Shown here in pieces: positions 1 to 64,000 of a stretch of DNA of 64,000 nt. Location of the stretch: the NCBI GenBank assembly GCA_021234155.1, contig JAJEKV010000011.1, positions 11,881,255-11,945,254 of the forward strand, read 5' to 3'. Numbering within the stretch: position 1 is the stretch's first letter; every line of letters starts with the position of its first letter. The stretch is from Isoetes taiwanensis. Lineage: Eukaryota; Streptophyta; Lycopodiopsida; Isoetales; Isoetaceae. Below the pieces are notes generated by a model that worked only from the letters and a program-made list of their open reading frames with translations, was not told the DNA's origin and ran no database searches. The position numbers were made by a program, and so were the translations under genes.

Positions 1-3000
1 TTAGCTTGAAAACTAGTTTTCAAGGTATCAATAATACAACAACAATAAAGGTATGGGATAAAGAACTTTTTTTTCTATTAGGAATATGCCATAAACGCTG
101 AGGACATGGCAGGTGATTTATTGAAACCATGCACGATGGAACATTGGATCTTTCAGCAATTGCTGCTTGCTTCGAGACTACTATTATAACAAACTGATAA
201 GTTGCTCATTAACACCCTACACATTCTAGAGGCTATATTTATTTCTCAACGAATACATGGTCATCTATTGTTTTTTATTGTACCACTTTTGCTCTTGCGT
301 TGGAAGATAATGCACTTTCAAAAGCATATAACCTATGTATCGTACTTCGAGATGTGGCAATACATGGTTAACAACTATATTTGATTGTACATATTTTTCT
401 TTGCTTGCATTGAAGGATAATGCACCTCCAAGAACAAAAAGTACAAGGTTACATTAAAGGAGAAATTGTAAGAATACCATAATATTTAGGGGTATTTATA
501 AAAATGCCCCTGATTTTTCCAAAATTGTAAGAATGCCCTTCTCCTTAACAGCGCTCTGCTTCTTCCATTTCTGACCACTCAAACTCTTCGTCGAGCATGT
601 GGATGGCTGCAGAAGAGGAAATCCTGGGATTTAACGACAAATGCATATGATTACGGAGATCAAAATGTTCAACGGCCTCTATCAGATTCATGACTTTCTC
701 ATGCATATGTTTGAAATATGGGCCTCAGCAACAAATTGCAATTTCGAATGGACTGTATGAAAATGTTATGCCTCGATCTATTCATAGTACACCAACAACA
801 AGTGAGTACATGGACACGTTTTTTTTTCATTCACATGTTTTCATAAATTAAATCAATTATATTTCTCGACTTGTGTCAAGTAGCCATGTACAACGGCATT
901 GGGAGCAACTTCTAACAGGATAAAAATATCCAGCTTTGCCTCCTTGCCTAGAGAATACCTGGGAATCCGTGTAGTCAACAAATTCATTGGAGAAACATTT
1001 ATTGACCATCAACTACTCATCAATGAAATGACTGCCAAATTGTCAGATTTCGTAATGGGAATGGAACAAGCCATACACAAATTTCACAAAGCCTTTGAGA
1101 AATGTGGCCGAATGATGAAGTGGGTTAATTGACCATCAATCTTGAACCAGAAAGGGCAAGCAGAACATCATTGAGAAGAGCCAAACGCAGGCTACTGAAA
1201 AGTGCATTGTCAATTAGAACAATAATGCTTGAAAAATTAGTCAGTGATCCTAGAGCTCTTGACAACGAAGAAAATCAATCCTAATCAAAACATGCCAAGA
1301 CTAAAGTTGATTGAATAAAAGACATATTTTCATCCTATACATGCTTTCAATTAATACGTATTATAATGAAGATTTATCTAAGAGGTTGATTACAATTCTG
1401 CATGGCATTTCTCTGTAAAGTTGAATAGCTCTCACGTGGATTAAGGATGTGTGTTAACCACTGTTGTCGATTTCTTGCAAAAACTGTACTATCTAATGCC
1501 CTAATTCGACTTCAATTTTATATTATAAAACACCACCCACACTATATCCTACAATTTGCTATGCAAAATAATCAAATGTGCTTTTGACTAATTTTTTTCT
1601 GATATAAAACGCATCCACGATAACATCATCTCTTCAATATTTTCATAAAAACTTACTGCACTACAATAATGTAGGACAAAGGACATGATCAGAATGATCA
1701 ACTGGGCAGAGAATCAAGTAGTGGAGTGTGAAACCTAATCAAAACCGCCTGGTAATTTGCTGTTTTCACCCAGAAAAATTAACCAGATATGGATATATCA
1801 TACATCATCAGAAAGATTTTGGAGATAGCTTTCCAAAGCAATAGAAAACACTCAAAACGGAGTCAGAATTCAAAACTTATGACAAAAATATATTACCATC
1901 AAATCTGCATGGCATCCATTTACAAAAAGGTATCCGGATTGAAAAGTACAAAAAGCAGGTAGCTATCTTGATAGATCTGGGTCAAATCATATGTTAATGG
2001 AAAGCTCTCTACATAAGCTTTCTAAAGAGCCCAAGATCATCTGAATCTGAATGAGCATAGAAACAAATGGCATTCTCTCTCTAGTGAATCTAGTTTTAGT
2101 GACTTCGATGTTACATACGAAGGTTTGGTAAAAAAGAACCTCTCATAAAAATCTTATTTTTGATTAAAACTTTTTTTTTTCCAACCAAAATTTTGTAAAA
2201 AGTGTTTGCAAATGTAATCATAGAATATGAGTGGGACTACCTAATTCAAGATATGTATATAGTATATGGACTATGTATAACTCTTATGAGAAATTAAAGG
2301 TGATTATCTACTTTTAAAGGTAAGCAATTTCTTAAAGTACAACTGAAAAAATGGTGGTGGTTTCAATTGCAGTAGTTAAAAAGAACACAACATATGGTAT
2401 AAAAAATCACTGAGGATTATTGGAGTCATCTCATCAATGGCATTGGGTAAGCCTTTGGAGATCTATACTTCTAGAAGGTTGCAAATACCAGGAAGCAAGT
2501 CATCAAGAACTTTGTCTGCCAACTCAAGGATGCTTGTACCATGACGTGCAGTTCTCAACTTTCCTTCGCTGCTCTAGAAAAGAATAGTTCTGAACATTTG
2601 AGAGGCCAGTGTATCCTAAAGGCACAGGCAAGAAATGTATGGCACATGACGTATCATATGTTTCTTGCAAGAATGGCGGCCAAATCAGATAGATTTTATT
2701 TCAATTACCAACATTTGGACTTTGAAAAATTATTTAACCTGCATATTATATAGTTATGCCATAATAAAGCACTTTCCTCCTTTTTACAAAAGATTATTTA
2801 CTCACCATATTTGTTAGATCTCCAAACTGTTATACAATGGCTCATCTTTTGGCATCCAATGGCACCGCTGGTACTGCAAAATTGAAAAGCAACAGTAAAT
2901 CGGAATGGTTCGAGTACATAGACATCAAACTTCACATTATTCTCTATGTGAGCTCAGAAAAACCCAAAATTCAAATGCAAAACTATTATATGAAACCTTG

Positions 3001-3700
3001 AACCTACAAAGTTGTTGATGAACAAAAACCTACAAAGCCCTAGCTACAAAAACATGATATGCACTATAGTTCTACATTTTTAAATTGTTCAGTGTCATCT
3101 GTTGCATTTGACACCAAGAAGCCCATGCTTACGCTTGCTGCTGAAACAACTGAAACCAACTAAGATACAATTAATTATAAGGGAACTCTGTAGTCAGCTA
3201 TGAATCCACATAACCATCCAACGTTCTTCAAATTATACTCATCTTAAACACCTCCTGAGAACACTAACCACATGCATTACAACATACCTACCATATTGTA
3301 TATATTCAAGATCTTGTTCTACTTTTCAATGCAGTTATTAAAAATCCAAATGAAATAAGCAGCCCAAGTACAGCAAATGTGCAAAAAAATCTGAATATAT
3401 CTTTATAGCTTTTTGCATAAACAACAGTGCAATCAACATTCCAAATAATTCCCGTGCAACTCTTGTAAATCGGTTGATAAGTGTGCATGCTCCATATATT
3501 ATGAGTATAAATAGAATTGTTGTCCAATGCAGACCCTAAAAATTTTGCTAGCTATAAGCAAACCTTAGGTGATAAAGCAATAATTGAAAGTCGATAAACT
3601 AATCACCATCCAATCCAAGCAAGAAATAGATTGGGTCCAACTAGCCTTCTTCCTTGATGTCTTCGGGTTATGTCTTGCGCCTTCTCTATGAATTTGGATA
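1..3700. other. Intergenic stretch without a confident gene
   Basis: AT-rich sequence with only short open frames on both strands. No frame shows a domain I recognise. Splice-like signals are scattered, so small exons of a larger gene cannot be excluded; the best candidate is annotated separately at 3306-3527. No repeat with clear ends was found here. Confidence 0.5.
3306..3527 (-). CDS. Possible terminal exon of an unknown gene, one membrane segment
   Basis: An open frame of about 73 codons on the minus strand. It is preceded, just above 3527, by a plausible splice acceptor (a T-rich run ending TTTTTAG). The second half encodes a hydrophobic stretch ([21 protein letters not shown]) followed by a short basic tail (KSRTRS) and a stop, as in a C-terminal single-pass membrane anchor. 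I do not recognise the family and cannot find the upstream exons. It could be chance: the frame is short and there is no independent support. Confidence 0.2.
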
Positions 3701-3708
3701 CCCTAGGC
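3701..3708. repeat. Target-site duplication, left copy (hAT)
   Basis: The octamer CCCTAGGC lies directly left of the terminal inverted repeat and recurs directly right of the other end (8203-8210). Eight bases is the duplication length made by hAT transposases. Confidence 0.9.
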
Positions 3709-4043
3709 CAGGGTTCGAAATTGGAAAATTACTTCCCCAACAAAAATGCCTTCTTCAATATATGATTATCGGATTTTTTTATTCTCTTTCGGCAAATCCT
3801 ACTACTATTGAAAATCCTCAGAAATTTGCTGATTCAATCAGACTTAAAAGATAATTTGAATATTGTGATATTGTCAAAATACATCTTTTTAGACCACTAA
3901 TGAAACAAAACAAGTCTGTTATAAAAAAGATACATAACCAAGTACAAAATTGTGATAACCCACAAAGCCATTTTTGTGGGTAGTACATAGATAGCCCACT
4001 ATATATCAAAATTTTAGGTTGTTACATTACTATCAGCAGCCTA

Positions 4044-6285
4044 CTAAACTAAGTAGCGGCTTGGTTCACCCGTATAGATAAGGCGACCTCGATTATCAGC
4101 CTTCTTTCTCCACAATTCTATACTCTTTGTGAAGTCAAAGTCTCTTGCTTTATCAGGTCCATTTACAACAATGGAAAGACTTGCATTCAAACTCTCTGCT
4201 CCCATACGTGCTCTTGTTTTGATGTTAGTTCTATGGCTGAATATGCTTTCACAAATTGCATTGCTAGCACATTGAACTAAAGAAATTTGAAGCAATATTA
4301 GAATGTTTTTGAAACGTACCACATTTGTTTGGTTTAAATCGATCATAGCACAAACATCTTCCATGCTCTTATGCTGCCAATTAGCTAAAGCATGGATTTT
4401 GTAATCTGCATACTCAGCCCTCAACACTTCTGCATCAATTAAAGGCAATGCCTTCTCCTCAGATCCCTTGACTTTCTTTGGTGTTCCATAAAAGGTAATT
4501 AATTCTTCTAAACCATCCTCACCAAACTTTCTTGGTCTGCTAGCCCTTGATATAAGTAAAGGAGATAGAATATTAAAATTCTTCATTATTGTTGTGTCTT
4601 CAAATCTAACTTGCAAACAGTCACAAACAGCCTTTGCATATGCCTTTTGATGTGTTAAGGCGATTTCCAAATCTGTCCCATCAATTTGCCTTGATAGTTT
4701 GAAGGTCCTATACTCATCCCCACGTATGGAAGTTCTTAAGGCCGCTAGCTAGCCACCTGGAGGACCATAATCAGGAACTATGGGATAACCCTTTGAATCA
4801 TGTTGACTTGCATTCAAATCTGCCTCAGCCTCAACAATGTAATAAGTTTGAATACCTTTGATAACAGTTGTAACATGCTCTGCTATAATAGTTATATCAA
4901 TACTACGAGCTTGAAACAACTTACTTACTATTGTGAGACCTCCAAGAATGTCCGCCAAAAAGTGCAGCAGGTAAATCATCTTAACATCAGCAAGCTTTTC
5001 AAAAATATCATGATTTTCCATCCTTGAATATTCTAGCACAGCGGGCAGATCCTTACATAGCTTAGCAATGGCACTATGTCTACTCAACCAACGTGTTTCT
5101 TGAATCCCTTCCAATCTCCAAGCTGCACATGTATATTCATTCAATAATTCCTGCAACTTTTCTAATTTTAAGCTGCTGCAAGAGAAATGAGCAGCAATAG
5201 AATTGATCATATTTTCAATATCTTCTATCCATTTCATATCTGATCCCTTTGCTAAATCTTGCACGGCCAAATTTGTACGATGAGCAATGCAGTGGATACT
5301 AGTCATATAGGGATGTGAAGTCTTCAATCTAGCAGCGACATCTTTCTTCTTTCCTATCATTGTAGATGCTCCATCAGACCCAAATCCCATTAACTTAGTC
5401 ATATCAAGACCAGCTTCTTTAAGATGGCTTACTAAGGAGTCATGTAATGTGGCTGCATTAACTTCCTGACCCTTAAAATTGTCAAAATTTTATTCTTAGG
5501 CTGGCCACCATGCTCCAAATAAGTGACACATAACACAGGATGTTGTTGAGTTGCCGCATCCGTCGACTCATCAACTTGCACACCAAAAAAGGGGCTACGT
5601 TTCATTTCCTCAATTATAGATAAGTGCAAGCTATCCCCAATACAAGCAATAAAACCTTGGCATGCATGGTCATTCTAATATAACTTGTTCATGATCATTA
5701 AATGACCAGCTCCTTACAGCCACTGTATAAGCCGCTCTAAACATATTTAGCACAACTCCTTCTACACTAGATTGCATTTTTTGCACTGCTTCTATGATTG
5801 GCATTTTTTCCTTCTCGGCATTTGCTTTCTTTTCCTCTGTTGCAACATGAGTTTTTGAGGCTGCATGATCATAAAAACTTGATGTCTTAAAATTTCTACT
5901 TCCTCCACGCGTAAAAGGCCCACTTGCTGCAAGTAACAGATCGATTATCAATCTAGTAACTAGTAATATATGCATATATATACGACAAGAGAACTAAGAA
6001 CATCATAATGATAAAAGAACTTTAGCTAAAAGTACCTGAAATGGCAAAAGCTTTACATGTTTTGCAAAATATTGCATCCTTCTCCTTATCATAATGCATC
6101 CATAACCATGTCTTCAACCATTTGTACTAGAACACTAGTTTTTCATTGCCATTATCTTCACCCTCACTTGCATCTTCATCGGGTTTAGAATTTCCTTCAC
6201 CATCTTTTTCCTTCATCTTGAACATATCTAAGATCTTAGGACCAAGAAGGCATGTGGTTTTCCTCTTTCTTGTCTCTTTCTTCAT
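4044..6285 (-). pseudogene. hAT transposase (zinc-finger/TTF type), broken
   Basis: Reads leftward from an ATG at 6285. Exon 1 (6285-6036) encodes a basic, then acidic N-terminus and a zinc-finger-like block (KWLKTWLWMHYDKEKDAIFCKTCKAF). A 109-bp intron (6035-5927, GT..AG, phase 1) follows. Exon 2 continues with the basic DHA..K.H block, then VDESTD, GFGSDGAST, the C-x2-H motif CIAH, TRWLSRHSA, and a C-terminal dimerisation region with CE..FSHRTNIKTRARM. These are the landmarks of the hAT family whose host-domesticated relatives include ZNF862 and ZMYM proteins. The gene is dead: an in-frame TAG precedes the zinc-finger block, and frameshifts or stops lie near 5670, 5430 and 4745. A related uninterrupted copy lies at 54436-56076. 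Confidence 0.85.
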
Positions 6286-6639
6286 GACTACAAATCTGGT
6301 TGGTGAAAAAATGCAAAATCAGAACATTCTATACACAATAATATGCAGATTTGTGAAGCAAAAATAATACATTCTATACATAATAATATGCAGATTTCTA
6401 TACACAATAACAGCAGATTTCTGAGGCAAAAAATATGCCATACTCTTCTGAAAGCCATACTCTTCTGAGTTGCCATGCTTTTGATATAGTCTGGAATCAT
6501 TTTTTGACCTTAACATTCCATTCCACGCTTCCACAACTTCTCAGAGCACCATCTGTGCATGACTTGGCATTTTGAGGTTCTAGATGAACGTCTTCAATTA
6601 CTGAGCCATCGGTAGTCATTATCTCCGATTGTCCAGTAT

Positions 6640-6835
6640 CATCATTACTGCAAAGGTTTTTCCCTTGAAAACCTTTCGAGGCAGGGGTTTTTCAATCCTA
6701 GTAGTAATGATTGTACTAGCCCATTGTATGGGTCCCATGACCTATTGGTCTCCGTGGACGTTAAAAAATCTATTCTATTCTATTCTATTCTATTCTATTC
6801 TATTCTATTCTATTCTATTCTATTCTATTCTATTC
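6640..6835 (+). repeat. (CTATT)n microsatellite at the tail of a retroposon-like fragment
   Basis: From about 6769 a pure TATTC/CTATT array of roughly 13 units follows the motif GTGGACGTTAAAAAAT. The same kind of motif, GTGACGTTAAAA, precedes the TTC array at 46371, and a similar GTCTCTACGTGACATT precedes the ATT tail of the LINE ending at 42932. I read the array as the simple-sequence tail of a short LINE- or SINE-type insertion inside the hAT element. Its 5' limit is not visible. Confidence 0.55.
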
Positions 6836-7618
6836 ATTGGCTCTAAACATGTTCTGAGCGCCAGATTAAATACGCCAGCATAGAGATTATATCATAAAAA
6901 GTCCAACTCACTTAAAGAAAATAGGATTTGGTACTCTATGCAATTGGGCTTTCAGTGTTAACCTTTTATGGTTGCCTCAATTCTTGCAATCTGAAGCTGC
7001 CATAATTGATACAATCTTGGAGCTTTGACCTATACTCCTATGTGCAAAGAGAACAGAGAGAAGACAAAGGATGCGGATATAATCATTTTAGAATAACCTT
7101 TTTATTTGCTTTATTTATCTATCATATTGTTCTATAGGGAAATGGCACCAAATAGACAGAAATAAAAACAAGATGTGACTTCTGTCGAAAGGCAACAAGT
7201 TCTGATGACACAACAGTAATCTTTGTTTCATAAAGGTGTAGAAACACAATGCAAACACAACCTTATTACTAAAAACTTAAAAAGGGTCATGTCTACACAC
7301 TAAATGCTATATGCTTATTACTAAAAAGGGCCGTATGACTCGTATCTACACACTAACGAAATGCTATATGCAACTGACTACACTCTACATGTGCCTGCTT
7401 GGCAAATGAGATTTCAAGAAGCCACATTTTTGGATAGAACAAAATGAGAATAAGAATAAGGTAGAAAATAAGGCTAAGAATGCTCTGCAATGACATATTT
7501 CTTTTACAAAATGAAGCATCCTACAAGGATTAATGCTCTGTAAATTTGTTGTCCTTTATTTTTGATATTTGTTTACTGTGTAGATGAAAATGGAGAGCCT
7601 TCTATACGAAATCCTTAC

Positions 7619-7865
7619 CTGGTAAAAGAACCTTTGAGGTCGAAATAGCAAGAGAAGGCGCCCTTTTCTCTTTGTTTCCTGATATTTTCCTCTCCGTCTT
7701 TGATCCTAGTAGTAGAGGAGCTCCATAGCACCCAGCCAGTGCACTCCCAGTTCCACTAACTAGAACCAAAGAAAAAGGGGAAAATATGAGAAGATACAAA
7801 AAGCAAAGCACTGCTGCAGCTGCTGCCCCTGCCGCCATCATAAAATCTTCCGCCAGACTCCCCAC
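7619..7865 (-). CDS. Possible first exon, unknown product
   Basis: Minus-strand frame from an ATG at 7865 to a strong splice donor (CAG then GTAAGG). The encoded segment starts MGSLAEDFMMAAG, has a hydrophobic helix of about 25 residues and a basic stretch. It lies inside the hAT element upstream of the transposase, so it may be a 5' exon of the element, a captured host exon, or chance. No family recognised. Confidence 0.2.
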
Positions 7866-8202
7866 TCCTTGTTAAAATCGATAGATCATCAGCTTCTTCA
7901 ATGAGGGTGGGCTGGGTGCTACCTTGGCCGCCGCCGAGAATGAAAAAGGCAGAAAAGCAAACCCTAAAAATGAAAAGGCATAAAAAAGGGACCTAAAATG
8001 AAATCTAACATTAAAAAAAAAAACTGCCTCCTTCCACGCAAGGTCGGATTTCTCCCTTCTCCCTTGCACCATGTAATAAATATTTGTCTTCCCCCCTCCC
8101 CTTTTTAGGAAGGAACTAGGTTCCGACCAAATTTAAAAAGAAAGGATTTTTCTTTGATTGGCCGGATTTTTAAGGTTAGTACCCCCCCAATTTCGAACCC
8201 TG

Positions 8203-8210
8203 CCCTAGGC
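8203..8210. repeat. Target-site duplication, right copy (hAT)
   Basis: CCCTAGGC, identical to 3701-3708, abutting the inverted repeat that ends at 8202. Confidence 0.9.
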
Positions 8211-8227
8211 GCTCTGAAACCCTGTCG

Positions 8228-9020
8228 GAGTTCTTTCTGTCGATATGTGATTTGTATATGTTTCACTAATTATTTTACATCAGAAACACAGATTTTCGGG
8301 CTGTAAATTGGGGGCCCCAAAAAACCATGAAGTACGGGTGGTGCTGCCCAAACACTTTTGATCATATCTGGAGATCAGGAACTCCGTTTCAGCTGAAATT
8401 TTTGCGTTGGAAAGTCATCTCAGAGTTCTTTCTATTTGTATTAATTTGTATATGTTTTAATAATCTTTCCTCAGCAAAAACTCAAATTTTTGGGCTGCAA
8501 ATCGAGAGCACAAAAAAACCCTGAAGTGCTCATGGTATTGTCCACATATTTTTTATCGTATTTGGCGAATTTTAACTCCGTTTCAGTTGAAATTTATCGC
8601 ATTGGAAAGCTCCCTCAGAGATCTTTCTGAAGATATGTGATTTGCATATGTTTGAATGATGTTTCCATAGCAAAAACACAGATTTACAGCCTGCACCACC
8701 ATTTCATGGTTCATATTACATTTTTGTTCATATCTATTTCTCTGTGACTCGGTTTCTCACGAAATTTATATTTTTGGAAAGCTCTCTCATAGTTATTTCA
8801 AAAATATTTTATGTTGCTGATGTTTAAACAGGATCTCAGAGCAAAAACAACATACTTTCAGTGCTGGTTTTAGGGTTTCCATTGTTCCATTTTCCAGCAC
8901 TATATACTTTTCTTCATATCTATTGATCTGCAGCTCTTTTTGGGAGCAATGCATATCATTGGAATGCTTGTTCTGTGATGATTCTAAAGATGTATGGTTT
9001 GCACACATTTGCTTAGGATT
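8228..9020. repeat. Diverged tandem repeat, about 5 units of 170-195 bp
   Basis: Units begin near 8228, 8423, 8618, 8790 and about 8975. Each shows the same succession: a GAG(T/A)TCTTTCT-like start, a GATATGTGATTTGTATATG-like block, CAAAAACACAGATTT, then AACTCCGTTTCAG.TGAAATTT and a TTGGAAAG block. Similarity between units is obvious but low, so the array is old. No coding potential. Confidence 0.75.
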
Positions 9021-9242
9021 TGAGAGGATAAAACGGCAAGTTTTTGCAACCCGATTTTAAGACGGGATTCAGAGGGTGTAATATCATCCAATCACCTTGG
9101 ATTCAAGCATTTACATGCTGAAGCCTTGCAGACGGGCATCTGTAAGGGGGAAAACCATTGCTTATTTTTATTTCAGACAAGTGTCTATAAGGTGGCAGAG
9201 GTTGCACTAGAGGCTGCACTTAATTTATGCACTTGAACACTT

Positions 9243-9614
9243 TCAGACGGGTGTCTGTAAGGTGAAAGAGCCTGCAGGCACTTGCTTCTTGCCCTTGGAG
9301 GCATAAAAACTAAAGGAATCCTGAAAATTTTGGCCAATAGATGGGATGCTGGACACTCTTGCTATTGACAACATGATGTCTCCTTCCTGTACTGATGCAT
9401 CAAATAAATTTTCAATGCCAGAGCTTACCTCAAAAGCTTGCAATCCTCCTTCTATAGGCTGTAAGTCTTGCTTTATTGCTTTATTACATCTCATTAGTGC
9501 AATATGCTGATGATTTGTTGGTTCTGCTAGATGCAAACATTCTGAATCACCAAGAGCCTTGGCATGGAGAAAGGGAAGCGCTTGAGACAATTTTATTACT
9601 TCAAGACATTCCAC
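9243..9614 (-). CDS. Unknown ORF sharing a block with 11647-12267
   Basis: A 123-codon minus-strand frame. Residues about 38-104 are nearly identical to the N-terminal part of the frame at 11647-12267 because both lie on a 207-bp duplication. No known domain is recognised. It lies downstream of, and on the same strand as, the zinc-knuckle gene at 9760-10569, and could be its 3' exon or a fragment of it. Confidence 0.3.
   Translation of the reverse strand: MECLEVIKLSQALPFLHAKALGDSECLHLAEPTNHQHIALMRCNKAIKQDLQPIEGGLQAFEVSSGIENLFDASVQEGDIMLSIARVSSIPSIGQNFQDSFSFYASKGKKQVPAGSFTLQTPV
9301..9507. repeat. 207-bp segmental duplication, copy 1
   Basis: Matches 12029-12235 base for base apart from about five substitutions, in the same orientation. 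On the minus strand it lies in an open frame (9243-9614), and in copy 2 within another (11647-12267). Both encode the same block (HIALMRCN.AIKQDLQ through FQDSFSFYA). Confidence 0.9.
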
Positions 9615-9759
9615 TTCAAAGTTTTTAGACTTCTACAAATTACTTGCTGGAGGATCTGAGTGTGCTGCCATCAAAGTAGAATCGCCGGGCACATCTCCTG
9701 CCAGATGTGCTTCCTTCTTCTGATTAACACTGCATACATCAGAGCCTGTAGCTTGAGAG

Positions 9760-10569
9760 TCACGGGCTAGTGTATCCATAGAACTGTGACCTTGTAACCC
9801 CTTGATTTCTGTTGATGTTCAAGCTTTTCTCTGAAACTTGCAAATCTTCTACATATCTTTTTTGTGCAGGTTCTAGATCTTTCTGAGTTTCATCTTCATA
9901 CCACATGGAGACAAGGTTACCTTCTTGGCATTCCGACTGACATGTTTTTGTAAAACGAGACAAGGGAACCTCTTCTTTGAGATAAAGATTTTTTGCTAGC
10001 CCAATTTCTCCATGATGCTGCTTCAAATCAATTAAGTCTGTAAACCTCACAAATGCAAATTGGGAATTTTCTTGTAACTGAACCTCTTCTTTGTGACAAA
10101 GATTTTCCTCTAGCCCAACTGCAACATGCGGCTCCAAATCAATTAACTCTGTAAAACCCACATAAGCAAAATGGATATCTTGCTTTACAGGAGCCACATC
10201 CAATACCACAAAAGCTGAAACTTTTCTTTGTTCCAATTGTGTATCCTCTACGCTCAAAACAACTTGTTCCTCTTGTTGGAGCCTTACAGTTCTGCCATGA
10301 ACATTAGGAGGATTATTTGGAGCTGGCATTGGAAATTTTGGTGTTGTGGGACATTGAAGACGACGATGGCCTTTGACTCTGCAATATGTGCATATTCCAT
10401 GCAAGTTGTGAAAGCTAATAACATGGCAATGCTTGATGGTATGGCCTCTTAGATTGCAATATTCACAGACCACTCCTATACAGTCTTTACACCCTTCACC
10501 TACACAAAATTCACATGGTGGACCATCTATTGCTTGTAACAGCCTCCTTTCTTGTCTTTGGCGTTCCAT
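9760..10569 (-). CDS. CCHC zinc-knuckle protein, possibly gag/ORF1-like
   Basis: A 269-codon minus-strand frame. The N-terminus is basic and cysteine-rich. After a CEFC..GCKDC segment come two classic CX2CX4HX4C knuckles, CEYCNLRGHTIKHC and CTYCRVKGHRRLQC, about 20 residues apart. The rest is acidic and glutamine-rich and contains an imperfect internal repeat (FAYVGFTELIDLEPH / FAFVRFTDLIDLKQH, each followed by a KEEV block). Knuckles of this form bind single-stranded nucleic acid and are typical of retroelement gag or LINE ORF1 proteins, but host RNA-binding proteins have them too. A splice-acceptor-like TTTATGCAG lies just upstream of the ATG, so this may be an internal exon. No reverse transcriptase lies next to it. 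Confidence 0.5.
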   Translation of the reverse strand: MERQRQERRLLQAIDGPPCEFCVGEGCKDCIGVVCEYCNLRGHTIKHCHVISFHNLHGICTYCRVKGHRRLQCPTTPKFPMPAPNNPPNVHGRTVRLQQEEQVVLSVEDTQLEQRKVSAFVVLDVAPVKQDIHFAYVGFTELIDLEPHVAVGLEENLCHKEEVQLQENSQFAFVRFTDLIDLKQHHGEIGLAKNLYLKEEVPLSRFTKTCQSECQEGNLVSMWYEDETQKDLEPAQKRYVEDLQVSEKSLNINRNQGVTRSQFYGYTSP

Positions 10570-10719
10570 AATCTCTGCATAAAACCGAATTGTAAGAAGA
10601 AGCTACCAAAAGATCATCTCGGTAGGACCTCCATAATGTTGATCCAAGATTTGCATCTTGATCAGCACCCGGGTATAAGTACTTGTGGTCTGGACCTCCA
10701 GAGCTGTTTATGTGCACAT

Positions 10720-11640
10720 CTCAAGTCTTTGCCTCTACAAAAGCATAGTCTGGTGGTATTTAAAGCTGTTGTGCTAAACTATGTGAAGCTTGCAGGTAGG
10801 CATAGGCACAGACGAAAATTACTGGGACTTGTATTGGCAAATGTAAAAAAATGAATTTGAAATTTGATAGAAGCTTGCAAGAAGGTAATAATCAGACAAT
10901 TATGATGTTCTAGACACTAGTTTTAAAATGGATCTTCTCAATGGAATAACGCTGGGCATTTCATACTACTGTGATTTGGTAGCTTAAATCAATACGACTG
11001 AATGCGACAAACACTCAGTCTTACTGGTAGAAGCTTTACCACCATGACAATTACAGGGAAATGCACGATCTCAAAAGGAAATGGACAATGACCAAGATAG
11101 CTTTTGGAAATTTGAATTTATGCTTCAAGGACAACAATACAATAATTTCTGACAAAGCTATATGCAAATGCTTGCAGACGGCTCGTGAGCTTCCTTTATT
11201 TTCAAGCACTGTAACCGAAACCGACCTCATCTTACATCGTTCAATCTTACCCCTTGTTTGGATATGCCTAAATTTGGACCTCATTCTAGGCCTTTCCCCA
11301 TAAATAGTGCTTTTTCTTAGCACGCGACATGGCTAAATTAATGGACCTCTGTACACAAATGTATGCAATGGTCTCTACGTTTTCTCAAACATCTTCATTT
11401 TGCTGGCATAGTTGCATGGACAAGTTCTTATAGATCTTGGGGAGAGAAACGGAGAAAGAAATATGAATAGAACTAGAAAAGCTTTGTGCAATAGTGGAAA
11501 CGAATTGTCAGCAATGGGTCTAATAAAAGAAAAATGTGAAGCAATGCATAAATGGAAAAATGGAGGATGTTGGCCACGAAAGTGGGCCAACATATAGCCC
11601 AAAAATAGTAGGCTGGTCCCCTCAGCCGACAACTAGGGTT
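10720..11640. other. Spacer without a supported gene
   Basis: Only short overlapping frames on both strands, none with a recognisable domain. No repeat structure seen. Confidence 0.4.
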
Positions 11641-11646
11641 GTGGAA

Positions 11647-12267
11647 TCACCCAATTCCTGCCTTAGAAATCATGCTTAGGGCAAATAGAGGCAAAAACAG
11701 AGCACTGGCTTGAATCAATTGCAAGAGTAGATTTTGCAAACAATTTCGAAATGAAAGCAAGATTTCAAGGTAATCTCTTGAAAATTTGACAGAAATTTCT
11801 ATTGAACTGGAAGGATCAAGCAATAAATTAGAAACTTGTTCAGCAGAAATGATTTTATCAGGGCACTTTCTTTCATGGGCAGTCAAAAATCGAGATAAGA
11901 AAATTGCATTATCATTTGGAGGCAACAATGAGATAGGAAAATAGGCAGTATGTAGCAAGGCATTTGAGAAGATTAGAAAATCATGGATAGAGGCAGTAGG
12001 CGGCAAAGCATTTTGGGAAGAGGAATTTGCATAAAAACTAAAGGAATCCTGAAAATTTTGGCCAATAGATGGGATGCTGGACACTCTTGCTACTGACAAC
12101 ATGATGTCTCCTTCCTGTACTGATGCATCAAACAAATTTTCAATGCCAAAGCTTACCTCAAAAGCTTGCAATCCTCCTTCTATAGGCTGTAAGTCTTGCT
12201 TTATTGCTTCGTTACATCTCATTAGTGCAATATGCGGGCAGCTTGACCAATCTTGACTTGCAAACAA
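11647..12267 (-). CDS. Unknown ORF containing duplication copy 2
   Basis: A 206-codon minus-strand frame. The first third is the block shared with 9243-9614. The remainder (SIHDFLIFSNALL.., FLTAHERKCPDKIISAEQVSNLL..) is leucine-rich with no family I recognise. There is no promoter, start context or splice evidence to decide whether it is expressed. Confidence 0.3.
   Translation of the reverse strand: MFASQDWSSCPHIALMRCNEAIKQDLQPIEGGLQAFEVSFGIENLFDASVQEGDIMLSVARVSSIPSIGQNFQDSFSFYANSSSQNALPPTASIHDFLIFSNALLHTAYFPISLLPPNDNAIFLSRFLTAHERKCPDKIISAEQVSNLLLDPSSSIEISVKFSRDYLEILLSFRNCLQNLLLQLIQASALFLPLFALSMISKAGIG
12029..12235. repeat. 207-bp segmental duplication, copy 2
   Basis: Direct repeat of 9301-9507 with roughly 97-98% identity by eye; the copies are about 2.7 kb apart and the zinc-knuckle gene lies between them. 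Confidence 0.9.
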
Positions 12268-12584
12268 GGGACCATAGGGCTGCTCATGGAATATTCTGCA
12301 GGATATTGCAGGAGGACGATGAGAACAGACTAAAATTCAAGATGATAGATAAATAGTCCTTTTTACGTCAAGGAGATCCACTGCACTAATCCTAGAACTG
12401 TTAGATCCATTGCGTTCATCAGCTCGAGACATTAAGCATTTTCTGTAATTCTTGCTTGCTCGATCCTCCTAATCTTGTCCGTTCTAAGAAATCTTTGTTG
12501 CCCCTTTTTGCCATGGCGATGATCCGTTGAAATGGATGCATTATCAGCAACAAATGGAACAAAAGTAATGGACTGGTTCCGATA

Positions 12585-14944
12585 ATGAAAACACACCTTT
12601 CTTCCCCTTGGACTCTCCTCCATACTTCAGAATTTAACAGACAGGAACACTTCAATGGGTTCGTCAAAATCGCCCACGACCATGGAATGCCCATCTCCAG
12701 GGGCCTCGCCTACCGCCTTGTATATGAATGCACAAAACGACAAGACATAGACCTTGGCAGGCAAGTATGGTCCTTGATTGTTCAAAATGGACTTGCTTCC
12801 GATTCCTTCTTGTCTAACCATATTCTCCGTTTAGTGGCCTCTTCTGGAAATTGGATAGAAGCAAATCAAGTATTCAATCAAATTTTAAGCCCAGATCAGT
12901 ATACATGGAATGCAGTTATCCAAACCCATGCCAGGTATGAGAATTGTGACATGGTTCTTCAGCTGTATTATGGGATGCAGCAGATTGGAAGAAACCCAGG
13001 CAAATTTACCGTTTTGAATGTTATGAAAGCCTCCACCAGTGAGGTTTTTATAGAGCAAGGAAGGGCCATACATGAGCAGATTATTCAGACTGGATTAAAA
13101 TTTGACATTGTTGTTGGAAGCACAGCTGTAGATATGTATGCAAAGTTTGGAAGTTTAGAGGAAGCAAGCTGGACCTTTGAAAATTTGACAAACAAAAACA
13201 TAGTATCATGGAATGCAATGATTGCAGGATATGCACTTCATGCAGAAGGTCATCTTGCTTTAGAATGTTTTTACAGTTTAGATCAGAAGGGCATAAGGCC
13301 AAGCAAAGTCACATTTCTTAACATCTTGAAAGGATGTTGCAGTACAGGTAGCATAGAGCAGACTAAATGCATCCATGTAAAAATCATAAATAGTAGTATT
13401 GAATTAGATGTTGTTATTGGAAATGCCCTTGTTGATACATATGCCAGGTGTGGGAGCTTGGAAGAGGCATGCAGAGTGTTTAATAATTTGAAGAGACAAG
13501 ATGTGGTATCATGGGGCACAATGATTGCAGGTTATACTCAATCTGGGGAAGAAGATCTTGCCCTAGACTGTTTTTATAATATGGAACACAAGGGCATTAA
13601 GCCAAGCAAAGCAACATTCTTAAGCATTTTGAAAGCAACTGGTAATATTGGTGCCATAGAGCAGGGAAGGTGTATAAATGAGCAGATTATTGGTAGTGGA
13701 ATTCTACTTGACGTTGTCATGGGGAGTGCCATAGTAGATATGTATGCCAAGTGTAGCAGCTTTGGAGAAGCTTGCAGAATTTTTGAGAGTTTACATAACA
13801 AGAACATAGTGTCATGGAATTCCATCATTTCAGGATGCAGTCTGAGGGCATAATGCCAGACAAGGTTACTTTCTCCAGCAACTTGAAAGCATGCAGCAGT
13901 ATTGGCAACCTTGAGAAAGGCAGACAAATCCATGTACAGATTGTCGAGCATGGGCTTCAGTCTAATGTTGTTGTTGGAACTAGCCTTGTTGATATGTATG
14001 TGAAGTGTAGAAGCATGGAGGAAGCAAGCAGAGTGTTTGACAGATTGCCTTACCGGAATGTGGTATCCTGGAATTCAATAATTGCTGGACATCGCCAACT
14101 TGGCAAAGGCCATGTTGCTTTGGAATGCTTTCAGACCATGCAGCATCACGGAATACAACCAGACAAGGTAACATTTTTAAGCATATTGAAGGCATGTAGC
14201 AACGTAAATGCCATAGAACAAGGCAGGTACATGCATGAAAAGATTGACAAGGTTGGGCTGCAGTCTGATATTGTTGTGGGAAGCACACTTGTTGACATGT
14301 ATGCCAAATGTGGGAGCGTTAGTGAGGCTTGTGAGGTCTTTGACATGTTGCCGTACCGAGATGTAGTATCATGGAGTGCACTAATCATGGCATATGCACA
14401 GATTGGAGAGGCTGGATTGGCTGTGCAGAAATACATTGACATGCAAAACTGTGGAATAAAACCAAATGATGCAATATGGCTTGGTGTCCTTACTGCGATA
14501 AGTCATGTAGGCTTAGTAGATGAAGGTATTTGGTACTTCAGAATTATCCAGGACTACCATGGTACAGATATAAATATTTTGCACATTGCTTGCATGTTGG
14601 ATCTTTTAGGTCGTAGAGGTTACTTCAAAGAGGTAGAGGTAGTATTGTCATCTGCCATGCAGCCCCATATTTGTCTATGGATGGCCTTGCTTAATGGTTG
14701 CATAATACATTGCAATGTTGAACTTGCCAAACAGTGCTTTGACGTAATTATTTCCTTAAATCCGCTTTGTGCTGCAGCATACATTCTTATGTCAAACCTA
14801 TATGCCAGTGCAGTCATGGGGGAACCTTGTAATGCATGGACGAAGCCCAAGAGGTCGTGCAATCTGGGCAATGACCCCTTTTCATGGAGCACAACACATT
14901 CGGAAAGGCTTGTTTATTATATATGTAAAGAAAGAACTCATTAA
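12585..14944 (+). pseudogene. PLS-class PPR protein gene, frame broken in the middle
   Basis: Intronless. The first frame (12585-13853, 422 codons) encodes tandem PPR motifs of about 31-36 residues (e.g. IVVGSTAVDMYAKFGSLEEA, NIVSWNAMIAGYA). It ends just after a 'NKNIVSWNSIIS' block. The next frame (from about 13835 to 14944) resumes with FRMQSEGIMPDKVTF. The missing 'GYAQ..ALECF' half-motif points to a short out-of-frame deletion near 13830. The C-terminus has the usual post-PPR region (HIACMLDLLGRRGYF, AAAYILMSNLYA) and then diverges; no intact E or DYW domain is visible. Such proteins bind organellar RNA for editing, splicing or stability. It is a paralogue of 16357-18642: both begin with LAYRLV.(D/E)CT.R.D(I/L)D.GR. 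Confidence 0.85.
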
Positions 14945-15165
14945 AAAGATTGCAAAAGAACATAACCATGCACTTAAATACGATTTGACGTGTTGACCAT
15001 TACTCTGTGACTGTTTAGGTTGCAATTCATGATCTTTGGAGCTTAAGATCCCTTTAGTTTGAATTGTAGCCATTTGATTTGACTGGACTGCCATCTGACT
15101 TATAAATGTCAAACTGTGAGAGAAATTTGCAAGGTAAAGTGATGAGCAGGTAGATATTATGAAAG

Positions 15166-15470
15166 CAATGTTAGGGCCTGTGCAGCATCTTAATTTCTTT
15201 CATACGTGACTTTCAGTTATCTCTGCCTGAAAACTATGGTGTTTGATTTCACAGATGCATCAATGGATACCATGCGTGGCTAATCTTAATGTGTTTGGCA
15301 TATCATCAACCTGTAGAAGCAAAAGAAAAATTGGCACAGGATACCGAGAACTACCAAACATTCTGCATAGGTTATTAAAATATAATAATTCTTACACATC
15401 TTGAAAATTGCAATATCAGATCCCCCTGAAGTTTCTGCCATTTAAAGATTTTTCAGGTGGAGTAAATGCA
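15166..15470. repeat. Direct duplication between the PPR genes, copy 1
   Basis: Shares ordered blocks with 15866-16170: TTAGGGCCTG, CAGTTATCTCTGCC, CACCAACCTGTAGAAGCAAAAGAA in variant form, CACAGGATA, TTTTGCATAGGTT-like and ACCTGAAGTTT. Identity looks like about 75%. Confidence 0.65.
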
Positions 15471-15487
15471 TCAATATTTTATTTTTG

Positions 15488-15616
15488 GGAAATGGGTTCA
15501 TGCTTCTTCATATAAACCAATTATCTTTGTAAATAGTGCTTTGATTGACATGTATTTGAAATCTGGTGGCATTGATGATGCTTTTCAAGTGTTCAAGAAT
15601 ATGTTTACACAAACGT
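15488..15616 (+). pseudogene. PPR gene relic
   Basis: An in-frame stretch of about 43 codons reads GKWVHASSYKPIIFVNSAL, then IDMYLKSGGIDDAFQVFKNM, before a stop. That is one recognisable PPR motif with its flank. A further degenerate match (AFLSACT) follows near 15660. It appears to be the remains of a third PPR gene between the two larger ones. Confidence 0.7.
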
Positions 15617-15865
15617 GATGCCATGGACGTAATGACTACATAGGTGTGTGGTTTGCATTTCTTAGTGCATGTACAAAGCGGAGGAAGGCCTGGCACCATG
15701 GACTGAAATGTGCTAATGTCAGACGCATGAAAGATATAGCTACACGATGAACTGGGATTATATCCCACAAACGGATAAGTATAAGAAAGGGAATGTCAAA
15801 CTCCAGTGGAATCATAATGCTGGGCCCTCGAACACCCTAGCATTATGAGCAGATTATATGGACGT

Positions 15866-16170
15866 AATATTAGGGCCTGAGCATAGTCTTAATTCTTTTC
15901 ACTTGTGCAGTTATCTCTGCCATGAAAATTATGGTTTTTAATTCCTCTAAAACATAAGTGGGCATTATGTGCGGTTCATGTGTTTGATATTAGAATGGAT
16001 TCAATTGACAATAAATTTAATGTTTATGTTTATCACCAACCTGTAGAAGCAAAAGAAGGATTAACACAGGATAGTGAGAACAGCCAGATATTTTGCATAG
16101 GTTCTTGAGAAACGTAATGATCCTCTAAAAAACTCCAATATCAAATACAAATACACCTGAAGTTTGTTCC
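15866..16170. repeat. Direct duplication between the PPR genes, copy 2
   Basis: Partner of 15166-15470, offset about 700 bp, same orientation. It probably marks an old tandem duplication of the 3' flank of a PPR gene. Confidence 0.65.
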
Positions 16171-16356
16171 ATAAAAAGACTTGTTCTAACCAACTTTGCA
16201 GCACTGGAACCAGCTTAATTGCATACTGGAGATAGTTATGTCTCATTTATATTAAAATTGGGAACTCTATCCTTGCAAGCATATTTGGCTCATCGAGACC
16301 TTCAATTTTTCAGTAATATGTATTTAACATATGGAATTGACAAGCATATAAGTTGT

Positions 16357-18642
16357 TCAGGTTGTTTGGCACTTTCCTACATATCTATCTAGGTAAATGC
16401 CAGCATAAATATTTGACATAAGCACATATGCAGGAGCATGAGAAGGATCTAATATAATAATTTCTTCAAAGCACTGCTGTCCCAAATCCACATTGTAATG
16501 CAATTTGCAAGCACAAAGCAATGTCATCCACAAATAAATATCAGGTTGGGCACCCTTTCTGACTAAATCTTTGGCTTTATTAAAAAGTCCTGCATGACCC
16601 AAAATATCCACCATGCAGGTAATATGACGCATATCAGGAGTTAATCCACTATACTCTTTCATAGTCTGAAAGTACCAAAGGGCTTCATTCACAAAACCCA
16701 CATGATGCAATGCAGTAAGGATACCACAATATGTTGTCCCATCTGGGATAAGACCACATAAATACATGTCTTCAAAGCACTGTACTGCCATCCCGACTTC
16801 CCCATGCTGACCGTATCCAGCAATCATTGAATTCCATGACACTAGATTTTTGTTATGCAATCTGTCAAAAACTTTACGTGCCTCTAACAGAACTCCGCAA
16901 TTGGCATACATATCAATAAGGGCATTTTCTACAGCAACATCAGACCAAAGTCCACTTCTCATAATAATCTTGTGGATGCACCTGCCTAGGCCTATTGCTC
17001 CTACATTACTACATGCTTTCAAAGTGCTTGAAAATGTGTATTCGTTTGGATTTGTTCCTTCCCTTTGCATGCTTTCAAAACAATTCAAAGCAAGAAGGCC
17101 TTCGTCATTTCGAGCATATCCAGCAATTATTGCATTCCAAGTCACGATGTTTCTGTTTGGCAATATTTGAAAAGCTTTGTATGCCATGTCCAGGTCCTTA
17201 CAATTCGCATACATGTCAACAATTGCGCTCCCCACAGCAATGTCATATTGTAGCCCAATCTCAATGATACCTTCATGAAAGTACTTACACTTCTCTATGC
17301 TACCAATGCTCCCACATGCTTTAAGAACACTTAGGTACGTTACTTTGTCAGGCTTGATACCATCATATTGCATGTTTTTGAAGCACTCTAAGGCAAAGTG
17401 GTCTTGTTCATGTTGGACATAGCCGGCAATCATTGAATTCCATGACACAACATTACGATTTTTTAATCTGCAGAAGACTCCATATGCCTCCTGCAAGTCC
17501 CCACATTTAGCATACATGTCAACAAGTGTACTTCCAATTGCTACATCAGACTGGCGCCCACACTTGATAACCTGTTCATGAATGCATTTGCCCTTCTGTA
17601 ATTCACCTATGTTACAACATGCTTTCAAGGTCATAATGAATGTAACATTACTAGGCTTCTTTCCTTCTTTATGCATCTCCTCAAAACATTCCAGGGCCAA
17701 TTTATACTCAGCATTTTCAACATATCCTGATACCATTATTCCCCAAGACACTACATCCTTTTTGTTTCGCAAATTACCAAAGACCCCGATTGCCTCCTCT
17801 AAGCTACCGCATTTAGCATATACATCAATAAGTGTATTTTCCATGTTCACCTCAGGGATATAAGAAATGCCATCTCCATTGAGACTCTCAAGAATCTGCT
17901 CATGGATCCATCTTGCATGTTGTATACCATTAATACTACCACAAGCTTTTAAGATGCTCAAAAGCGTGATTTGGTTATGTTGTACCCCATTAAGCTGCAT
18001 ATGTACAAAACAACTTAGAGCAAGGTGGCCTTGATCATGCTGAGCAAACCCTGCAATCATTGCATTCCATGATATCACATTGGGGCTTCTGGAAATGTTG
18101 AGGATCCTCTCTGCTTCTTCTGAGTTACCACATTTGGCATAGATATTAATCAAAGAATTCTCCACAACAAAGTCAGATTGGAGATAACTGCCAATTATTT
18201 GGCCATGAACGACTCTACCAGGCTCTATGCTAAGCAAGCTATTGCAAGCTCTCAAGAGAGCCAAAAACGTGAATTTGTCTGGAGAAACGCCTGCGTTTTG
18301 CATTCCATGATACAACTGCAAAAACAACTGCCAACCTTCGAGCTTGGCATGAGCATCAATAATTGCATTCCATGAATAACAATCTGGGTTTGAAAGCCTA
18401 TTGAATGTATTATTCGCTTCAATCAGTTTCCCACAATTGGCATAAAGACGAATGAGATGGTTGGCCAAGAGGGGAGCAGAATCAAGACCGTTTTGAATTA
18501 TCAAAGAGTGAAGACGCCTACCTGAATCCAGGTCTTTTCGATGCGTGCAGTCATGCACCAGCCGATAAGCCAAGTCCGGAGATAAATGCTCCCAATTCCC
18601 CCCTATTCTTCCAACATCGAGCATGGTAGACCATGTGTTCAT
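16357..18642 (-). CDS. PLS-class PPR protein, 761 aa, without DYW domain
   Basis: Uninterrupted and intronless, read from an ATG at 18642. After about 20 N-terminal residues it is a continuous array of roughly 20 PPR motifs in the repeating P-L-S pattern (FTFLALLRACNSL, GRVVHGQIIGSYLQSDFVVENSLINIYAKCG, NVISWNAMIAGFAQ and so on). It ends with the post-PPR helices (DMRHITCMVDILGHAGLFNKA, APAYVLMSNIYA). The chain then stops after 16 divergent residues, so the E/E+/DYW region used for cytidine deamination is missing. No convincing plastid or mitochondrial transit peptide can be judged by eye, though these proteins normally act in organelles. It is convergent with, and paralogous to, the broken PPR gene at 12585-14944. 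It could be functional with a truncated C-terminus, or recently decayed. Confidence 0.85.
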   Translation of the reverse strand: MNTWSTMLDVGRIGGNWEHLSPDLAYRLVHDCTHRKDLDSGRRLHSLIIQNGLDSAPLLANHLIRLYANCGKLIEANNTFNRLSNPDCYSWNAIIDAHAKLEGWQLFLQLYHGMQNAGVSPDKFTFLALLRACNSLLSIEPGRVVHGQIIGSYLQSDFVVENSLINIYAKCGNSEEAERILNISRSPNVISWNAMIAGFAQHDQGHLALSCFVHMQLNGVQHNQITLLSILKACGSINGIQHARWIHEQILESLNGDGISYIPEVNMENTLIDVYAKCGSLEEAIGVFGNLRNKKDVVSWGIMVSGYVENAEYKLALECFEEMHKEGKKPSNVTFIMTLKACCNIGELQKGKCIHEQVIKCGRQSDVAIGSTLVDMYAKCGDLQEAYGVFCRLKNRNVVSWNSMIAGYVQHEQDHFALECFKNMQYDGIKPDKVTYLSVLKACGSIGSIEKCKYFHEGIIEIGLQYDIAVGSAIVDMYANCKDLDMAYKAFQILPNRNIVTWNAIIAGYARNDEGLLALNCFESMQREGTNPNEYTFSSTLKACSNVGAIGLGRCIHKIIMRSGLWSDVAVENALIDMYANCGVLLEARKVFDRLHNKNLVSWNSMIAGYGQHGEVGMAVQCFEDMYLCGLIPDGTTYCGILTALHHVGFVNEALWYFQTMKEYSGLTPDMRHITCMVDILGHAGLFNKAKDLVRKGAQPDIYLWMTLLCACKLHYNVDLGQQCFEEIIILDPSHAPAYVLMSNIYAGIYLDRYVGKCQTT

Positions 18643-19101
18643 AGTTTTATTTTTAAAAGGTCCATATATCCACTACTGGATAGACCAATTTTCTGAGGCT
18701 AAAACAGCTCACATGAAACACATTTTTATTTTTTTACATATTCCAAAAACAATTAATAAGTATTCTTTTAAATTAACAATTAGTTTGACCTACTCTGTTT
18801 CTGAGCAGGGCCCCTGATTACCTCGATCGAACAATGGTAGACAATTACAGAGGAGCTTGGAACATAGCATAAAATAGCAATATTAGTTATGAAGTAGCAG
18901 GCAAAACAATGTATAATCATCTGCAAACTAAAAACAAGCTGCCAGAATAAAACCTCAGAATCCTAACGCTTCTCTCGAATTAGAGTCCTAAGCTCTATAA
19001 TTACACAACAAAATATGCTACCTGCCTAATTGCAGAGAAGATAAATAAAATATGCAAATCGGTGGTGTAAAAATACACCATTAAAAAGAAAGTTTGAAAG
19101 A

Positions 19102-19521
<420 letters not shown>

Positions 19522-19592
19522 TTAACAGAGCAAAATTTGGCAAAAGATTTGCAGAAACAAGACGGATTGAATGAGAGAGGAAGGCGCCAGTT

Positions 19593-19598
19593 TTTATA
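19593..19598 (-). promoter_or_regulatory. TATA box of the histone H3 gene
   Basis: TATAAA on the minus strand, about 80 bp before the H3 start codon at 19512. That spacing leaves a 5' leader of about 50 bases, normal for plant histone genes. Confidence 0.7.
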
Positions 19599-19619
19599 GA
19601 ACCCTGTTAAATGAAAAGG

Positions 19620-21500
19620 GGGGAATTACCTGTTTAAAATGGACGGTGAGATCGTCTTCTCAACTGGATGCATTAGGTGGCAACATCATAACCGTTTAGG
19701 CTGTTTGCTTGTTCTAATGTGAACTAAGGAGGAAACTTATCTAAATGCCCTTATAGTTTGATTTCAAAATACGAATTTACTAAATGCCGGTCGAGCACAA
19801 CATAGAAATACGGTCTCATTTTTGTGCTAGCGTGCATTTTGATGGCACCACGTGGCAACATCTACAATGGGGAATGGAAATAGGGTGCCCCCGTTTTGCA
19901 GAACCAGTTCTTCAGGTTAATTTTTAAGGTTAAAGATCTCACAGTTTTTCGAAGAACATGTCTTCGAGCGAACGCATCTCGAAGTTTACCAAAATCTACT
20001 CCATGAAATCTACAACAAACCAAAACCGCTCCCCTATTCCTATTTTGTAGATAAAATGGTGTCCACCATTCTGCCACTCCGAGAGACCCACTTCTGGCTA
20101 TGGTCGGTCGTGAGGCCACTCTCTATGTGACAGAATGGTATTACACCATTCCCCTAAATGTTAGGTTTTTTTTAACTCAAAGAAATTATCATGGCGCGAA
20201 CATTTCTCTTCAATAGAGCCTACAAGCATGTAAGGAGCTAATCAGCAGTTGTAAGTTGCAATAATTAAGGCCAATTAATTAGCAAACTTGAGATGATCAA
20301 AATAACCTAGAAGAACACATTTTGCATCATAGTCTAGGTGACCGCTGTCAAAAATATTGGAGAGCAAAACGTATACTGTTGCATTGAGTAATACTACTTC
20401 AATAACATTTTTTGGCTACCAAATCTTATCATGCTTTCTGCAAGCTCGCCACCAGGACATGGCACACTACCTGACCCTCAAGTAACCCTAATTACAAAGT
20501 GCTTTCAAATTGTATATGATTTTGTGCATTTATGTGTCAAGGTGAAGCTTATAGCATACCCAGTAATGCAAACCACCACAGAGATCACAGATAGGGAGAC
20601 CTATATCTAAAACACGGTCGCACTTCATAGTTGCACCACATCTTGATTTCATATATCAAAATTAATTTAGTTAATTATAATAGAGCTTACAAAATATGAA
20701 ACATGTTAGTAATCCAAATAAATTCAATTTAATTTCTTTTGATTTAATAGTTTTAACATCATACCACTTTGGAAAAGAAGAATATACTAAAATGGAAGTG
20801 ATATAGAAAATGTACCATATGTTTAGAAAGAGGGATGGTGGTAATATAATATGGACGAGAATGGTAGGATGTCAGCCATATATTACATATGCGTGCAATG
20901 TGCATAATCTAATCTATAATTTTGTTTAAGTCTGCAATGTGCATAATCTAATCTATAATCAATCTTGTTAAATTGGGATTTTTCGACCTGGTGGAAAATG
21001 ATTTTGGAATTTTTTTAACTTATTTTCTTAAGGCTTTTTAGGAGTTTGGGCACCGAAACAAATTTCCAGTGTTCTAGAAATCGAGAAAAAAAGATTCTTG
21101 TGATTTGAGGCCCCTATTTTTCAATTCATTCCTCTTTGACTCTCCTTATCCGGTTGTAGCTGGAATTAAGCATGTATGCCACAATTGCAACAAGCGTCTC
21201 AGCTTCGTGGCTTAAATCCTTGCATGGTCAAATATTCGTAGCTTAAATCCTTTGTCAATTGGAAGATTAGGTTTGCTTGCACCTTCAATAATATCTAGTT
21301 TCAATAATAAGAGCAACTTGAAAACATTGGATATCTAATTCTGAAGTTTCCGACATTTCATGCCCTTTGAGAGCCTGCTGCATACTACACTTCAGGCCAC
21401 TCATAGGTATTACTAGATCCCCGCTTATTCCTTTGTATAACTAATAGGATGAATACTCACCCTATTGCAACCTTTTTTATAATATGTTTTCCCATCCAAT
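19620..21500. other. Intergenic stretch, no gene seen
   Basis: AT-rich. The only sizeable frame (19862-20119, minus, 85 codons) shows no recognisable domain. No well-delimited repeat was found. Confidence 0.4.
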
Positions 21501-21509
21501 GTGTTGCAG

Positions 21510-21647
21510 AATTGCATGAAGCTTGCAATGGGATTGGATACAAAGCATATCGAGAAAAGATGCACATGGATAGTACATTTCGTCTACCATCTAAAATTCA
21601 TGCATACAGATTTATACAAGATAAACAGGCAAAGGACATCTTCCCAG
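21510..21647 (+). CDS. Possible internal exon of an unknown gene
   Basis: A 138-bp (46-codon) open segment with good splice signals on both sides: acceptor TGTGTTGCAG before 21510 and donor CCCAG/GTACTC after 21647. The encoded peptide (ELHEACNGIGYKAYREK, DSTFRLPSKIHAYRF) looks protein-like, with no stop and mixed composition. I do not recognise the family and found no partner exons, so it may be a gene fragment. Confidence 0.3.
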
Positions 21648-22104
21648 GTACTCCATTCTCATTTTCATATTGTTCTTTGTCAAAGTTGTTAACATTGTTT
21701 ATTCTCCTCCCAATTGGTAGTAAAGAATATTCTCATATTTTTCTCTGTCAAAGCTGTTAACTCTGTTTATTCTCCTTCCAATTGGTAGTGAATATCCCTT
21801 CAAATTGATGTTTAATGCTCGAATGTGCCTACACCTCATGCTCAAGGTTTTCAAGGTTATTTTCTTTCACCACAGCATGGTTGCTTAGGCTTTTGAGCTG
21901 TTGGGATTTGCAATGATGATCATGAGTTCAGAAACAAGAAATATCGACATTATTCTTTATTTGAATCATTGATAAATAGAGAATTTTATCTTAGCAAATG
22001 CATCCTCTACAACCCTCATTTGCACTAGATTTGAGTAGCACAGACCCTTTAAGTTCTCTGGATTTGTCATTTAGGCCATGCAAATATATTCTCAAGAAAG
22101 TATA

Positions 22105-22133
22105 TATTACAAGGATGACTATAGCAACCTCTA
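22105..22133. repeat. Putative LINE target-site duplication, left
   Basis: Matches 42933-42961 at about 27 of 29 positions (core ACAAGGATGA.TATAGCAACC). It lies directly before the presumed LINE 5' end. The call is complicated by a local tandem duplication (22079-22110 and 22133-22164) spanning the junction. Confidence 0.55.
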
Positions 22134-22372
22134 CAAATATATTCTCAAGAAAGTATATATTACATGGTATATGCAGATTCATCACCCAGGCAAAACTTCG
22201 ACATGCCATAACTTTCACATACAGTGTCAGATTATCACATTTTTAGGCTTGTTGGAAAGCTGGTTCCGAGATCTTTCCAATGGCGTATGGCATGACTAGG
22301 TTTGGATCTGTTTAGCTATCTGAATTTGACGTTTTCCGGCCGGGCTCTTTTTTGTTGATTAACTATTGACTG

Positions 22373-23101
22373 ATGGGGAAGAAAAAACCAATTGGTAGCC
22401 CAGACAAAACAGACCCACCGGAATATAAAGACGAATCTAAGGTACTCCAGATTGTAACTGAAATCAAATCCTTTATAGTGAGTGAATTCTCTGAATTGAA
22501 GCGATTGCTATATGAGAGTTTGGAACAAAATAAACAGTTAACAATTCAGAATCAGGAACTTAGGGAACAAGTGTTGCGCTGCAGCAGACAAAAGGCTTGC
22601 ATCAAGAACACCAAATCCAAGTAGTTGATAAGCTTTCACAGGTATCAGCTTCATTTGAACAACAAGTAAATTGCTGACAAAAGCAAGCAGAAGAACAATA
22701 AGAGAGGGCAATTCGTGCAGCAAACATAAAACTGTCGGGGCTCAAAGAATCTGATGGCTGATGGCGAAGACACCAACCAGGTAGTAGAACAATTTTTCAA
22801 TGAAACTATGCATCTCCACGATCCTGGATTAAGGTATTGTTCTAGAGTAGGCAAGAAGATAGAAGGCAGAAACAGACCCATCATCTTGAAATTCAATTCA
22901 GTGGAAGCACGCAATCAGGTTATGTTCAACAGAAGTAATTTGAAAGGCCAACAAATATGGTTAAATGAAGACTTAACATTCCAGCAACAGGCTGAAAGAA
23001 AGAAACTACTGGAAGAAGTACAGAAACTAAGGGATGAAGGGAAAACAGCTTTCTTAAGAGAAAATAAGATTGTAACAAGAAAGGGCAGCAAGGATTACTA
23101 G
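22373..23101 (+). pseudogene. LINE ORF1-like protein, broken
   Basis: Two frames, 22373-22624 and 22754-23101. The first begins MGKKKPIGSPDKTD and becomes a heptad-rich coiled coil (IKSFIVSEFSELKRLLYESLEQNK). The second has the order expected of LINE ORF1 RNA-binding domains: VGKKIEGRNRPIILKFNSVEARNQV, then LNEDLTFQQQAERKKL and KLRDEGKTAFLRENKIV. Stops and a frame change lie between them. ORF1 proteins coat the LINE RNA. Endonuclease coding begins 22 bases after the ORF1 stop. Confidence 0.7.
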
Positions 23102-23122
23102 GAAAGCGCGACCCTTAGGTGT

Positions 23123-23659
23123 ATGATGTGGAATATACATGGATTGACAGAGAATAAGATCCTGAGCAATGAGCACCTGTTTGCTATCAGTGACATTCTA
23201 TGTTTAATGGAAACATGGGAATATGATACACACATATTACTAAACATACCAGGTTTTAGCGTCTTAGATTCAGTATGGAATGAGAAAGGCAATAGTACAC
23301 GCAGTTGGGGTGGAATCGCTTGCTATGCCAAACATGAGATCGCCAAAAATGTGCAGATTGTGAGAAAAAGCATGCATAATCAGTTTATGTGGCTTGAAAT
23401 AAAAGGAGATGTGCCTATCCACATTGCAATTGTGTACTTTGCACCCTTGCAGCCTTATCCCTCACAAATATACTCTCATCCTGAGCTAAGTTCAACTGAT
23501 CCTTTCATGCACATCTACAGGGATATCCTGGAGTTTCAAAACAAAGGAGCGGTATATATTCTAGGTGATCTGAATGGCCGGATGGGAGAGGATCAAGCAA
23601 TAATGTATTCTGATACTGATAATAGTCTATGGCTGGAGGAAACTAATGATGCATTCTAG
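23123..23659 (+). pseudogene. LINE ORF2 N-terminus: AP-like endonuclease, truncated
   Basis: 178 codons starting MMWNIHGLTENK. It contains the endonuclease landmarks MWNIHGL, LMETWE (metal-binding E), a WGGIACYAK block, FMWLEIKG and GDLNGRMG (catalytic D and N). Translation ends at a TAG only 12 bases before the gypsy target site. The C-terminal endonuclease motifs (the final D-H pair) are absent on both sides of the insertion, so roughly 100 codons were deleted or decayed. This enzyme nicks target DNA to prime reverse transcription. Confidence 0.8.
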
Positions 23660-23670
23660 GGGGGCGCAAA

Positions 23671-23675
23671 TTTGG
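23671..23675. repeat. Gypsy element target-site duplication, left
   Basis: TTTGG directly before the LTR start TGTGACG; repeated at 40598-40602 after the other LTR. Confidence 0.9.
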
Positions 23676-23814
23676 TGTGACGTCCCCTACTCCTTATACG
23701 ATGCACACATCGTATTCAAAGGAGGAGCATTCCCCCTGGCAGCTACACTGACAGGGGCCATCCACCTGCTCCACTCCCAGTGGAATGAGCCAGCAAGGGA
23801 AGAATGGATGTGTC
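23676..23814 (-). repeat. Downstream (3') LTR, distal piece
   Basis: Begins TGTGACGTCCCC and matches 38984-39122 of the other LTR closely. Includes an 8-bp-armed hairpin (ATACGATG ... CATCGTAT). The last nine bases, GGATGTGTC, are the duplicated target of the nested Mutator-like element. Confidence 0.92.
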
Positions 23815-24154
23815 CCGGGGGGTTCACCCTTTTTTTCCGTACAAAACATGTGCGTGGGCGATGAAGGGGTTTTTTTGCCATTTTGATGTACGTATACCTA
23901 AGAAGCGTCTTACGTTTTGGCGCCGGACCTGCTGTATTTCCACGGTTTCAGGAGCGCTTTCGCTGCAGGTGGAGGGACTTAGAAATACGTTAAGGGGGCT
24001 TAGATGCTTTGATCAATGCCGGACAGATACGTTTAAGGGTGCTTGCATTTCCGGAGTTATGTTTTGAAATTTTTTTTTCCCTGTATAAAACTTGTTTTTA
24101 TAGTTTCTTATGAACGGAGCTTTATTTTCCATGCTACCGATTTCGCATAGTAGC

Positions 24155-24283
24155 GATGGCGGCAAAGAGGAGCGAGTCTATGATAAAATATGTTTACAGG
24201 GCTAAAACAAGGGCTTTGTGTTTGGAAAAAGCCATCCAGATGGCTTCAATAAGAATGTGGAGGCTGCCTATATCATCTGTGTG
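24155..24283 (+). CDS. Short ORF near the left end of the Mutator-like element
   Basis: 42 codons from ATG (MAAKRSESMIKYVYRAK...) to TGA, 340 bp inside the left end and upstream of the aconitase exons. The start context and basic composition are reasonable, but there is no family match. It could be a captured first exon or chance. Confidence 0.2.
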
Positions 24284-24878
24284 ATTACATCGGCATTATG
24301 AGAGTGGCGGCGGTTTGTTCATGGTCTAAACCCTTGTTTTCACTATGTACTCCATGACAGGCATGGAAAACGGCATAAACCAGGTTTGGAATCATATTCA
24401 TGTTCGTGGTTGTATGGTTCTATTTCAAGCTCTTACAGGTTATTTTGGCACTGAAAGGCTCCAATCTGTTGCAATATCTCTGATTTGATTATTACCCTGT
24501 TATGTACCATTCCATTCAGGCTGGTATTAGTCTCTGGGTCTTACATTTTAAACATAATGAGCAAGCATATATTTCAGGTTTCTTTGCCTTTATGTAGAAT
24601 CAAAACTATTTTTCCTGGCTTTATTCCTGGTTGTTATAGTCTAGCTCCCCTTCTCTGGTACTAAATTGCAAAGAGTTTATTTGCTGCTAAGAAACCTTAC
24701 ATGGTCTCTGATAGCTCTTGCATCTTTATCACTGCATTCTTAGTACTTTAATAGGCTCTTGCAGCCACATGCTTATATTATATGGAAGCTACTGGGCTGA
24801 TTTTGGGCCATTGTTCTATAAGGCTACGCGTTATCTTCTCTTTGACTATTTTTTCTTACTTGCATGGCTGCACCCTAG

Positions 24879-26182
24879 CTTTAACACTGATGGCCTTCTG
24901 TATCCAGATAGTGTTGTTGGAACCGACTCTCATACTAGTATGATAGATGGCCTTGAAGTAGCAGGATGGGGAGTTGAATTAATCGAAGCAGAAGCAGCTA
25001 TGTTAGGGCAGGTAAGAAATTATTGCAGGCATGGCCATTGTTGAATGGCAATTGTTGATCCAATTTCTTCAATGAAGATTGATTCCATTTTCATAGTTTG
25101 TTTTGGCTTTCTTGTTGTAGCCCATGAGTATGGTTATTCCTGAAGTAGTGAGCTTCAAGTTGTATGGCAAGCTTCAATCTGGTGTAACAGCTACAGATCT
25201 TTTCCTTACTGTAACCCAAATTTTGAGGAAGCATGGAGTCGTTGAAAAATTTGTAGAGTTTTATGGTGCGTAGAGATTACCTTGTAAAGAGAATTTTTTA
25301 TTTGGCGTTCTTCTATTATTAGTGCTGAAGACTGGAATTTTTGTTGGATGCAGGTGATGGAATGAGTCAGTTGTCTTTAGGTGATCGGGCTACAATTGCA
25401 AGTATGTCACCCGAATATGGTGCCACAATGGGCTTTTTCCCTGTTGACCATGTGACTCTACAATATCTACGAATGACAGGCCGGGATGAGGAGAAGGTTA
25501 GTCTTTGATACAGTTGAAACTTTCATTCAAGCTTGGTGTTTCAAGAAATCTGAGCATTTCATAATCCATTCCATTTAGAAGCCTTGTGTCCTATCTGGGT
25601 ACAAATGTGTCTGTACCTGCTAATTGTTTGACCTACCAGGTTGCCACCATAGAATCTTACCTCCGTGCAAACAATATGTTTGTAGATTATGCGCAGGTAC
25701 TCTGTTTTGTTGTAATTCCATCCTCATGTATTGGAGACTGAGTAGAAAATCCTAATCTTAGCCTCAAACAACAAAATCCTATTCTTCAAACTTGGAGCTT
25801 GACCTAACAAAAGTGGAGCCATGCATTGCAGGACCAAAACTGTATGTCTATTATTTGATATCCTATAGAGCAAAGAGTTGATGATCGAAAGATAGGATTA
25901 TTTACAATCATTTATGCGTGGCGTTTCAGGCCCCATGATCGTGTGACATTGAGAGAAATAAAGAGCGATTGGCAAGCTTGTTTGGACAATAAAGTTGGGT
26001 TTAAGGTAGTTTCAAGATGCTAAATTCATTTGATTGACAGTTCAGTTGCTCCATGGTTCTTAATCATCTTTGATGCTCCCACATGTTCAGGGCTTTGCTG
26101 TTCCAAAGCAAGAGCAAAGCAAAGTTGTTAAGTTCAGTTTTGAAGGTAAAGAAGCAGAACTAATGCATAATACAGCTTCAAT
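24879..26182 (+). pseudogene. Aconitate hydratase gene fragment with introns retained
   Basis: Exons that read as aconitase: 24879-25011 ([20 protein letters not shown]), 25121-25265 ([14 protein letters not shown] to VEFYG), 25354-25496 ([21 protein letters not shown]), 25640-25696 (ESYLRANNMFVDYAQ), about 25787-25840 (LELDLTKVEPCIAGPK), 25930-26005 ([17 protein letters not shown]) and from 26091 (GFAVPKQEQSKVVKFSFEG). Most junctions keep GT/AG and phase. Aconitase isomerises citrate to isocitrate in the TCA and glyoxylate cycles. Only a middle segment of the roughly 900-residue enzyme is present, without the [4Fe-4S] cysteine motifs. In [18 protein letters not shown], conserved glycines are changed. 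It is a captured fragment, not a working gene. Confidence 0.92.
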
Positions 26183-27389
26183 GGTCAGCATCTATATCTT
26201 TAGGACTATATGTGTTCCTATGCATCTATGTCTGTGAACATGGGTTCCGCTATATTATATTTATATCTCTTTTTAACTAGCTATAGTATGGGGCTATAGT
26301 ATGAACAGATGGTGATGTGAATACTTAAATACTCTGTCATCCACTTTAAAATGTATTGTACATGAACTTACAATGTTGTATAGGAAAATTGGCATTAATG
26401 CTTCAACGTGTTACCAAACTGTCATCATATTTTATTACATTGGTTGCTCATTGTACTATCATAAGAATATGCCTTAGCAGTTCTTAACAAGGGATAAGCT
26501 TGGTTTGGAATTAAAGATTTAATTCCCATTAGGCTTTTCTTTGTTAGTAAGAGCTTTTAGGCTAATAATCATAGTTAGTCTGTATAATGCTAGGATTGGT
26601 GGCTTGGGCCTGGGTCACGCCAAGATAGACAAATTCTCAAGCTCTAACGAGTGTTAGTGTTTGGAGTAAGTATTTCTGCTAGATTAGATCCTAGTGGGAA
26701 TTTAGCCAATAATAAACTCTATAAACCCTATTAAGCCTAAGAAATTCATTCATACTTAAATTCGGGATTTCCCAAGTGTGTTGGTTGGTGTTCCCTTTTT
26801 TTTTTTTTTGAGTGACCACCATTGAACTAAGAGGGACCATTGAACCATTGAACCCTAAACCTTGAGTTAAACTATTGCCTTGAATTTTAAGCATGTTTGG
26901 GTCAAGCATAGAATACTTAGAAGTTAATTGGGAGTAGATAATATAAAAACATTGATCTTATGGAACATATGCCTATAGTTCTTAGCCTTCATGTCAAGGA
27001 GCTCTACAGTCCTCTAGTCCTATGCAACCACTCTACAGGCATAAAAGAAATCCCAGATGTGCAATTTGACTGAAATCAAGTTCAACTAATATGAATTTAG
27101 CATTGGTATGCAACCAACCTTGTGGAGCTTGCAAAATTTGGAGGTTGAATGTAAATGTAAGGTAGAGGGTAGGCTACATTAGTGATATCCTGACGTAAAA
27201 ATACGGTTAAGGGTAGGGTCAATGGGGATTGGACTAGGCGTAAAAGTATGGAATAAGGTATTATTTTTCACAAAAACCAGACTGTATACATAGGGGTTTC
27301 TATGGGGGAGAGCCGTATACGGAGGGGTTTCTCCCGACCCCTGGAACGCACATGCCATATCCCCTTTACATAGAGGTGAACCCCCCGGG

Positions 27390-28881
27390 GGATGTGTCAT
27401 TCACCCGTCTTCCATCGGGTCGACCTATCTGCGGAAGCGTGAATAAACAAACATGAGCACAAACTAACAGTATATAAATACAATCACCTCGAAGGGTGAT
27501 CACATCATCATCATCATCATCATCATCACATATACAACATCATCAGTATGATAAACATCAACAAGGGAATCCTACCCTGGGCTTCGACTCAAGGGGGTTC
27601 GACTGACAGCTTGGCCTCCATAAGTCATTGCAGACAGAATTCATGGCAATGGATTTGGCTGGCATAAGAACATAGCTTAGGATAGTCCACTCCATCCGCC
27701 CCTCCCGTGCACACTTTGCAGAGTAGGTTGAAAAGTATTGGGACTTGACCGTAGCCTGCCGGGTGAATAGCCAGAGGGGCTACTACTACTGGGTTGCATC
27801 TCCCCAGCCCCGATGAGGCAGGAAGGGAGTTGCCTCCCCTCCAGAGGTATCCATGCCCATCACAGGCGGCTAGAGGGCCACTGCCCTTATTCGACTTGAA
27901 CTCAATGGAGGGTGACGTATCACCCCACGAGTGTCGAGCTCATGCCTTGCCCACACGCAGTGACAAGCCATTAAGCCTAGCCCGCATAGACCCCCGGTAG
28001 GCCTTACTCATCAGAGGGGTCAGTCTGTGTTGGGACAAGTTCCTCCTTGTCATCCGGTCTAGTCCCGCCACCCACAACCAGGCGGGCTCTTGTGCACGGG
28101 CCGCAAGTAATTGGGAACTAGTAGGGTATCTAAGATCATCTGCTACACAGCTTTAGGCCTCTATCCCCCTTCCCAATACATGGAGGTCACAGAATGAAAT
28201 ACCAACATCATCACAGAACTTGAAATAAAGAATATCATCTAATCTATTTACCTAAACAACAGAGTTAGGTTCCTTAGTTAGGGCTTATGATCTCGGGATC
28301 TATAAGGCCTCTATGGCTGAATGAATATGCTAAACTACCTCACTGCTTAGCCCAAAGACGGCTTTGCACAACAGAATGACTAGATACCTGGTCCTTGACC
28401 TGCTCTGGATCCTCGGAATGCATCCATGCTCCTGATCTTGCTGAAGATGGCTGCTACTCGATAATCTGTTGTGCAAATCCGGCTTTACAGAGCCGAACAA
28501 TGCGAAATGGGGTCTTGACTTGGCCGAAATGGCTCAAGAGGACCTTAAATGCGAAATGGGAAAGGAGCTCTATGAAAACCCTAAAATGCAAGGAAAGAAA
28601 AGGGTTTAGGGTTTAAGGAGGAACCCTTAAATAGAAACCCTTAGGGTTAGGTTAAAACATTGGCAAATGGGGTTTAGCCATTTGGCAATGGGGTCCATGG
28701 GGTTATTAATTGTGTATGTTTATTTAACATGCACAATATTCAAAGTTGCCTCCTAGGTGCAACCCTTGCCCCCTAGGTGCAACTTACTACAACCGTTAAG
28801 TACATGTCATCTGTGACATGTACGGGTGACGTGGTAGTATAATATACGTATTCAGGGCGTATATTATGCTGGAACGTCACA
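27390..28881 (-). repeat. Downstream (3') LTR, main piece
   Basis: Starts with the second copy of GGATGTGTC and runs to ...AACGTCACA at 28881, matching 39114-40597. In the last 140 bp the two LTRs differ at five positions, all transitions. It contains a CAT microsatellite longer than in the other LTR, a doubled (C)CCCTAGGTGCAAC motif, a perfect 10-bp-armed inverted repeat (GTACATGTCA ... TGACATGTAC, about 28799-28822), and a TATA-like TATTTAAG on the minus strand near 28630. Confidence 0.93.
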
Positions 28882-28894
28882 TTCTTCCCACCTT
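28882..28894 (-). promoter_or_regulatory. Polypurine tract
   Basis: On the minus strand AAGGTGGGAAGAA directly abuts the downstream LTR. This is the expected plus-strand primer of a retrotransposon. Confidence 0.85.
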
Positions 28895-29542
28895 GACTTG
28901 ATGCTGTCCTCAGCATCACGCGTCTCCCCACCTTGGAAGGCTGCATATCCTGCAATCACACTTAATATACATATAATGCAATTACTTCCCGGTAGTATGT
29001 CAATTAATCATAATTATCCTTGCATAAAATAGTACTATGGTGAGAGGCTCTTTCGTCCTCTACTTCGTCATCTATTATTCACAAAAATTTTACGTTTCAA
29101 TTATGTTTCAAGATTTTCTACTTAATGCTCCTTATCGCCTCCTCACAACACATTACGGCAAAATTATGTGTTGCGAGTCTTCGTGGTGCCATCTTCCTGC
29201 CGCTCAAATTCCTTATTGGCCTGCAGGTCCAACACCACGTTAGTATGCATTTAATTATTATAAGGGTTGGTTGTAAGGGAACCACCCATTAAATACAATT
29301 ACGTGGATGCAAGGCATATCTCCCGGCATAGGAAGATTATGTTTCTTCCATCGTGGCCGTGGAGACAGCGCCCTATCATGCCTATATGCCGCTCATGCCT
29401 ACACCTTTAGTTGCCTTTGGCGTGGAGGATAGTGTCCTTCCCGTATTTGGGCGTGAAGGATAGGGTCCTCCCCATAATAAGCATTGACTAAAGGTGCTTT
29501 CCTATCTATGCATTCCTGGATGACCTCCTTTCTCTCGAGGTC

Positions 29543-29569
29543 GTCTACTTCCGTGGGACGGAAGTAGAC
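29543..29569 (-). other. Perfect 12-bp-armed hairpin just after gag-pol
   Basis: GTCTACTTCCGT, a GGG loop, and its exact complement. It starts three bases beyond the polyprotein's presumed stop (29573-29575). Confidence 0.7.
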
Positions 29570-29572
29570 TTT

Positions 29573-32500
29573 TTAATCTACCTTCCACTCACCTAAGGTG
29601 TCGGTGTCGACTACTTCGGTGACGAGCCGACCCTTGCATTGCTCCATGAATTCGGGGTACTGCTTCTCCAAATCTGATTGTAGTACCTACGTAGCGTCTT
29701 CCACTGGTAAGTGCTTCCACTTCACAAGGTATTGGAGAAATTTTGACCTTCTTGTCTTCTTATAAGCCCTGTCAAGAAGGACTTCACGGACGATTTCAAG
29801 ATGGTCGTCCGTCATTTCCAGGAACTCTGATGTCTCTAATATTTCCTCTGGATTAGGAATGTGCTTCTTTAGGAGACTTACGTGGAAAACGTTATGGATT
29901 TTTAGATGTGCTGGCAGGTCCAATTTGTAGGATTGTGTACATACTTTTTTGGTTATCCCGAAAGGTCCCGCCCATCTTGGAGCAAGCTTCTTGCAATTGC
30001 CGATGCGGAGCTTGGCCTGCTTCACCTTGATCTTCAACCATACATTGTCTCCCAACTGAAATTCCCTTATTGTTTTATGCTTGTTGGCGATGCTTTTCTG
30101 CCTACTTCTTGCTGCTAGGAACCTCTTACCTCCTCGACCAACTCTTGCATCTCCAAAAGCATTTGTTGGGAGACTTCTACCTTGGACACAGGATTGTGCC
30201 AAGTATCCGGGGTAAGACACTGGTACCCATAGTTAATCATAAAAGGACTCATCTGCGATGACTCCTGCTTGGTACTGTTGTATGCGAACTCTACTAAGTG
30301 GATGAAATTATCCCACCTAGATTGCTTGTTCCATACATAGCTTCTTAACATATCTTCGATGATCCTATTTGTCCTCTCCGTCTGACCATCTGTTTGCGGA
30401 TGATATGCCGTGCTCATCGAAAGCTTCGTTTGGATGGTGGTAAATAGGTCCTGCCAAAAGGCACTCATGAATTTGGAGTCCCTATCTGAAATTATCTCTC
30501 TCGGCATGCCGTGGAGTCTGAAGATCTCCTTAACAAATAGAACGGCCGTGTCTAATGCCGTATCTGTTGTCCTGCACGGCACAAAGTGTGCCATCTTTGA
30601 CAACTTATCTACTACCACCATCAGGCTTTGCCCCTTGCTGTTCTTGGGAGTCCTGTAATAAAGTCCATACTTATTACCTCCCACTTAGCGTTTGGCACAG
30701 GCAATGGTTCCTATGCACCTGGAATTCGAAGTTGTTCTGCCTTTGTCTGCTGGCATATCTGGCACTCTCGAATATACCTTGCTATCTGCTTCTTCATGCC
30801 GGGCCAGAAGTAACTGCTTCTAATTTTGAAGTATGTCTTCATAAACCCTGCATGCCCTGCTATGGGACTATTGTGTGTATCATTTCGGATTAGCTTCCTA
30901 ACTTGTGAAGATTCTGGTACACACAATTTGTTTTTATGGTATAGCAAGTTCCCCTCCTTCTTGTAGTGCCTGAACATCTCCCTTTCCTTGTCGGTCCTGG
31001 CCTCCTTGCAAAGACTTGCCCAAACTTCTTTAAAGTCGGGATCTGTTGGCAACGTTTCTTCGATCTTCTTGCCAAACTCGCTTACAGGTGTTGATATGGC
31101 ATTACAATGTATTCTCGTTGCCAAAGGCTTCTTAGAAAGGGCGTCCGCAACCACATTGAGCTTCCCTGGCTTATAAATTATCTCGAAGTCATATTCTTCA
31201 AGGAATTCCATCCATCTCCTTTGCCTCAAATTGAGGAGTGGTTGTGTAAATATATATTGAAGGCTTTGATGATCCGTATCTAGCTGGAATCTTCTTCCCA
31301 ATAGATAATGCCTCCAAATTTTTAAAGCTCTTACTATAGCCAAGAGCTTCTGATCATGCGTTGGGTAGCGCTGCTCTGCGTCATTCAACTTCTTCGAACC
31401 ATAGGCCACTACTCTTTCCTCTTGCATGAGGACTGCACATGTTGCTATCCTGCTAGCGTCTGTCGCCACAAGCTTGTCTTTGGTCGGATCTGGCAAGACC
31501 AACACTGGCGCGGTTGTCAATGCTTCCTTCAATGTGTCAAATGCTTTCTGGGCCTTACTTTGCCAATGAGTTGTCCAATTCTTTATCTTCCCGGCTTTTG
31601 TGAGATCTGTCAATGGCGCTGCTACCTTGACAAAGTTCTTGACAAATCTTCTATAATAGCCTGCTAGGCCGAGGAAGCTCCTTACTTCATGCGTATTCTT
31701 CGGTGCCGGCCAATCAATCACGGCTTCGATCTTCGCAGGATCCGTGGAAATACCTTCTGTTGAGATCACATGCTCTAGATACTCCACTCTTTCCGTTGCG
31801 AAGTGGCACTTGGATAACTTCGCAAAGAGTTGATGCCTTCTTAGCTTTTCAAGCACCTTCCTCAATTGTTGGACATGCTCTTCCATAGATTTGCTATAAA
31901 CTAGGATGTCGTCGAAGAAGACTATAATGAAAGAATCTAGAAACTCACGAAAGACGTCGTTCATAAGCCTCATGAAAGTTGCTGGGGCATTGGACAATCC
32001 TAAGGGCATTACTGTGAACTCATAGTGTCCGTATCTTGTCCTGAACGTTGTCTTGTGGATGTCTTCTTATTTGATTCTTATCTGATGGCAGCCCGATCTC
32101 AAGTCTATCTTGGAGAAGATCTTCGCTCCCTGCAACTGATCCATGAGATCGTCTGACCTAGGCAAGGCATACTTATTCTTAATGGTGTGCTTATTTAACT
32201 GGCGGTAATCGATGCACATCCTAAGGCTCCCATCCTTCTTCTTCACAAAAAGAATAGACGCTCCAAAAGGAGAGACACTAGGTCTTATGAACCCTAGGTC
32301 TAGCAATTCTTGCAGCTGCTTCTTTAGCTCCGTCAACTCTTCGGTTGACATTCTATAAGGTGCCTTGCTTGTTGGCTTCATCCCTGGCTCAAGTGCTATT
32401 TCACACTCGACTCCTCTATAGGGCGAAAGCTGCTTAATCTCATCAGGAAACAAGTCATGAAATTCCTTCACCAGCTTTGCTATCGGCTTAGGGAGCTTGC

Positions 32501-34183
32501 TCAATGCCTTGGCCTCCTTCTCTTCCTCTGTCTCTTGGTCGTCGAGCTCAAGTTTAAGGAGATAGGCCACTTGCTCCTTCCTTATACACTTAAGTAATTT
32601 TTCACTCGACATGCATTGCATAATTGGTCTTACTTCTTTACCTGTTATCTCGATGACCTTGCCTTCTGGCGTTGTTAAGGTCACCTTGCGCTTCCCACAA
32701 TCAATGACTGCTCCTGCTGGTCCAAGGTATTCCATCCCTATTATCAAATCATATTTGCCGATGTTCATCACCTCGGCTCCCAATGCTACATTGATTCCTG
32801 GCAAATCTACGTTGAAGTTGATTCTTTTTCCTGCTGTATGCCTGATTGCTCCACTAGCCAACACAACCGGTCTCGGCTTGGACTTCAAGGGCTTAAGCTT
32901 CAATGTATGTACCATCCTTGGCGAGGCAAAGTTATGGGTGCTCCCTGTATCTATCAAGACTATGAAGGATTTCTCCTTGGCTTTCCCAGTTGTGGAGATT
33001 ACTTGGTACTGACTTTCTGCATTCTCCGTATCAATGGCTGCAAAGATATGGCACTCACCATGAATATAGTCTCTGGCGTCGTCCTCGTCCACGTCGGTGG
33101 GTGTCTCCCATCCCATCTCTGCCAACGCTGCATTCATCACCAAGGGGCAATTGCTAGTCCTGTGCCCTGGCTGGAAGCATCTGAAACATAGCTGCTTTTC
33201 TATGCATTCCTGCTTCTTCTCTTTGGGAATAGATTGCAAAAACTGTTTCACTGCCTTTGAATAGTTGGGACCTGCTCCTTGCTCCTTGAAGCTCACCTGT
33301 TTCTTTTCCTGCTTGCCCCCACTTACATTGCCCTGTTTCCCATAGTTGGAGTTGTATTGCGGCCTGCTAGCTGCTGGACTTGCTGCCCTTAGGCTACAGC
33401 CTCCTGTGCCATTTCCCTTATCCTGGAAATATTGTTGCCTTCGAGCATGCTCTTGCGGTCCAGTTCCTTGCAAACTTACTGCCTTGGACTCTGCTTCTGA
33501 CATGGTCTTGGGGTTTATTGCCCTTACAAGCTTGCAGATCTCTTCATTCAACCCTTTGATATAACCCTCCACCGCGTGCCTTTCACTCAACTTTGGCACA
33601 TAAAGCCTTAGTCTCATGAATTCCTCTGTGTACTTCTGAACTGATTTGTTGCCTTGCTGCAACCTGTAGAACTGCTGCATCATGTTGCACTTATGCTCTC
33701 TTGGCACATAATAGCGCTTGAATGCCTTAGCAAACTTTTTGAACTTGTAACTGTCTCTGCTCAGTCCATGTGCTTTGGCATACCCCTTCCACCATATCAT
33801 GGCTGCTCCCTTCAAGTTTGTTGTAGCCACCCTGCCTTTGTCCTTATCCTTCATGCTATAAGCATTGCCATACTCACTCATCTCGTCGAGCCAAGCTTCT
33901 GCTTCCATTCCGGATCTGCTGTCTCCTGAGAACTGTTCTAGCTTTCTGGCTTTTCACACATTGCTAAGCGCGGAGTCAACCTTCTTCTGGTAATCAGATT
34001 GTGACCTGCCCCTGTCACAGTTTGGATCCTCCCGGCGGTCCCGTCTCTCCTCCTCCTGCTCTTATGATCTGGAGTCCAAGTCTGAGCTAGAGTCGGAGGA
34101 CCCCGAACTAGGAGATCTTCTCCTTCGGCTTCTCTTCCTTTGTTGCACTGTTCGGCCAGCTGGTGTTTCATGCAATGGCACAT
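29573..34183 (-). pseudogene. Gypsy gag-pol polyprotein with chromodomain-like tail, broken
   Basis: Gag core [16 protein letters not shown], then the CCHC knuckle [14 protein letters not shown]. Protease [13 protein letters not shown] with [16 protein letters not shown] and FFDDILVYS. RNase H with LVATDAS and LDTDHQSL. Integrase HHCC zinc region (H..H..CQIC), catalytic VVVDKLSKMAHF, ISDRDSKF and HPQTDGQTERTNR (D,D,E). A C-terminal chromodomain-like segment (IVREVLLDRAY..KFLQYLVKWKHLP) follows the GPF..KLDLP linker. Breaks: the first gag frame (34183-33938) ends near 33940, TAA at about 32067, TAG at 30711, a frameshift near 30650, another near 30200, and TAG at 29687 where the chromodomain tryptophan is expected. 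The frame otherwise continues to TAA at 29573. Confidence 0.93.
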
Positions 34184-34755
34184 TCTGATCTTGTCCTCCT
34201 ACTGCTGTTGCTCCTGCTAGCAATGCCCTTATTTCATGAATATCGGATCTGATGCGGGATAGCTCCTCTTCCGGAGTTGCTGCATCAAACTCTTGGTACA
34301 GATTTCTTGGCTGGAAGCGCCTTGGTGGAGTACGCTCTTGGGCATGATGTCCTTGTTGTCTCTGTTCATCAACATTTCTAGGTACTCTACTGCATGCACA
34401 TTAGATTGAACCCTGATCATTAGTTCCTTATTGGTTTGTTTGAAGATGGCACAAAATTATATGACAAGGAGACATAATTAAGGTCATGATTTATATTCAT
34501 AGATATATTATTGCTTTTACATTCAAAATATCAGAATATTTTAAAACATTTCTAATTTTCATTCCTGGAATTTCTTCAGATAGTCGGGGTGGTCCTCCAG
34601 AAATTTCTTCACTTGGGCCGTGCCTATTGTTCTCCCTAGGTTCCCGAGGATGTTTGTGGCCGTGCCTCCTTGGAGTGCTGTCACTAAATCCTCGATCCTC
34701 CTATCCGAAGTATATCTTTATCAGCGCCAAACACCAACCCGCCGTGCGTAGGGGA

Positions 34756-36069
34756 TTAACGAAAGTCAAAGATACTTAATGCTATCGTTCTCTTGATAAG
34801 GACTACATGATCGATGTTTGGGGCCAATCGAGCATGATTTCCAAATCCTGAGAGGGCGATAAGCATAAAGACCCCTTCTTCGCCCCCTGGGCTGAATTGG
34901 CAGTGTATCACCGCTATTCTTCCGTCTAAGAGCAATGGGAGGTAGTACCTAAGGGCTTTATCATGCCCTGCTTCCTCAGCAGCTGTCGAGGTTGCCCTAT
35001 GTCTTCCCGTGTACTCATCAACCTGCACGCCTCTGGTTCTTTGAAGTCCTGGTGCACTAATTTCCTCAGGTTGATGCTGCCTGCATGCTGCCCTGGTGCC
35101 GTTGCCGAGGAGCTAGGTAAGAGTGCTAATGTCGACTTACCCTTGATGCCCATGCGCTCTTGGATTGCCAGGAACTCTTCTTCTGACGGCAATTCCCTCC
35201 CGTCCATCATTTGTCTGATGCCTGTGTAAGCTTCGATGTCTGATGACGTCTCGCCGGTGTATGTCCTGGCTTCCCTTATGCTGATGGGGAAGTCTTGAGT
35301 TTCTCGATCGATGAAGTCGTCGAGATCTGGTTGTTGCCGTAGAAGATGCAGAATTTCATCCACTCTGAAACCCCTGTCTCTGCATTCTGGAAGATTTTTA
35401 ATGTCATGGAGGCTTAAGTATGCTTCTCCTCCTATGACACTGGGGTCAAGCTTGTTATTCCTTGCCCCAAGTGGTGGGGCTCTTCTTGTTGCTCTGAGCC
35501 CTTCTTCGAAGCTTTGGAGCTGCTGCTCTGCTTGCTGCCTCTCATGTTCTAAGTCGATGTCTTCTGAATCCGACCCGTGTTTCTCCTCCTCTCCCTCCTG
35601 TTCATACTCGAGGCGCATCTGCTCCTCCTCTGCTGCTGCCATGGCCATGGGTTCAACTTCTAAGGGTTGCACTGAGGGTTCTCCTATCTGGGTTTGGCCT
35701 CTAAGAGATAGGAAAATAGCTATGGCTGCTGTATAGGAAAAGTACCTTCTCCTATTGACAGAAATAGACATGTAATTGGGTAGACGAACTGCTTTGTTCT
35801 CTAGATACTTGTCTATGTTTGGGATATCCTGCAGAGCTGACTTAAGGGCCATGCTGGGGGCAAAATATCCTATGCAAGGTGGGAGTTCTACCAAGGACGG
35901 TCCTATCTTGGCATGGGAACACAGACATAATGTCTTGGTAAAAGGGGGTGGCATTGATGGTGGCTTCCACATCAAGCTCCTTCTGGAAGACGTCGAAGAC
36001 GGAGTTGATGTCAGCCTCGGCCACATGGGTTGTGGCGTTGTACCATCGCCTGAATGCAGTGGTTGCCAT
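34756..36069 (-). pseudogene. Extra retrotransposon ORF of unknown function
   Basis: Starts MATTAFRRWYNATTHVAEAD at 36069, shifts frame near 35930 and again near 34990, and ends about 34756; roughly 435 codons in all. The middle is acidic (EEEQMRLEYEQEGEEEKHGSDSED) with a glutamine/glutamate coiled-coil look. The C-terminal third (KALRYYLPLLLDGRIAVIHCQFSPG) is better ordered. It has no CCHC knuckle and no enzyme motif. It sits between the H3-like gene and gag on the same strand. It might be an additional structural protein or a captured host gene. No family recognised. Confidence 0.6.
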
Positions 36070-36361
36070 GGTCTATGAGCAGCTGGGGATGTCAAATAGA
36101 TGGGGAAGCACCTTAGGGGCCTGAAAAATCGGCTTGGAGTGAGGAGCAAGGGTGTAGGATGCAAATGATACCTATGGTCCTATTTATAGGCAAAACCCTA
36201 ATTTTGGGAAAATTCAAAGTTGGAAAATATCTATGATTCTAAGGTCTAGGTATACAATTCACAGGCTAACTATGCTAAAGAATGCATTCTAAGGGCCCTA
36301 TAGCAATAAATTTCATCTACTTTGGGGAAAGTATGGACAAGTTAGGGCAATTTTAATGTGA

Positions 36362-36434
36362 CCACTCACATAGTGCACCCGGGTCGAATCGGTTTGCAAA
36401 CCAAATTGGTCTGGGCGCACTCTGTGAGGGGTGG
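36362..36434. repeat. Conserved hairpin motif, copy 1
   Basis: Reads CCACTCAC...GTGAGGGGTGG with complementary ends and an inner near-palindrome around GGTTTGCAAACC. First of five copies flanking the H3-like gene. Confidence 0.85.
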
Positions 36435-36566
36435 GGTCCTGTTTGGGTCAAGGATGATGCCAAACATGAAAACTAAGGGTAGAATCTTGCATATCTCGTC
36501 GAGATAAGTCGGATTGAGCCTTTACTTGCCTCATTTGGAAAAGTTTTGGCCTAGTTTTGGGGTCGA

Positions 36567-36639
36567 CCACTCACACAGTGCGCCAGGGTCAGATCGGTTT
36601 GCAAACCGAATGGGTCTGGGCGCACTCTGTGAGGGGTGG
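36567..36639. repeat. Conserved hairpin motif, copy 2
   Basis: Starts CCACTCACACAGTGCGCC and ends GGCGCACTCTGTGAGGGG plus TGG; inner TCGGTTTGCAAACCGA is a perfect palindrome. About 205 bp from copy 1. Confidence 0.85.
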
Positions 36640-36770
36640 GACTCCATTTGAGTTAGGGTTGGCCAATTTCTACAAAATAGGGGTCAAATCCTACTAATTA
36701 AGGTGAGCTGAGTCGAATGGCATACTTACTTTCTGCATTTGGACAAGATTTGGCATCAAACCATGCTCGA

Positions 36771-36841
36771 CCACTCACACAGTGCGCCAGGGTCGATTCG
36801 GTTTGCAACGAATTGGTGTGGGCGCACTCTATGAGGGGTGG
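36771..36841. repeat. Conserved hairpin motif, copy 3
   Basis: Same outer arms; the inner palindrome is damaged (GGTTTGCAACG). About 204 bp from copy 2, 140 bp from the 3' end of the H3-like gene. Confidence 0.85.
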
Positions 36842-36979
36842 GGCCAAAAACACTTGGTTTTGCTTCAAATTTATTAATTCCAAGTACATAACTCAGTAAC
36901 TCATCCTACTTACACCTGATTCAACACATTAATCATCCAAATTACAACTTTCTATTAACAAAATTTATTTACAACAGTC

Positions 36980-38282
36980 TCAATATGGTTCCTTCTTTAT
37001 GTATTGGGCTAGCCTTATATCTTTTGGCATAGAAGTTACTCTTTTTGCATGCATAGCACATGCAACAGAGTCTTCGAAGTGTCTGACCACGTGCTGCTCG
37101 GCTGCCTCCTGTAATGCCAGCAACATATCATCCGTGACTCGCTTGGACTTGTCGAATTCTTGTAAAATCTCTCGTGTCAGCCTCGCGAAGGGAGCTCTGG
37201 GGATGAGAAGTCCGTAGCTCTGCTGAAAATGTCGGATCTCCCTAGCAGCTCTGGAAAACTTGGAGTTCGCGCTTCTCTTCTTGGGTTTCTTTGGTGGAGC
37301 AGGTCTCTCGGGTGGCGGCTTCAGAGTGTTCTTCTTAGTCGGCTGGCCTCCTTCGACAAACGTGACCTTGTGCTCTTCATAATACTTAGAGTATTCTTTG
37401 TACATTTTCATGTACGAAGTGTACTCTTTTAGGCTCTTCCTATACTCAAGGTCCTGCTTGAGTATATAAGACTCCCTCTGTGGCTTCGGCTTCTTCGTAC
37501 TGTCGCTGGGGTGCTTCAGCGACGGCCACCTAGGGTATGGGGGTGCATTTGCCACTACGTCCTCCTCCTCCCGTGCTGTGTTGGAGGGTCCCAAGCCCTC
37601 GGCTGGGTCGGGCATCCCAACTCCCTCATCTGACTCAGTGTCAAATGAGGATGGAGGCCTCTCCGGGTCCGGCTCCTGAATAGTGACTCCTTTAGCGAGA
37701 GTCGTCTTCGTTTTTCGCTTCGTGCCCTTTGGCAACGCAGGAGCTTTTCCTTTTGCTGCCTTCAACTTCTCGCGCTCCTCTCGTCGCCTCTTCCTTTCCT
37801 CCCTCTTCTGTTTCTTCTCTTCCTTCTTCTTGCGCCATTCCTCCTTCTCCCTACGGCGCTCTTTCTTCGACTTCTTCTGCACTCCATCCTCCTGCTCCCG
37901 CTTCCTTTTCTTCTCCTTCTTGTCTTCCTTGTCCGTGTCATCGAAGAGCTCCCTTTCGAGCTCCCTCTACAGTAACTCTGCTTCTTCTTCTGCTGTGAGT
38001 TCTCCTGCTCCCTCCTCAAGATCATGGGGCCGCTCCTCCTCCTGGTGGTCAGGGGTCTCCTTCTCGTGCTCAGGGGCCTCCTCCTGGTGGTCAGGCGTCT
38101 CCTTCTCGTGCTCAGGGGCCTCCTCCACGTGTGTATGCAGGTTAGGTTGGACCTCTGTTCTTTGATCTTGCTTTCGGCTTTCTCTCACGAAACTCTCGGG
38201 CCTTCTGATGAGCTGCTTTCTCTTGGGCGCTGACATATCCAGGGGGCACTACCTTGCGGGCGGTCTGTTTGGTGCGGGCCAT
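36980..38282 (-). pseudogene. Histone H3-like gene inside the retrotransposon
   Basis: About 432 codons from an ATG at 38282. The first ten residues are exactly those of H3 ([10 protein letters not shown]). Next, after a frame change in a C-run near 38240, comes an APKRKQL segment resembling H3 KAPRKQL. An acidic region with two perfect 14-residue repeats (EEAPEHEKETPDHQ) follows, then an in-frame TAG (37967), a very basic Lys/Arg/Glu coiled coil, a Pro/Lys linker, and a full H3 fold (about 36983-37258). The fold runs from REIRHFQQS through PFARLTREILQEF and LALQEAAE to CAMHAKRVTSMPKDIRLA. Roughly half of the fold positions match canonical H3. Loop 1 has canonical length, unlike most CenH3s. 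Position between PBS and gag, on the element's strand, shows it is element cargo. Confidence 0.92.
38036..38127 (-). repeat. 42-bp coding tandem repeat in the H3-like gene
   Basis: Two nearly identical 42-bp units encoding EEAPEHEKETPDHQ twice, in the acidic linker. Confidence 0.85.
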
Positions 38283-38484
38283 GTCTTTGTTTGAAGAATT
38301 CTGGATCGTTCTCTGGGACGAGATGTTCTCCGAAGGCGCTGGGAACAAATGAGGAACCCTAATTTTCTATTTATAGGTTGGGGAAATTTAGGGTTTGGAC
38401 CTGCAATTCCATATGGGGCCAATCTAGAAGGTATTAGTGAAGATCTGAGGGGTACTTTAGGTTTATTTAGCCAAAAAGCATCCA

Positions 38485-38555
38485 CCACTCACACAGTGCG
38501 TCAGGATCAATTCGGATTGCAAATGGATTTGGCCTGGGCGCATTCTGTGAGGGGT
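38485..38555. repeat. Conserved hairpin motif, copy 4
   Basis: CCACTCACACAGTGCG... to GTGAGGGGT, upstream of the H3-like start codon. The right flank (CACCTCTTTTTGG) is shared with copy 5. Confidence 0.8.
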
Positions 38556-38698
38556 CACCTCTTTTTGGGTCCAATTTTCAATTTACAAGGGGTTTCTTAG
38601 TGTTATAATATGCAAAACTAACTAGAATCAAGGAGATAAGCTGAATGGCACTATTAGTTTAGCTAAATTATACATCTAACCAGGTCAATATGTGTCCA

Positions 38699-38769
38699 CC
38701 ACTCACATAGTGCGCCAGGGTCAAATCGGATTACAAACCGAATGGGTCTGGGCGCACTCTGTGAGGGGT
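38699..38769. repeat. Conserved hairpin motif, copy 5
   Basis: About 214 bp from copy 4, between it and the primer-binding site. Confidence 0.8.
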
Positions 38770-38970
38770 CACCTCTTTTTGGCCATTTTAGGTTGGGTGA
38801 CTGCTAAAATTTATTACTAACTTAGCATTAACCTATTCACTATACTATGAATTGGAAATTTTTTTCCAATTTTCAAGGTTTCTGCTTGGGTGGTTGTTGC
38901 CCAAGGCTTGAATCTACTGTTAGTCCTATGGGAAAATGGTCAGTGCTCGATCCTGGTCTGCCAAGATCAT

Positions 38971-38982
38971 GCTCTGATACCA
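38971..38982 (-). promoter_or_regulatory. Primer-binding site, initiator Met tRNA
   Basis: On the minus strand TGGTATCAGAGC starts one base inside the upstream LTR. It is complementary to the 3' end of plant initiator-Met tRNA and fixes the element's orientation. Confidence 0.95.
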
Positions 38983-38983
38983 C

Positions 38984-40597
38984 TGTGATGTCCCCTACTC
39001 CTTATACGATGCACACATCGTATTCGAAAGAGGAGCATTCCCCCTGGCAGCTACACTGACAGGGGCCATCCACCTGACTCCACTCCCAGTAGAATGAGCC
39101 AGTAAGGGAAGAATGGATGTGTCATTCACCCGTCTTCCATCAGGTCGACCTATCTGCGGAAGCGTGAATAAACAAACATGAGCACAAACTAACAGTATAT
39201 AAATACAATCACCTCGAAGGGTGATCACATCATCATCATCATCACATATACAACATCATCAGTATGATAAACATCAACAAGGGAATCCTACCCTGGGCTC
39301 CGACTCAAGGGGGTTCGACTGACAGCTTGGCCTCCAGAAGTCATTGCAGACATAATTCATGGCAATGGATTTGGCTGGCATAAGAACATAGCTTAGGCTA
39401 GTCCACTCCATCCGCCCCTCCCGTGCACACTTTGCAGAGTAGGTTGAAAAGTATTGGGACCTGACCATAGCATGCCGGGTGAATAGCCAGAGGGGCTACT
39501 ACTACTGGGATGCATCTCCCTAGCCCCGATGAGGCAGGAAGGGAGTTGCCTCCCCTCCAGAGATATCCATGCCCATCACAGGCGGCTAGAGGGCCACTGC
39601 CCTTATTCGACTTGAACTCAATGGAGGGTGACGCATCACCCCACGAGTGTCGAGCTCATGCCTTGCCCACACGCAGTGACAAGCCATTAAGCCTAGCCCG
39701 CATAGACCCCCGATAGGCCTTACTCACCAGATGGGTCAGTCTGTGTTGGGACAAGTTCCTCCTTGTCATCCGGTCTAGTCCCGCCACCCACAACCAGGCG
39801 GGCTCCTGTGCACGGGCCGCAAGTAATTGGAAACTAGTAGGGTATCTAAGATCGTCTGCTACACAGCTTTAGGCCTCTACCCCCCTTTCCAATACATGGA
39901 GGTCACAGAATGAAATACAAACATCATCACAGAACTTGAAATAAAGAATATCATCTAATCTATCTACCTAAACAACAGAGTTAAGTTCCTTAGTTAGGGC
40001 TTATGATCTCGGGATCTATAAGGCCTCTATGGCTGAATGAATATGCTAAACTACCTCACTGCTTAGCCCAAAGACGGCTTTGCACAACAGAATGACTAGA
40101 CACCTGGTCCTTGACCTGCTCCGGATCCTCGAAATGCATCCATGCTCCTGATCTTGCTGAAGATGGTTGCTACTCGATAATCTGTTGTGCAAATCCGGCT
40201 TTGCAGAGCCGAACAATGCAAAATGGGGTCTTGACTTGGCCGAAATGGCTCAAGAGAACCCTAAATGCGAAATGGGAAAGGAGCTCTATGAAAACCCTAA
40301 AATGCAAGGAAAGAAAAGGGTTTAGAGTTTAAGGGGGAACCCTTAAATAGAAACCCTTAGGGTTAGGTTAAAACATTGGCAAATGGGGTTTAGCCATTTG
40401 GCAATGGGGTCCATGGGGTTATTAATTGTGTATGTTTATTTAACATGCATAATATTCAAAGTTGCCCCCTAGGTGCAACCCTTGCCCCCTAGGTGCAACT
40501 TACTACAACCGTTAAGTACATGTCATCCGTGACATGTACGGGTGATGTGGCAGTATAATATACGTATTCAGGGCATATATTATGCTGGAACGTCACA
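38984..40597 (-). repeat. Upstream (5') LTR, 1614 bp
   Basis: TGTGATGTCC ... AACGTCACA, intact. Termini form an extended inverted repeat around TGTGACGT, which contains a TGACGT (bZIP-type) core. It preserves the empty site of the nested Mutator-like element. Short frames inside are duplicated in the other LTR and are not genes. Confidence 0.95.
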
Positions 40598-40602
40598 TTT
40601 GG
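40598..40602. repeat. Gypsy element target-site duplication, right
   Basis: TTTGG, identical to 23671-23675. Confidence 0.9.
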
Positions 40603-42812
40603 CCCATGCAAGAAGTGGCTTGATGAAGAGTGCAGGCTTGCTAAAAAACATTACAAGATTGCAGCTAACAGGGAAGAGGCTCTCAAATCTTATAAGCGGT
40701 TAGTAAGGCAAAAGAAGCATTTATGGCTCAAATCACAAAATGTATGAGATGTTTAAGGAGGTCAGGTCTAAATCCTCCAAGAAATTTTGGCAACGAGTCA
40801 AGATATCTCCTCCACAAATGGGAGATTTTTCATCGAGTGACTTGTTGGAGAACGTTGAAGACTTGTATAACATCCCAAACTGCCCACAAATGCCTTTGAT
40901 TATAGCTGATATGCAGCCCATGTTGGAGGTTTCAGACATCATAGAGGCCCTCCAATTAATGCATAATGGTAAGGCAAATGATCTGCATGGTTTGGTAGCA
41001 GAATTCTTTAAATGGGGAGGCTCAGTAATGCATGAAAAGCTTGCTGAATTATGTAACAAAGTGCTGCTCAAAACTTGGTGCGTAAGTAGAGTTGTTCCGA
41101 TTCATAAATCGGGAGACAAAAACAATGTTAAAAACTACTGCACAATTCTAGTGAGCAGTTTTTTGGCTAAACTCTTTGCTTCTATGCTTGAACATAAATT
41201 AAGTGCTTGGTTGGACACCAATAAAGCTAGAGCACATTGTCAAGCGGGCTTTAGGCCTAAGCATTCTACCACGGATCACCTGGTGACTCTGAGGGATATT
41301 ATGGAAGGAGGCAAAGGCCCCGGAAATGAGAGGTGTCTAGCCTTTATTGATCTGACTAAAGCTTTTGACCGTGTTAACCGGAAAAAGCTAGCTGATAGAT
41401 TGGAACACATTGGGGTCCCTACGAATGGCAGTTGCTTGTCTATATGAAAAAGTTTTGGTTCAACTCTCTTTTCCCTCATCTGAACAAGTCATCAGCACCG
41501 TTGGAGTAAAACAGGGTTGTCCTTGCTCTCCAACCTTGTTTGGGATTTACATTGACGAATTGGAAATTTGGCTTTGTCAAGGAGATGTTGGGGCTGATCT
41601 TCAAGGGTATGTAATCCACCTCCTCTTGTATGCAGATGATATAGTTCTAGTTTCAAGGAGTCCAACAGGCTTGCAGAACCTTCTGGATAAGTTATATGCA
41701 TTTTGTATATCTAGAGACATGAGGATTAATCACGCCAAATCAAAAGTCATGATCATTGGGTCTCGGGCTGCTGTTAAACCATTCATTGTAGATGGGTGTG
41801 AGATTGAAACTGTTACACAGTACAAATACCTTAGAATTGAAGTAACCAATGATTATAAGTGGAGAATAGCTGTGGAGAAGTGGGTTACAGGTGGTTTCAG
41901 AGCTTTGTATGCCATGCTAAACCTCTGTAGACAAGCTAACATATGGCATTGGAAGTTTCGAAAGCTTTTTTAATGCACAAGTTAGGACAATTGCCCTTTA
42001 TGGCTGCCAAATATGGGGACCGGGGCTGTCACAAAAGATGTGGAAACAGGTTGAACGGGTGCAAAAGCGTTTTCTACTAGAAGAGCTTGGAGTAAAAATC
42101 CAAACACCGTATTCTATGATGCTAGCTGAAGTAGGTATGCTCCCCTTTGAAGCAGAGGCACTTATATGGACAATAAATTATGTGAACAGGACGAAGGAAC
42201 TTGAAGCAGAGCGGTTTCCCTTACTTGTGTTGAAAGAAACATCACAAAAGGGGGTGGTATCACCAGGTACTTCAGTGGGTTGCTCGATGGGGCATATCAT
42301 CACATAATTGGCTAGGTACGCCTTCCGAAGTAAGTGATTTGATACAAAAACAAGTCTTGGAAGAGTTGTGGAGGATTAGGCCAAGTACTGATGTGAAAAA
42401 ACAGTTCTATAAAAATGAAATAAACAAGTTGGAGCCTTATGAGGTGCAAGGATACATGCACTCAGAGATTAGCAAAAATTTGAGGAAACAAATATCCAAA
42501 CTTCGGCTCAGTTCTCACCACCTTAAGATTGAGGTCGGAAGATGGAAAGGAATTCCAAGGGAGAGCCAATTATGTCCGTGTTGTATTTCTTTGCCACAAG
42601 TGGAGGCGGAACAACATGCTTTCTTGGAATGCCTGGTATATGAGCATATCCGGGATAGATTTGGTATTGGGAACATCACACTTGCAGAGCTATTATGCAT
42701 GCCACCGCCCGCTTTGGCCAGGTACATACAAGCGATCATTAAAGAGAGGGAAGACACTATGGAATTATATCATAATATGAGCATTTTGGAAGCAATTGGG
42801 GAGTTTGACTAA
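40603..42812 (+). pseudogene. LINE ORF2 C-terminal part: reverse transcriptase and C-terminal domain, broken
   Basis: Continues the LINE after the gypsy insertion. Linker CKKWLDEECRLAKKHYK, then RT blocks: VVPIHKSGDKNNVKNYC, AGFRPKHSTTDHL, CLAFIDLTKAFDRVNR (catalytic D), GVKQGCPCSPTLFGIYIDEL, and LLYADDIVLVS (catalytic DD). After the thumb comes YGCQIWGPGLS and a C-terminal region with LRLSSHHLKIEVGRWKGIPRE followed by a C-x2-C...H...C metal-binding-like cluster. Frame changes near 40745, 41440, 41970 and 42310 kill it. The enzyme performed target-primed reverse transcription. Confidence 0.88.
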
Positions 42813-42932
42813 TATTTTAATGGTTGTTTATTCAAAACTTTTGAGGTACTTTATTCATATACAGTTCCATTGTATTGGCTGTCACATAGACCTAAGGGTC
42901 TCTACGTGACATTCTAATAGAATTATTATTAT

Positions 42933-42961
42933 TATTACAAGGATGATTATAGCAACCTTTA
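42933..42961. repeat. Putative LINE target-site duplication, right
   Basis: Follows the ATT-rich LINE tail; partner of 22105-22133 with about two mismatches. Confidence 0.55.
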
Positions 42962-42975
42962 TAGGAATGAGTGTG

Positions 42976-43275
42976 TCGGGCTCCCCAAACTGATTAGAGC
43001 AACCAAGACAAGTGAATCCTCCAAGCTGTAGAGGGATTCACTTGAGGGAATCCTGAGGATTCACTTGAGTGAATCCTCCCATCCAATCAGCCCAAAAAGC
43101 CTTGCAGCAGGCCTATAAAGCACAATCAGGGCATGTAGCAGGCCTATAAACTGACACCTGCCATCAAAAGGATTCGCTTGAGTGAATCCTCCAAGCCAAG
43201 GAGGATTCACTTGTGTGAATCCTGAGGATTCGGTTGAGTGAATCCTCTTGGCTGCTCTAGCCAATTTTGGGAGCC
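42976..43275. mobile_element. Foldback MITE-like element built of 22-bp palindromes
   Basis: Ends are inverted repeats of about 29 bp (GGCTCCCCAAACTGATTAGA... against ...CTCTAGCCAATTTTGGGAGCC). Inside are five near-palindromes of the form AGGATTCACT-TG-AGTGAATCCT at about 43032, 43056, 43169, 43202 and 43225, so the element can fold repeatedly on itself. There is no coding sequence. It lies just after the LINE's 3' flank. No clear target duplication was found. Confidence 0.7.
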
Positions 43276-43279
43276 AATA

Positions 43280-45050
43280 AAGTGGGCGCATCTACAAGGC
43301 ATGTACAGAGTGATCCATTGGTAAAATGGATCCTTGTTTGTGGCAAAAATTGCCTTCTCAGAACATGAACTGCCAGTTTCATATATTATACCAGGATAAT
43401 ATTTGGCAGAGGTTATTCTCACAAGTAAGACTGCAAAACTGGAGAGATTGACATGCTTAGAATTGCTATGAAAACATTTCTAGAAGCAGATTTAAGTGTT
43501 TCTGACATTGATGTATATGTGTGGGTACAAAACAATCAAACTGGAAGAACAAGACTCAGGTCCATATATGAAATTCTAGAACGCATATATTCTCTGGGCT
43601 TTGAGCAAGTTTCGATGTGATTCAAGTAGATTTCAATTCCAAATCTGTGGGGGGCCTAGTTTGGATTTCAATTCCAAATCTGTGCAGGGTGTCTAGTTTG
43701 CATGGCCAAATAATTGGGCAACTCATTTCATTAGTTGGGATTGAATCGTTCGTCTGGGACCCATTTCTATGCATCTCGTTGGTTGGGAGACTATGGAACT
43801 GGTCTTGGTTGGGAGACTACAAAACTAGTCTATTGAAGATTTCGTCTATTCCGCAGACTTTAAAGTCTGGTCTTTTGAAGTTTGGTTGGGATGGGAACAA
43901 AACCAAACGGCAAAAGCACCTTCAATGAAAGCCGGCAAAAGGCACGGCACTCTTCATCTTGACGATTGGGATTACACAAGCCAAAGTGAGAAAATAAGGA
44001 AAAGAATAGCCAAGCCTTCATTTAAATAGCATAGCACAATGGCATACTTTTGTCATAAGCAGAGGTTCATGCCGATTGAAATGCGAGTCCTTCAATTTTG
44101 CCCTTGATTTGCAGAGATTTCAGGGGAGGGAAAATATGCTTATCTCTTCTCTTGGCTGTCAAGAATTAGAGATGTGCTGCAGCTTGGACCGATAGAACAG
44201 TGGTGCGTGAATTCTGTAAAAAGCAAGCGAGAAGAATTTCTGTAAGTTTCTGTTGCTGTTTGCTTTCTAACGTGCAGTGAAATGTTCGGGTTTGGACAGT
44301 GCCAGTGGATCCACATGTTCACATAATCACATTTTCACCACAAAACTTGTCAGGTTCAATTATACCTACCACTTTCAAGCATGCTCGGCCATGCAATTAT
44401 GGACTAACTATTGGCCATTGTCTTTACCATAAAATATGTCTAGGTTCATTATACCATGAACTTGGAAATGTTTGGTGATGCACATGGACATTTGTCTCTA
44501 TGATTGAGACATACCTTCTACCTTCCGTCAGTAGCAAGTCCATCAATAAAATAAAAGTAACCAAAAAATTATCCACATCATCAACAAAATACACAGGAAA
44601 AACGAATCCAGATTCAAAATTGACCCAAGCATACAAAGCAGAGTCATACCTATAATTTCACAAGCTACCTGATGATTTTTTAACCATGTCTTGCAAAATC
44701 ACATAGTGATCAAATCACTATCGCTATATCTCATACCGAATATCTTCTATCTTATGTCAACAACTGCAATACGTTCTTCTACCTTCCATTGACAAACATT
44801 GCAAACAAGTTGCACATGGTCATTGGTTAGGTGAAGTGAGATGTTGGATGTGAGTGTATAGGTTTTGAAGGTTTTCATTGTTTATGAAGATGACTATTAC
44901 AATGATGAACATAGACACGTCTCAAAAGCAAGCAAGTACATGGGAATTCATCATACTCATGCACTTGGAAAAATGATTGGTTATACACCTGGATATTTCT
45001 CCCAGTGGTATAAAAGAATCACCATGAACTGAGACATGGAATTTGGCGTA
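43280..45050. other. Spacer without a supported gene
   Basis: Short frames only. A small tandem duplication (TTTCAATTCCAAATCTGTG twice) lies near 43630-43685. Nothing else stands out. Confidence 0.4.
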
Positions 45051-45057
45051 ATCTATC

Positions 45058-45505
45058 TGTAATATTCCTAACCGACATGCCCTTAACCAACTGGGCAAAA
45101 CCGTCTAGAAGTTTATGAGTAGTCATTTCTACCCATTTATGCTGGTGTCTCAGAAACATTACACCAAGTCCACTCGAGTGATCTCCCATGGGTCCGTTAC
45201 AATATATCCCACTAAAACTATGCTCGTCCTCGAGCGTCACAATACCATATATCACACCATCCCATGGTGTCTAAGATCAAGCCATGACCTACCATCCAAT
45301 GATATTCTGGGTCATACTTGCCCCCATGGAGACTTGAACTGGAGCTCTGCTCTGATACCAAATGTAACGTCCTAACCATAATGACTTTAACCAACTGGAC
45401 AAAATCGTCTAACGTTTGTAAGTAGTCGCTTCTACCCATTTATGCTGGTGTCTCGGAAACACGACACCAATATCCACTCGAGCAGTCTCCCATGGGTTCG
45501 TTACA
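45058..45505 (-). mobile_element. TRIM element (miniature LTR retrotransposon), 448 bp
   Basis: Two direct LTR-like repeats of about 144 bp (45058-45201 and 45363-45505), both TGTAA...TTACA, flank a 161-bp interior without coding capacity. A perfect initiator-Met primer-binding site (TGGTATCAGAGC on the minus strand, 45349-45360) sits two bases inside the right LTR. Flanks CTATC and CTTTC form a nearly matching 5-bp target duplication. Such elements rely on another element's enzymes. LTRs are perhaps 80% alike, so it is old. Confidence 0.85.
45349..45360 (-). promoter_or_regulatory. Primer-binding site of the TRIM
   Basis: TGGTATCAGAGC on the minus strand, the same primer as the gypsy element at 38971-38982. 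Confidence 0.9.
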
Positions 45506-45581
45506 CTTTCTGATATGTTTGTTGCATTAGACCCTGAAACCCATCAACTAAACAAAAACAATAAGAAATAATCAAAGGCAG

Positions 45582-46370
45582 TTGCTGACATGGGAAGAGT
45601 TTAGAGCTAAGTTCCTCCTTTTAAGGTGGGATCGAGCTATTCGGCAGAAGGTATCTTCAATTCTTCCTCCAGTAGCACAAGTGGATGACCCCCAGCCTTG
45701 GGTACTTCATGAGCGTGTCAAAGCAGATAAGTTGGTGAATTCCATGTATAAGGTCTTGCTTGCTGCGGACGTCTTGCCTCCTCGTCCAAGTGGCCTTTGG
45801 TCATTCCTAGGGATCGGCAGAAAGCAGTATGGAAATGGGTATGGGATAAACTACCCCATCCTAAAGTTTCTGTTTTATGGTGGCAAGTCATTCATCGTTG
45901 TTTGCACGTTAAGATTCTGGTGCACAGATTTCGTCCAGAGGTATCTGCACTTTGTCCCTTATGTGCACAGAGGGACGAGACAATTGAGCATTGCTTCTTC
46001 CTATGTAGGCATGTCAGACATGCTTGGTTGTGCCTTCAAGGCCTTTTTCGTTGCAATTTGAATAGCCAGCAGGTGTTATTAGCAGTCTATCCAAGTAGTT
46101 GGGATAATTTGGCAAAAAGAGTGTTTCATTTGGCTTCTGCATGAATCATTTGGTCTATTTGGAAAAGAAGGAATCTTCTCATATTCAAAGGTCTTGCGTG
46201 TTCAGATGCACAGATCCTTCTTGATGCCCAACAACGAATTGTCAAAGTATTCAGGTGCTCATCAATTGCTAATGAGGTGAAGAGTCGTATTTGGGGGCAG
46301 GACCCATCTGGGTGTGTTGTAAAGTGTCACATGTCCGATAGGACGCTGCCTTGTGGCGTGACGTTAAAAT
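45582..46370 (+). pseudogene. 3' fragment of an L1-type LINE (zf-RVT domain)
   Basis: Two overlapping frames. 45582 onward reads LTWEEFRAKFLLLRWDRAIRQ.... From about 45790 a shifted frame reads VWKWVWDKLPHPKVSVLWWQVIHRCLHVK, then CPLCAQRDETIEHCFFLCRHVRHAW. That is the zinc-binding region (C-x2-C...H-x3-C-type) that follows the reverse transcriptase in plant L1 LINEs. 5'-truncated, one frameshift. The tail ends GTGACGTTAAAAT and runs into a TTC microsatellite. Confidence 0.8.
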
Positions 46371-46568
46371 CTCTTCTTCTTCTTCTTCTTCTTCTTCTTC
46401 TTCTTCTTCTTCTTCTTCTTCTTCTTCTTCTTCTTCTTCTTCTTCTTCTTCTTCTTCTTCTTCTTCTTCTTCTTCTTCTTCTTCTTCTTCTTCTTCTTCT
46501 TCTTCTTCTTCTTCTTCTTCTTCTTCTTCTTCTTCTTCTTCTTCTTCTTCTTCTTCTTCTTCTTCTTC
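46371..46568. repeat. (TTC)n microsatellite, about 198 bp
   Basis: Uninterrupted TTC/CTT array at the 3' end of the L1 fragment. The long poly-Leu, poly-Ser and poly-Arg frames across it are artefacts. Confidence 0.95.
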
Positions 46569-46599
46569 GTGCCAAGACTGTTCTTGCCAAGACTACGTC

Positions 46600-49370
46600 A
46601 GCTTATGCAAACAATTACATTAAAAGAACCTTGTTCAAGGCAAGATCACTTATCCCAATATCCACCCCGGTTTTTAGGCCGCCACATCGAGCACTCTACA
46701 AACCTTAGCCCATATAATTTACTACATTGAAAAATATCCAAAAATAAAAATCTTGAGTAAAATAATTCATATCAAAATTTCCATATTAGCATATCCAATT
46801 TGTACATAACGTTTTTGAATTTGAAAGTATAAGGTAATCAATCTTACAACTATAAACTTAAATCTTAACTTAAATCTTACAACTATGAAGTTTTGAATTT
46901 GAAAGTATGAAGTGTAAAGTAAACTTTGAATCTTGATGTAGCATATTCCATCCTCTTCCGCGTTAACGCCAACTCTAACAGCAAAATGGAGACAATTAGA
47001 GGAGAGAACCCGTACCTGCAGCCAACCAATACACAATTAGCATGATAATGGTAAATGTGCAAGGGCCAAAAGGTACATTGGGTCTCTCGTTTTATCATCG
47101 ATCACCAATTGTATCCTTTTGCCCTGAGGTGACATTTAACAAGAAAGGACACTGGAATATTAACGTTTTTAGCATTATAGACTTCCCATTTGATCTCAAG
47201 TATAACCATTAGACGAGAACTAATTTCTTAGTCCCAAATCTAGCCGGGTTATTATGATCTCAAAAATATGATTTTAGCCTTGATCAACATAGTCGGTTCA
47301 TAGCATATCATAAAATATTTAACATTTTAACTTCCACAGTTCCATCTCAACATTTATATAAGCATTTCCAACATATTTCAGATTTTTTTCGTGCATCATA
47401 ATCACTTCCAAAATGTATCACAATTGACTATAAGATTTAGAATATAAACTTTTGAATATAATAATTTAAGCATGTCATCTCCAAAGTAGCATTTGAATAA
47501 CAAGGTAGCTAACCGTAGGGCTCATCCATGAGTGAAGCATCAAGGCTTGATCTTGCGTCTTGCATGATAAACAAACACTCTTTTTCAACTTAATAAGAAC
47601 TAAGCTTAAATTTACCATGGTTGGAACTTAGCATTCGGCCAAAGCACTTATATTACTATAGGCTAACCTGAATAGATGCACTCCACAATCATATTTCTTC
47701 CCGTATGAGCGTCCACACTACATCGGAGCAGTAGCCATCAAATGTCTAAGGCCAAAAGGCCAACATCCGCTTTGTGTCACAAAACTAAGGGAATCATTTT
47801 CAAATTGAATGGTTGCAAAGAAAACCTTGTTTTTGAAAGATAGAGCCATTTGTATCAGATATCTCTATTTGTATTAGACATCCGTTATCCAAGGATCAAA
47901 GGCGGATAGGAACATGAATGCCAGGAAATTTATTACCAAAAATATCGAAACAAACAAGGCGGATCCTTTGAGTTAAAAAATCGCAATTGTTTCTCATTGA
48001 TGCCACATAAGTTACTTTTTTAAGTGCAGGTCAGCACTAATAGCCTCAACTGCATTTCGAAAATTTAACTGTGCTAGATACAGTAGAGCAAAACAGAACA
48101 AAATATACCTTGTAAAAGTCCATGAGCTCCAGAGCAAGTTTGAAGCTCAAAACACAAAGCTTTAGATCTTCTTGACCATTTTCGAAATCACCTTTGTGCC
48201 TTAGATAGCTGCCTTAGACGGTCGGTTTAGCTTTAGAAGCGACCACCATACATAGGCATTTAGGCTCCATCCATTTCGTTTTTGCATATCCGGCCACATA
48301 ATTGTAACCTAATCCACAGTTTACGCAATAACCCGGATCAAAATATGCAAGAAACCCTGTAGCATAGGTCGAAATCATACTCTCATCATATTATTTCTGC
48401 CATAAGCTGGATCACGCTATGCAAGAAACCCTGTAATATAGATCAAAATCAACCTCAGAGAGCATAACAACTGCTTCTTTTGTTTGCTTTAGAACTAGCC
48501 TCACAAGCAATCAGGCATAAAGCCTGTGTAAATCCATTTTTGAGCTCTATTTACATTCTCTGATGCTTGCAAAGAACGGCCATTCTCCCGATCCTTGCAA
48601 AGAGCGGCCATTCTCCCGATCTATTAGTCTGGAAGCAGATAGATCATATGGGTAGTCATATTTGGCGCCATAGCCACATTGCCGAAAACCTTATGCAATA
48701 TCTACCACGATTTTAATGTAAAATGTAATGTATTTTTTAAGAAAACCTTAGAAGGACCACCCTAAAGGCAAAATCGGCCTAAGCAAACACCAAGTTGCTA
48801 AAGTAATGCTAAGCAATCGTCTTACACTATAGGGGCTTAACCCTTTGTTTAGCAAGGACGTGCACCTTGCCAAGAAGTTAAGGATAAAGAATGTCTAACA
48901 TAAAAGTATGTGCATGCATGCAAAGTTTTCATTTAAAAGCAACATTTGGCAAGCATGCCATGTCGAAGCCTTAAAATATAAGCATGCTCACCATAAGATA
49001 ATCTTTACACAACATCTTTTGTGTAAAGTGCAACAATATTAATTCCCATATAGCGTAAAGGAGCTCTAGACCCTAATATTTTCTTTGCTTTTCTTTAACC
49101 TCAATCAAATTGAGTCTTAGTTTTCAAAATTGACCAAAGATATTCCAAGGTTTAATGTTTATAATGTCATTTTGGGACCAGTAGCCTAAAAGGCCATTTT
49201 GAGGCCATAGGGTTTGTATGCCCCTAAACAGATTACCATGAATGACCTTGAAAAATATCAAAGGCTCCCATAATTAATATTCGTATTAACAGGTCTTGCA
49301 CACTTCTTCCATATGCCATAGATGCCATATGTCCCTTATAGAGTACTATCTTTCAACAATTTGAAGAATC
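46600..49370. other. Spacer without a supported gene
   Basis: 2.8 kb of AT-rich sequence with no frame over 90 codons and no domain. Small local duplications occur (CGGCCATTCTCCCGATC twice near 48580-48620; ATGCAAGAAACCCTGTA twice near 48350 and 48420). Confidence 0.45.
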
Positions 49371-49380
49371 ATAAAGAATA

Positions 49381-49457
49381 TTCTTCTTCTTCTTCTTCTT
49401 CTTCTTCTTCTTCTTCTTCTTCTTCTTCTTCTTCTTCTTCTTCTTCTTCTTCTTCTT

Positions 49458-49487
<30 letters not shown>
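49381..49487. repeat. (TTC)n microsatellite, about 107 bp
   Basis: Second pure TTC array in the window, immediately followed by a polyadenylated retroposon fragment. Confidence 0.95.
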
Positions 49488-49491
<4 letters not shown>

Positions 49492-49652
49492 ACTTATGAG
49501 TTTTTGCTTGCTCTTCATATTATTTAGATGTTGTATTTGAGCGGGGTGGTTTTGCTCTGGTGGACATTCTCTCCACTGAGTTATTAGTCCCCATTGTACT
49601 CTGTAACTTTCTCTGGATAATAAAGGCTCAAGTCCTTCCAAAAAAAAAAAAA
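49488..49652 (+). mobile_element. 5'-truncated retroposon 3' end with poly(A)
   Basis: About 150 bp ending in an AATAAA signal (49619-49624), 16 further bases and an A12-13 tail. The form is that of a plant L1 3' end or a processed-transcript scrap. No target duplication found. Confidence 0.55.
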
Positions 49653-49787
49653 GGATCTTTCACATGGCATAGGAAATCATAATGTACCTGTGCCTTTAGG
49701 GGAGTCAATAAGGTCTTGACATTGTTTTATATAAAGTATATGAAATACTTCCCTTACCTTAACCCTATGCATGCACATGACATATGC

Positions 49788-52091
49788 TCATATAATGAAG
49801 GTGGATTCCTTGTGATATGGTGAATCAAGCAAAGTATGTGGAATACTTTCCTTACCATCTAGCATTTGAACCACTGTAGACATGAAAGGTCTTAGATGAG
49901 GATCTTGATTGATGCAAAGCATAGCAACCCAAAACATTCTCTTCGCTTCGTCCACACAGAAGGAGTCACCTAATTTGTCATCTACGAATGTATAGATCAT
50001 GTCATTGTTGTAGTCCCACATATCTCTAGCCTTTAGATTGGAGAGATCAGCACCAGAAAGAATTTGGAGCAATACCACCCCAAAACTATAAACATCACTC
50101 TTCACGCCAATTTCATCTCCTATACACAATTCGGGTGACAAATAACCTGGAGTACCACGTATTGTAGTCATAAAGACACCACTCTCATTTCTAGCTACTA
50201 ACCTAGAGAGTCCAAAATCTGCAACTTTTGGCCCAAAGTCTTCATCTAAGAGAATGTTTTGAGGCTTCACATCGAGATGAAGGATCTTCTCAGGACACTC
50301 TTCGTGCAAGTATGCCATCCCTTTAGCTGACCCAGTTGCGATTTTCATTCTATCCTCCCAGCTTAGAACTTTAGATTTCTTGCCCATTAGCCATTGGTCC
50401 AAAGTACCATTGGACATGTATTCATATACTAAAGCCCTTTTAGATTTTCTGGTGCCAAAACCAAGCAACTGGACTAGGTTTAAGTGCCTAACCCTACTTA
50501 GAGCGGAAATCTCTGCATAAAAGTCATGTGCTTCTTGATTTGATTCGTGAAGAACCTTCACAGCAATATTTTTACTTTTCTTCCCATCTGGCAGAAATCC
50601 CATGTATACAGTTCCAAAACCTCCTTTACCTAGCTTTTCACTGAAACCCCTAGTTATTTCACCCAATTCATGGAAGGAAAACTTTCTCAAAGTTGACTGT
50701 GATAAGCAGGATTCCAGAATGCAATCTTCGGCCTCTGATTCATCTCCTACTCTGTTTTTGCGTCTTATACAGAATAATATGGTGAAAACAGAGAAACAGA
50801 AAACTGCTGCAACAGAACCAAGTATAAGCCCTAGCATGGAACGGAATGAAATCTGTTTGGCCGAGGATGGCCTGCATAGCTTGAAGAAAGCAACATAAGT
50901 TTGGTTAGCATAACGAAGGCTGTTTACCTTATCCACCACAAAACAAGAGCCCTGTTGCCTTTGATAAAATGCAGCCTTGCATGTGGATGAATCTGCACAG
51001 CTTTTTCTGCAGCTCTTTTCACTGATGCTGTTTAAGCTGGGAAGCTCAGCAGGGTTGTGGTAGAAATCGATAGAATCTTGTCTGATCATTTCACAGTGGC
51101 CAGAGTCATGCTTGAGGCTGCAGCCTGATGCATTATTTTGAGCATCCAGAGGGTCTAGATAAGTAGGGCCCAATACACATCCAGAGCAGGTGCCATTTTC
51201 GCACAGCCCATATGATCCACATGAGTTTGGGATGCTGCAGGATTCAAGTGGAGTTGAAATGTTTTGATCTTTCCACACCTTAGAGATTGAAAGGATCCCG
51301 TCTTGCAGAGTTGCATAGGCAACGTATTCTCCAGCTGCAACAGACAAGCTCAAGATCTGCGCAGCAACTGATGCACCACCGCACTCCACCCAATTGCTCA
51401 TCAGATAGCCGCTCTCTGAGATATTACCCACATCTGAACGGATCTGAACATATGCCCCTGATCTATCACAGCATAATGCTGCAAAAACTGAAGAATTGGT
51501 GCCCACGATCCAACTCTTATATGCATATTGCATGTTATACGAAAGCCACGCCCTGCTAGAATCAAACTCAAAGCTATAATTTCCACTCGCAAGCCTGCTC
51601 CCATTTCTCAAAACCTGTCCACAGACAAGGCAGTTCGTTGGGCTGCTAAAACTGCTCCACACAGACTTATTCTGCCCATCTAGAAGCTCCATATAGCCAT
51701 CCTTGCTCATATGAATATTTGTAACATTCGGAACTGATACAGACCAAACTGCAACATGGGTCTCATTCTCCAGCACTAGATCTCCATTCTGTTGCAGGCT
51801 GATGCTCGAATTTCTCCCCACCCTTTTATCAACTGACCAAATTTCCTGTTCATTGTAGTCATCCCAGAGTATTATCGACAACCTATAGTAATCCACACCA
51901 GTTTCGATTTGTGAAGAGCCCAAGGTGTACCATGTGTCCACATTTTGAGTCCTGCTCCTTACAGCAAGATCTGTCTCATAATCGATTATTGATTTCCAAC
52001 CTAGCCCCCGGGTGTCTGAGTACTCGGAAGAATTATAGCACCAGCATTTTGGGGCTAAGAAGACCAATAAAGTGAGCAATACTGTAGCCAT
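49788..52091 (-). CDS. S-domain (B-lectin/PAN) receptor-like kinase, 767 aa
   Basis: Intact and intronless. Signal peptide 1-18. Lectin-like region about 55-150 (SISLQQNGDLVLENETHVAVW). S-locus region, then a cysteine-rich EGF-like segment (284-306, CGSYGLCENGTC). PAN-like domain about 333-406. Membrane helix about 419-443. Kinase 483-745 with GKGGFG (488-493), K512 in AVKVL, E527, HLDVKPQN (605-612), DFG (625-627) and GTPGYLSPE. The catalytic loop has Leu, not Arg, before Asp: a non-RD kinase, the class often linked to pattern-triggered immunity. It resembles SD2-5-type proteins. The extracellular part would sense a ligand at the plasma membrane and the kinase would signal inside. No sign of damage; many N-glycosylation sequons. 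Confidence 0.93.
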   Translation of the reverse strand: MATVLLTLLVFLAPKCWCYNSSEYSDTRGLGWKSIIDYETDLAVRSRTQNVDTWYTLGSSQIETGVDYYRLSIILWDDYNEQEIWSVDKRVGRNSSISLQQNGDLVLENETHVAVWSVSVPNVTNIHMSKDGYMELLDGQNKSVWSSFSSPTNCLVCGQVLRNGSRLASGNYSFEFDSSRAWLSYNMQYAYKSWIVGTNSSVFAALCCDRSGAYVQIRSDVGNISESGYLMSNWVECGGASVAAQILSLSVAAGEYVAYATLQDGILSISKVWKDQNISTPLESCSIPNSCGSYGLCENGTCSGCVLGPTYLDPLDAQNNASGCSLKHDSGHCEMIRQDSIDFYHNPAELPSLNSISEKSCRKSCADSSTCKAAFYQRQQGSCFVVDKVNSLRYANQTYVAFFKLCRPSSAKQISFRSMLGLILGSVAAVFCFSVFTILFCIRRKNRVGDESEAEDCILESCLSQSTLRKFSFHELGEITRGFSEKLGKGGFGTVYMGFLPDGKKSKNIAVKVLHESNQEAHDFYAEISALSRVRHLNLVQLLGFGTRKSKRALVYEYMSNGTLDQWLMGKKSKVLSWEDRMKIATGSAKGMAYLHEECPEKILHLDVKPQNILLDEDFGPKVADFGLSRLVARNESGVFMTTIRGTPGYLSPELCIGDEIGVKSDVYSFGVVLLQILSGADLSNLKARDMWDYNNDMIYTFVDDKLGDSFCVDEAKRMFWVAMLCINQDPHLRPFMSTVVQMLDGKESIPHTLLDSPYHKESTFII

Positions 52092-52284
52092 GATTTTAAG
52101 ACTCTGGATGCTTACTGCTAAAATGGGGAGTTTTTAAAGAAACAACCCATCCTATTTAGGGCCGGTTCACATGCAACCTGGTCGGAGAGGGGGCCTGTTT
52201 TGCCCAGTGCAAATTGGTGATGGTGGGCGATGGTGGACGTAAAATTGTGAGTCCTTTTACGTGATGGTGAGGGTCCAGCCTTAT

Positions 52285-52456
52285 CTTGGGTTATCGTTTA
52301 GTCCAAAAGCTGCCATTGACCTTGGCCAGTTCAATACTATTGGCACTTGGGTTATCGTTTAGTCCCAAAGGTGCCATTGACCTTGGCCAGTTCAATACTA
52401 TTGGCATTTGTCCAACAGCTTTCATTTACCTTGGCCAGTTCAATATTATTGTCAAT
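52285..52456. repeat. 61-bp tandem repeat, about 2.8 units
   Basis: Units at 52285-52345 and 52346-52406 differ at only a few bases; a shorter third follows. Each contains CCATTGACCTTGGCCAGTTC. It lies about 200 bp upstream of the receptor-kinase start codon and could affect its promoter. Confidence 0.9.
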
Positions 52457-52696
52457 TGTCTAAAATATATGATGCATTTTGTTATTTATATTTATGTTTT
52501 TGTTCACAGCTATTTTTTCATTTCTATTTTTTCGAAATCGTCTTCCAAATGACACGTTTTATTGGGATTTGTTTACACCATTGAAAAGAATGGCCATGGC
52601 TGGAAAGAATGTGTCAACAATGATTTTTCGCAAGGAGACTTTGTCTTTACATGCCATGTTTTTGTATGTGTTGTTGAATTTTAATCTTTGATGCGA

Positions 52697-52845
52697 TATG
52701 CCGATCTGTAGTATAGGTGCTAAGAATTAAAATCCTACCAATCCCAGAGGCTTGAAAGCTCACGTCGGCGATATGCCGATCTCTAGTAATAGGTGCTAGG
52801 AATTAAAACCCTAGCAACAATCCTAGAATCTTGGAAGGTCATGCC
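52697..52845. repeat. Imperfect tandem repeat, two units of about 75 bp
   Basis: Both units start GATATGCCGATCT and continue with TAGGTGCTA.GAATTAAAA.CCTA.C. The second has small insertions. Confidence 0.8.
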
Positions 52846-53341
52846 GACAAGTTTCTTTAGCAATTTCGCAATGTTTTTGGGGCCCAACCTCTATTCCTGT
52901 TCGTCAACGCTGCAGAAAATACAGTATTTAGTAGATAGAATACTTAAATAAAAATGTCTCTCACGCGCTAAATATTACAATGAGAATATATATGCACAAG
53001 AATGATTGTGTGCATTTTCGTACTTACATTGGGCCTACATTGGATGGTAATTGCAAAGCTTAGAAAATCGGAATTATGTGTTTAAAGTCAAGGAAGACTA
53101 TAATGAAAACGCATGCAAGACAAGTCCATCTTCTTCATGCATGCAAAAGGAAAATAGGAAGTTCTCCGTCTCATGCTTAAAAATGTAAGAAGGTAAGACG
53201 AAGCTAAGTCCTCCCTTCTCATGCGTGTAATATGCTTAAAAAGGTAAGAAGATGGGACCACGCTGTGCCCAACTATAATCTGAAACAAATATCAATGTGC
53301 ACTAGTCCTCATCTTCACTACTATCTATTTGATATGGAGTA

Positions 53342-53486
53342 GATAACGCCCTGGGCCGAGGGTGTTAGTGAAAAAAAAATTTGAGGGCCATCAAAATGGC
53401 GAGGGTGTGCGCGTAGCGCACGCCCGAGCCATTTTGATGGCCCGAAAATTTTTTTTGAAGTAACACCCGAGGGCCAGGGCGTTATC
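53342..53486. repeat. 145-bp near-perfect hairpin (foldback element)
   Basis: Arms of about 68 bp. Outer GATAACGCCCTGG pairs with CCAGGGCGTTATC, the middle GGGCCATCAAAATGGC with GCCATTTTGATGGCCC, and the centre is GTGCGCGTAGCGCAC. A transcript from either strand would form a long stable stem, so it is a small-RNA precursor candidate or a MITE. Confidence 0.9.
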
Positions 53487-53487
53487 G

Positions 53488-53674
53488 CCCTTAACACACT
53501 GCCCCGAGAGTTTTGGGCCATCCGATCATTTATCAAAATCGATCTAGATTCGTTCATTTCATAACATCCTAGGGTGTTATGGAGTAGCAGTGTGTTATAG
53601 CTCCAGTAACACACTGATCAAGATTGATCTGAACCGTTGGATCACTATAAACTTGAGGGGCAGTGTGTTAAGGG
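53488..53674. mobile_element. 187-bp MITE-like element
   Basis: Perfect 18-bp terminal inverted repeats CCCTTAACACACTGCCCC (53488-53505 and, inverted, 53657-53674), with an inner inverted repeat CAGTGTGTTA...TAACACACTG. It abuts the preceding hairpin. No clear target duplication. Confidence 0.8.
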
Positions 53675-53679
53675 TCAAA

Positions 53680-54430
53680 ATAAAAAATAGAAGTGAATAT
53701 ATTCTCCGTGGATTGGGATCTAATAGTGAAATTCTTCTAGAGCTCTTCGCATTGTTAATAGATTGATTCGCAGAGAAATATGTTTTTGCAATAAACGTTT
53801 CTTGCTGGTTGAAGTAGATTAGTATTTCAAAAAGGATGTCTCTTGCATGTGGTAATAGTAATAGTCTATTCCAAACATCTTGCCCTCATATTCATTTGTG
53901 CATTATCTTTGCCATCGAGTAGTAAAGCCAATCACATTCAATTATAACTTTTAGAAGATTCTAACTCCTTTTTGATTAGTCTAAGAACGTTAATTAAAGT
54001 CTCTTGGTTCACGTCAATTAATGAGCAAAGTAGAACTATACTATATATATGTCCCCATCTCCATGACTTAGCCACAGATTCTTGGCACCGATTCAGCGTT
54101 GGGGAAACTTTCAAACCTTGTTAGGAAAATTTCCTGCAAGTTCCAAAACTATTCGGAATTCATAAAATGTAGTCGAAAGCTCCCTGTTGCTAATACCTCA
54201 AACCGGAAATAATATTATATTCAATACCGTTTTTTCTTTAATTAGGATCTCGCAAATCATTAAATAGTAGAATTTTAAAATTAAGATCTTCAGTCACAAG
54301 TTCAACACAAAAGAGTACAAAAGGAAACTTACAATGTTTTATACAAAAGAGTACAAAAGGTAACTTACAATGTTTCATAGTAGCAAACGATACTCTAAAA
54401 GAAAAGCAAATACATGATACTCATTGTTGA
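53680..54430. other. Spacer, no gene seen
   Basis: AT-rich. A 41-bp direct repeat (AAAAGAGTACAAAAGG.AACTTACAATGTTT) occurs twice near 54310-54375, close to the 3' end of the following transposase gene. Confidence 0.4.
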
Positions 54431-54435
54431 AGAAC

Positions 54436-56076
54436 CTAGTCATCGTCTTCCAAATCTACCATAAAAGCATCCTCCATGAAACGATCCTTCTCAAGACGAG
54501 TCCGTTCTTCGCGAGGAAATCCTGTAAATACATGATGATAGTGTGCACTTGCTTTCCATAACTCAATGCTTTCACTAAAATCAAAGTTCTTCATTTCAGG
54601 TCCTTCCATGGAAATGCGCAACAATGAATTCAACCCATCATTTTGAAGCCGATTTCGATACTTGGTCTTCACAATATTCATGCGGCTAAAGCCACGCTCA
54701 CATGCGGCTGTACTAGTACATTGGACAAGCCCAATTGTTACAAGGCTTAGCAATTCAGGCATCTTCTCCTTCCACAAGTCACTACAAGAAATCATCCCCC
54801 ATGTATCCAAGAAGCTTCTTCCTTGCCATTCTGTGCTAGCTTGACGCTTAAACAATGTATACTCTCTACCCAACTTTTCATGATCAATGATAGCAGGAAA
54901 TATCTTACCATCAATATTCTTTTGCACTCCATAGAAGTCACGTAATTTCTTTAGCTCATCAATTCCATAAACCTTCAATTCCTTGGCACGGCTAGGCATA
55001 TTAACAGGACATAGTACTTTCAAAGAAGAAAGAATAATCTGATCCTCTAACCTTTTCTTCAAAGTACCAATTAACGCAGTAGAAAAAGCTTTTTGAAATT
55101 CAATAGCAAGAGATGGATCCTCACCATCAATTTGTCTATCCAACTCGATGGACCTATACATGTTCCCTTTCACAGAGGCTCTTAAAACATGAAGCATTCC
55201 TTCTCCTCCACCATAATCTGGTATGATAGGATAATCTCTACTATCCTTTTGAAAAGAATTCAGATCTATCATTTGCACCAAAAATAACTCTTCTATCTCC
55301 TGAATTGCATTTCGGCACAAACTAGCCACATTGTTAACATCCACATAAGTTCTTTGAAACTCTAAGCTCAAGTTTGTCATGATCTTGAGTATGTCAGCAA
55401 GAAAGTGGAGAATGTAAACAACCAAAAATGATTTTAAACTCAAAGCAAGAGCCTTACCATCAGGATTTTCCAACAAAGTTTGCTGCATGAGCGTCTCATA
55501 AACTTTGCACATTCTTTCAATTGCCCCATGCCTACTAAGCCATCGTGTCTTCACGATGCCCAAAATCCGCAATGTATCAAATGCTTCCTGCATCTTCTCT
55601 AGTTGTGCCTTCCTTATGGAGCTTTTAGAAAAGAAACTTGACACACGATTTACCAATTCATCAATAAACTTACACCTTGTTTTTATTGATGGCGTCTTGC
55701 ATGTCTCTTGAACGCATAGATTTGCCCGATGAGCACAACAATGCATGCTAGTCATGAATGGGTTAAGCAATTTCAATCTTGCAGCCACACTTGTATGTGC
55801 TCCAACCATAATGGAAGCACCATCACCGCCAAAGCCCATCAATTTCCCAATATCAAGATTCCATTCCTTCAACATGTCTAAAATGCTTTCCGTAATCCCT
55901 TCTGCCGTTCCATCCTTAACGATCACCATGCCCAAGAATACGGTTTGCACACGTCTCTCTTCCAAAAAAGTGGCATACAAAATGAGATTCTTGGTTACAC
56001 TGATATCGGTGGACTCGTCGACCATGAGCCCAAACCATGGACTTCGCCTCACACGATCAAGAATGCTCAATCTCAA
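54436..56076 (-). CDS. hAT transposase-like protein, 546 aa, uninterrupted
   Basis: Same family as the broken gene at 4044-6285. Motifs in order: FGLMVDESTDIS (first acidic residue), GFGGDGASIMVG, the C-x2-H motif CCAH, TRWLSRHGAIER, a long helical insertion domain, YPIIPDYGGGEG, and the dimerisation region with CERGFSRMNIVKTKYRNRL, plus an acidic C-terminal tail. No stop in 546 codons. The N-terminal zinc-finger exon seen in the other copy was not found: in-frame sequence just upstream (FVNFFNKSLRL) continues the homology but meets a stop about 17 codons earlier. It is therefore either a 5'-truncated transposase or a host gene derived from one. No inverted repeats could be fixed around it. 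Confidence 0.85.
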   Translation of the reverse strand: MRLSILDRVRRSPWFGLMVDESTDISVTKNLILYATFLEERRVQTVFLGMVIVKDGTAEGITESILDMLKEWNLDIGKLMGFGGDGASIMVGAHTSVAARLKLLNPFMTSMHCCAHRANLCVQETCKTPSIKTRCKFIDELVNRVSSFFSKSSIRKAQLEKMQEAFDTLRILGIVKTRWLSRHGAIERMCKVYETLMQQTLLENPDGKALALSLKSFLVVYILHFLADILKIMTNLSLEFQRTYVDVNNVASLCRNAIQEIEELFLVQMIDLNSFQKDSRDYPIIPDYGGGEGMLHVLRASVKGNMYRSIELDRQIDGEDPSLAIEFQKAFSTALIGTLKKRLEDQIILSSLKVLCPVNMPSRAKELKVYGIDELKKLRDFYGVQKNIDGKIFPAIIDHEKLGREYTLFKRQASTEWQGRSFLDTWGMISCSDLWKEKMPELLSLVTIGLVQCTSTAACERGFSRMNIVKTKYRNRLQNDGLNSLLRISMEGPEMKNFDFSESIELWKASAHYHHVFTGFPREERTRLEKDRFMEDAFMVDLEDDD

Positions 56077-56149
56077 TGACTTGTTGAAGAAGTTTACAAA
56101 GGCATATCATGACTTTCAAGCTGTAATTTGATCTTCTGGCTTCAAGTTA

Positions 56150-57200
56150 TCTGCCTACTGGTAAGTTTTTAGATGCCTACATTTTCTTAGCAGTAGGTCA
56201 TTGGTTTTATCTGGTTTTATCTTGTCTGGTAAGGCTTTACTACTACTCCAATCCAACCGGTGGTCGTCTGCCAGAATTTTTGAGTCAAACTGTGAATATG
56301 GACGAAGACAAAAGGATTTGTTGTTGCATCGTCAAACATTGGGCCACAAAAATCCAGATTCTGTAGCAGCAGGGGCAGCTTACGCCATTGCCCAGCCCAC
56401 AGCCATTTGGACTCTTCAAATTTGGTGTCGTAATGGGAAAAGACCCATTACCTTTTCCTCTCTGTCTTCCAAAGGCTTGACAAACGAATCTGTGAAAACA
56501 CCCAGGCCCAGGTCTCAAACATTTTCTGCTCTACTTTCGAGGTAAATTTCGCCAGATTGAATAGCCCAAATGGGAGAATTTCTTTCCCCAGCCTTCGTTC
56601 CAGAGCTGGTCTGCATATGGAGCTGGTCTGGGAAGCACCGGATCCCGGTTTAGACAGAGGATATTTGCCAAGGAATAATCGCTAGTCTATCTATTTCATG
56701 GGAGGAATGATCAGGAAAAAAGAAAACAGAGGACTTGAATGCTGCCGGAACAGGGTTTTTTGTGTTGATTGAGAGCTCTTACAAAAAAAAATTATGCAAA
56801 TTTCTGTTCCATACTCATTCTTAATACAAAATCCATGTCTAAGACTCTAATACTGGGAATTGTTTTGCAGAATCCTTGTTGCTCGGCGGAATGGGGCTCT
56901 GGTGCAAGAATCGATTGGATAGGGGTACAAGATCCGGCTCAGTTCTTGCTGGGCGGGAAGGATCCAGAAACCAGGGAATTTCGGCCAGGAGGGCTTCCGG
57001 ATGGCTGCCAGCTAGGACGGTTTTTTGTCCAGCATGGACGGTAGCAATACACTCTCCCGGGGAATTTCCCCAACATAGGCACCGAATGAATGACTCCACA
57101 AAGTTGAAGGCGACTACATAATAGTAAAAAGTTTATTATCGTATCCCATGTTGAGTTTTCTTGTTCTAGGTTGAACGAATAATGAATCAAATTTCCAAGT
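56150..57200. other. Spacer without a supported gene
   Basis: Overlapping frames of 77-114 codons on both strands near 56200-57120, none with a known domain. Could be the 5' region of the L1 fragment that follows. Confidence 0.35.
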
Positions 57201-57203
57201 CAA

Positions 57204-58820
57204 ATGGTTATCACCTTCGACTTTGCAGATCTGATGCTACAAGCACATATTATATCTAATTATCTGATGCTATCTAATTATCTGTCTAAGTTTTCGATGG
57301 ATTTTTATTGTCTTCAAGAGCACAAGTGCTGTAAAGGTGGGGTGCAGAAGCTGGCTGCAATTCTGGGTCCTCATTACAATGTCTTGGTTGCTGCTTCTAA
57401 CTCAGCTAAGGCTGGAGTCATCACTGCTTGGAAACCTTCCCTTAATATTACTTTTACTCAAGTAGACAGATTTGGACGATGGATAATAGTCAAATGGATG
57501 GATAAGGGGCAAGAGTGGGAAATTGTGAATGTGTATGCACCTAATCAGCCACGTCAGTGAGGCTCTCTGTGGGCCGCTTTATGGACTAGGATTATGTGGC
57601 TCGGTCATAATATAGCATGGCTACTAGTTGGTGATTTTAATATGGTTGCGTTTGAAGCAGATAGGTGTGATAAGGTACACAGGTTGTTCAGGGATTTGAA
57701 CGTGACCAGTGGAGGCAGCTCGTGCTGGACTGTAGAATGGTAGAGGTTGACAGAGACCAGTCTTTTACGTGGTGTAATGGCTGGACTGAACCAGGTAGAG
57801 CTTACGCTCGGCATGATCGTGGGTATTATAATGTAATAGCTGCTGGCTTACTGGATAACTTGCAAAGGACAAATATGTTGGATAGTTCCATATCTGATCA
57901 AAATCCACAATGGCTTTCGGTTACAGCGCCAGTGCATAGATGAGCTACAAGAACCTATTTCAAGCTTAATACTCAATATTTGTCAGACCTAGAGTTTACT
58001 GATGGCTGCAGGCATGCCTGGTCCTCTATATTTTCTCATCTTCGTGGTATGTCTGGGGTTGTTGAGGCTTTGGCAGCAGTTAAATCCTTTGCTAAGCAGT
58101 GGGAACGTAGGAAGGTGCAGGCAACTAGAGGCCGGCTACTAGCTTTGTATATGGAGCTTCAAATGTGTCGTTCACAAGCCCCTTCATCAGGTATTCGTGA
58201 GAAAGAGTTATTGGCAGAAATAAGAAACATTGAATCTATACAGGCAACTCAAGCTCGCATTAAGGCCGGTTTGGATTGGTTTAAATTGGGAGATAGGTGC
58301 TCTCACTTCTTCTTTAGGGCGGCAAGGAGAAGACGTGTGTCAAACTCCATATCTTTGCTACTTCTACCTGATGGCTCTGAAATTTCTGATGCTGCACTAA
58401 ACTCTTGGGCATTCCTGTAGGTATACATATCTCTACTTCAAATGCATGGGATGTTATAGTGGAAGGCCTGCGTAAGCATCCTTTTTGGTGGAATACAACT
58501 AAGCTTTCTCGGCGAGGCGGGATAGTAGTTGCTAAGCAAGTTCTCGGGCAACACTCATGTGTATATGGCATCTCTTTGTGCTTGCCTCACAAACAAAGTT
58601 TCAAGAGGTTGTGCAATCGTCCGTATTAACTTCATTTGGGAAGTCTTTTGAGACAAGTGTAGTTCGCGAAGGTAAACTTGGTCCACATGTATCAAACCAA
58701 AATTTGCTAGAGGTCTAATTGACTTTCATTTACAGAGTAAAATTATGATATCTAAGTTCATTTTTGCTACTTGGTAGGCATGGTACATTAAGCACGGAAT
58801 GAGATTGGTTCGCACACTAC
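57204..58820 (+). pseudogene. L1-type LINE fragment with internal deletion
   Basis: Endonuclease pieces in order: FYCLQEHKCCKGG, a VITAWKPSL block, WEIVNVYAPN, WLLVGDFNMV and a later FTWCNG. Then the linker region (ARIKAGLDWFKLGDRCSHFFFRAARRRR). The reverse-transcriptase core that should come next is missing: the frame jumps directly to the post-RT segment (TTKLSRRGGIVVAKQVL, later AWYIKHGMRLV). Several stops and frameshifts. A defective insertion or recombination product. Confidence 0.82.
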
Positions 58821-58829
58821 CACCCCAAA

Positions 58830-59340
58830 ACCGGGTCCACATGTTGTTTTTAGGTGTCTTTTTGCTAAAAACAACACAAAAACTACGTGTTGTTTTTTTG
58901 TCCGGATTTAAGAAGCGTGTAGTTTTTAGTCAAACTTTTATACGATGTAGTTTTTTGTAAAAACTCTCGTGTAGAATTTTGTCAAAATTATCTACATTAG
59001 GAATTATATGTGTTTCGACATGTTGCTTTTGAAAGTAATTGTAGTTTTCAGGTGTTGCTTTAAAAAAAAAAAAATACATGTGGTTGTTAATAAAACTTAA
59101 GAAGTCCACATGTTGTTTTTAGCTGTTGTTTTCCAAAAAACTACAACTGAAAAACTACGTAGAGAATTTTGTCTGACTTTGCTAGAAACTACATGTAGTT
59201 ATCTCTATTTTTTTTTTCTATATTGTTTTCAATTGTTGGTTTCCCAAAAAAAATGATATGTGGTTTTAAGAAAAAAATGTGGTTATTCAAAAATAGGTGT
59301 TGTTTTTTAGAATTGTTTTACATAAAATCCACATATAGTT
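58830..59340. repeat. Poorly conserved short-motif repeat (CACATGTTGTTTTT)
   Basis: Many variants of ACATG(T)TTGTTTTTAG and AACTACGT(G)TTG. Similar motifs resume at 62370-62480, suggesting the sequence in between was inserted into, or expanded within, one low-complexity region. Confidence 0.5.
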
Positions 59341-59442
59341 TTATAGAAATAAACTAGAAAGGGCCGGCGGCGGTTTATCCTTTCTCCCTTCCCCTCCGGC
59401 CTCGGCCAGGCCTACATCCGGTTTGGGCCCACCCATGTGCCC

Positions 59443-60825
59443 TATCTCCATCTCTCCTTTCTCTATTCTCTCTCTTCTCTCTCCTATCTCTTCTCTCCTC
59501 TCTCTCTCCTCTCTCTCTTCTTTCCCCTCTCTCTCTCCTCTCTCTTTCCTCTTTCTTCTCTCTCCTCCCTCCTCTCTTTCTCTCTCCTCTCTCTCTCTTC
59601 TCTCTCTCCCCTCTCCCTCTGTCTCTATTCTCTCTCCTCTCTCTTCTTTGTCTCTCCTCTCTCCTTGCTCTCTGTCTCCTCTCTCTTCCATCCTTCTTCT
59701 CTCTCTTCTCTCTCCTCCCATGCTCCCTTCTCTCTCCCTCTATCTTTCTCTCTCCTCTCTATTTCTCTTCTCTCTCATTCCTCTCCTCTCTCCTCCCTCT
59801 CCTCTCTTCTCTCTCTCTCCTCTTTCTCTCCTATCTCTCTCCTATCTCTCTCCTCTCTCTCTATTTCTCCCCGCTCTCTATCTCCTATCTCTCTCCTCCC
59901 TCTATCTCCTATTTCTATAACTCCTATTTCTCTTCTCTCTCTCTATTTCTCCCCTTTCTCTCTACCTTTCTCTCTCTTTTCTATTTCTCTCTCTCCTCTC
60001 TCTCTCCTCTCTCTCCTCTCTCACTCTTCCCTCTCCTCCCTCTCTCTCTCCTCTCTCCTCTCTCTCTCCTATCTCTCTCCTCTCTCTTTATTTCTCCCCT
60101 CTCTATCTCCTATCTCTCCCCTCTCTCTATCTCCTATTTCTCTCCTCTCTCTCTATTTCTTCCCTCTCTCCCTCCTCTCTCTTCTCTCTCCTCTCTCCCT
60201 CCTCTCTCTTCTCCTATCTTCTCTCTCTCCTCTCTCTATCTTCTCCCCTCTTTCTTCCTCCTCTCTCTCTCTCCCTCCTCTCTCTCCCCCTCTCTCTCTG
60301 CCCCCTGTGTCTTTCCTCCTTCCCCTCTCTCTCTCCTCTCTCTTTTCTGCTCTCCTCTCTCCCTCCTCTCTCTTCTCTTTCTTTCCCCTGCCTCTCTCCT
60401 CTCTCTTCTTTCCTCTCTCTCTGTCTCTTCTCTCTCTCCCCTCTTCCTTTCTCTATCTTCTCTCTCCTCTCTCTTCTTTTCCTCTCCTCTCTCTCTCCTT
60501 TCTCTTCCCTCTCCTCTCTTCTTCCCTCTCCTCTCTTTCTCTTTCCTCTCTCTCTCATCTCTCTTCTTTCCCCTCTCTCTCTCCTCTCTCTTGCCTCTTT
60601 CTTCTCTCTCTTCTCTCTCCTCCCTCCTCTCTTTTCTCTTTCCTCTCTCTTTGTTTCTCTCTCTCTTCTCTCTCTCCCCTCTCCCTCTGTCTCTATTCTC
60701 TCTCTTCTTTTGTCTCTCCTCTCTCCTTTCTCTCTCTCTCCTCTCTCTTCCATCCTTCTTCTCTCTCTTCTCTCTCCTCCCATGCCCCCTTCTCTCTCTC
60801 TCTATCTTTCTCTCTCCTCTCTCTC

Positions 60826-60865
<40 letters not shown>

Positions 60866-61221
60866 CTCTCTCCTCTCCTCTCTCCTCCCTCTCCTCTCTT
60901 CTCTTTCTCTCCTCTCTCCTCTCTCCTCTCTCCTCTCTCCTCTCTCTCCTATCTCTCTCCTCTCTCTCTCTTCTCTCCTCTCTCCTATCTCCTCTCTCCT
61001 CTCTCCTCTCTCTCCTCTCTCTCTCCTCCCTCTCCTCTCTCCTCTCTCCTCTCTCTCTCCTATCTCTCTCCTATCTCTCTCCTCTCTCTCTATTTCTCCC
61101 CTCTCTCTATCTCCTATCTCTCTTCTCTCTCTATCTCCTATTTCTCTATCTCCTATTTCTCTATCTCCTATCTCTCTTCTCTCTCTATCTCCTATCTCTC
61201 TTCTCTCTCCTCTCTCCAAAC
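59443..61221. repeat. 1.78-kb CT-rich (polypyrimidine) tract
   Basis: Almost pure C and T on the plus strand, made of CTCTCTC, CCTCT and TCTCTTC units with occasional A or G. Higher-order repeats are visible: a segment around 59505-59720 recurs at about 60570-60790. Open frames of 200-600 codons on both strands arise only from the lack of A/G and are not genes. Confidence 0.95.
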
Positions 61222-61244
61222 CCCCCACCCTATCTCTCTATCTG

Positions 61245-61890
61245 AGTTTTTACAAAGTTTAAGCAAACTTTCTATTTTTAGACTGAAACTTTCTATTCTT
61301 AGACTGAGGTGCTTACCCTAGAGCATCTGCAACATTCTAGCACATTCTATTTTGAGCATTTGCAACGTTTCAAAAAACTTTCTATTTTTGGATTGAGGTG
61401 CTTACCCATGAGCATTTGCAACATTCCATAACATTCTATTTTGAGCATTTGCAAAGTTTCAAAAACTTTCTATTTTTAGACTGAAACATTCTATTTTTAG
61501 ACTGAGGTGGTTACCCATGAGCACCTGGAACATTCCAAAACATTCTATTCTGAGCATTTGCAAAGTTTCAAAAAACTTTCTATTTTTAGACTGAAAATTT
61601 CTATTTTTAGACTGAGGTGCTTACCCATGAGCACCTGGAACATTCCACAACATTCTATTGTGAGCATTTGCAAAGTTTCAAAAAAACTCCTATTTTTAGA
61701 CTGAAAGTTTCTATTTTTAGACTGAGGTGCTTGCCCAACATTGTAGAACATTCTATTATGAGTTCTTGTAAACTTTTAGAGAACTTTCTATTTTTAGACT
61801 ATGGTACCTTCTATTTTTAGATTGAGGTGCTTATCCGTGAGCATTTGAAACTTTGAGCATTTGCAAAGTTTCAAAAAAGTTCTATTTTTA
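61245..61890. repeat. About 110-bp tandem repeat, 5-6 units
   Basis: Each unit has GAGCATTTGCAAAGTTTCAA, one or two TTCTATTTTTAGACTGA blocks, GGTGCTTACCCATGAGCA and GGAACATTCCA.AACATTCT. Units differ by block number, giving a two-level (about 33 + 77 bp) structure. Confidence 0.88.
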
Positions 61891-61895
61891 GACAT

Positions 61896-61962
61896 TTTAG
61901 AAGGTTCTAGAAGATTCTAGAACATTCTAGAAGGTTCTGGGGCATTCTAGAACATTCTAGAA
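61896..61962. promoter_or_regulatory. Array shaped like heat-shock elements
   Basis: Eight alternating GAA and TTC triplets spaced by exactly two bases (61900-61937), a gap, then four more (61945-61962). This is the binding arrangement for heat-shock factors (nGAAnnTTCn). It is also a 10-bp tandem repeat AANNTTCTAG, so function is not proven. Confidence 0.5.
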
Positions 61963-62019
61963 CACCATAGACCATCCCTGAATTATTTGCCCCTCACCCT
62001 TAACTATATGTGAACTTCC

Positions 62020-62115
62020 ATTTTTTTCAAGAAACCAATGCTTGGTCTAGTGGTAAGGGTGGGGGGTTTGGGGGGCAATGTCCAGGGTTCAAGTCCGTGG
62101 TAAACCAAAAAAATT
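62020..62115 (+). ncRNA. tRNA-derived SINE-like sequence with pol III boxes
   Basis: A-box-like TGGTCTAGTGGTAAG (62043-62057) and B-box GGGTTCAAGTCC (62085-62096), 42 bp apart, the internal promoter layout of tRNA genes. No convincing cloverleaf acceptor stem, so a tRNA-derived SINE head or tRNA relic is likelier than a working tRNA. Confidence 0.5.
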
Positions 62116-62145
62116 TTGTCCACTAAACTTGGGAGCTTTTGAGGA

Positions 62146-62233
62146 CCTTCTAGAAGATGCTTCTAGAATCTTCTAGAACTTCCTAGAAGATTCCAGAAGC
62201 CTCTAAGAGGCTCTAGAAGCTTCTAGAACTTTC
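62146..62233. promoter_or_regulatory. Second GAA/TTC array
   Basis: Repeated TTCTAGAA-type units with 2-base spacing, less regular than at 61896-61962. Confidence 0.4.
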
Positions 62234-62261
62234 AAGGATCTGACGACCAAGGGCCCAGATC

Positions 62262-62275
62262 GCGCCACGTGGCGC
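62262..62275. promoter_or_regulatory. G-box palindrome
   Basis: GCGCCACGTGGCGC, a perfect 14-bp palindrome centred on CCACGTGG, a bZIP/bHLH binding core. Confidence 0.4.
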
Positions 62276-62299
62276 CTCCTTTACCGTCGGATGGGGGTG

Positions 62300-63030
62300 G
62301 AGTTACTCACTCACTAACTAACGGACACTATTTCTTTATTATATAAGATAATTTCATGTATAGTTATAAAAAAACTAACACGTCATTTCTTAAAAGTAGT
62401 GGTTGTTTCACGTGTTGTTTTTGCAGAAAAAATAAAAAAAACCACCTATAGGATTTTAAAATTGACAAAAAGAACGCGTGCTTTTTACCATTTAAATAAT
62501 ATTGGCAAAAAAAGCACTATATTGTTATGCTAATTTATTCATGAACCTAGTACAAAATATTGTGAATTTATTACTTGCTTTTGCTTTAGTTGTTCTTGAG
62601 TTCTCTTTTAAAAAATGCCTTTCGGGAATCGAACCCAAATAAGTCCATTAGACATGGTAGTTCTTAAAGCACGAGAGTTGTGCCTTCCATAGTCTTACTT
62701 TTATGTTTGTTCTTATTTGTAGTTATTAATGCAGAGTTCCTGCTTTCAATGTTTCTATTCTAGGCATAGTAAACTAGATAAAAACAATTACTAACTAAAG
62801 AAACAAAAGATGACAAGCATCCAATTTAGTAGTATTTCTAAACTTGTGTAGCATTTCTAATCACTCAATCTAAGTACTCTAGAACATTGGACTAGTGCAT
62901 TCTTACCTGCTAAGGTGAGTTCTCGAGGTCCTGGAACATTGATAAGCTGCTGCAACCATAAGCTTGCAGGTGCTTATGTTGCATAAGTTCTTCTTTGGTC
63001 GCAAAACCCATTACACATCCCTCCAAATCA
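62300..63030. other. Spacer without a supported gene
   Basis: AT-rich; includes a B-box-like GGTTCGATTCCC on the minus strand near 62623-62634 without a visible tRNA fold. Confidence 0.4.
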
Positions 63031-63035
63031 CACTG

Positions 63036-63241
63036 CTATGCATGTGCAGTTTCCTCAGAATCATCTTCCATTGCTGTCTTGTTTATTCTCTTTCTCCCTG
63101 AGCTTTTTTTACATGTTCCTGCTGAGGTCTCAGTGGCCTTTTTACCTGTCCCCAGAGGTACTTGATTTGGCACCATTTCGGATAGCTCCTCATTTGAAGA
63201 TCCAGTACGTTGTTTACGCAATCTTGTATGGTAGTAACCAC
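63036..63241 (-). CDS. Possible terminal exon, basic/serine-rich protein
   Basis: Open minus-strand segment of about 68 codons after an acceptor-like TTTTAG at about 63242-63247, ending at a TAG. The peptide (GGYYHTRLRKQRTGSSNEEL..., GTCKKSSGRKRINK) is basic and serine-rich, like a disordered nuclear tail. The rest of the gene was not found. Confidence 0.3.
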
Positions 63242-63249
63242 CTAAAACA

Positions 63250-64000
63250 AAACATGCAGGATGAGAAATTCACCAAACAAACAATACGGACATGTGGATT
63301 TAAGAGAAAGCAGAGTATAATGCATATTGATTTCCATGCTGCCCTCGAGATCCTTCTTTCCATCTGCTTTTAACTCCATCTCATACGGAATGGATTATTC
63401 ACGACTAATCACCGAGAATGGGTTCGATTAATCACGAGGCGTGCATGGATTCAAATACAAACATGGATTGATCGAACTGGCGCTTTATTTCCTCCAGCTA
63501 AAATTGGACCTCTTTAAAACCTTCAACCGTGTATTAAATTGTGCTCAATGCGCGCCTCATATCTTCTAGCCCAACGAGCATTTCTTCTCATTATGGCAAG
63601 GATGGATTCACTCTCTGCTATAATCATGCAAGCTAAAGAGCAATCTCGATAAACCAAAGCCGCTTGTGACGAACCAAATCCCCATCTCTTATCTTCCGGG
63701 CCTTCCTATAGCCCGATACTTCCTCCAACTCAATTTTGGACCCTAAAACTTAAATCATTCACGGCCATTTCGATGCACCTCGAGATGAAAAGCTCAAAAA
63801 GCAGTAGAGGCGCTGATTTGCTCCATAAAAAGCGTTGGAGAAAGCCATCTAAAGACACGTTTGCAGGATGAATCTTTGAAAGAATCCAAATTGTTTACGA
63901 ATGCAAAATAATCGGCGTGGAAAATGGCTGCACCTTTCGAATCTCCCTTTTGCGGTGGCCATGGCGAGAAAGATTTCTGCATCTTTTTGCGATTCCGTCA
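63250..64000. other. End of window, no confident gene
   Basis: A 62-codon minus-strand frame (63794-63982) has no recognisable domain. Other frames are shorter. Confidence 0.35.

Follow-up and report, generated by a model that had tools for sequence, protein, structure and literature searches.

A histone H3-like gene carried between primer-binding site and gag by chromoviruses of Isoetes taiwanensis

The window analysed here, a 64-kb stretch of the Isoetes taiwanensis genome, contains on its minus strand (23676-40597) a chromovirus, i.e. a Ty3/gypsy element with a chromodomain. Both LTRs, the TSD, the PBS and the PPT, which the initial annotation had described as visible, were all read directly; features are on the minus strand unless stated otherwise. 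The 5′ LTR (38984..40597) comprises 1614 bp with ends TG...CA, and the 3′ LTR is divided by a 3.6-kb insertion into one part at 27390..28881 and a second at 23676..23814, on the far side of the nested insertion (23815-27389). The LTR pair is 97% alike, with 44 differences over 1624 aligned sites (K2P 0.028). A TSD of 5 bp, TTTGG, lies on both sides of the element (40598..40602 on the 5′ side, 23671..23675 on the 3′ side). The PBS letters TGGTATCAGAGC follow directly after the 5′ LTR (PBS TGGTATCAGAGCATGATC, 38965..38982) and are, we presume, complementary to initiator tRNA-Met, and the PPT AAGGTGGGAAGAA, a purine tract at 28882..28894, directly precedes the 3′ LTR. The nested insertion has inverted ends (GGGGTTCACC / GGTGAACCCC) and looks DNA-transposon-like by eye. 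The element itself is inserted into a LINE, the endonuclease and RT parts of which were recognised by eye on its flanks (23102-23659 and 40707-42812, plus strand). Elsewhere in the window, large ORFs at 12531-18672 appear pentatricopeptide-repeat-like by eye, which fits a land plant rich in such genes, ORFs at 4047-5489 and 54439-56106 (both minus) resemble hAT transposases by eye, and long degenerate tandem arrays at 59441-61850 are pyrimidine-rich on the plus strand, as judged from translations.

Along the element, the PBS is followed by an H3-like gene, ORF2 and then gag-pol. The gag-PR-RT-RH-IN-chromodomain region (29260..34400, ends approximate) was assigned from Pfam matches and reading frames, and is broken in the window copy by stops and one frame shift. 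The succession of Pfam domains in pol, RVP_2, RVT_1, RT_RNaseH, H2C2 and rve, is the chromovirus order PR-RT-RH-IN. At the C-terminus of the integrase, Chromo was matched with E=7.9e-5 and 22.9 bits against a Pfam cut-off of 25.1; a stop interrupts the domain in the window copy, and the reading continues in the L033 copy. By eye, and with our own placing of the positions, a W45-like residue is kept and the Y24- and Y48-like ones are not. The integrase chromodomain of the window element appears to be of group II, with the cage aromatics missing; the accessible part of PMC3350952 describes group II as a type without such aromatics. The gag-PR-RT region gave no match at 1e-20 in the protein database, no relative of the element was found in viral contigs or plasmids, and Rfam returned nothing at gathering scores.

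The H3-like gene spans 36980..38282. An ATG at 38282 opens ten residues (38282-38253) identical to the H3 tail (10/10 against the host tail), encoded by codons of which 8 of the 9 after the ATG differ synonymously from those of host H3. A charged linker follows, and then an H3 fold (37249-36980) matched by Pfam Histone with E=4.7e-25. The fold is 56% identical to canonical H3 over 87 columns that align without a gap, so that loop 1 has the canonical H3 length, as had been proposed. AlphaFold2 applied to a piece of 211 aa predicted helices at 119-133, 140-154, 162-191 and 197-206, which corresponds to the alpha-N/alpha-1/alpha-2/alpha-3 layout (pLDDT about 60-93 by block in the helices, mean 70.9, pTM 0.36). 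A Foldseek search with this model (E <= 0.001) found 308 solved chains, and all of the 50 listed are nucleosome or histone octamer entries. Pfam, predicted structure and Foldseek concur in an H3-type histone fold with an alpha-N helix, and the earlier claim of an H3 tail start joined to a C-terminal H3 fold is borne out by the exact tail, the Pfam match and the predicted four-helix layout. The same claim had placed both parts in a single ORF. Tail and fold are indeed both there, but in the window copy the frame of the tail stays open for 46 codons and that of linker and fold carries one TAG, i.e. the gene is broken by one frame shift and one TAG. Tail, linker and fold are assigned to one protein because the path from ATG through tail and linker to fold is uninterrupted in 7 of 30 loci elsewhere in the genome. 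Two AATAAA motifs lie within 110 nt past the H3 stop. In the protein database, 120 proteins matched the H3 C-terminus; for the 119 with coverage given, the match extends over 21-38% of the query, that is the fold and little more. A chance ORF was rejected because the match to H3 has so low an E-value, the tail is exact and the sequence is conserved from copy to copy; when the 328-codon frame was shuffled 5000 times, it never remained open. A neutral simulation of the fold was weak: the frame remained open in 1666 of 20000 runs, and the substitutions are no more conservative than neutral ones.

The H3-like gene is flanked by hairpin repeats of about 80 nt each, spaced by 204-214 bp and situated upstream of each of two TATA boxes. 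Two tandem repeats lie upstream of the gene (38480..38773; 38694-38773 and 38480-38559, about 214 bp apart), and three lie between it and ORF2 (36357..36843; 36766-36843, 36562-36641 and 36357-36436, about 205 bp apart). The motif CTATAAATAG occurs exactly twice in the 64-kb window, both strands counted: at 38367..38376, 94 nt before the H3-like ATG, and at 36180..36189, 117 nt before the ORF2 ATG, and by eye no ATG intervenes between TATA box and start for either gene in the window copy. The exact motif is present in 24 of 30 loci at the first position and in only 10 of 30 at the second. Folded as RNA, the five window hairpins reach -26.6 to -39.1 kcal/mol (z -2.4 to -6.3). A 28-pair structure has standard pairs in 86% of cells, compared with 30-44% in slid versions, over 134 distinct sequences of 136 hairpins from the fetched loci, a comparison favoured by the derivation of the structure from one of the sequences. 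Double changes were counted at 8 pairs of the structure and at 8-15 pairs of slid controls, which is no excess, and the arms hardly vary among the fetched loci; since the arms are near-invariant and double changes stand at control level, RNA function and DNA palindrome are not separated. ORF2 (34571..36072), a protein without known family, is broken in the window copy and uninterrupted, with 506 aa, in the L032 copy. It found no match in the protein database, and the 506-aa version gave nothing significant against Pfam, PHROGs and PDB.

As to the source of the fold, the initial annotation had named ordinary H3 and excluded CenH3. The alignment with H3.3 scored 223 (49/87 identities, ungapped), compared with 209 for rice CENH3 (50/85, one gap) and 180 for A. 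thaliana CENH3, both CENH3 sequences being provisional references; the longer loop 1 typical of CENH3 is absent. At the same time, the identity of 50/85 to this rice sequence is accompanied by P63, A68, S107 and an HFQ...LLIP stretch, which we take to be plant CENH3-like. The fold may thus have been taken from CENH3, and the element may target or mimic centromeric chromatin. Against such an origin speak the H3.3 score, the ungapped loop of H3 length, the ten-residue H3 start of the tail and the near-canonical H3 folds inspected in a second lineage (see below). We consider a CENH3 source quite unlikely, and the sequence comparison leans towards ordinary H3, with the CENH3-like residues as a qualification to the earlier statement.

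An intact canonical H3 gene of 136 aa is located in the window at 19105-19512 (minus), on the same strand as the element and about 4.2 kb past its 3′ LTR. It carries E77 where the PDB H3.3 reference has D77, and E77 is also found in 29 of 30 element copies. A recent copying of this neighbour into the element was rejected: the two genes differ with pS 0.93 and pN 0.33. As the host branch contributes synonymous changes too, this pair alone is no proof of selection on the branch of the element. The nearness of the host gene is plausibly due to chance, because the genome holds 15 matches to it at 99-100% identity (hand count) and many H3-bearing elements.

A search of the genome (1,658,258,908 bases, 1110 contigs) with the 211 aa linker/fold query returned at least 150 scored matches, all with E below 1e-80 and 67-100% identity, some over part of the query; the 10,862 first-look candidates are not a copy number. 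By hand count, 100 of the 150 matches listed lack an internal stop. The best 30 of the 150 were inspected as loci. All 30 contain the hairpins upstream and downstream as well as the 5′ UTR region, 27 the ORF2 start and 28 the H3-tail region, with the ATG in 26 and one copy frame-shifted there. An uninterrupted gene of 394-420 aa from ATG through fold occurs in seven (L012, L015, L017, L021, L022, L029 and L030). Longer stretches of the L017 and L021 copies (L031 and L032, respectively) show the same order of 5′ LTR, leader, hairpins, H3, hairpins, ORF2 and gag. Of the two, L032 alone contains the exact PBS core, and L033 yielded no 3′ LTR for the L032 copy. A search with the 5′ LTR gave at least 41 matches, its own included, at 85-100% identity (7384 candidates, 40 scored). 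Hand comparison among the matches listed places five of the 41, the window's own included, next to one of the 150 H3 matches, and the L017 copy has two LTR matches on one strand about 20 kb apart. The question raised earlier, whether other copies hold the ORF, is answered by these relatives, which confirm and extend genome-wide the initial description of a gypsy retrotransposon with its own H3-like gene between PBS and gag.

Substitutions among the 30 loci were compared by the Nei-Gojobori method in 435 pairs; 84 of these were set aside, their dS being saturated or too small. Over all columns, dN was below dS in each of the 351 pairs with usable dS. Median dN/dS was 0.077 for the whole alignment; for the fold alone it was 0.055 (298 pairs) and for the linker 0.096 (375 pairs). 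Median dS exceeded 1, which places many pairs near saturation. Pooled over 15 independent pairs, each copy being used once, pN/pS was 0.185. Raw nonsynonymous changes outnumber synonymous ones within the fold in 4 of the 15 pairs (L004/L010 8:1, L007/L020 9:5, L002/L003 11:9, L011/L014 5:4), of which only L004/L010 exceeds 1 by rate, given about 3.7x more nonsynonymous sites; decay of dead copies would yield such an excess. The check proposed earlier, for purifying selection among the copies, thus comes out at dN/dS of about 0.05-0.1, or 0.19 when pooled. A one-off capture is ruled out by these ratios and the at least 150 genome matches. The gene could instead be a passenger, a copy of host H3 hitchhiking with no benefit to the element like the H3 captures of fungal hAT elements, which are thought to drift or are inactivated (accessible parts of PMC3538342 and PMC6710886), and the broken window copy would suit this. 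With dN/dS far below 1 in many copies and two lineages, and with position and partner ORF2 conserved, we regard a passenger as very improbable. Read from sequence, element membership, conserved architecture, uninterrupted copies and purifying selection are established, and the H3-like gene has long been part of a chromovirus lineage and under selection there.

The residues kept are distributed unevenly over the protein. In the fold, C110, A114, K115, R116, V117, M120, K122, D123 and L126 are present in 30/30 copies and R83 in 29/30; together with R69, R72 and T118 they are kept in at least 93% of the copies with the residue. We take the nine invariant positions to be tetramer and L2 residues, with contact roles from nucleosome structures, and by this sequence criterion the fold keeps its H3-H3 and L2 surfaces. 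The window fold retains 24 of 27 positions conserved in other H3-like proteins, compared with 27 of 62 less conserved ones (p=4e-5; the reference being 32 H3-like proteins of our choice from the 120 matches). Non-host states common to 29 or 30 of the 30 copies include P63, R64, K82, V84, T85, D86, D87, K131 and K132, and several DNA contacts of alpha-N and L1 are altered in the window's lineage (R63P, K56Q/R, F84V, S86D). As these contacts are changed, ordinary nucleosome wrapping is doubtful in this lineage. In the tail, each of A1, T3, K4, Q5 and R8 is found in 27 of the 28 copies, encoded by numerous synonymous codons, and the residues of ARTKQTAR are each kept in 24-27. Position 9 is K in 18 copies and I in 9, I9 being followed by T or V; this subgroup has lost the K9 site and kept K4. 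For the first lineage, the conserved tail tip argues for contact with a reader or writer.

A second H3-bearing chromovirus lineage emerged from a genome search with the host H3 (P0121, window 19105-19512). Among the 150 scored matches listed, 135 have 72-89% identity, with frames of up to 567 aa, and the lineage is known from five of these (L034-L038). All five loci contain an uninterrupted gene of 409-421 aa that starts with MA-x-T/I-K and ends in a near-canonical H3 fold, with a different N-terminal domain (TLSIVEIYAMIA...); the H3-like proteins of the two lineages can be aligned in the fold only. The PBS core was found upstream in three of the five loci (L034, L035 and L038); the sequence available for L036 and L037 is too short to include it. 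The gag of L034 and L035 is 50-51% identical to that of the window element, and L034 has integrase and chromodomain, with much of RT and RNase H missing. ORF2 lies at the corresponding place and is distantly homologous to that of the first lineage (26% over 235 residues, pairwise E 8e-10). Across the five whole genes dN/dS is 0.08-0.12; in the comparison of the fold with host H3, pN is 0.10-0.12 and the synonymous sites are saturated. The simplest reading of these sequences is a common ancestor with H3, ORF2 and gag-pol in that order, although the two lineages may also have arisen via two separate captures or via fold replacement. The motif CTATAAATAG was not seen in the 140 nt before the ATG of the five copies; because of this, and because the ORF2 TATA box is exact in 10/30 loci, an internal promoter is not lineage-wide. 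Likewise, a K9-methyl function is not general, since K9 is replaced by I in 9/28 tails and the second lineage keeps only MA-x-T/I-K. With K9 lost in a subgroup and the tail nearly lost in the second lineage, the common denominator is the fold, not the tail. Binding of the element's own K9 by the integrase chromodomain was rejected as a general mechanism on the same loss of K9 and on the absence by eye of cage aromatics; as these appear missing, a link from chromodomain to own tail is unsupported.

Two further roles bear on these data. As a soluble decoy, the protein would titrate H3-tail readers, writers or chaperones and blunt silencing in trans, without chromatin assembly. The retention of the ATG and of ARTKQTAR in the window's lineage, the altered L1 DNA contacts and the long charged linker are all compatible with a decoy. 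However, it would need the tail or chaperone surface alone, whereas the fold has the lowest median dN/dS and keeps K115/R116/T118/K122, and the five second-lineage copies combine a nearly absent tail with a near-canonical fold; a decoy is conceivable, albeit rather unlikely. Alternatively, the fold may package or compact cDNA in the virus-like particle, or dock the intasome on host chromatin. The gene is encoded upstream of gag in the same orientation, its basic linker is rich in K/R and it is conserved across copies, as would be expected for a particle component. It nevertheless stands apart, being fused neither to Gag nor to IN and having a TATA box of its own in the window's lineage, and a histone fold needs an H4 partner that would have to be recruited into particles. 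We judge this role unlikely.

As the best explanation of the whole, we propose that the element encodes an H3 variant that would be assembled on element chromatin and alter its silencing, a reading to which we assign a probability of roughly 45%. The protein of 394-421 aa, comprising an N-terminal region of ~300 residues (charged in the window's lineage) and the C-terminal H3 fold, would be produced, in the window's lineage only, from its own TATA promoter. The fold would pair with host H4, and the variant would be built into nucleosomes, or into sub-nucleosomal particles, both on the element's DNA and around it. Because the L1 loop is altered (in the window's lineage, DD for SS at 86-87) and the N-terminal region is long, the silencing machinery may treat such particles unlike H3, so that element expression would be permitted by anti-silencing in cis or in trans. 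ORF2 is a likely partner of the H3-like protein, and the hairpin repeats may be its promoter-proximal regulatory sites. Somewhat more tentatively, an old plant LTR retrotransposon lineage may build its own chromatin, with a dedicated H3 variant and ORF2 kept through the divergence of gag-pol. The two lineages would then represent two solutions, a canonical fold with a replaced tail in one sublineage, and a kept tail tip with a rewritten L1 DNA contact in the other.

Similar proteins are encoded on public contigs. P0055, a protein of 395 aa from a 2182-base contig (source 'lgn'), has an H3 tail start, a linker of about 290 aa and an H3 fold, and its 25 N-terminal residues are 60% identical to the first lineage (E=0.006). 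Four H3-like groups (P0009/P0020/P0028/P0034/P0073; P0021; P0064; P0074-P0119), one cluster among which has 257 members, likewise show altered tails or long inserts. These four groups are possibly mobile-element borne as well, and together with P0055 they may reflect the same chromatin strategy elsewhere.

Retroelements normally undergo histone-based silencing passively. Were a lineage of them to preserve an H3 of its own under strong purifying selection, this would represent a direct molecular move in the silencing conflict, and the element H3s would provide a natural, long-evolved set of variants with which to ask what H3 surfaces matter in deposition and silencing. The data suggest that elements may build or disguise their own chromatin, and make it a testable question whether a transposon chooses the chromatin state of its own copies.

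Among known systems, the closest are fungal. A hAT DNA transposon of Pyrenophora tritici-repentis carries an H3-like gene, H3L, beside a gene of no known function and in many copies; H3L has insertions in the N-terminal tail, and transcripts were reported (PMC3538342). In contrast to the chromovirus gene, its carrier is a fungal DNA transposon with 26 very similar recent copies, for which the authors suggest drift, and the accessible part of that source describes neither a linker of about 300 residues nor long-term purifying selection. The hAT elements of Pseudocercospora, Cercospora and Sphaerulina likewise captured H3, at high copy number and with an old origin, but according to the accessible part of PMC6710886 these genes are RIP-inactivated, mostly truncated in P. 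fijiensis and without retained function. The window element is an LTR retroelement and not a DNA transposon with TIRs of the fungal hAT type. Single viral histones, i.e. a bracovirus H4 with an extended tail and a xenomavirus H3 (PMC9145170, in part), are alike in that a single histone of host origin is encoded by a parasite and believed to become part of host nucleosomes, and the bracovirus H4 also has an added N-terminal extension. They differ in belonging to animal DNA viruses, and the bracovirus tail gains 38 residues, with no linker of ~300 residues between tail and fold. Plant Ty3/gypsy elements with extra genes (PMC7264820; an orchid 2-ODD domain, PMC9289625) share a conserved gene besides gag-pol, one such gene of maize Grande having its own promoter, yet the most frequent extra genes lie between pol and the 3′ LTR. 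The word histone is absent from the main text of PMC7264820 as accessible and occurs twice in that of PMC9289625, for histone marks and histone demethylation; it is likewise absent from the accessible main text of the Isoetes taiwanensis genome paper (PMC8566536). Plant group II chromoviruses as described in PMC3350952 share the gag-pol order PR-RT-RH-IN with chromodomain and the 5-bp TSD, while the accessible text mentions neither an H3-like gene nor ORF2. ORF2 and the tandem repeats recall, by analogy only, the VANC system. VANC is not known to be a histone. In the VANDAL elements of Arabidopsis, this element protein acts on noncoding tandem repeats and counters silencing (PMC10398659, in part), so that a trans factor paired with fast-diverging noncoding tandem repeats is a candidate parallel; anti-silencing was shown there, whereas it is proposed for the H3 element. 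The earlier statement that no retroelement family encoding an H3 has been described agrees with the searches of openly licensed PMC papers, in which no histone gene in a retroelement was found, and is to be narrowed by the fungal hAT cases. A TE-borne H3 was thus already known, and what is new here is the retroelement carrier, the selection and the conserved gene architecture.
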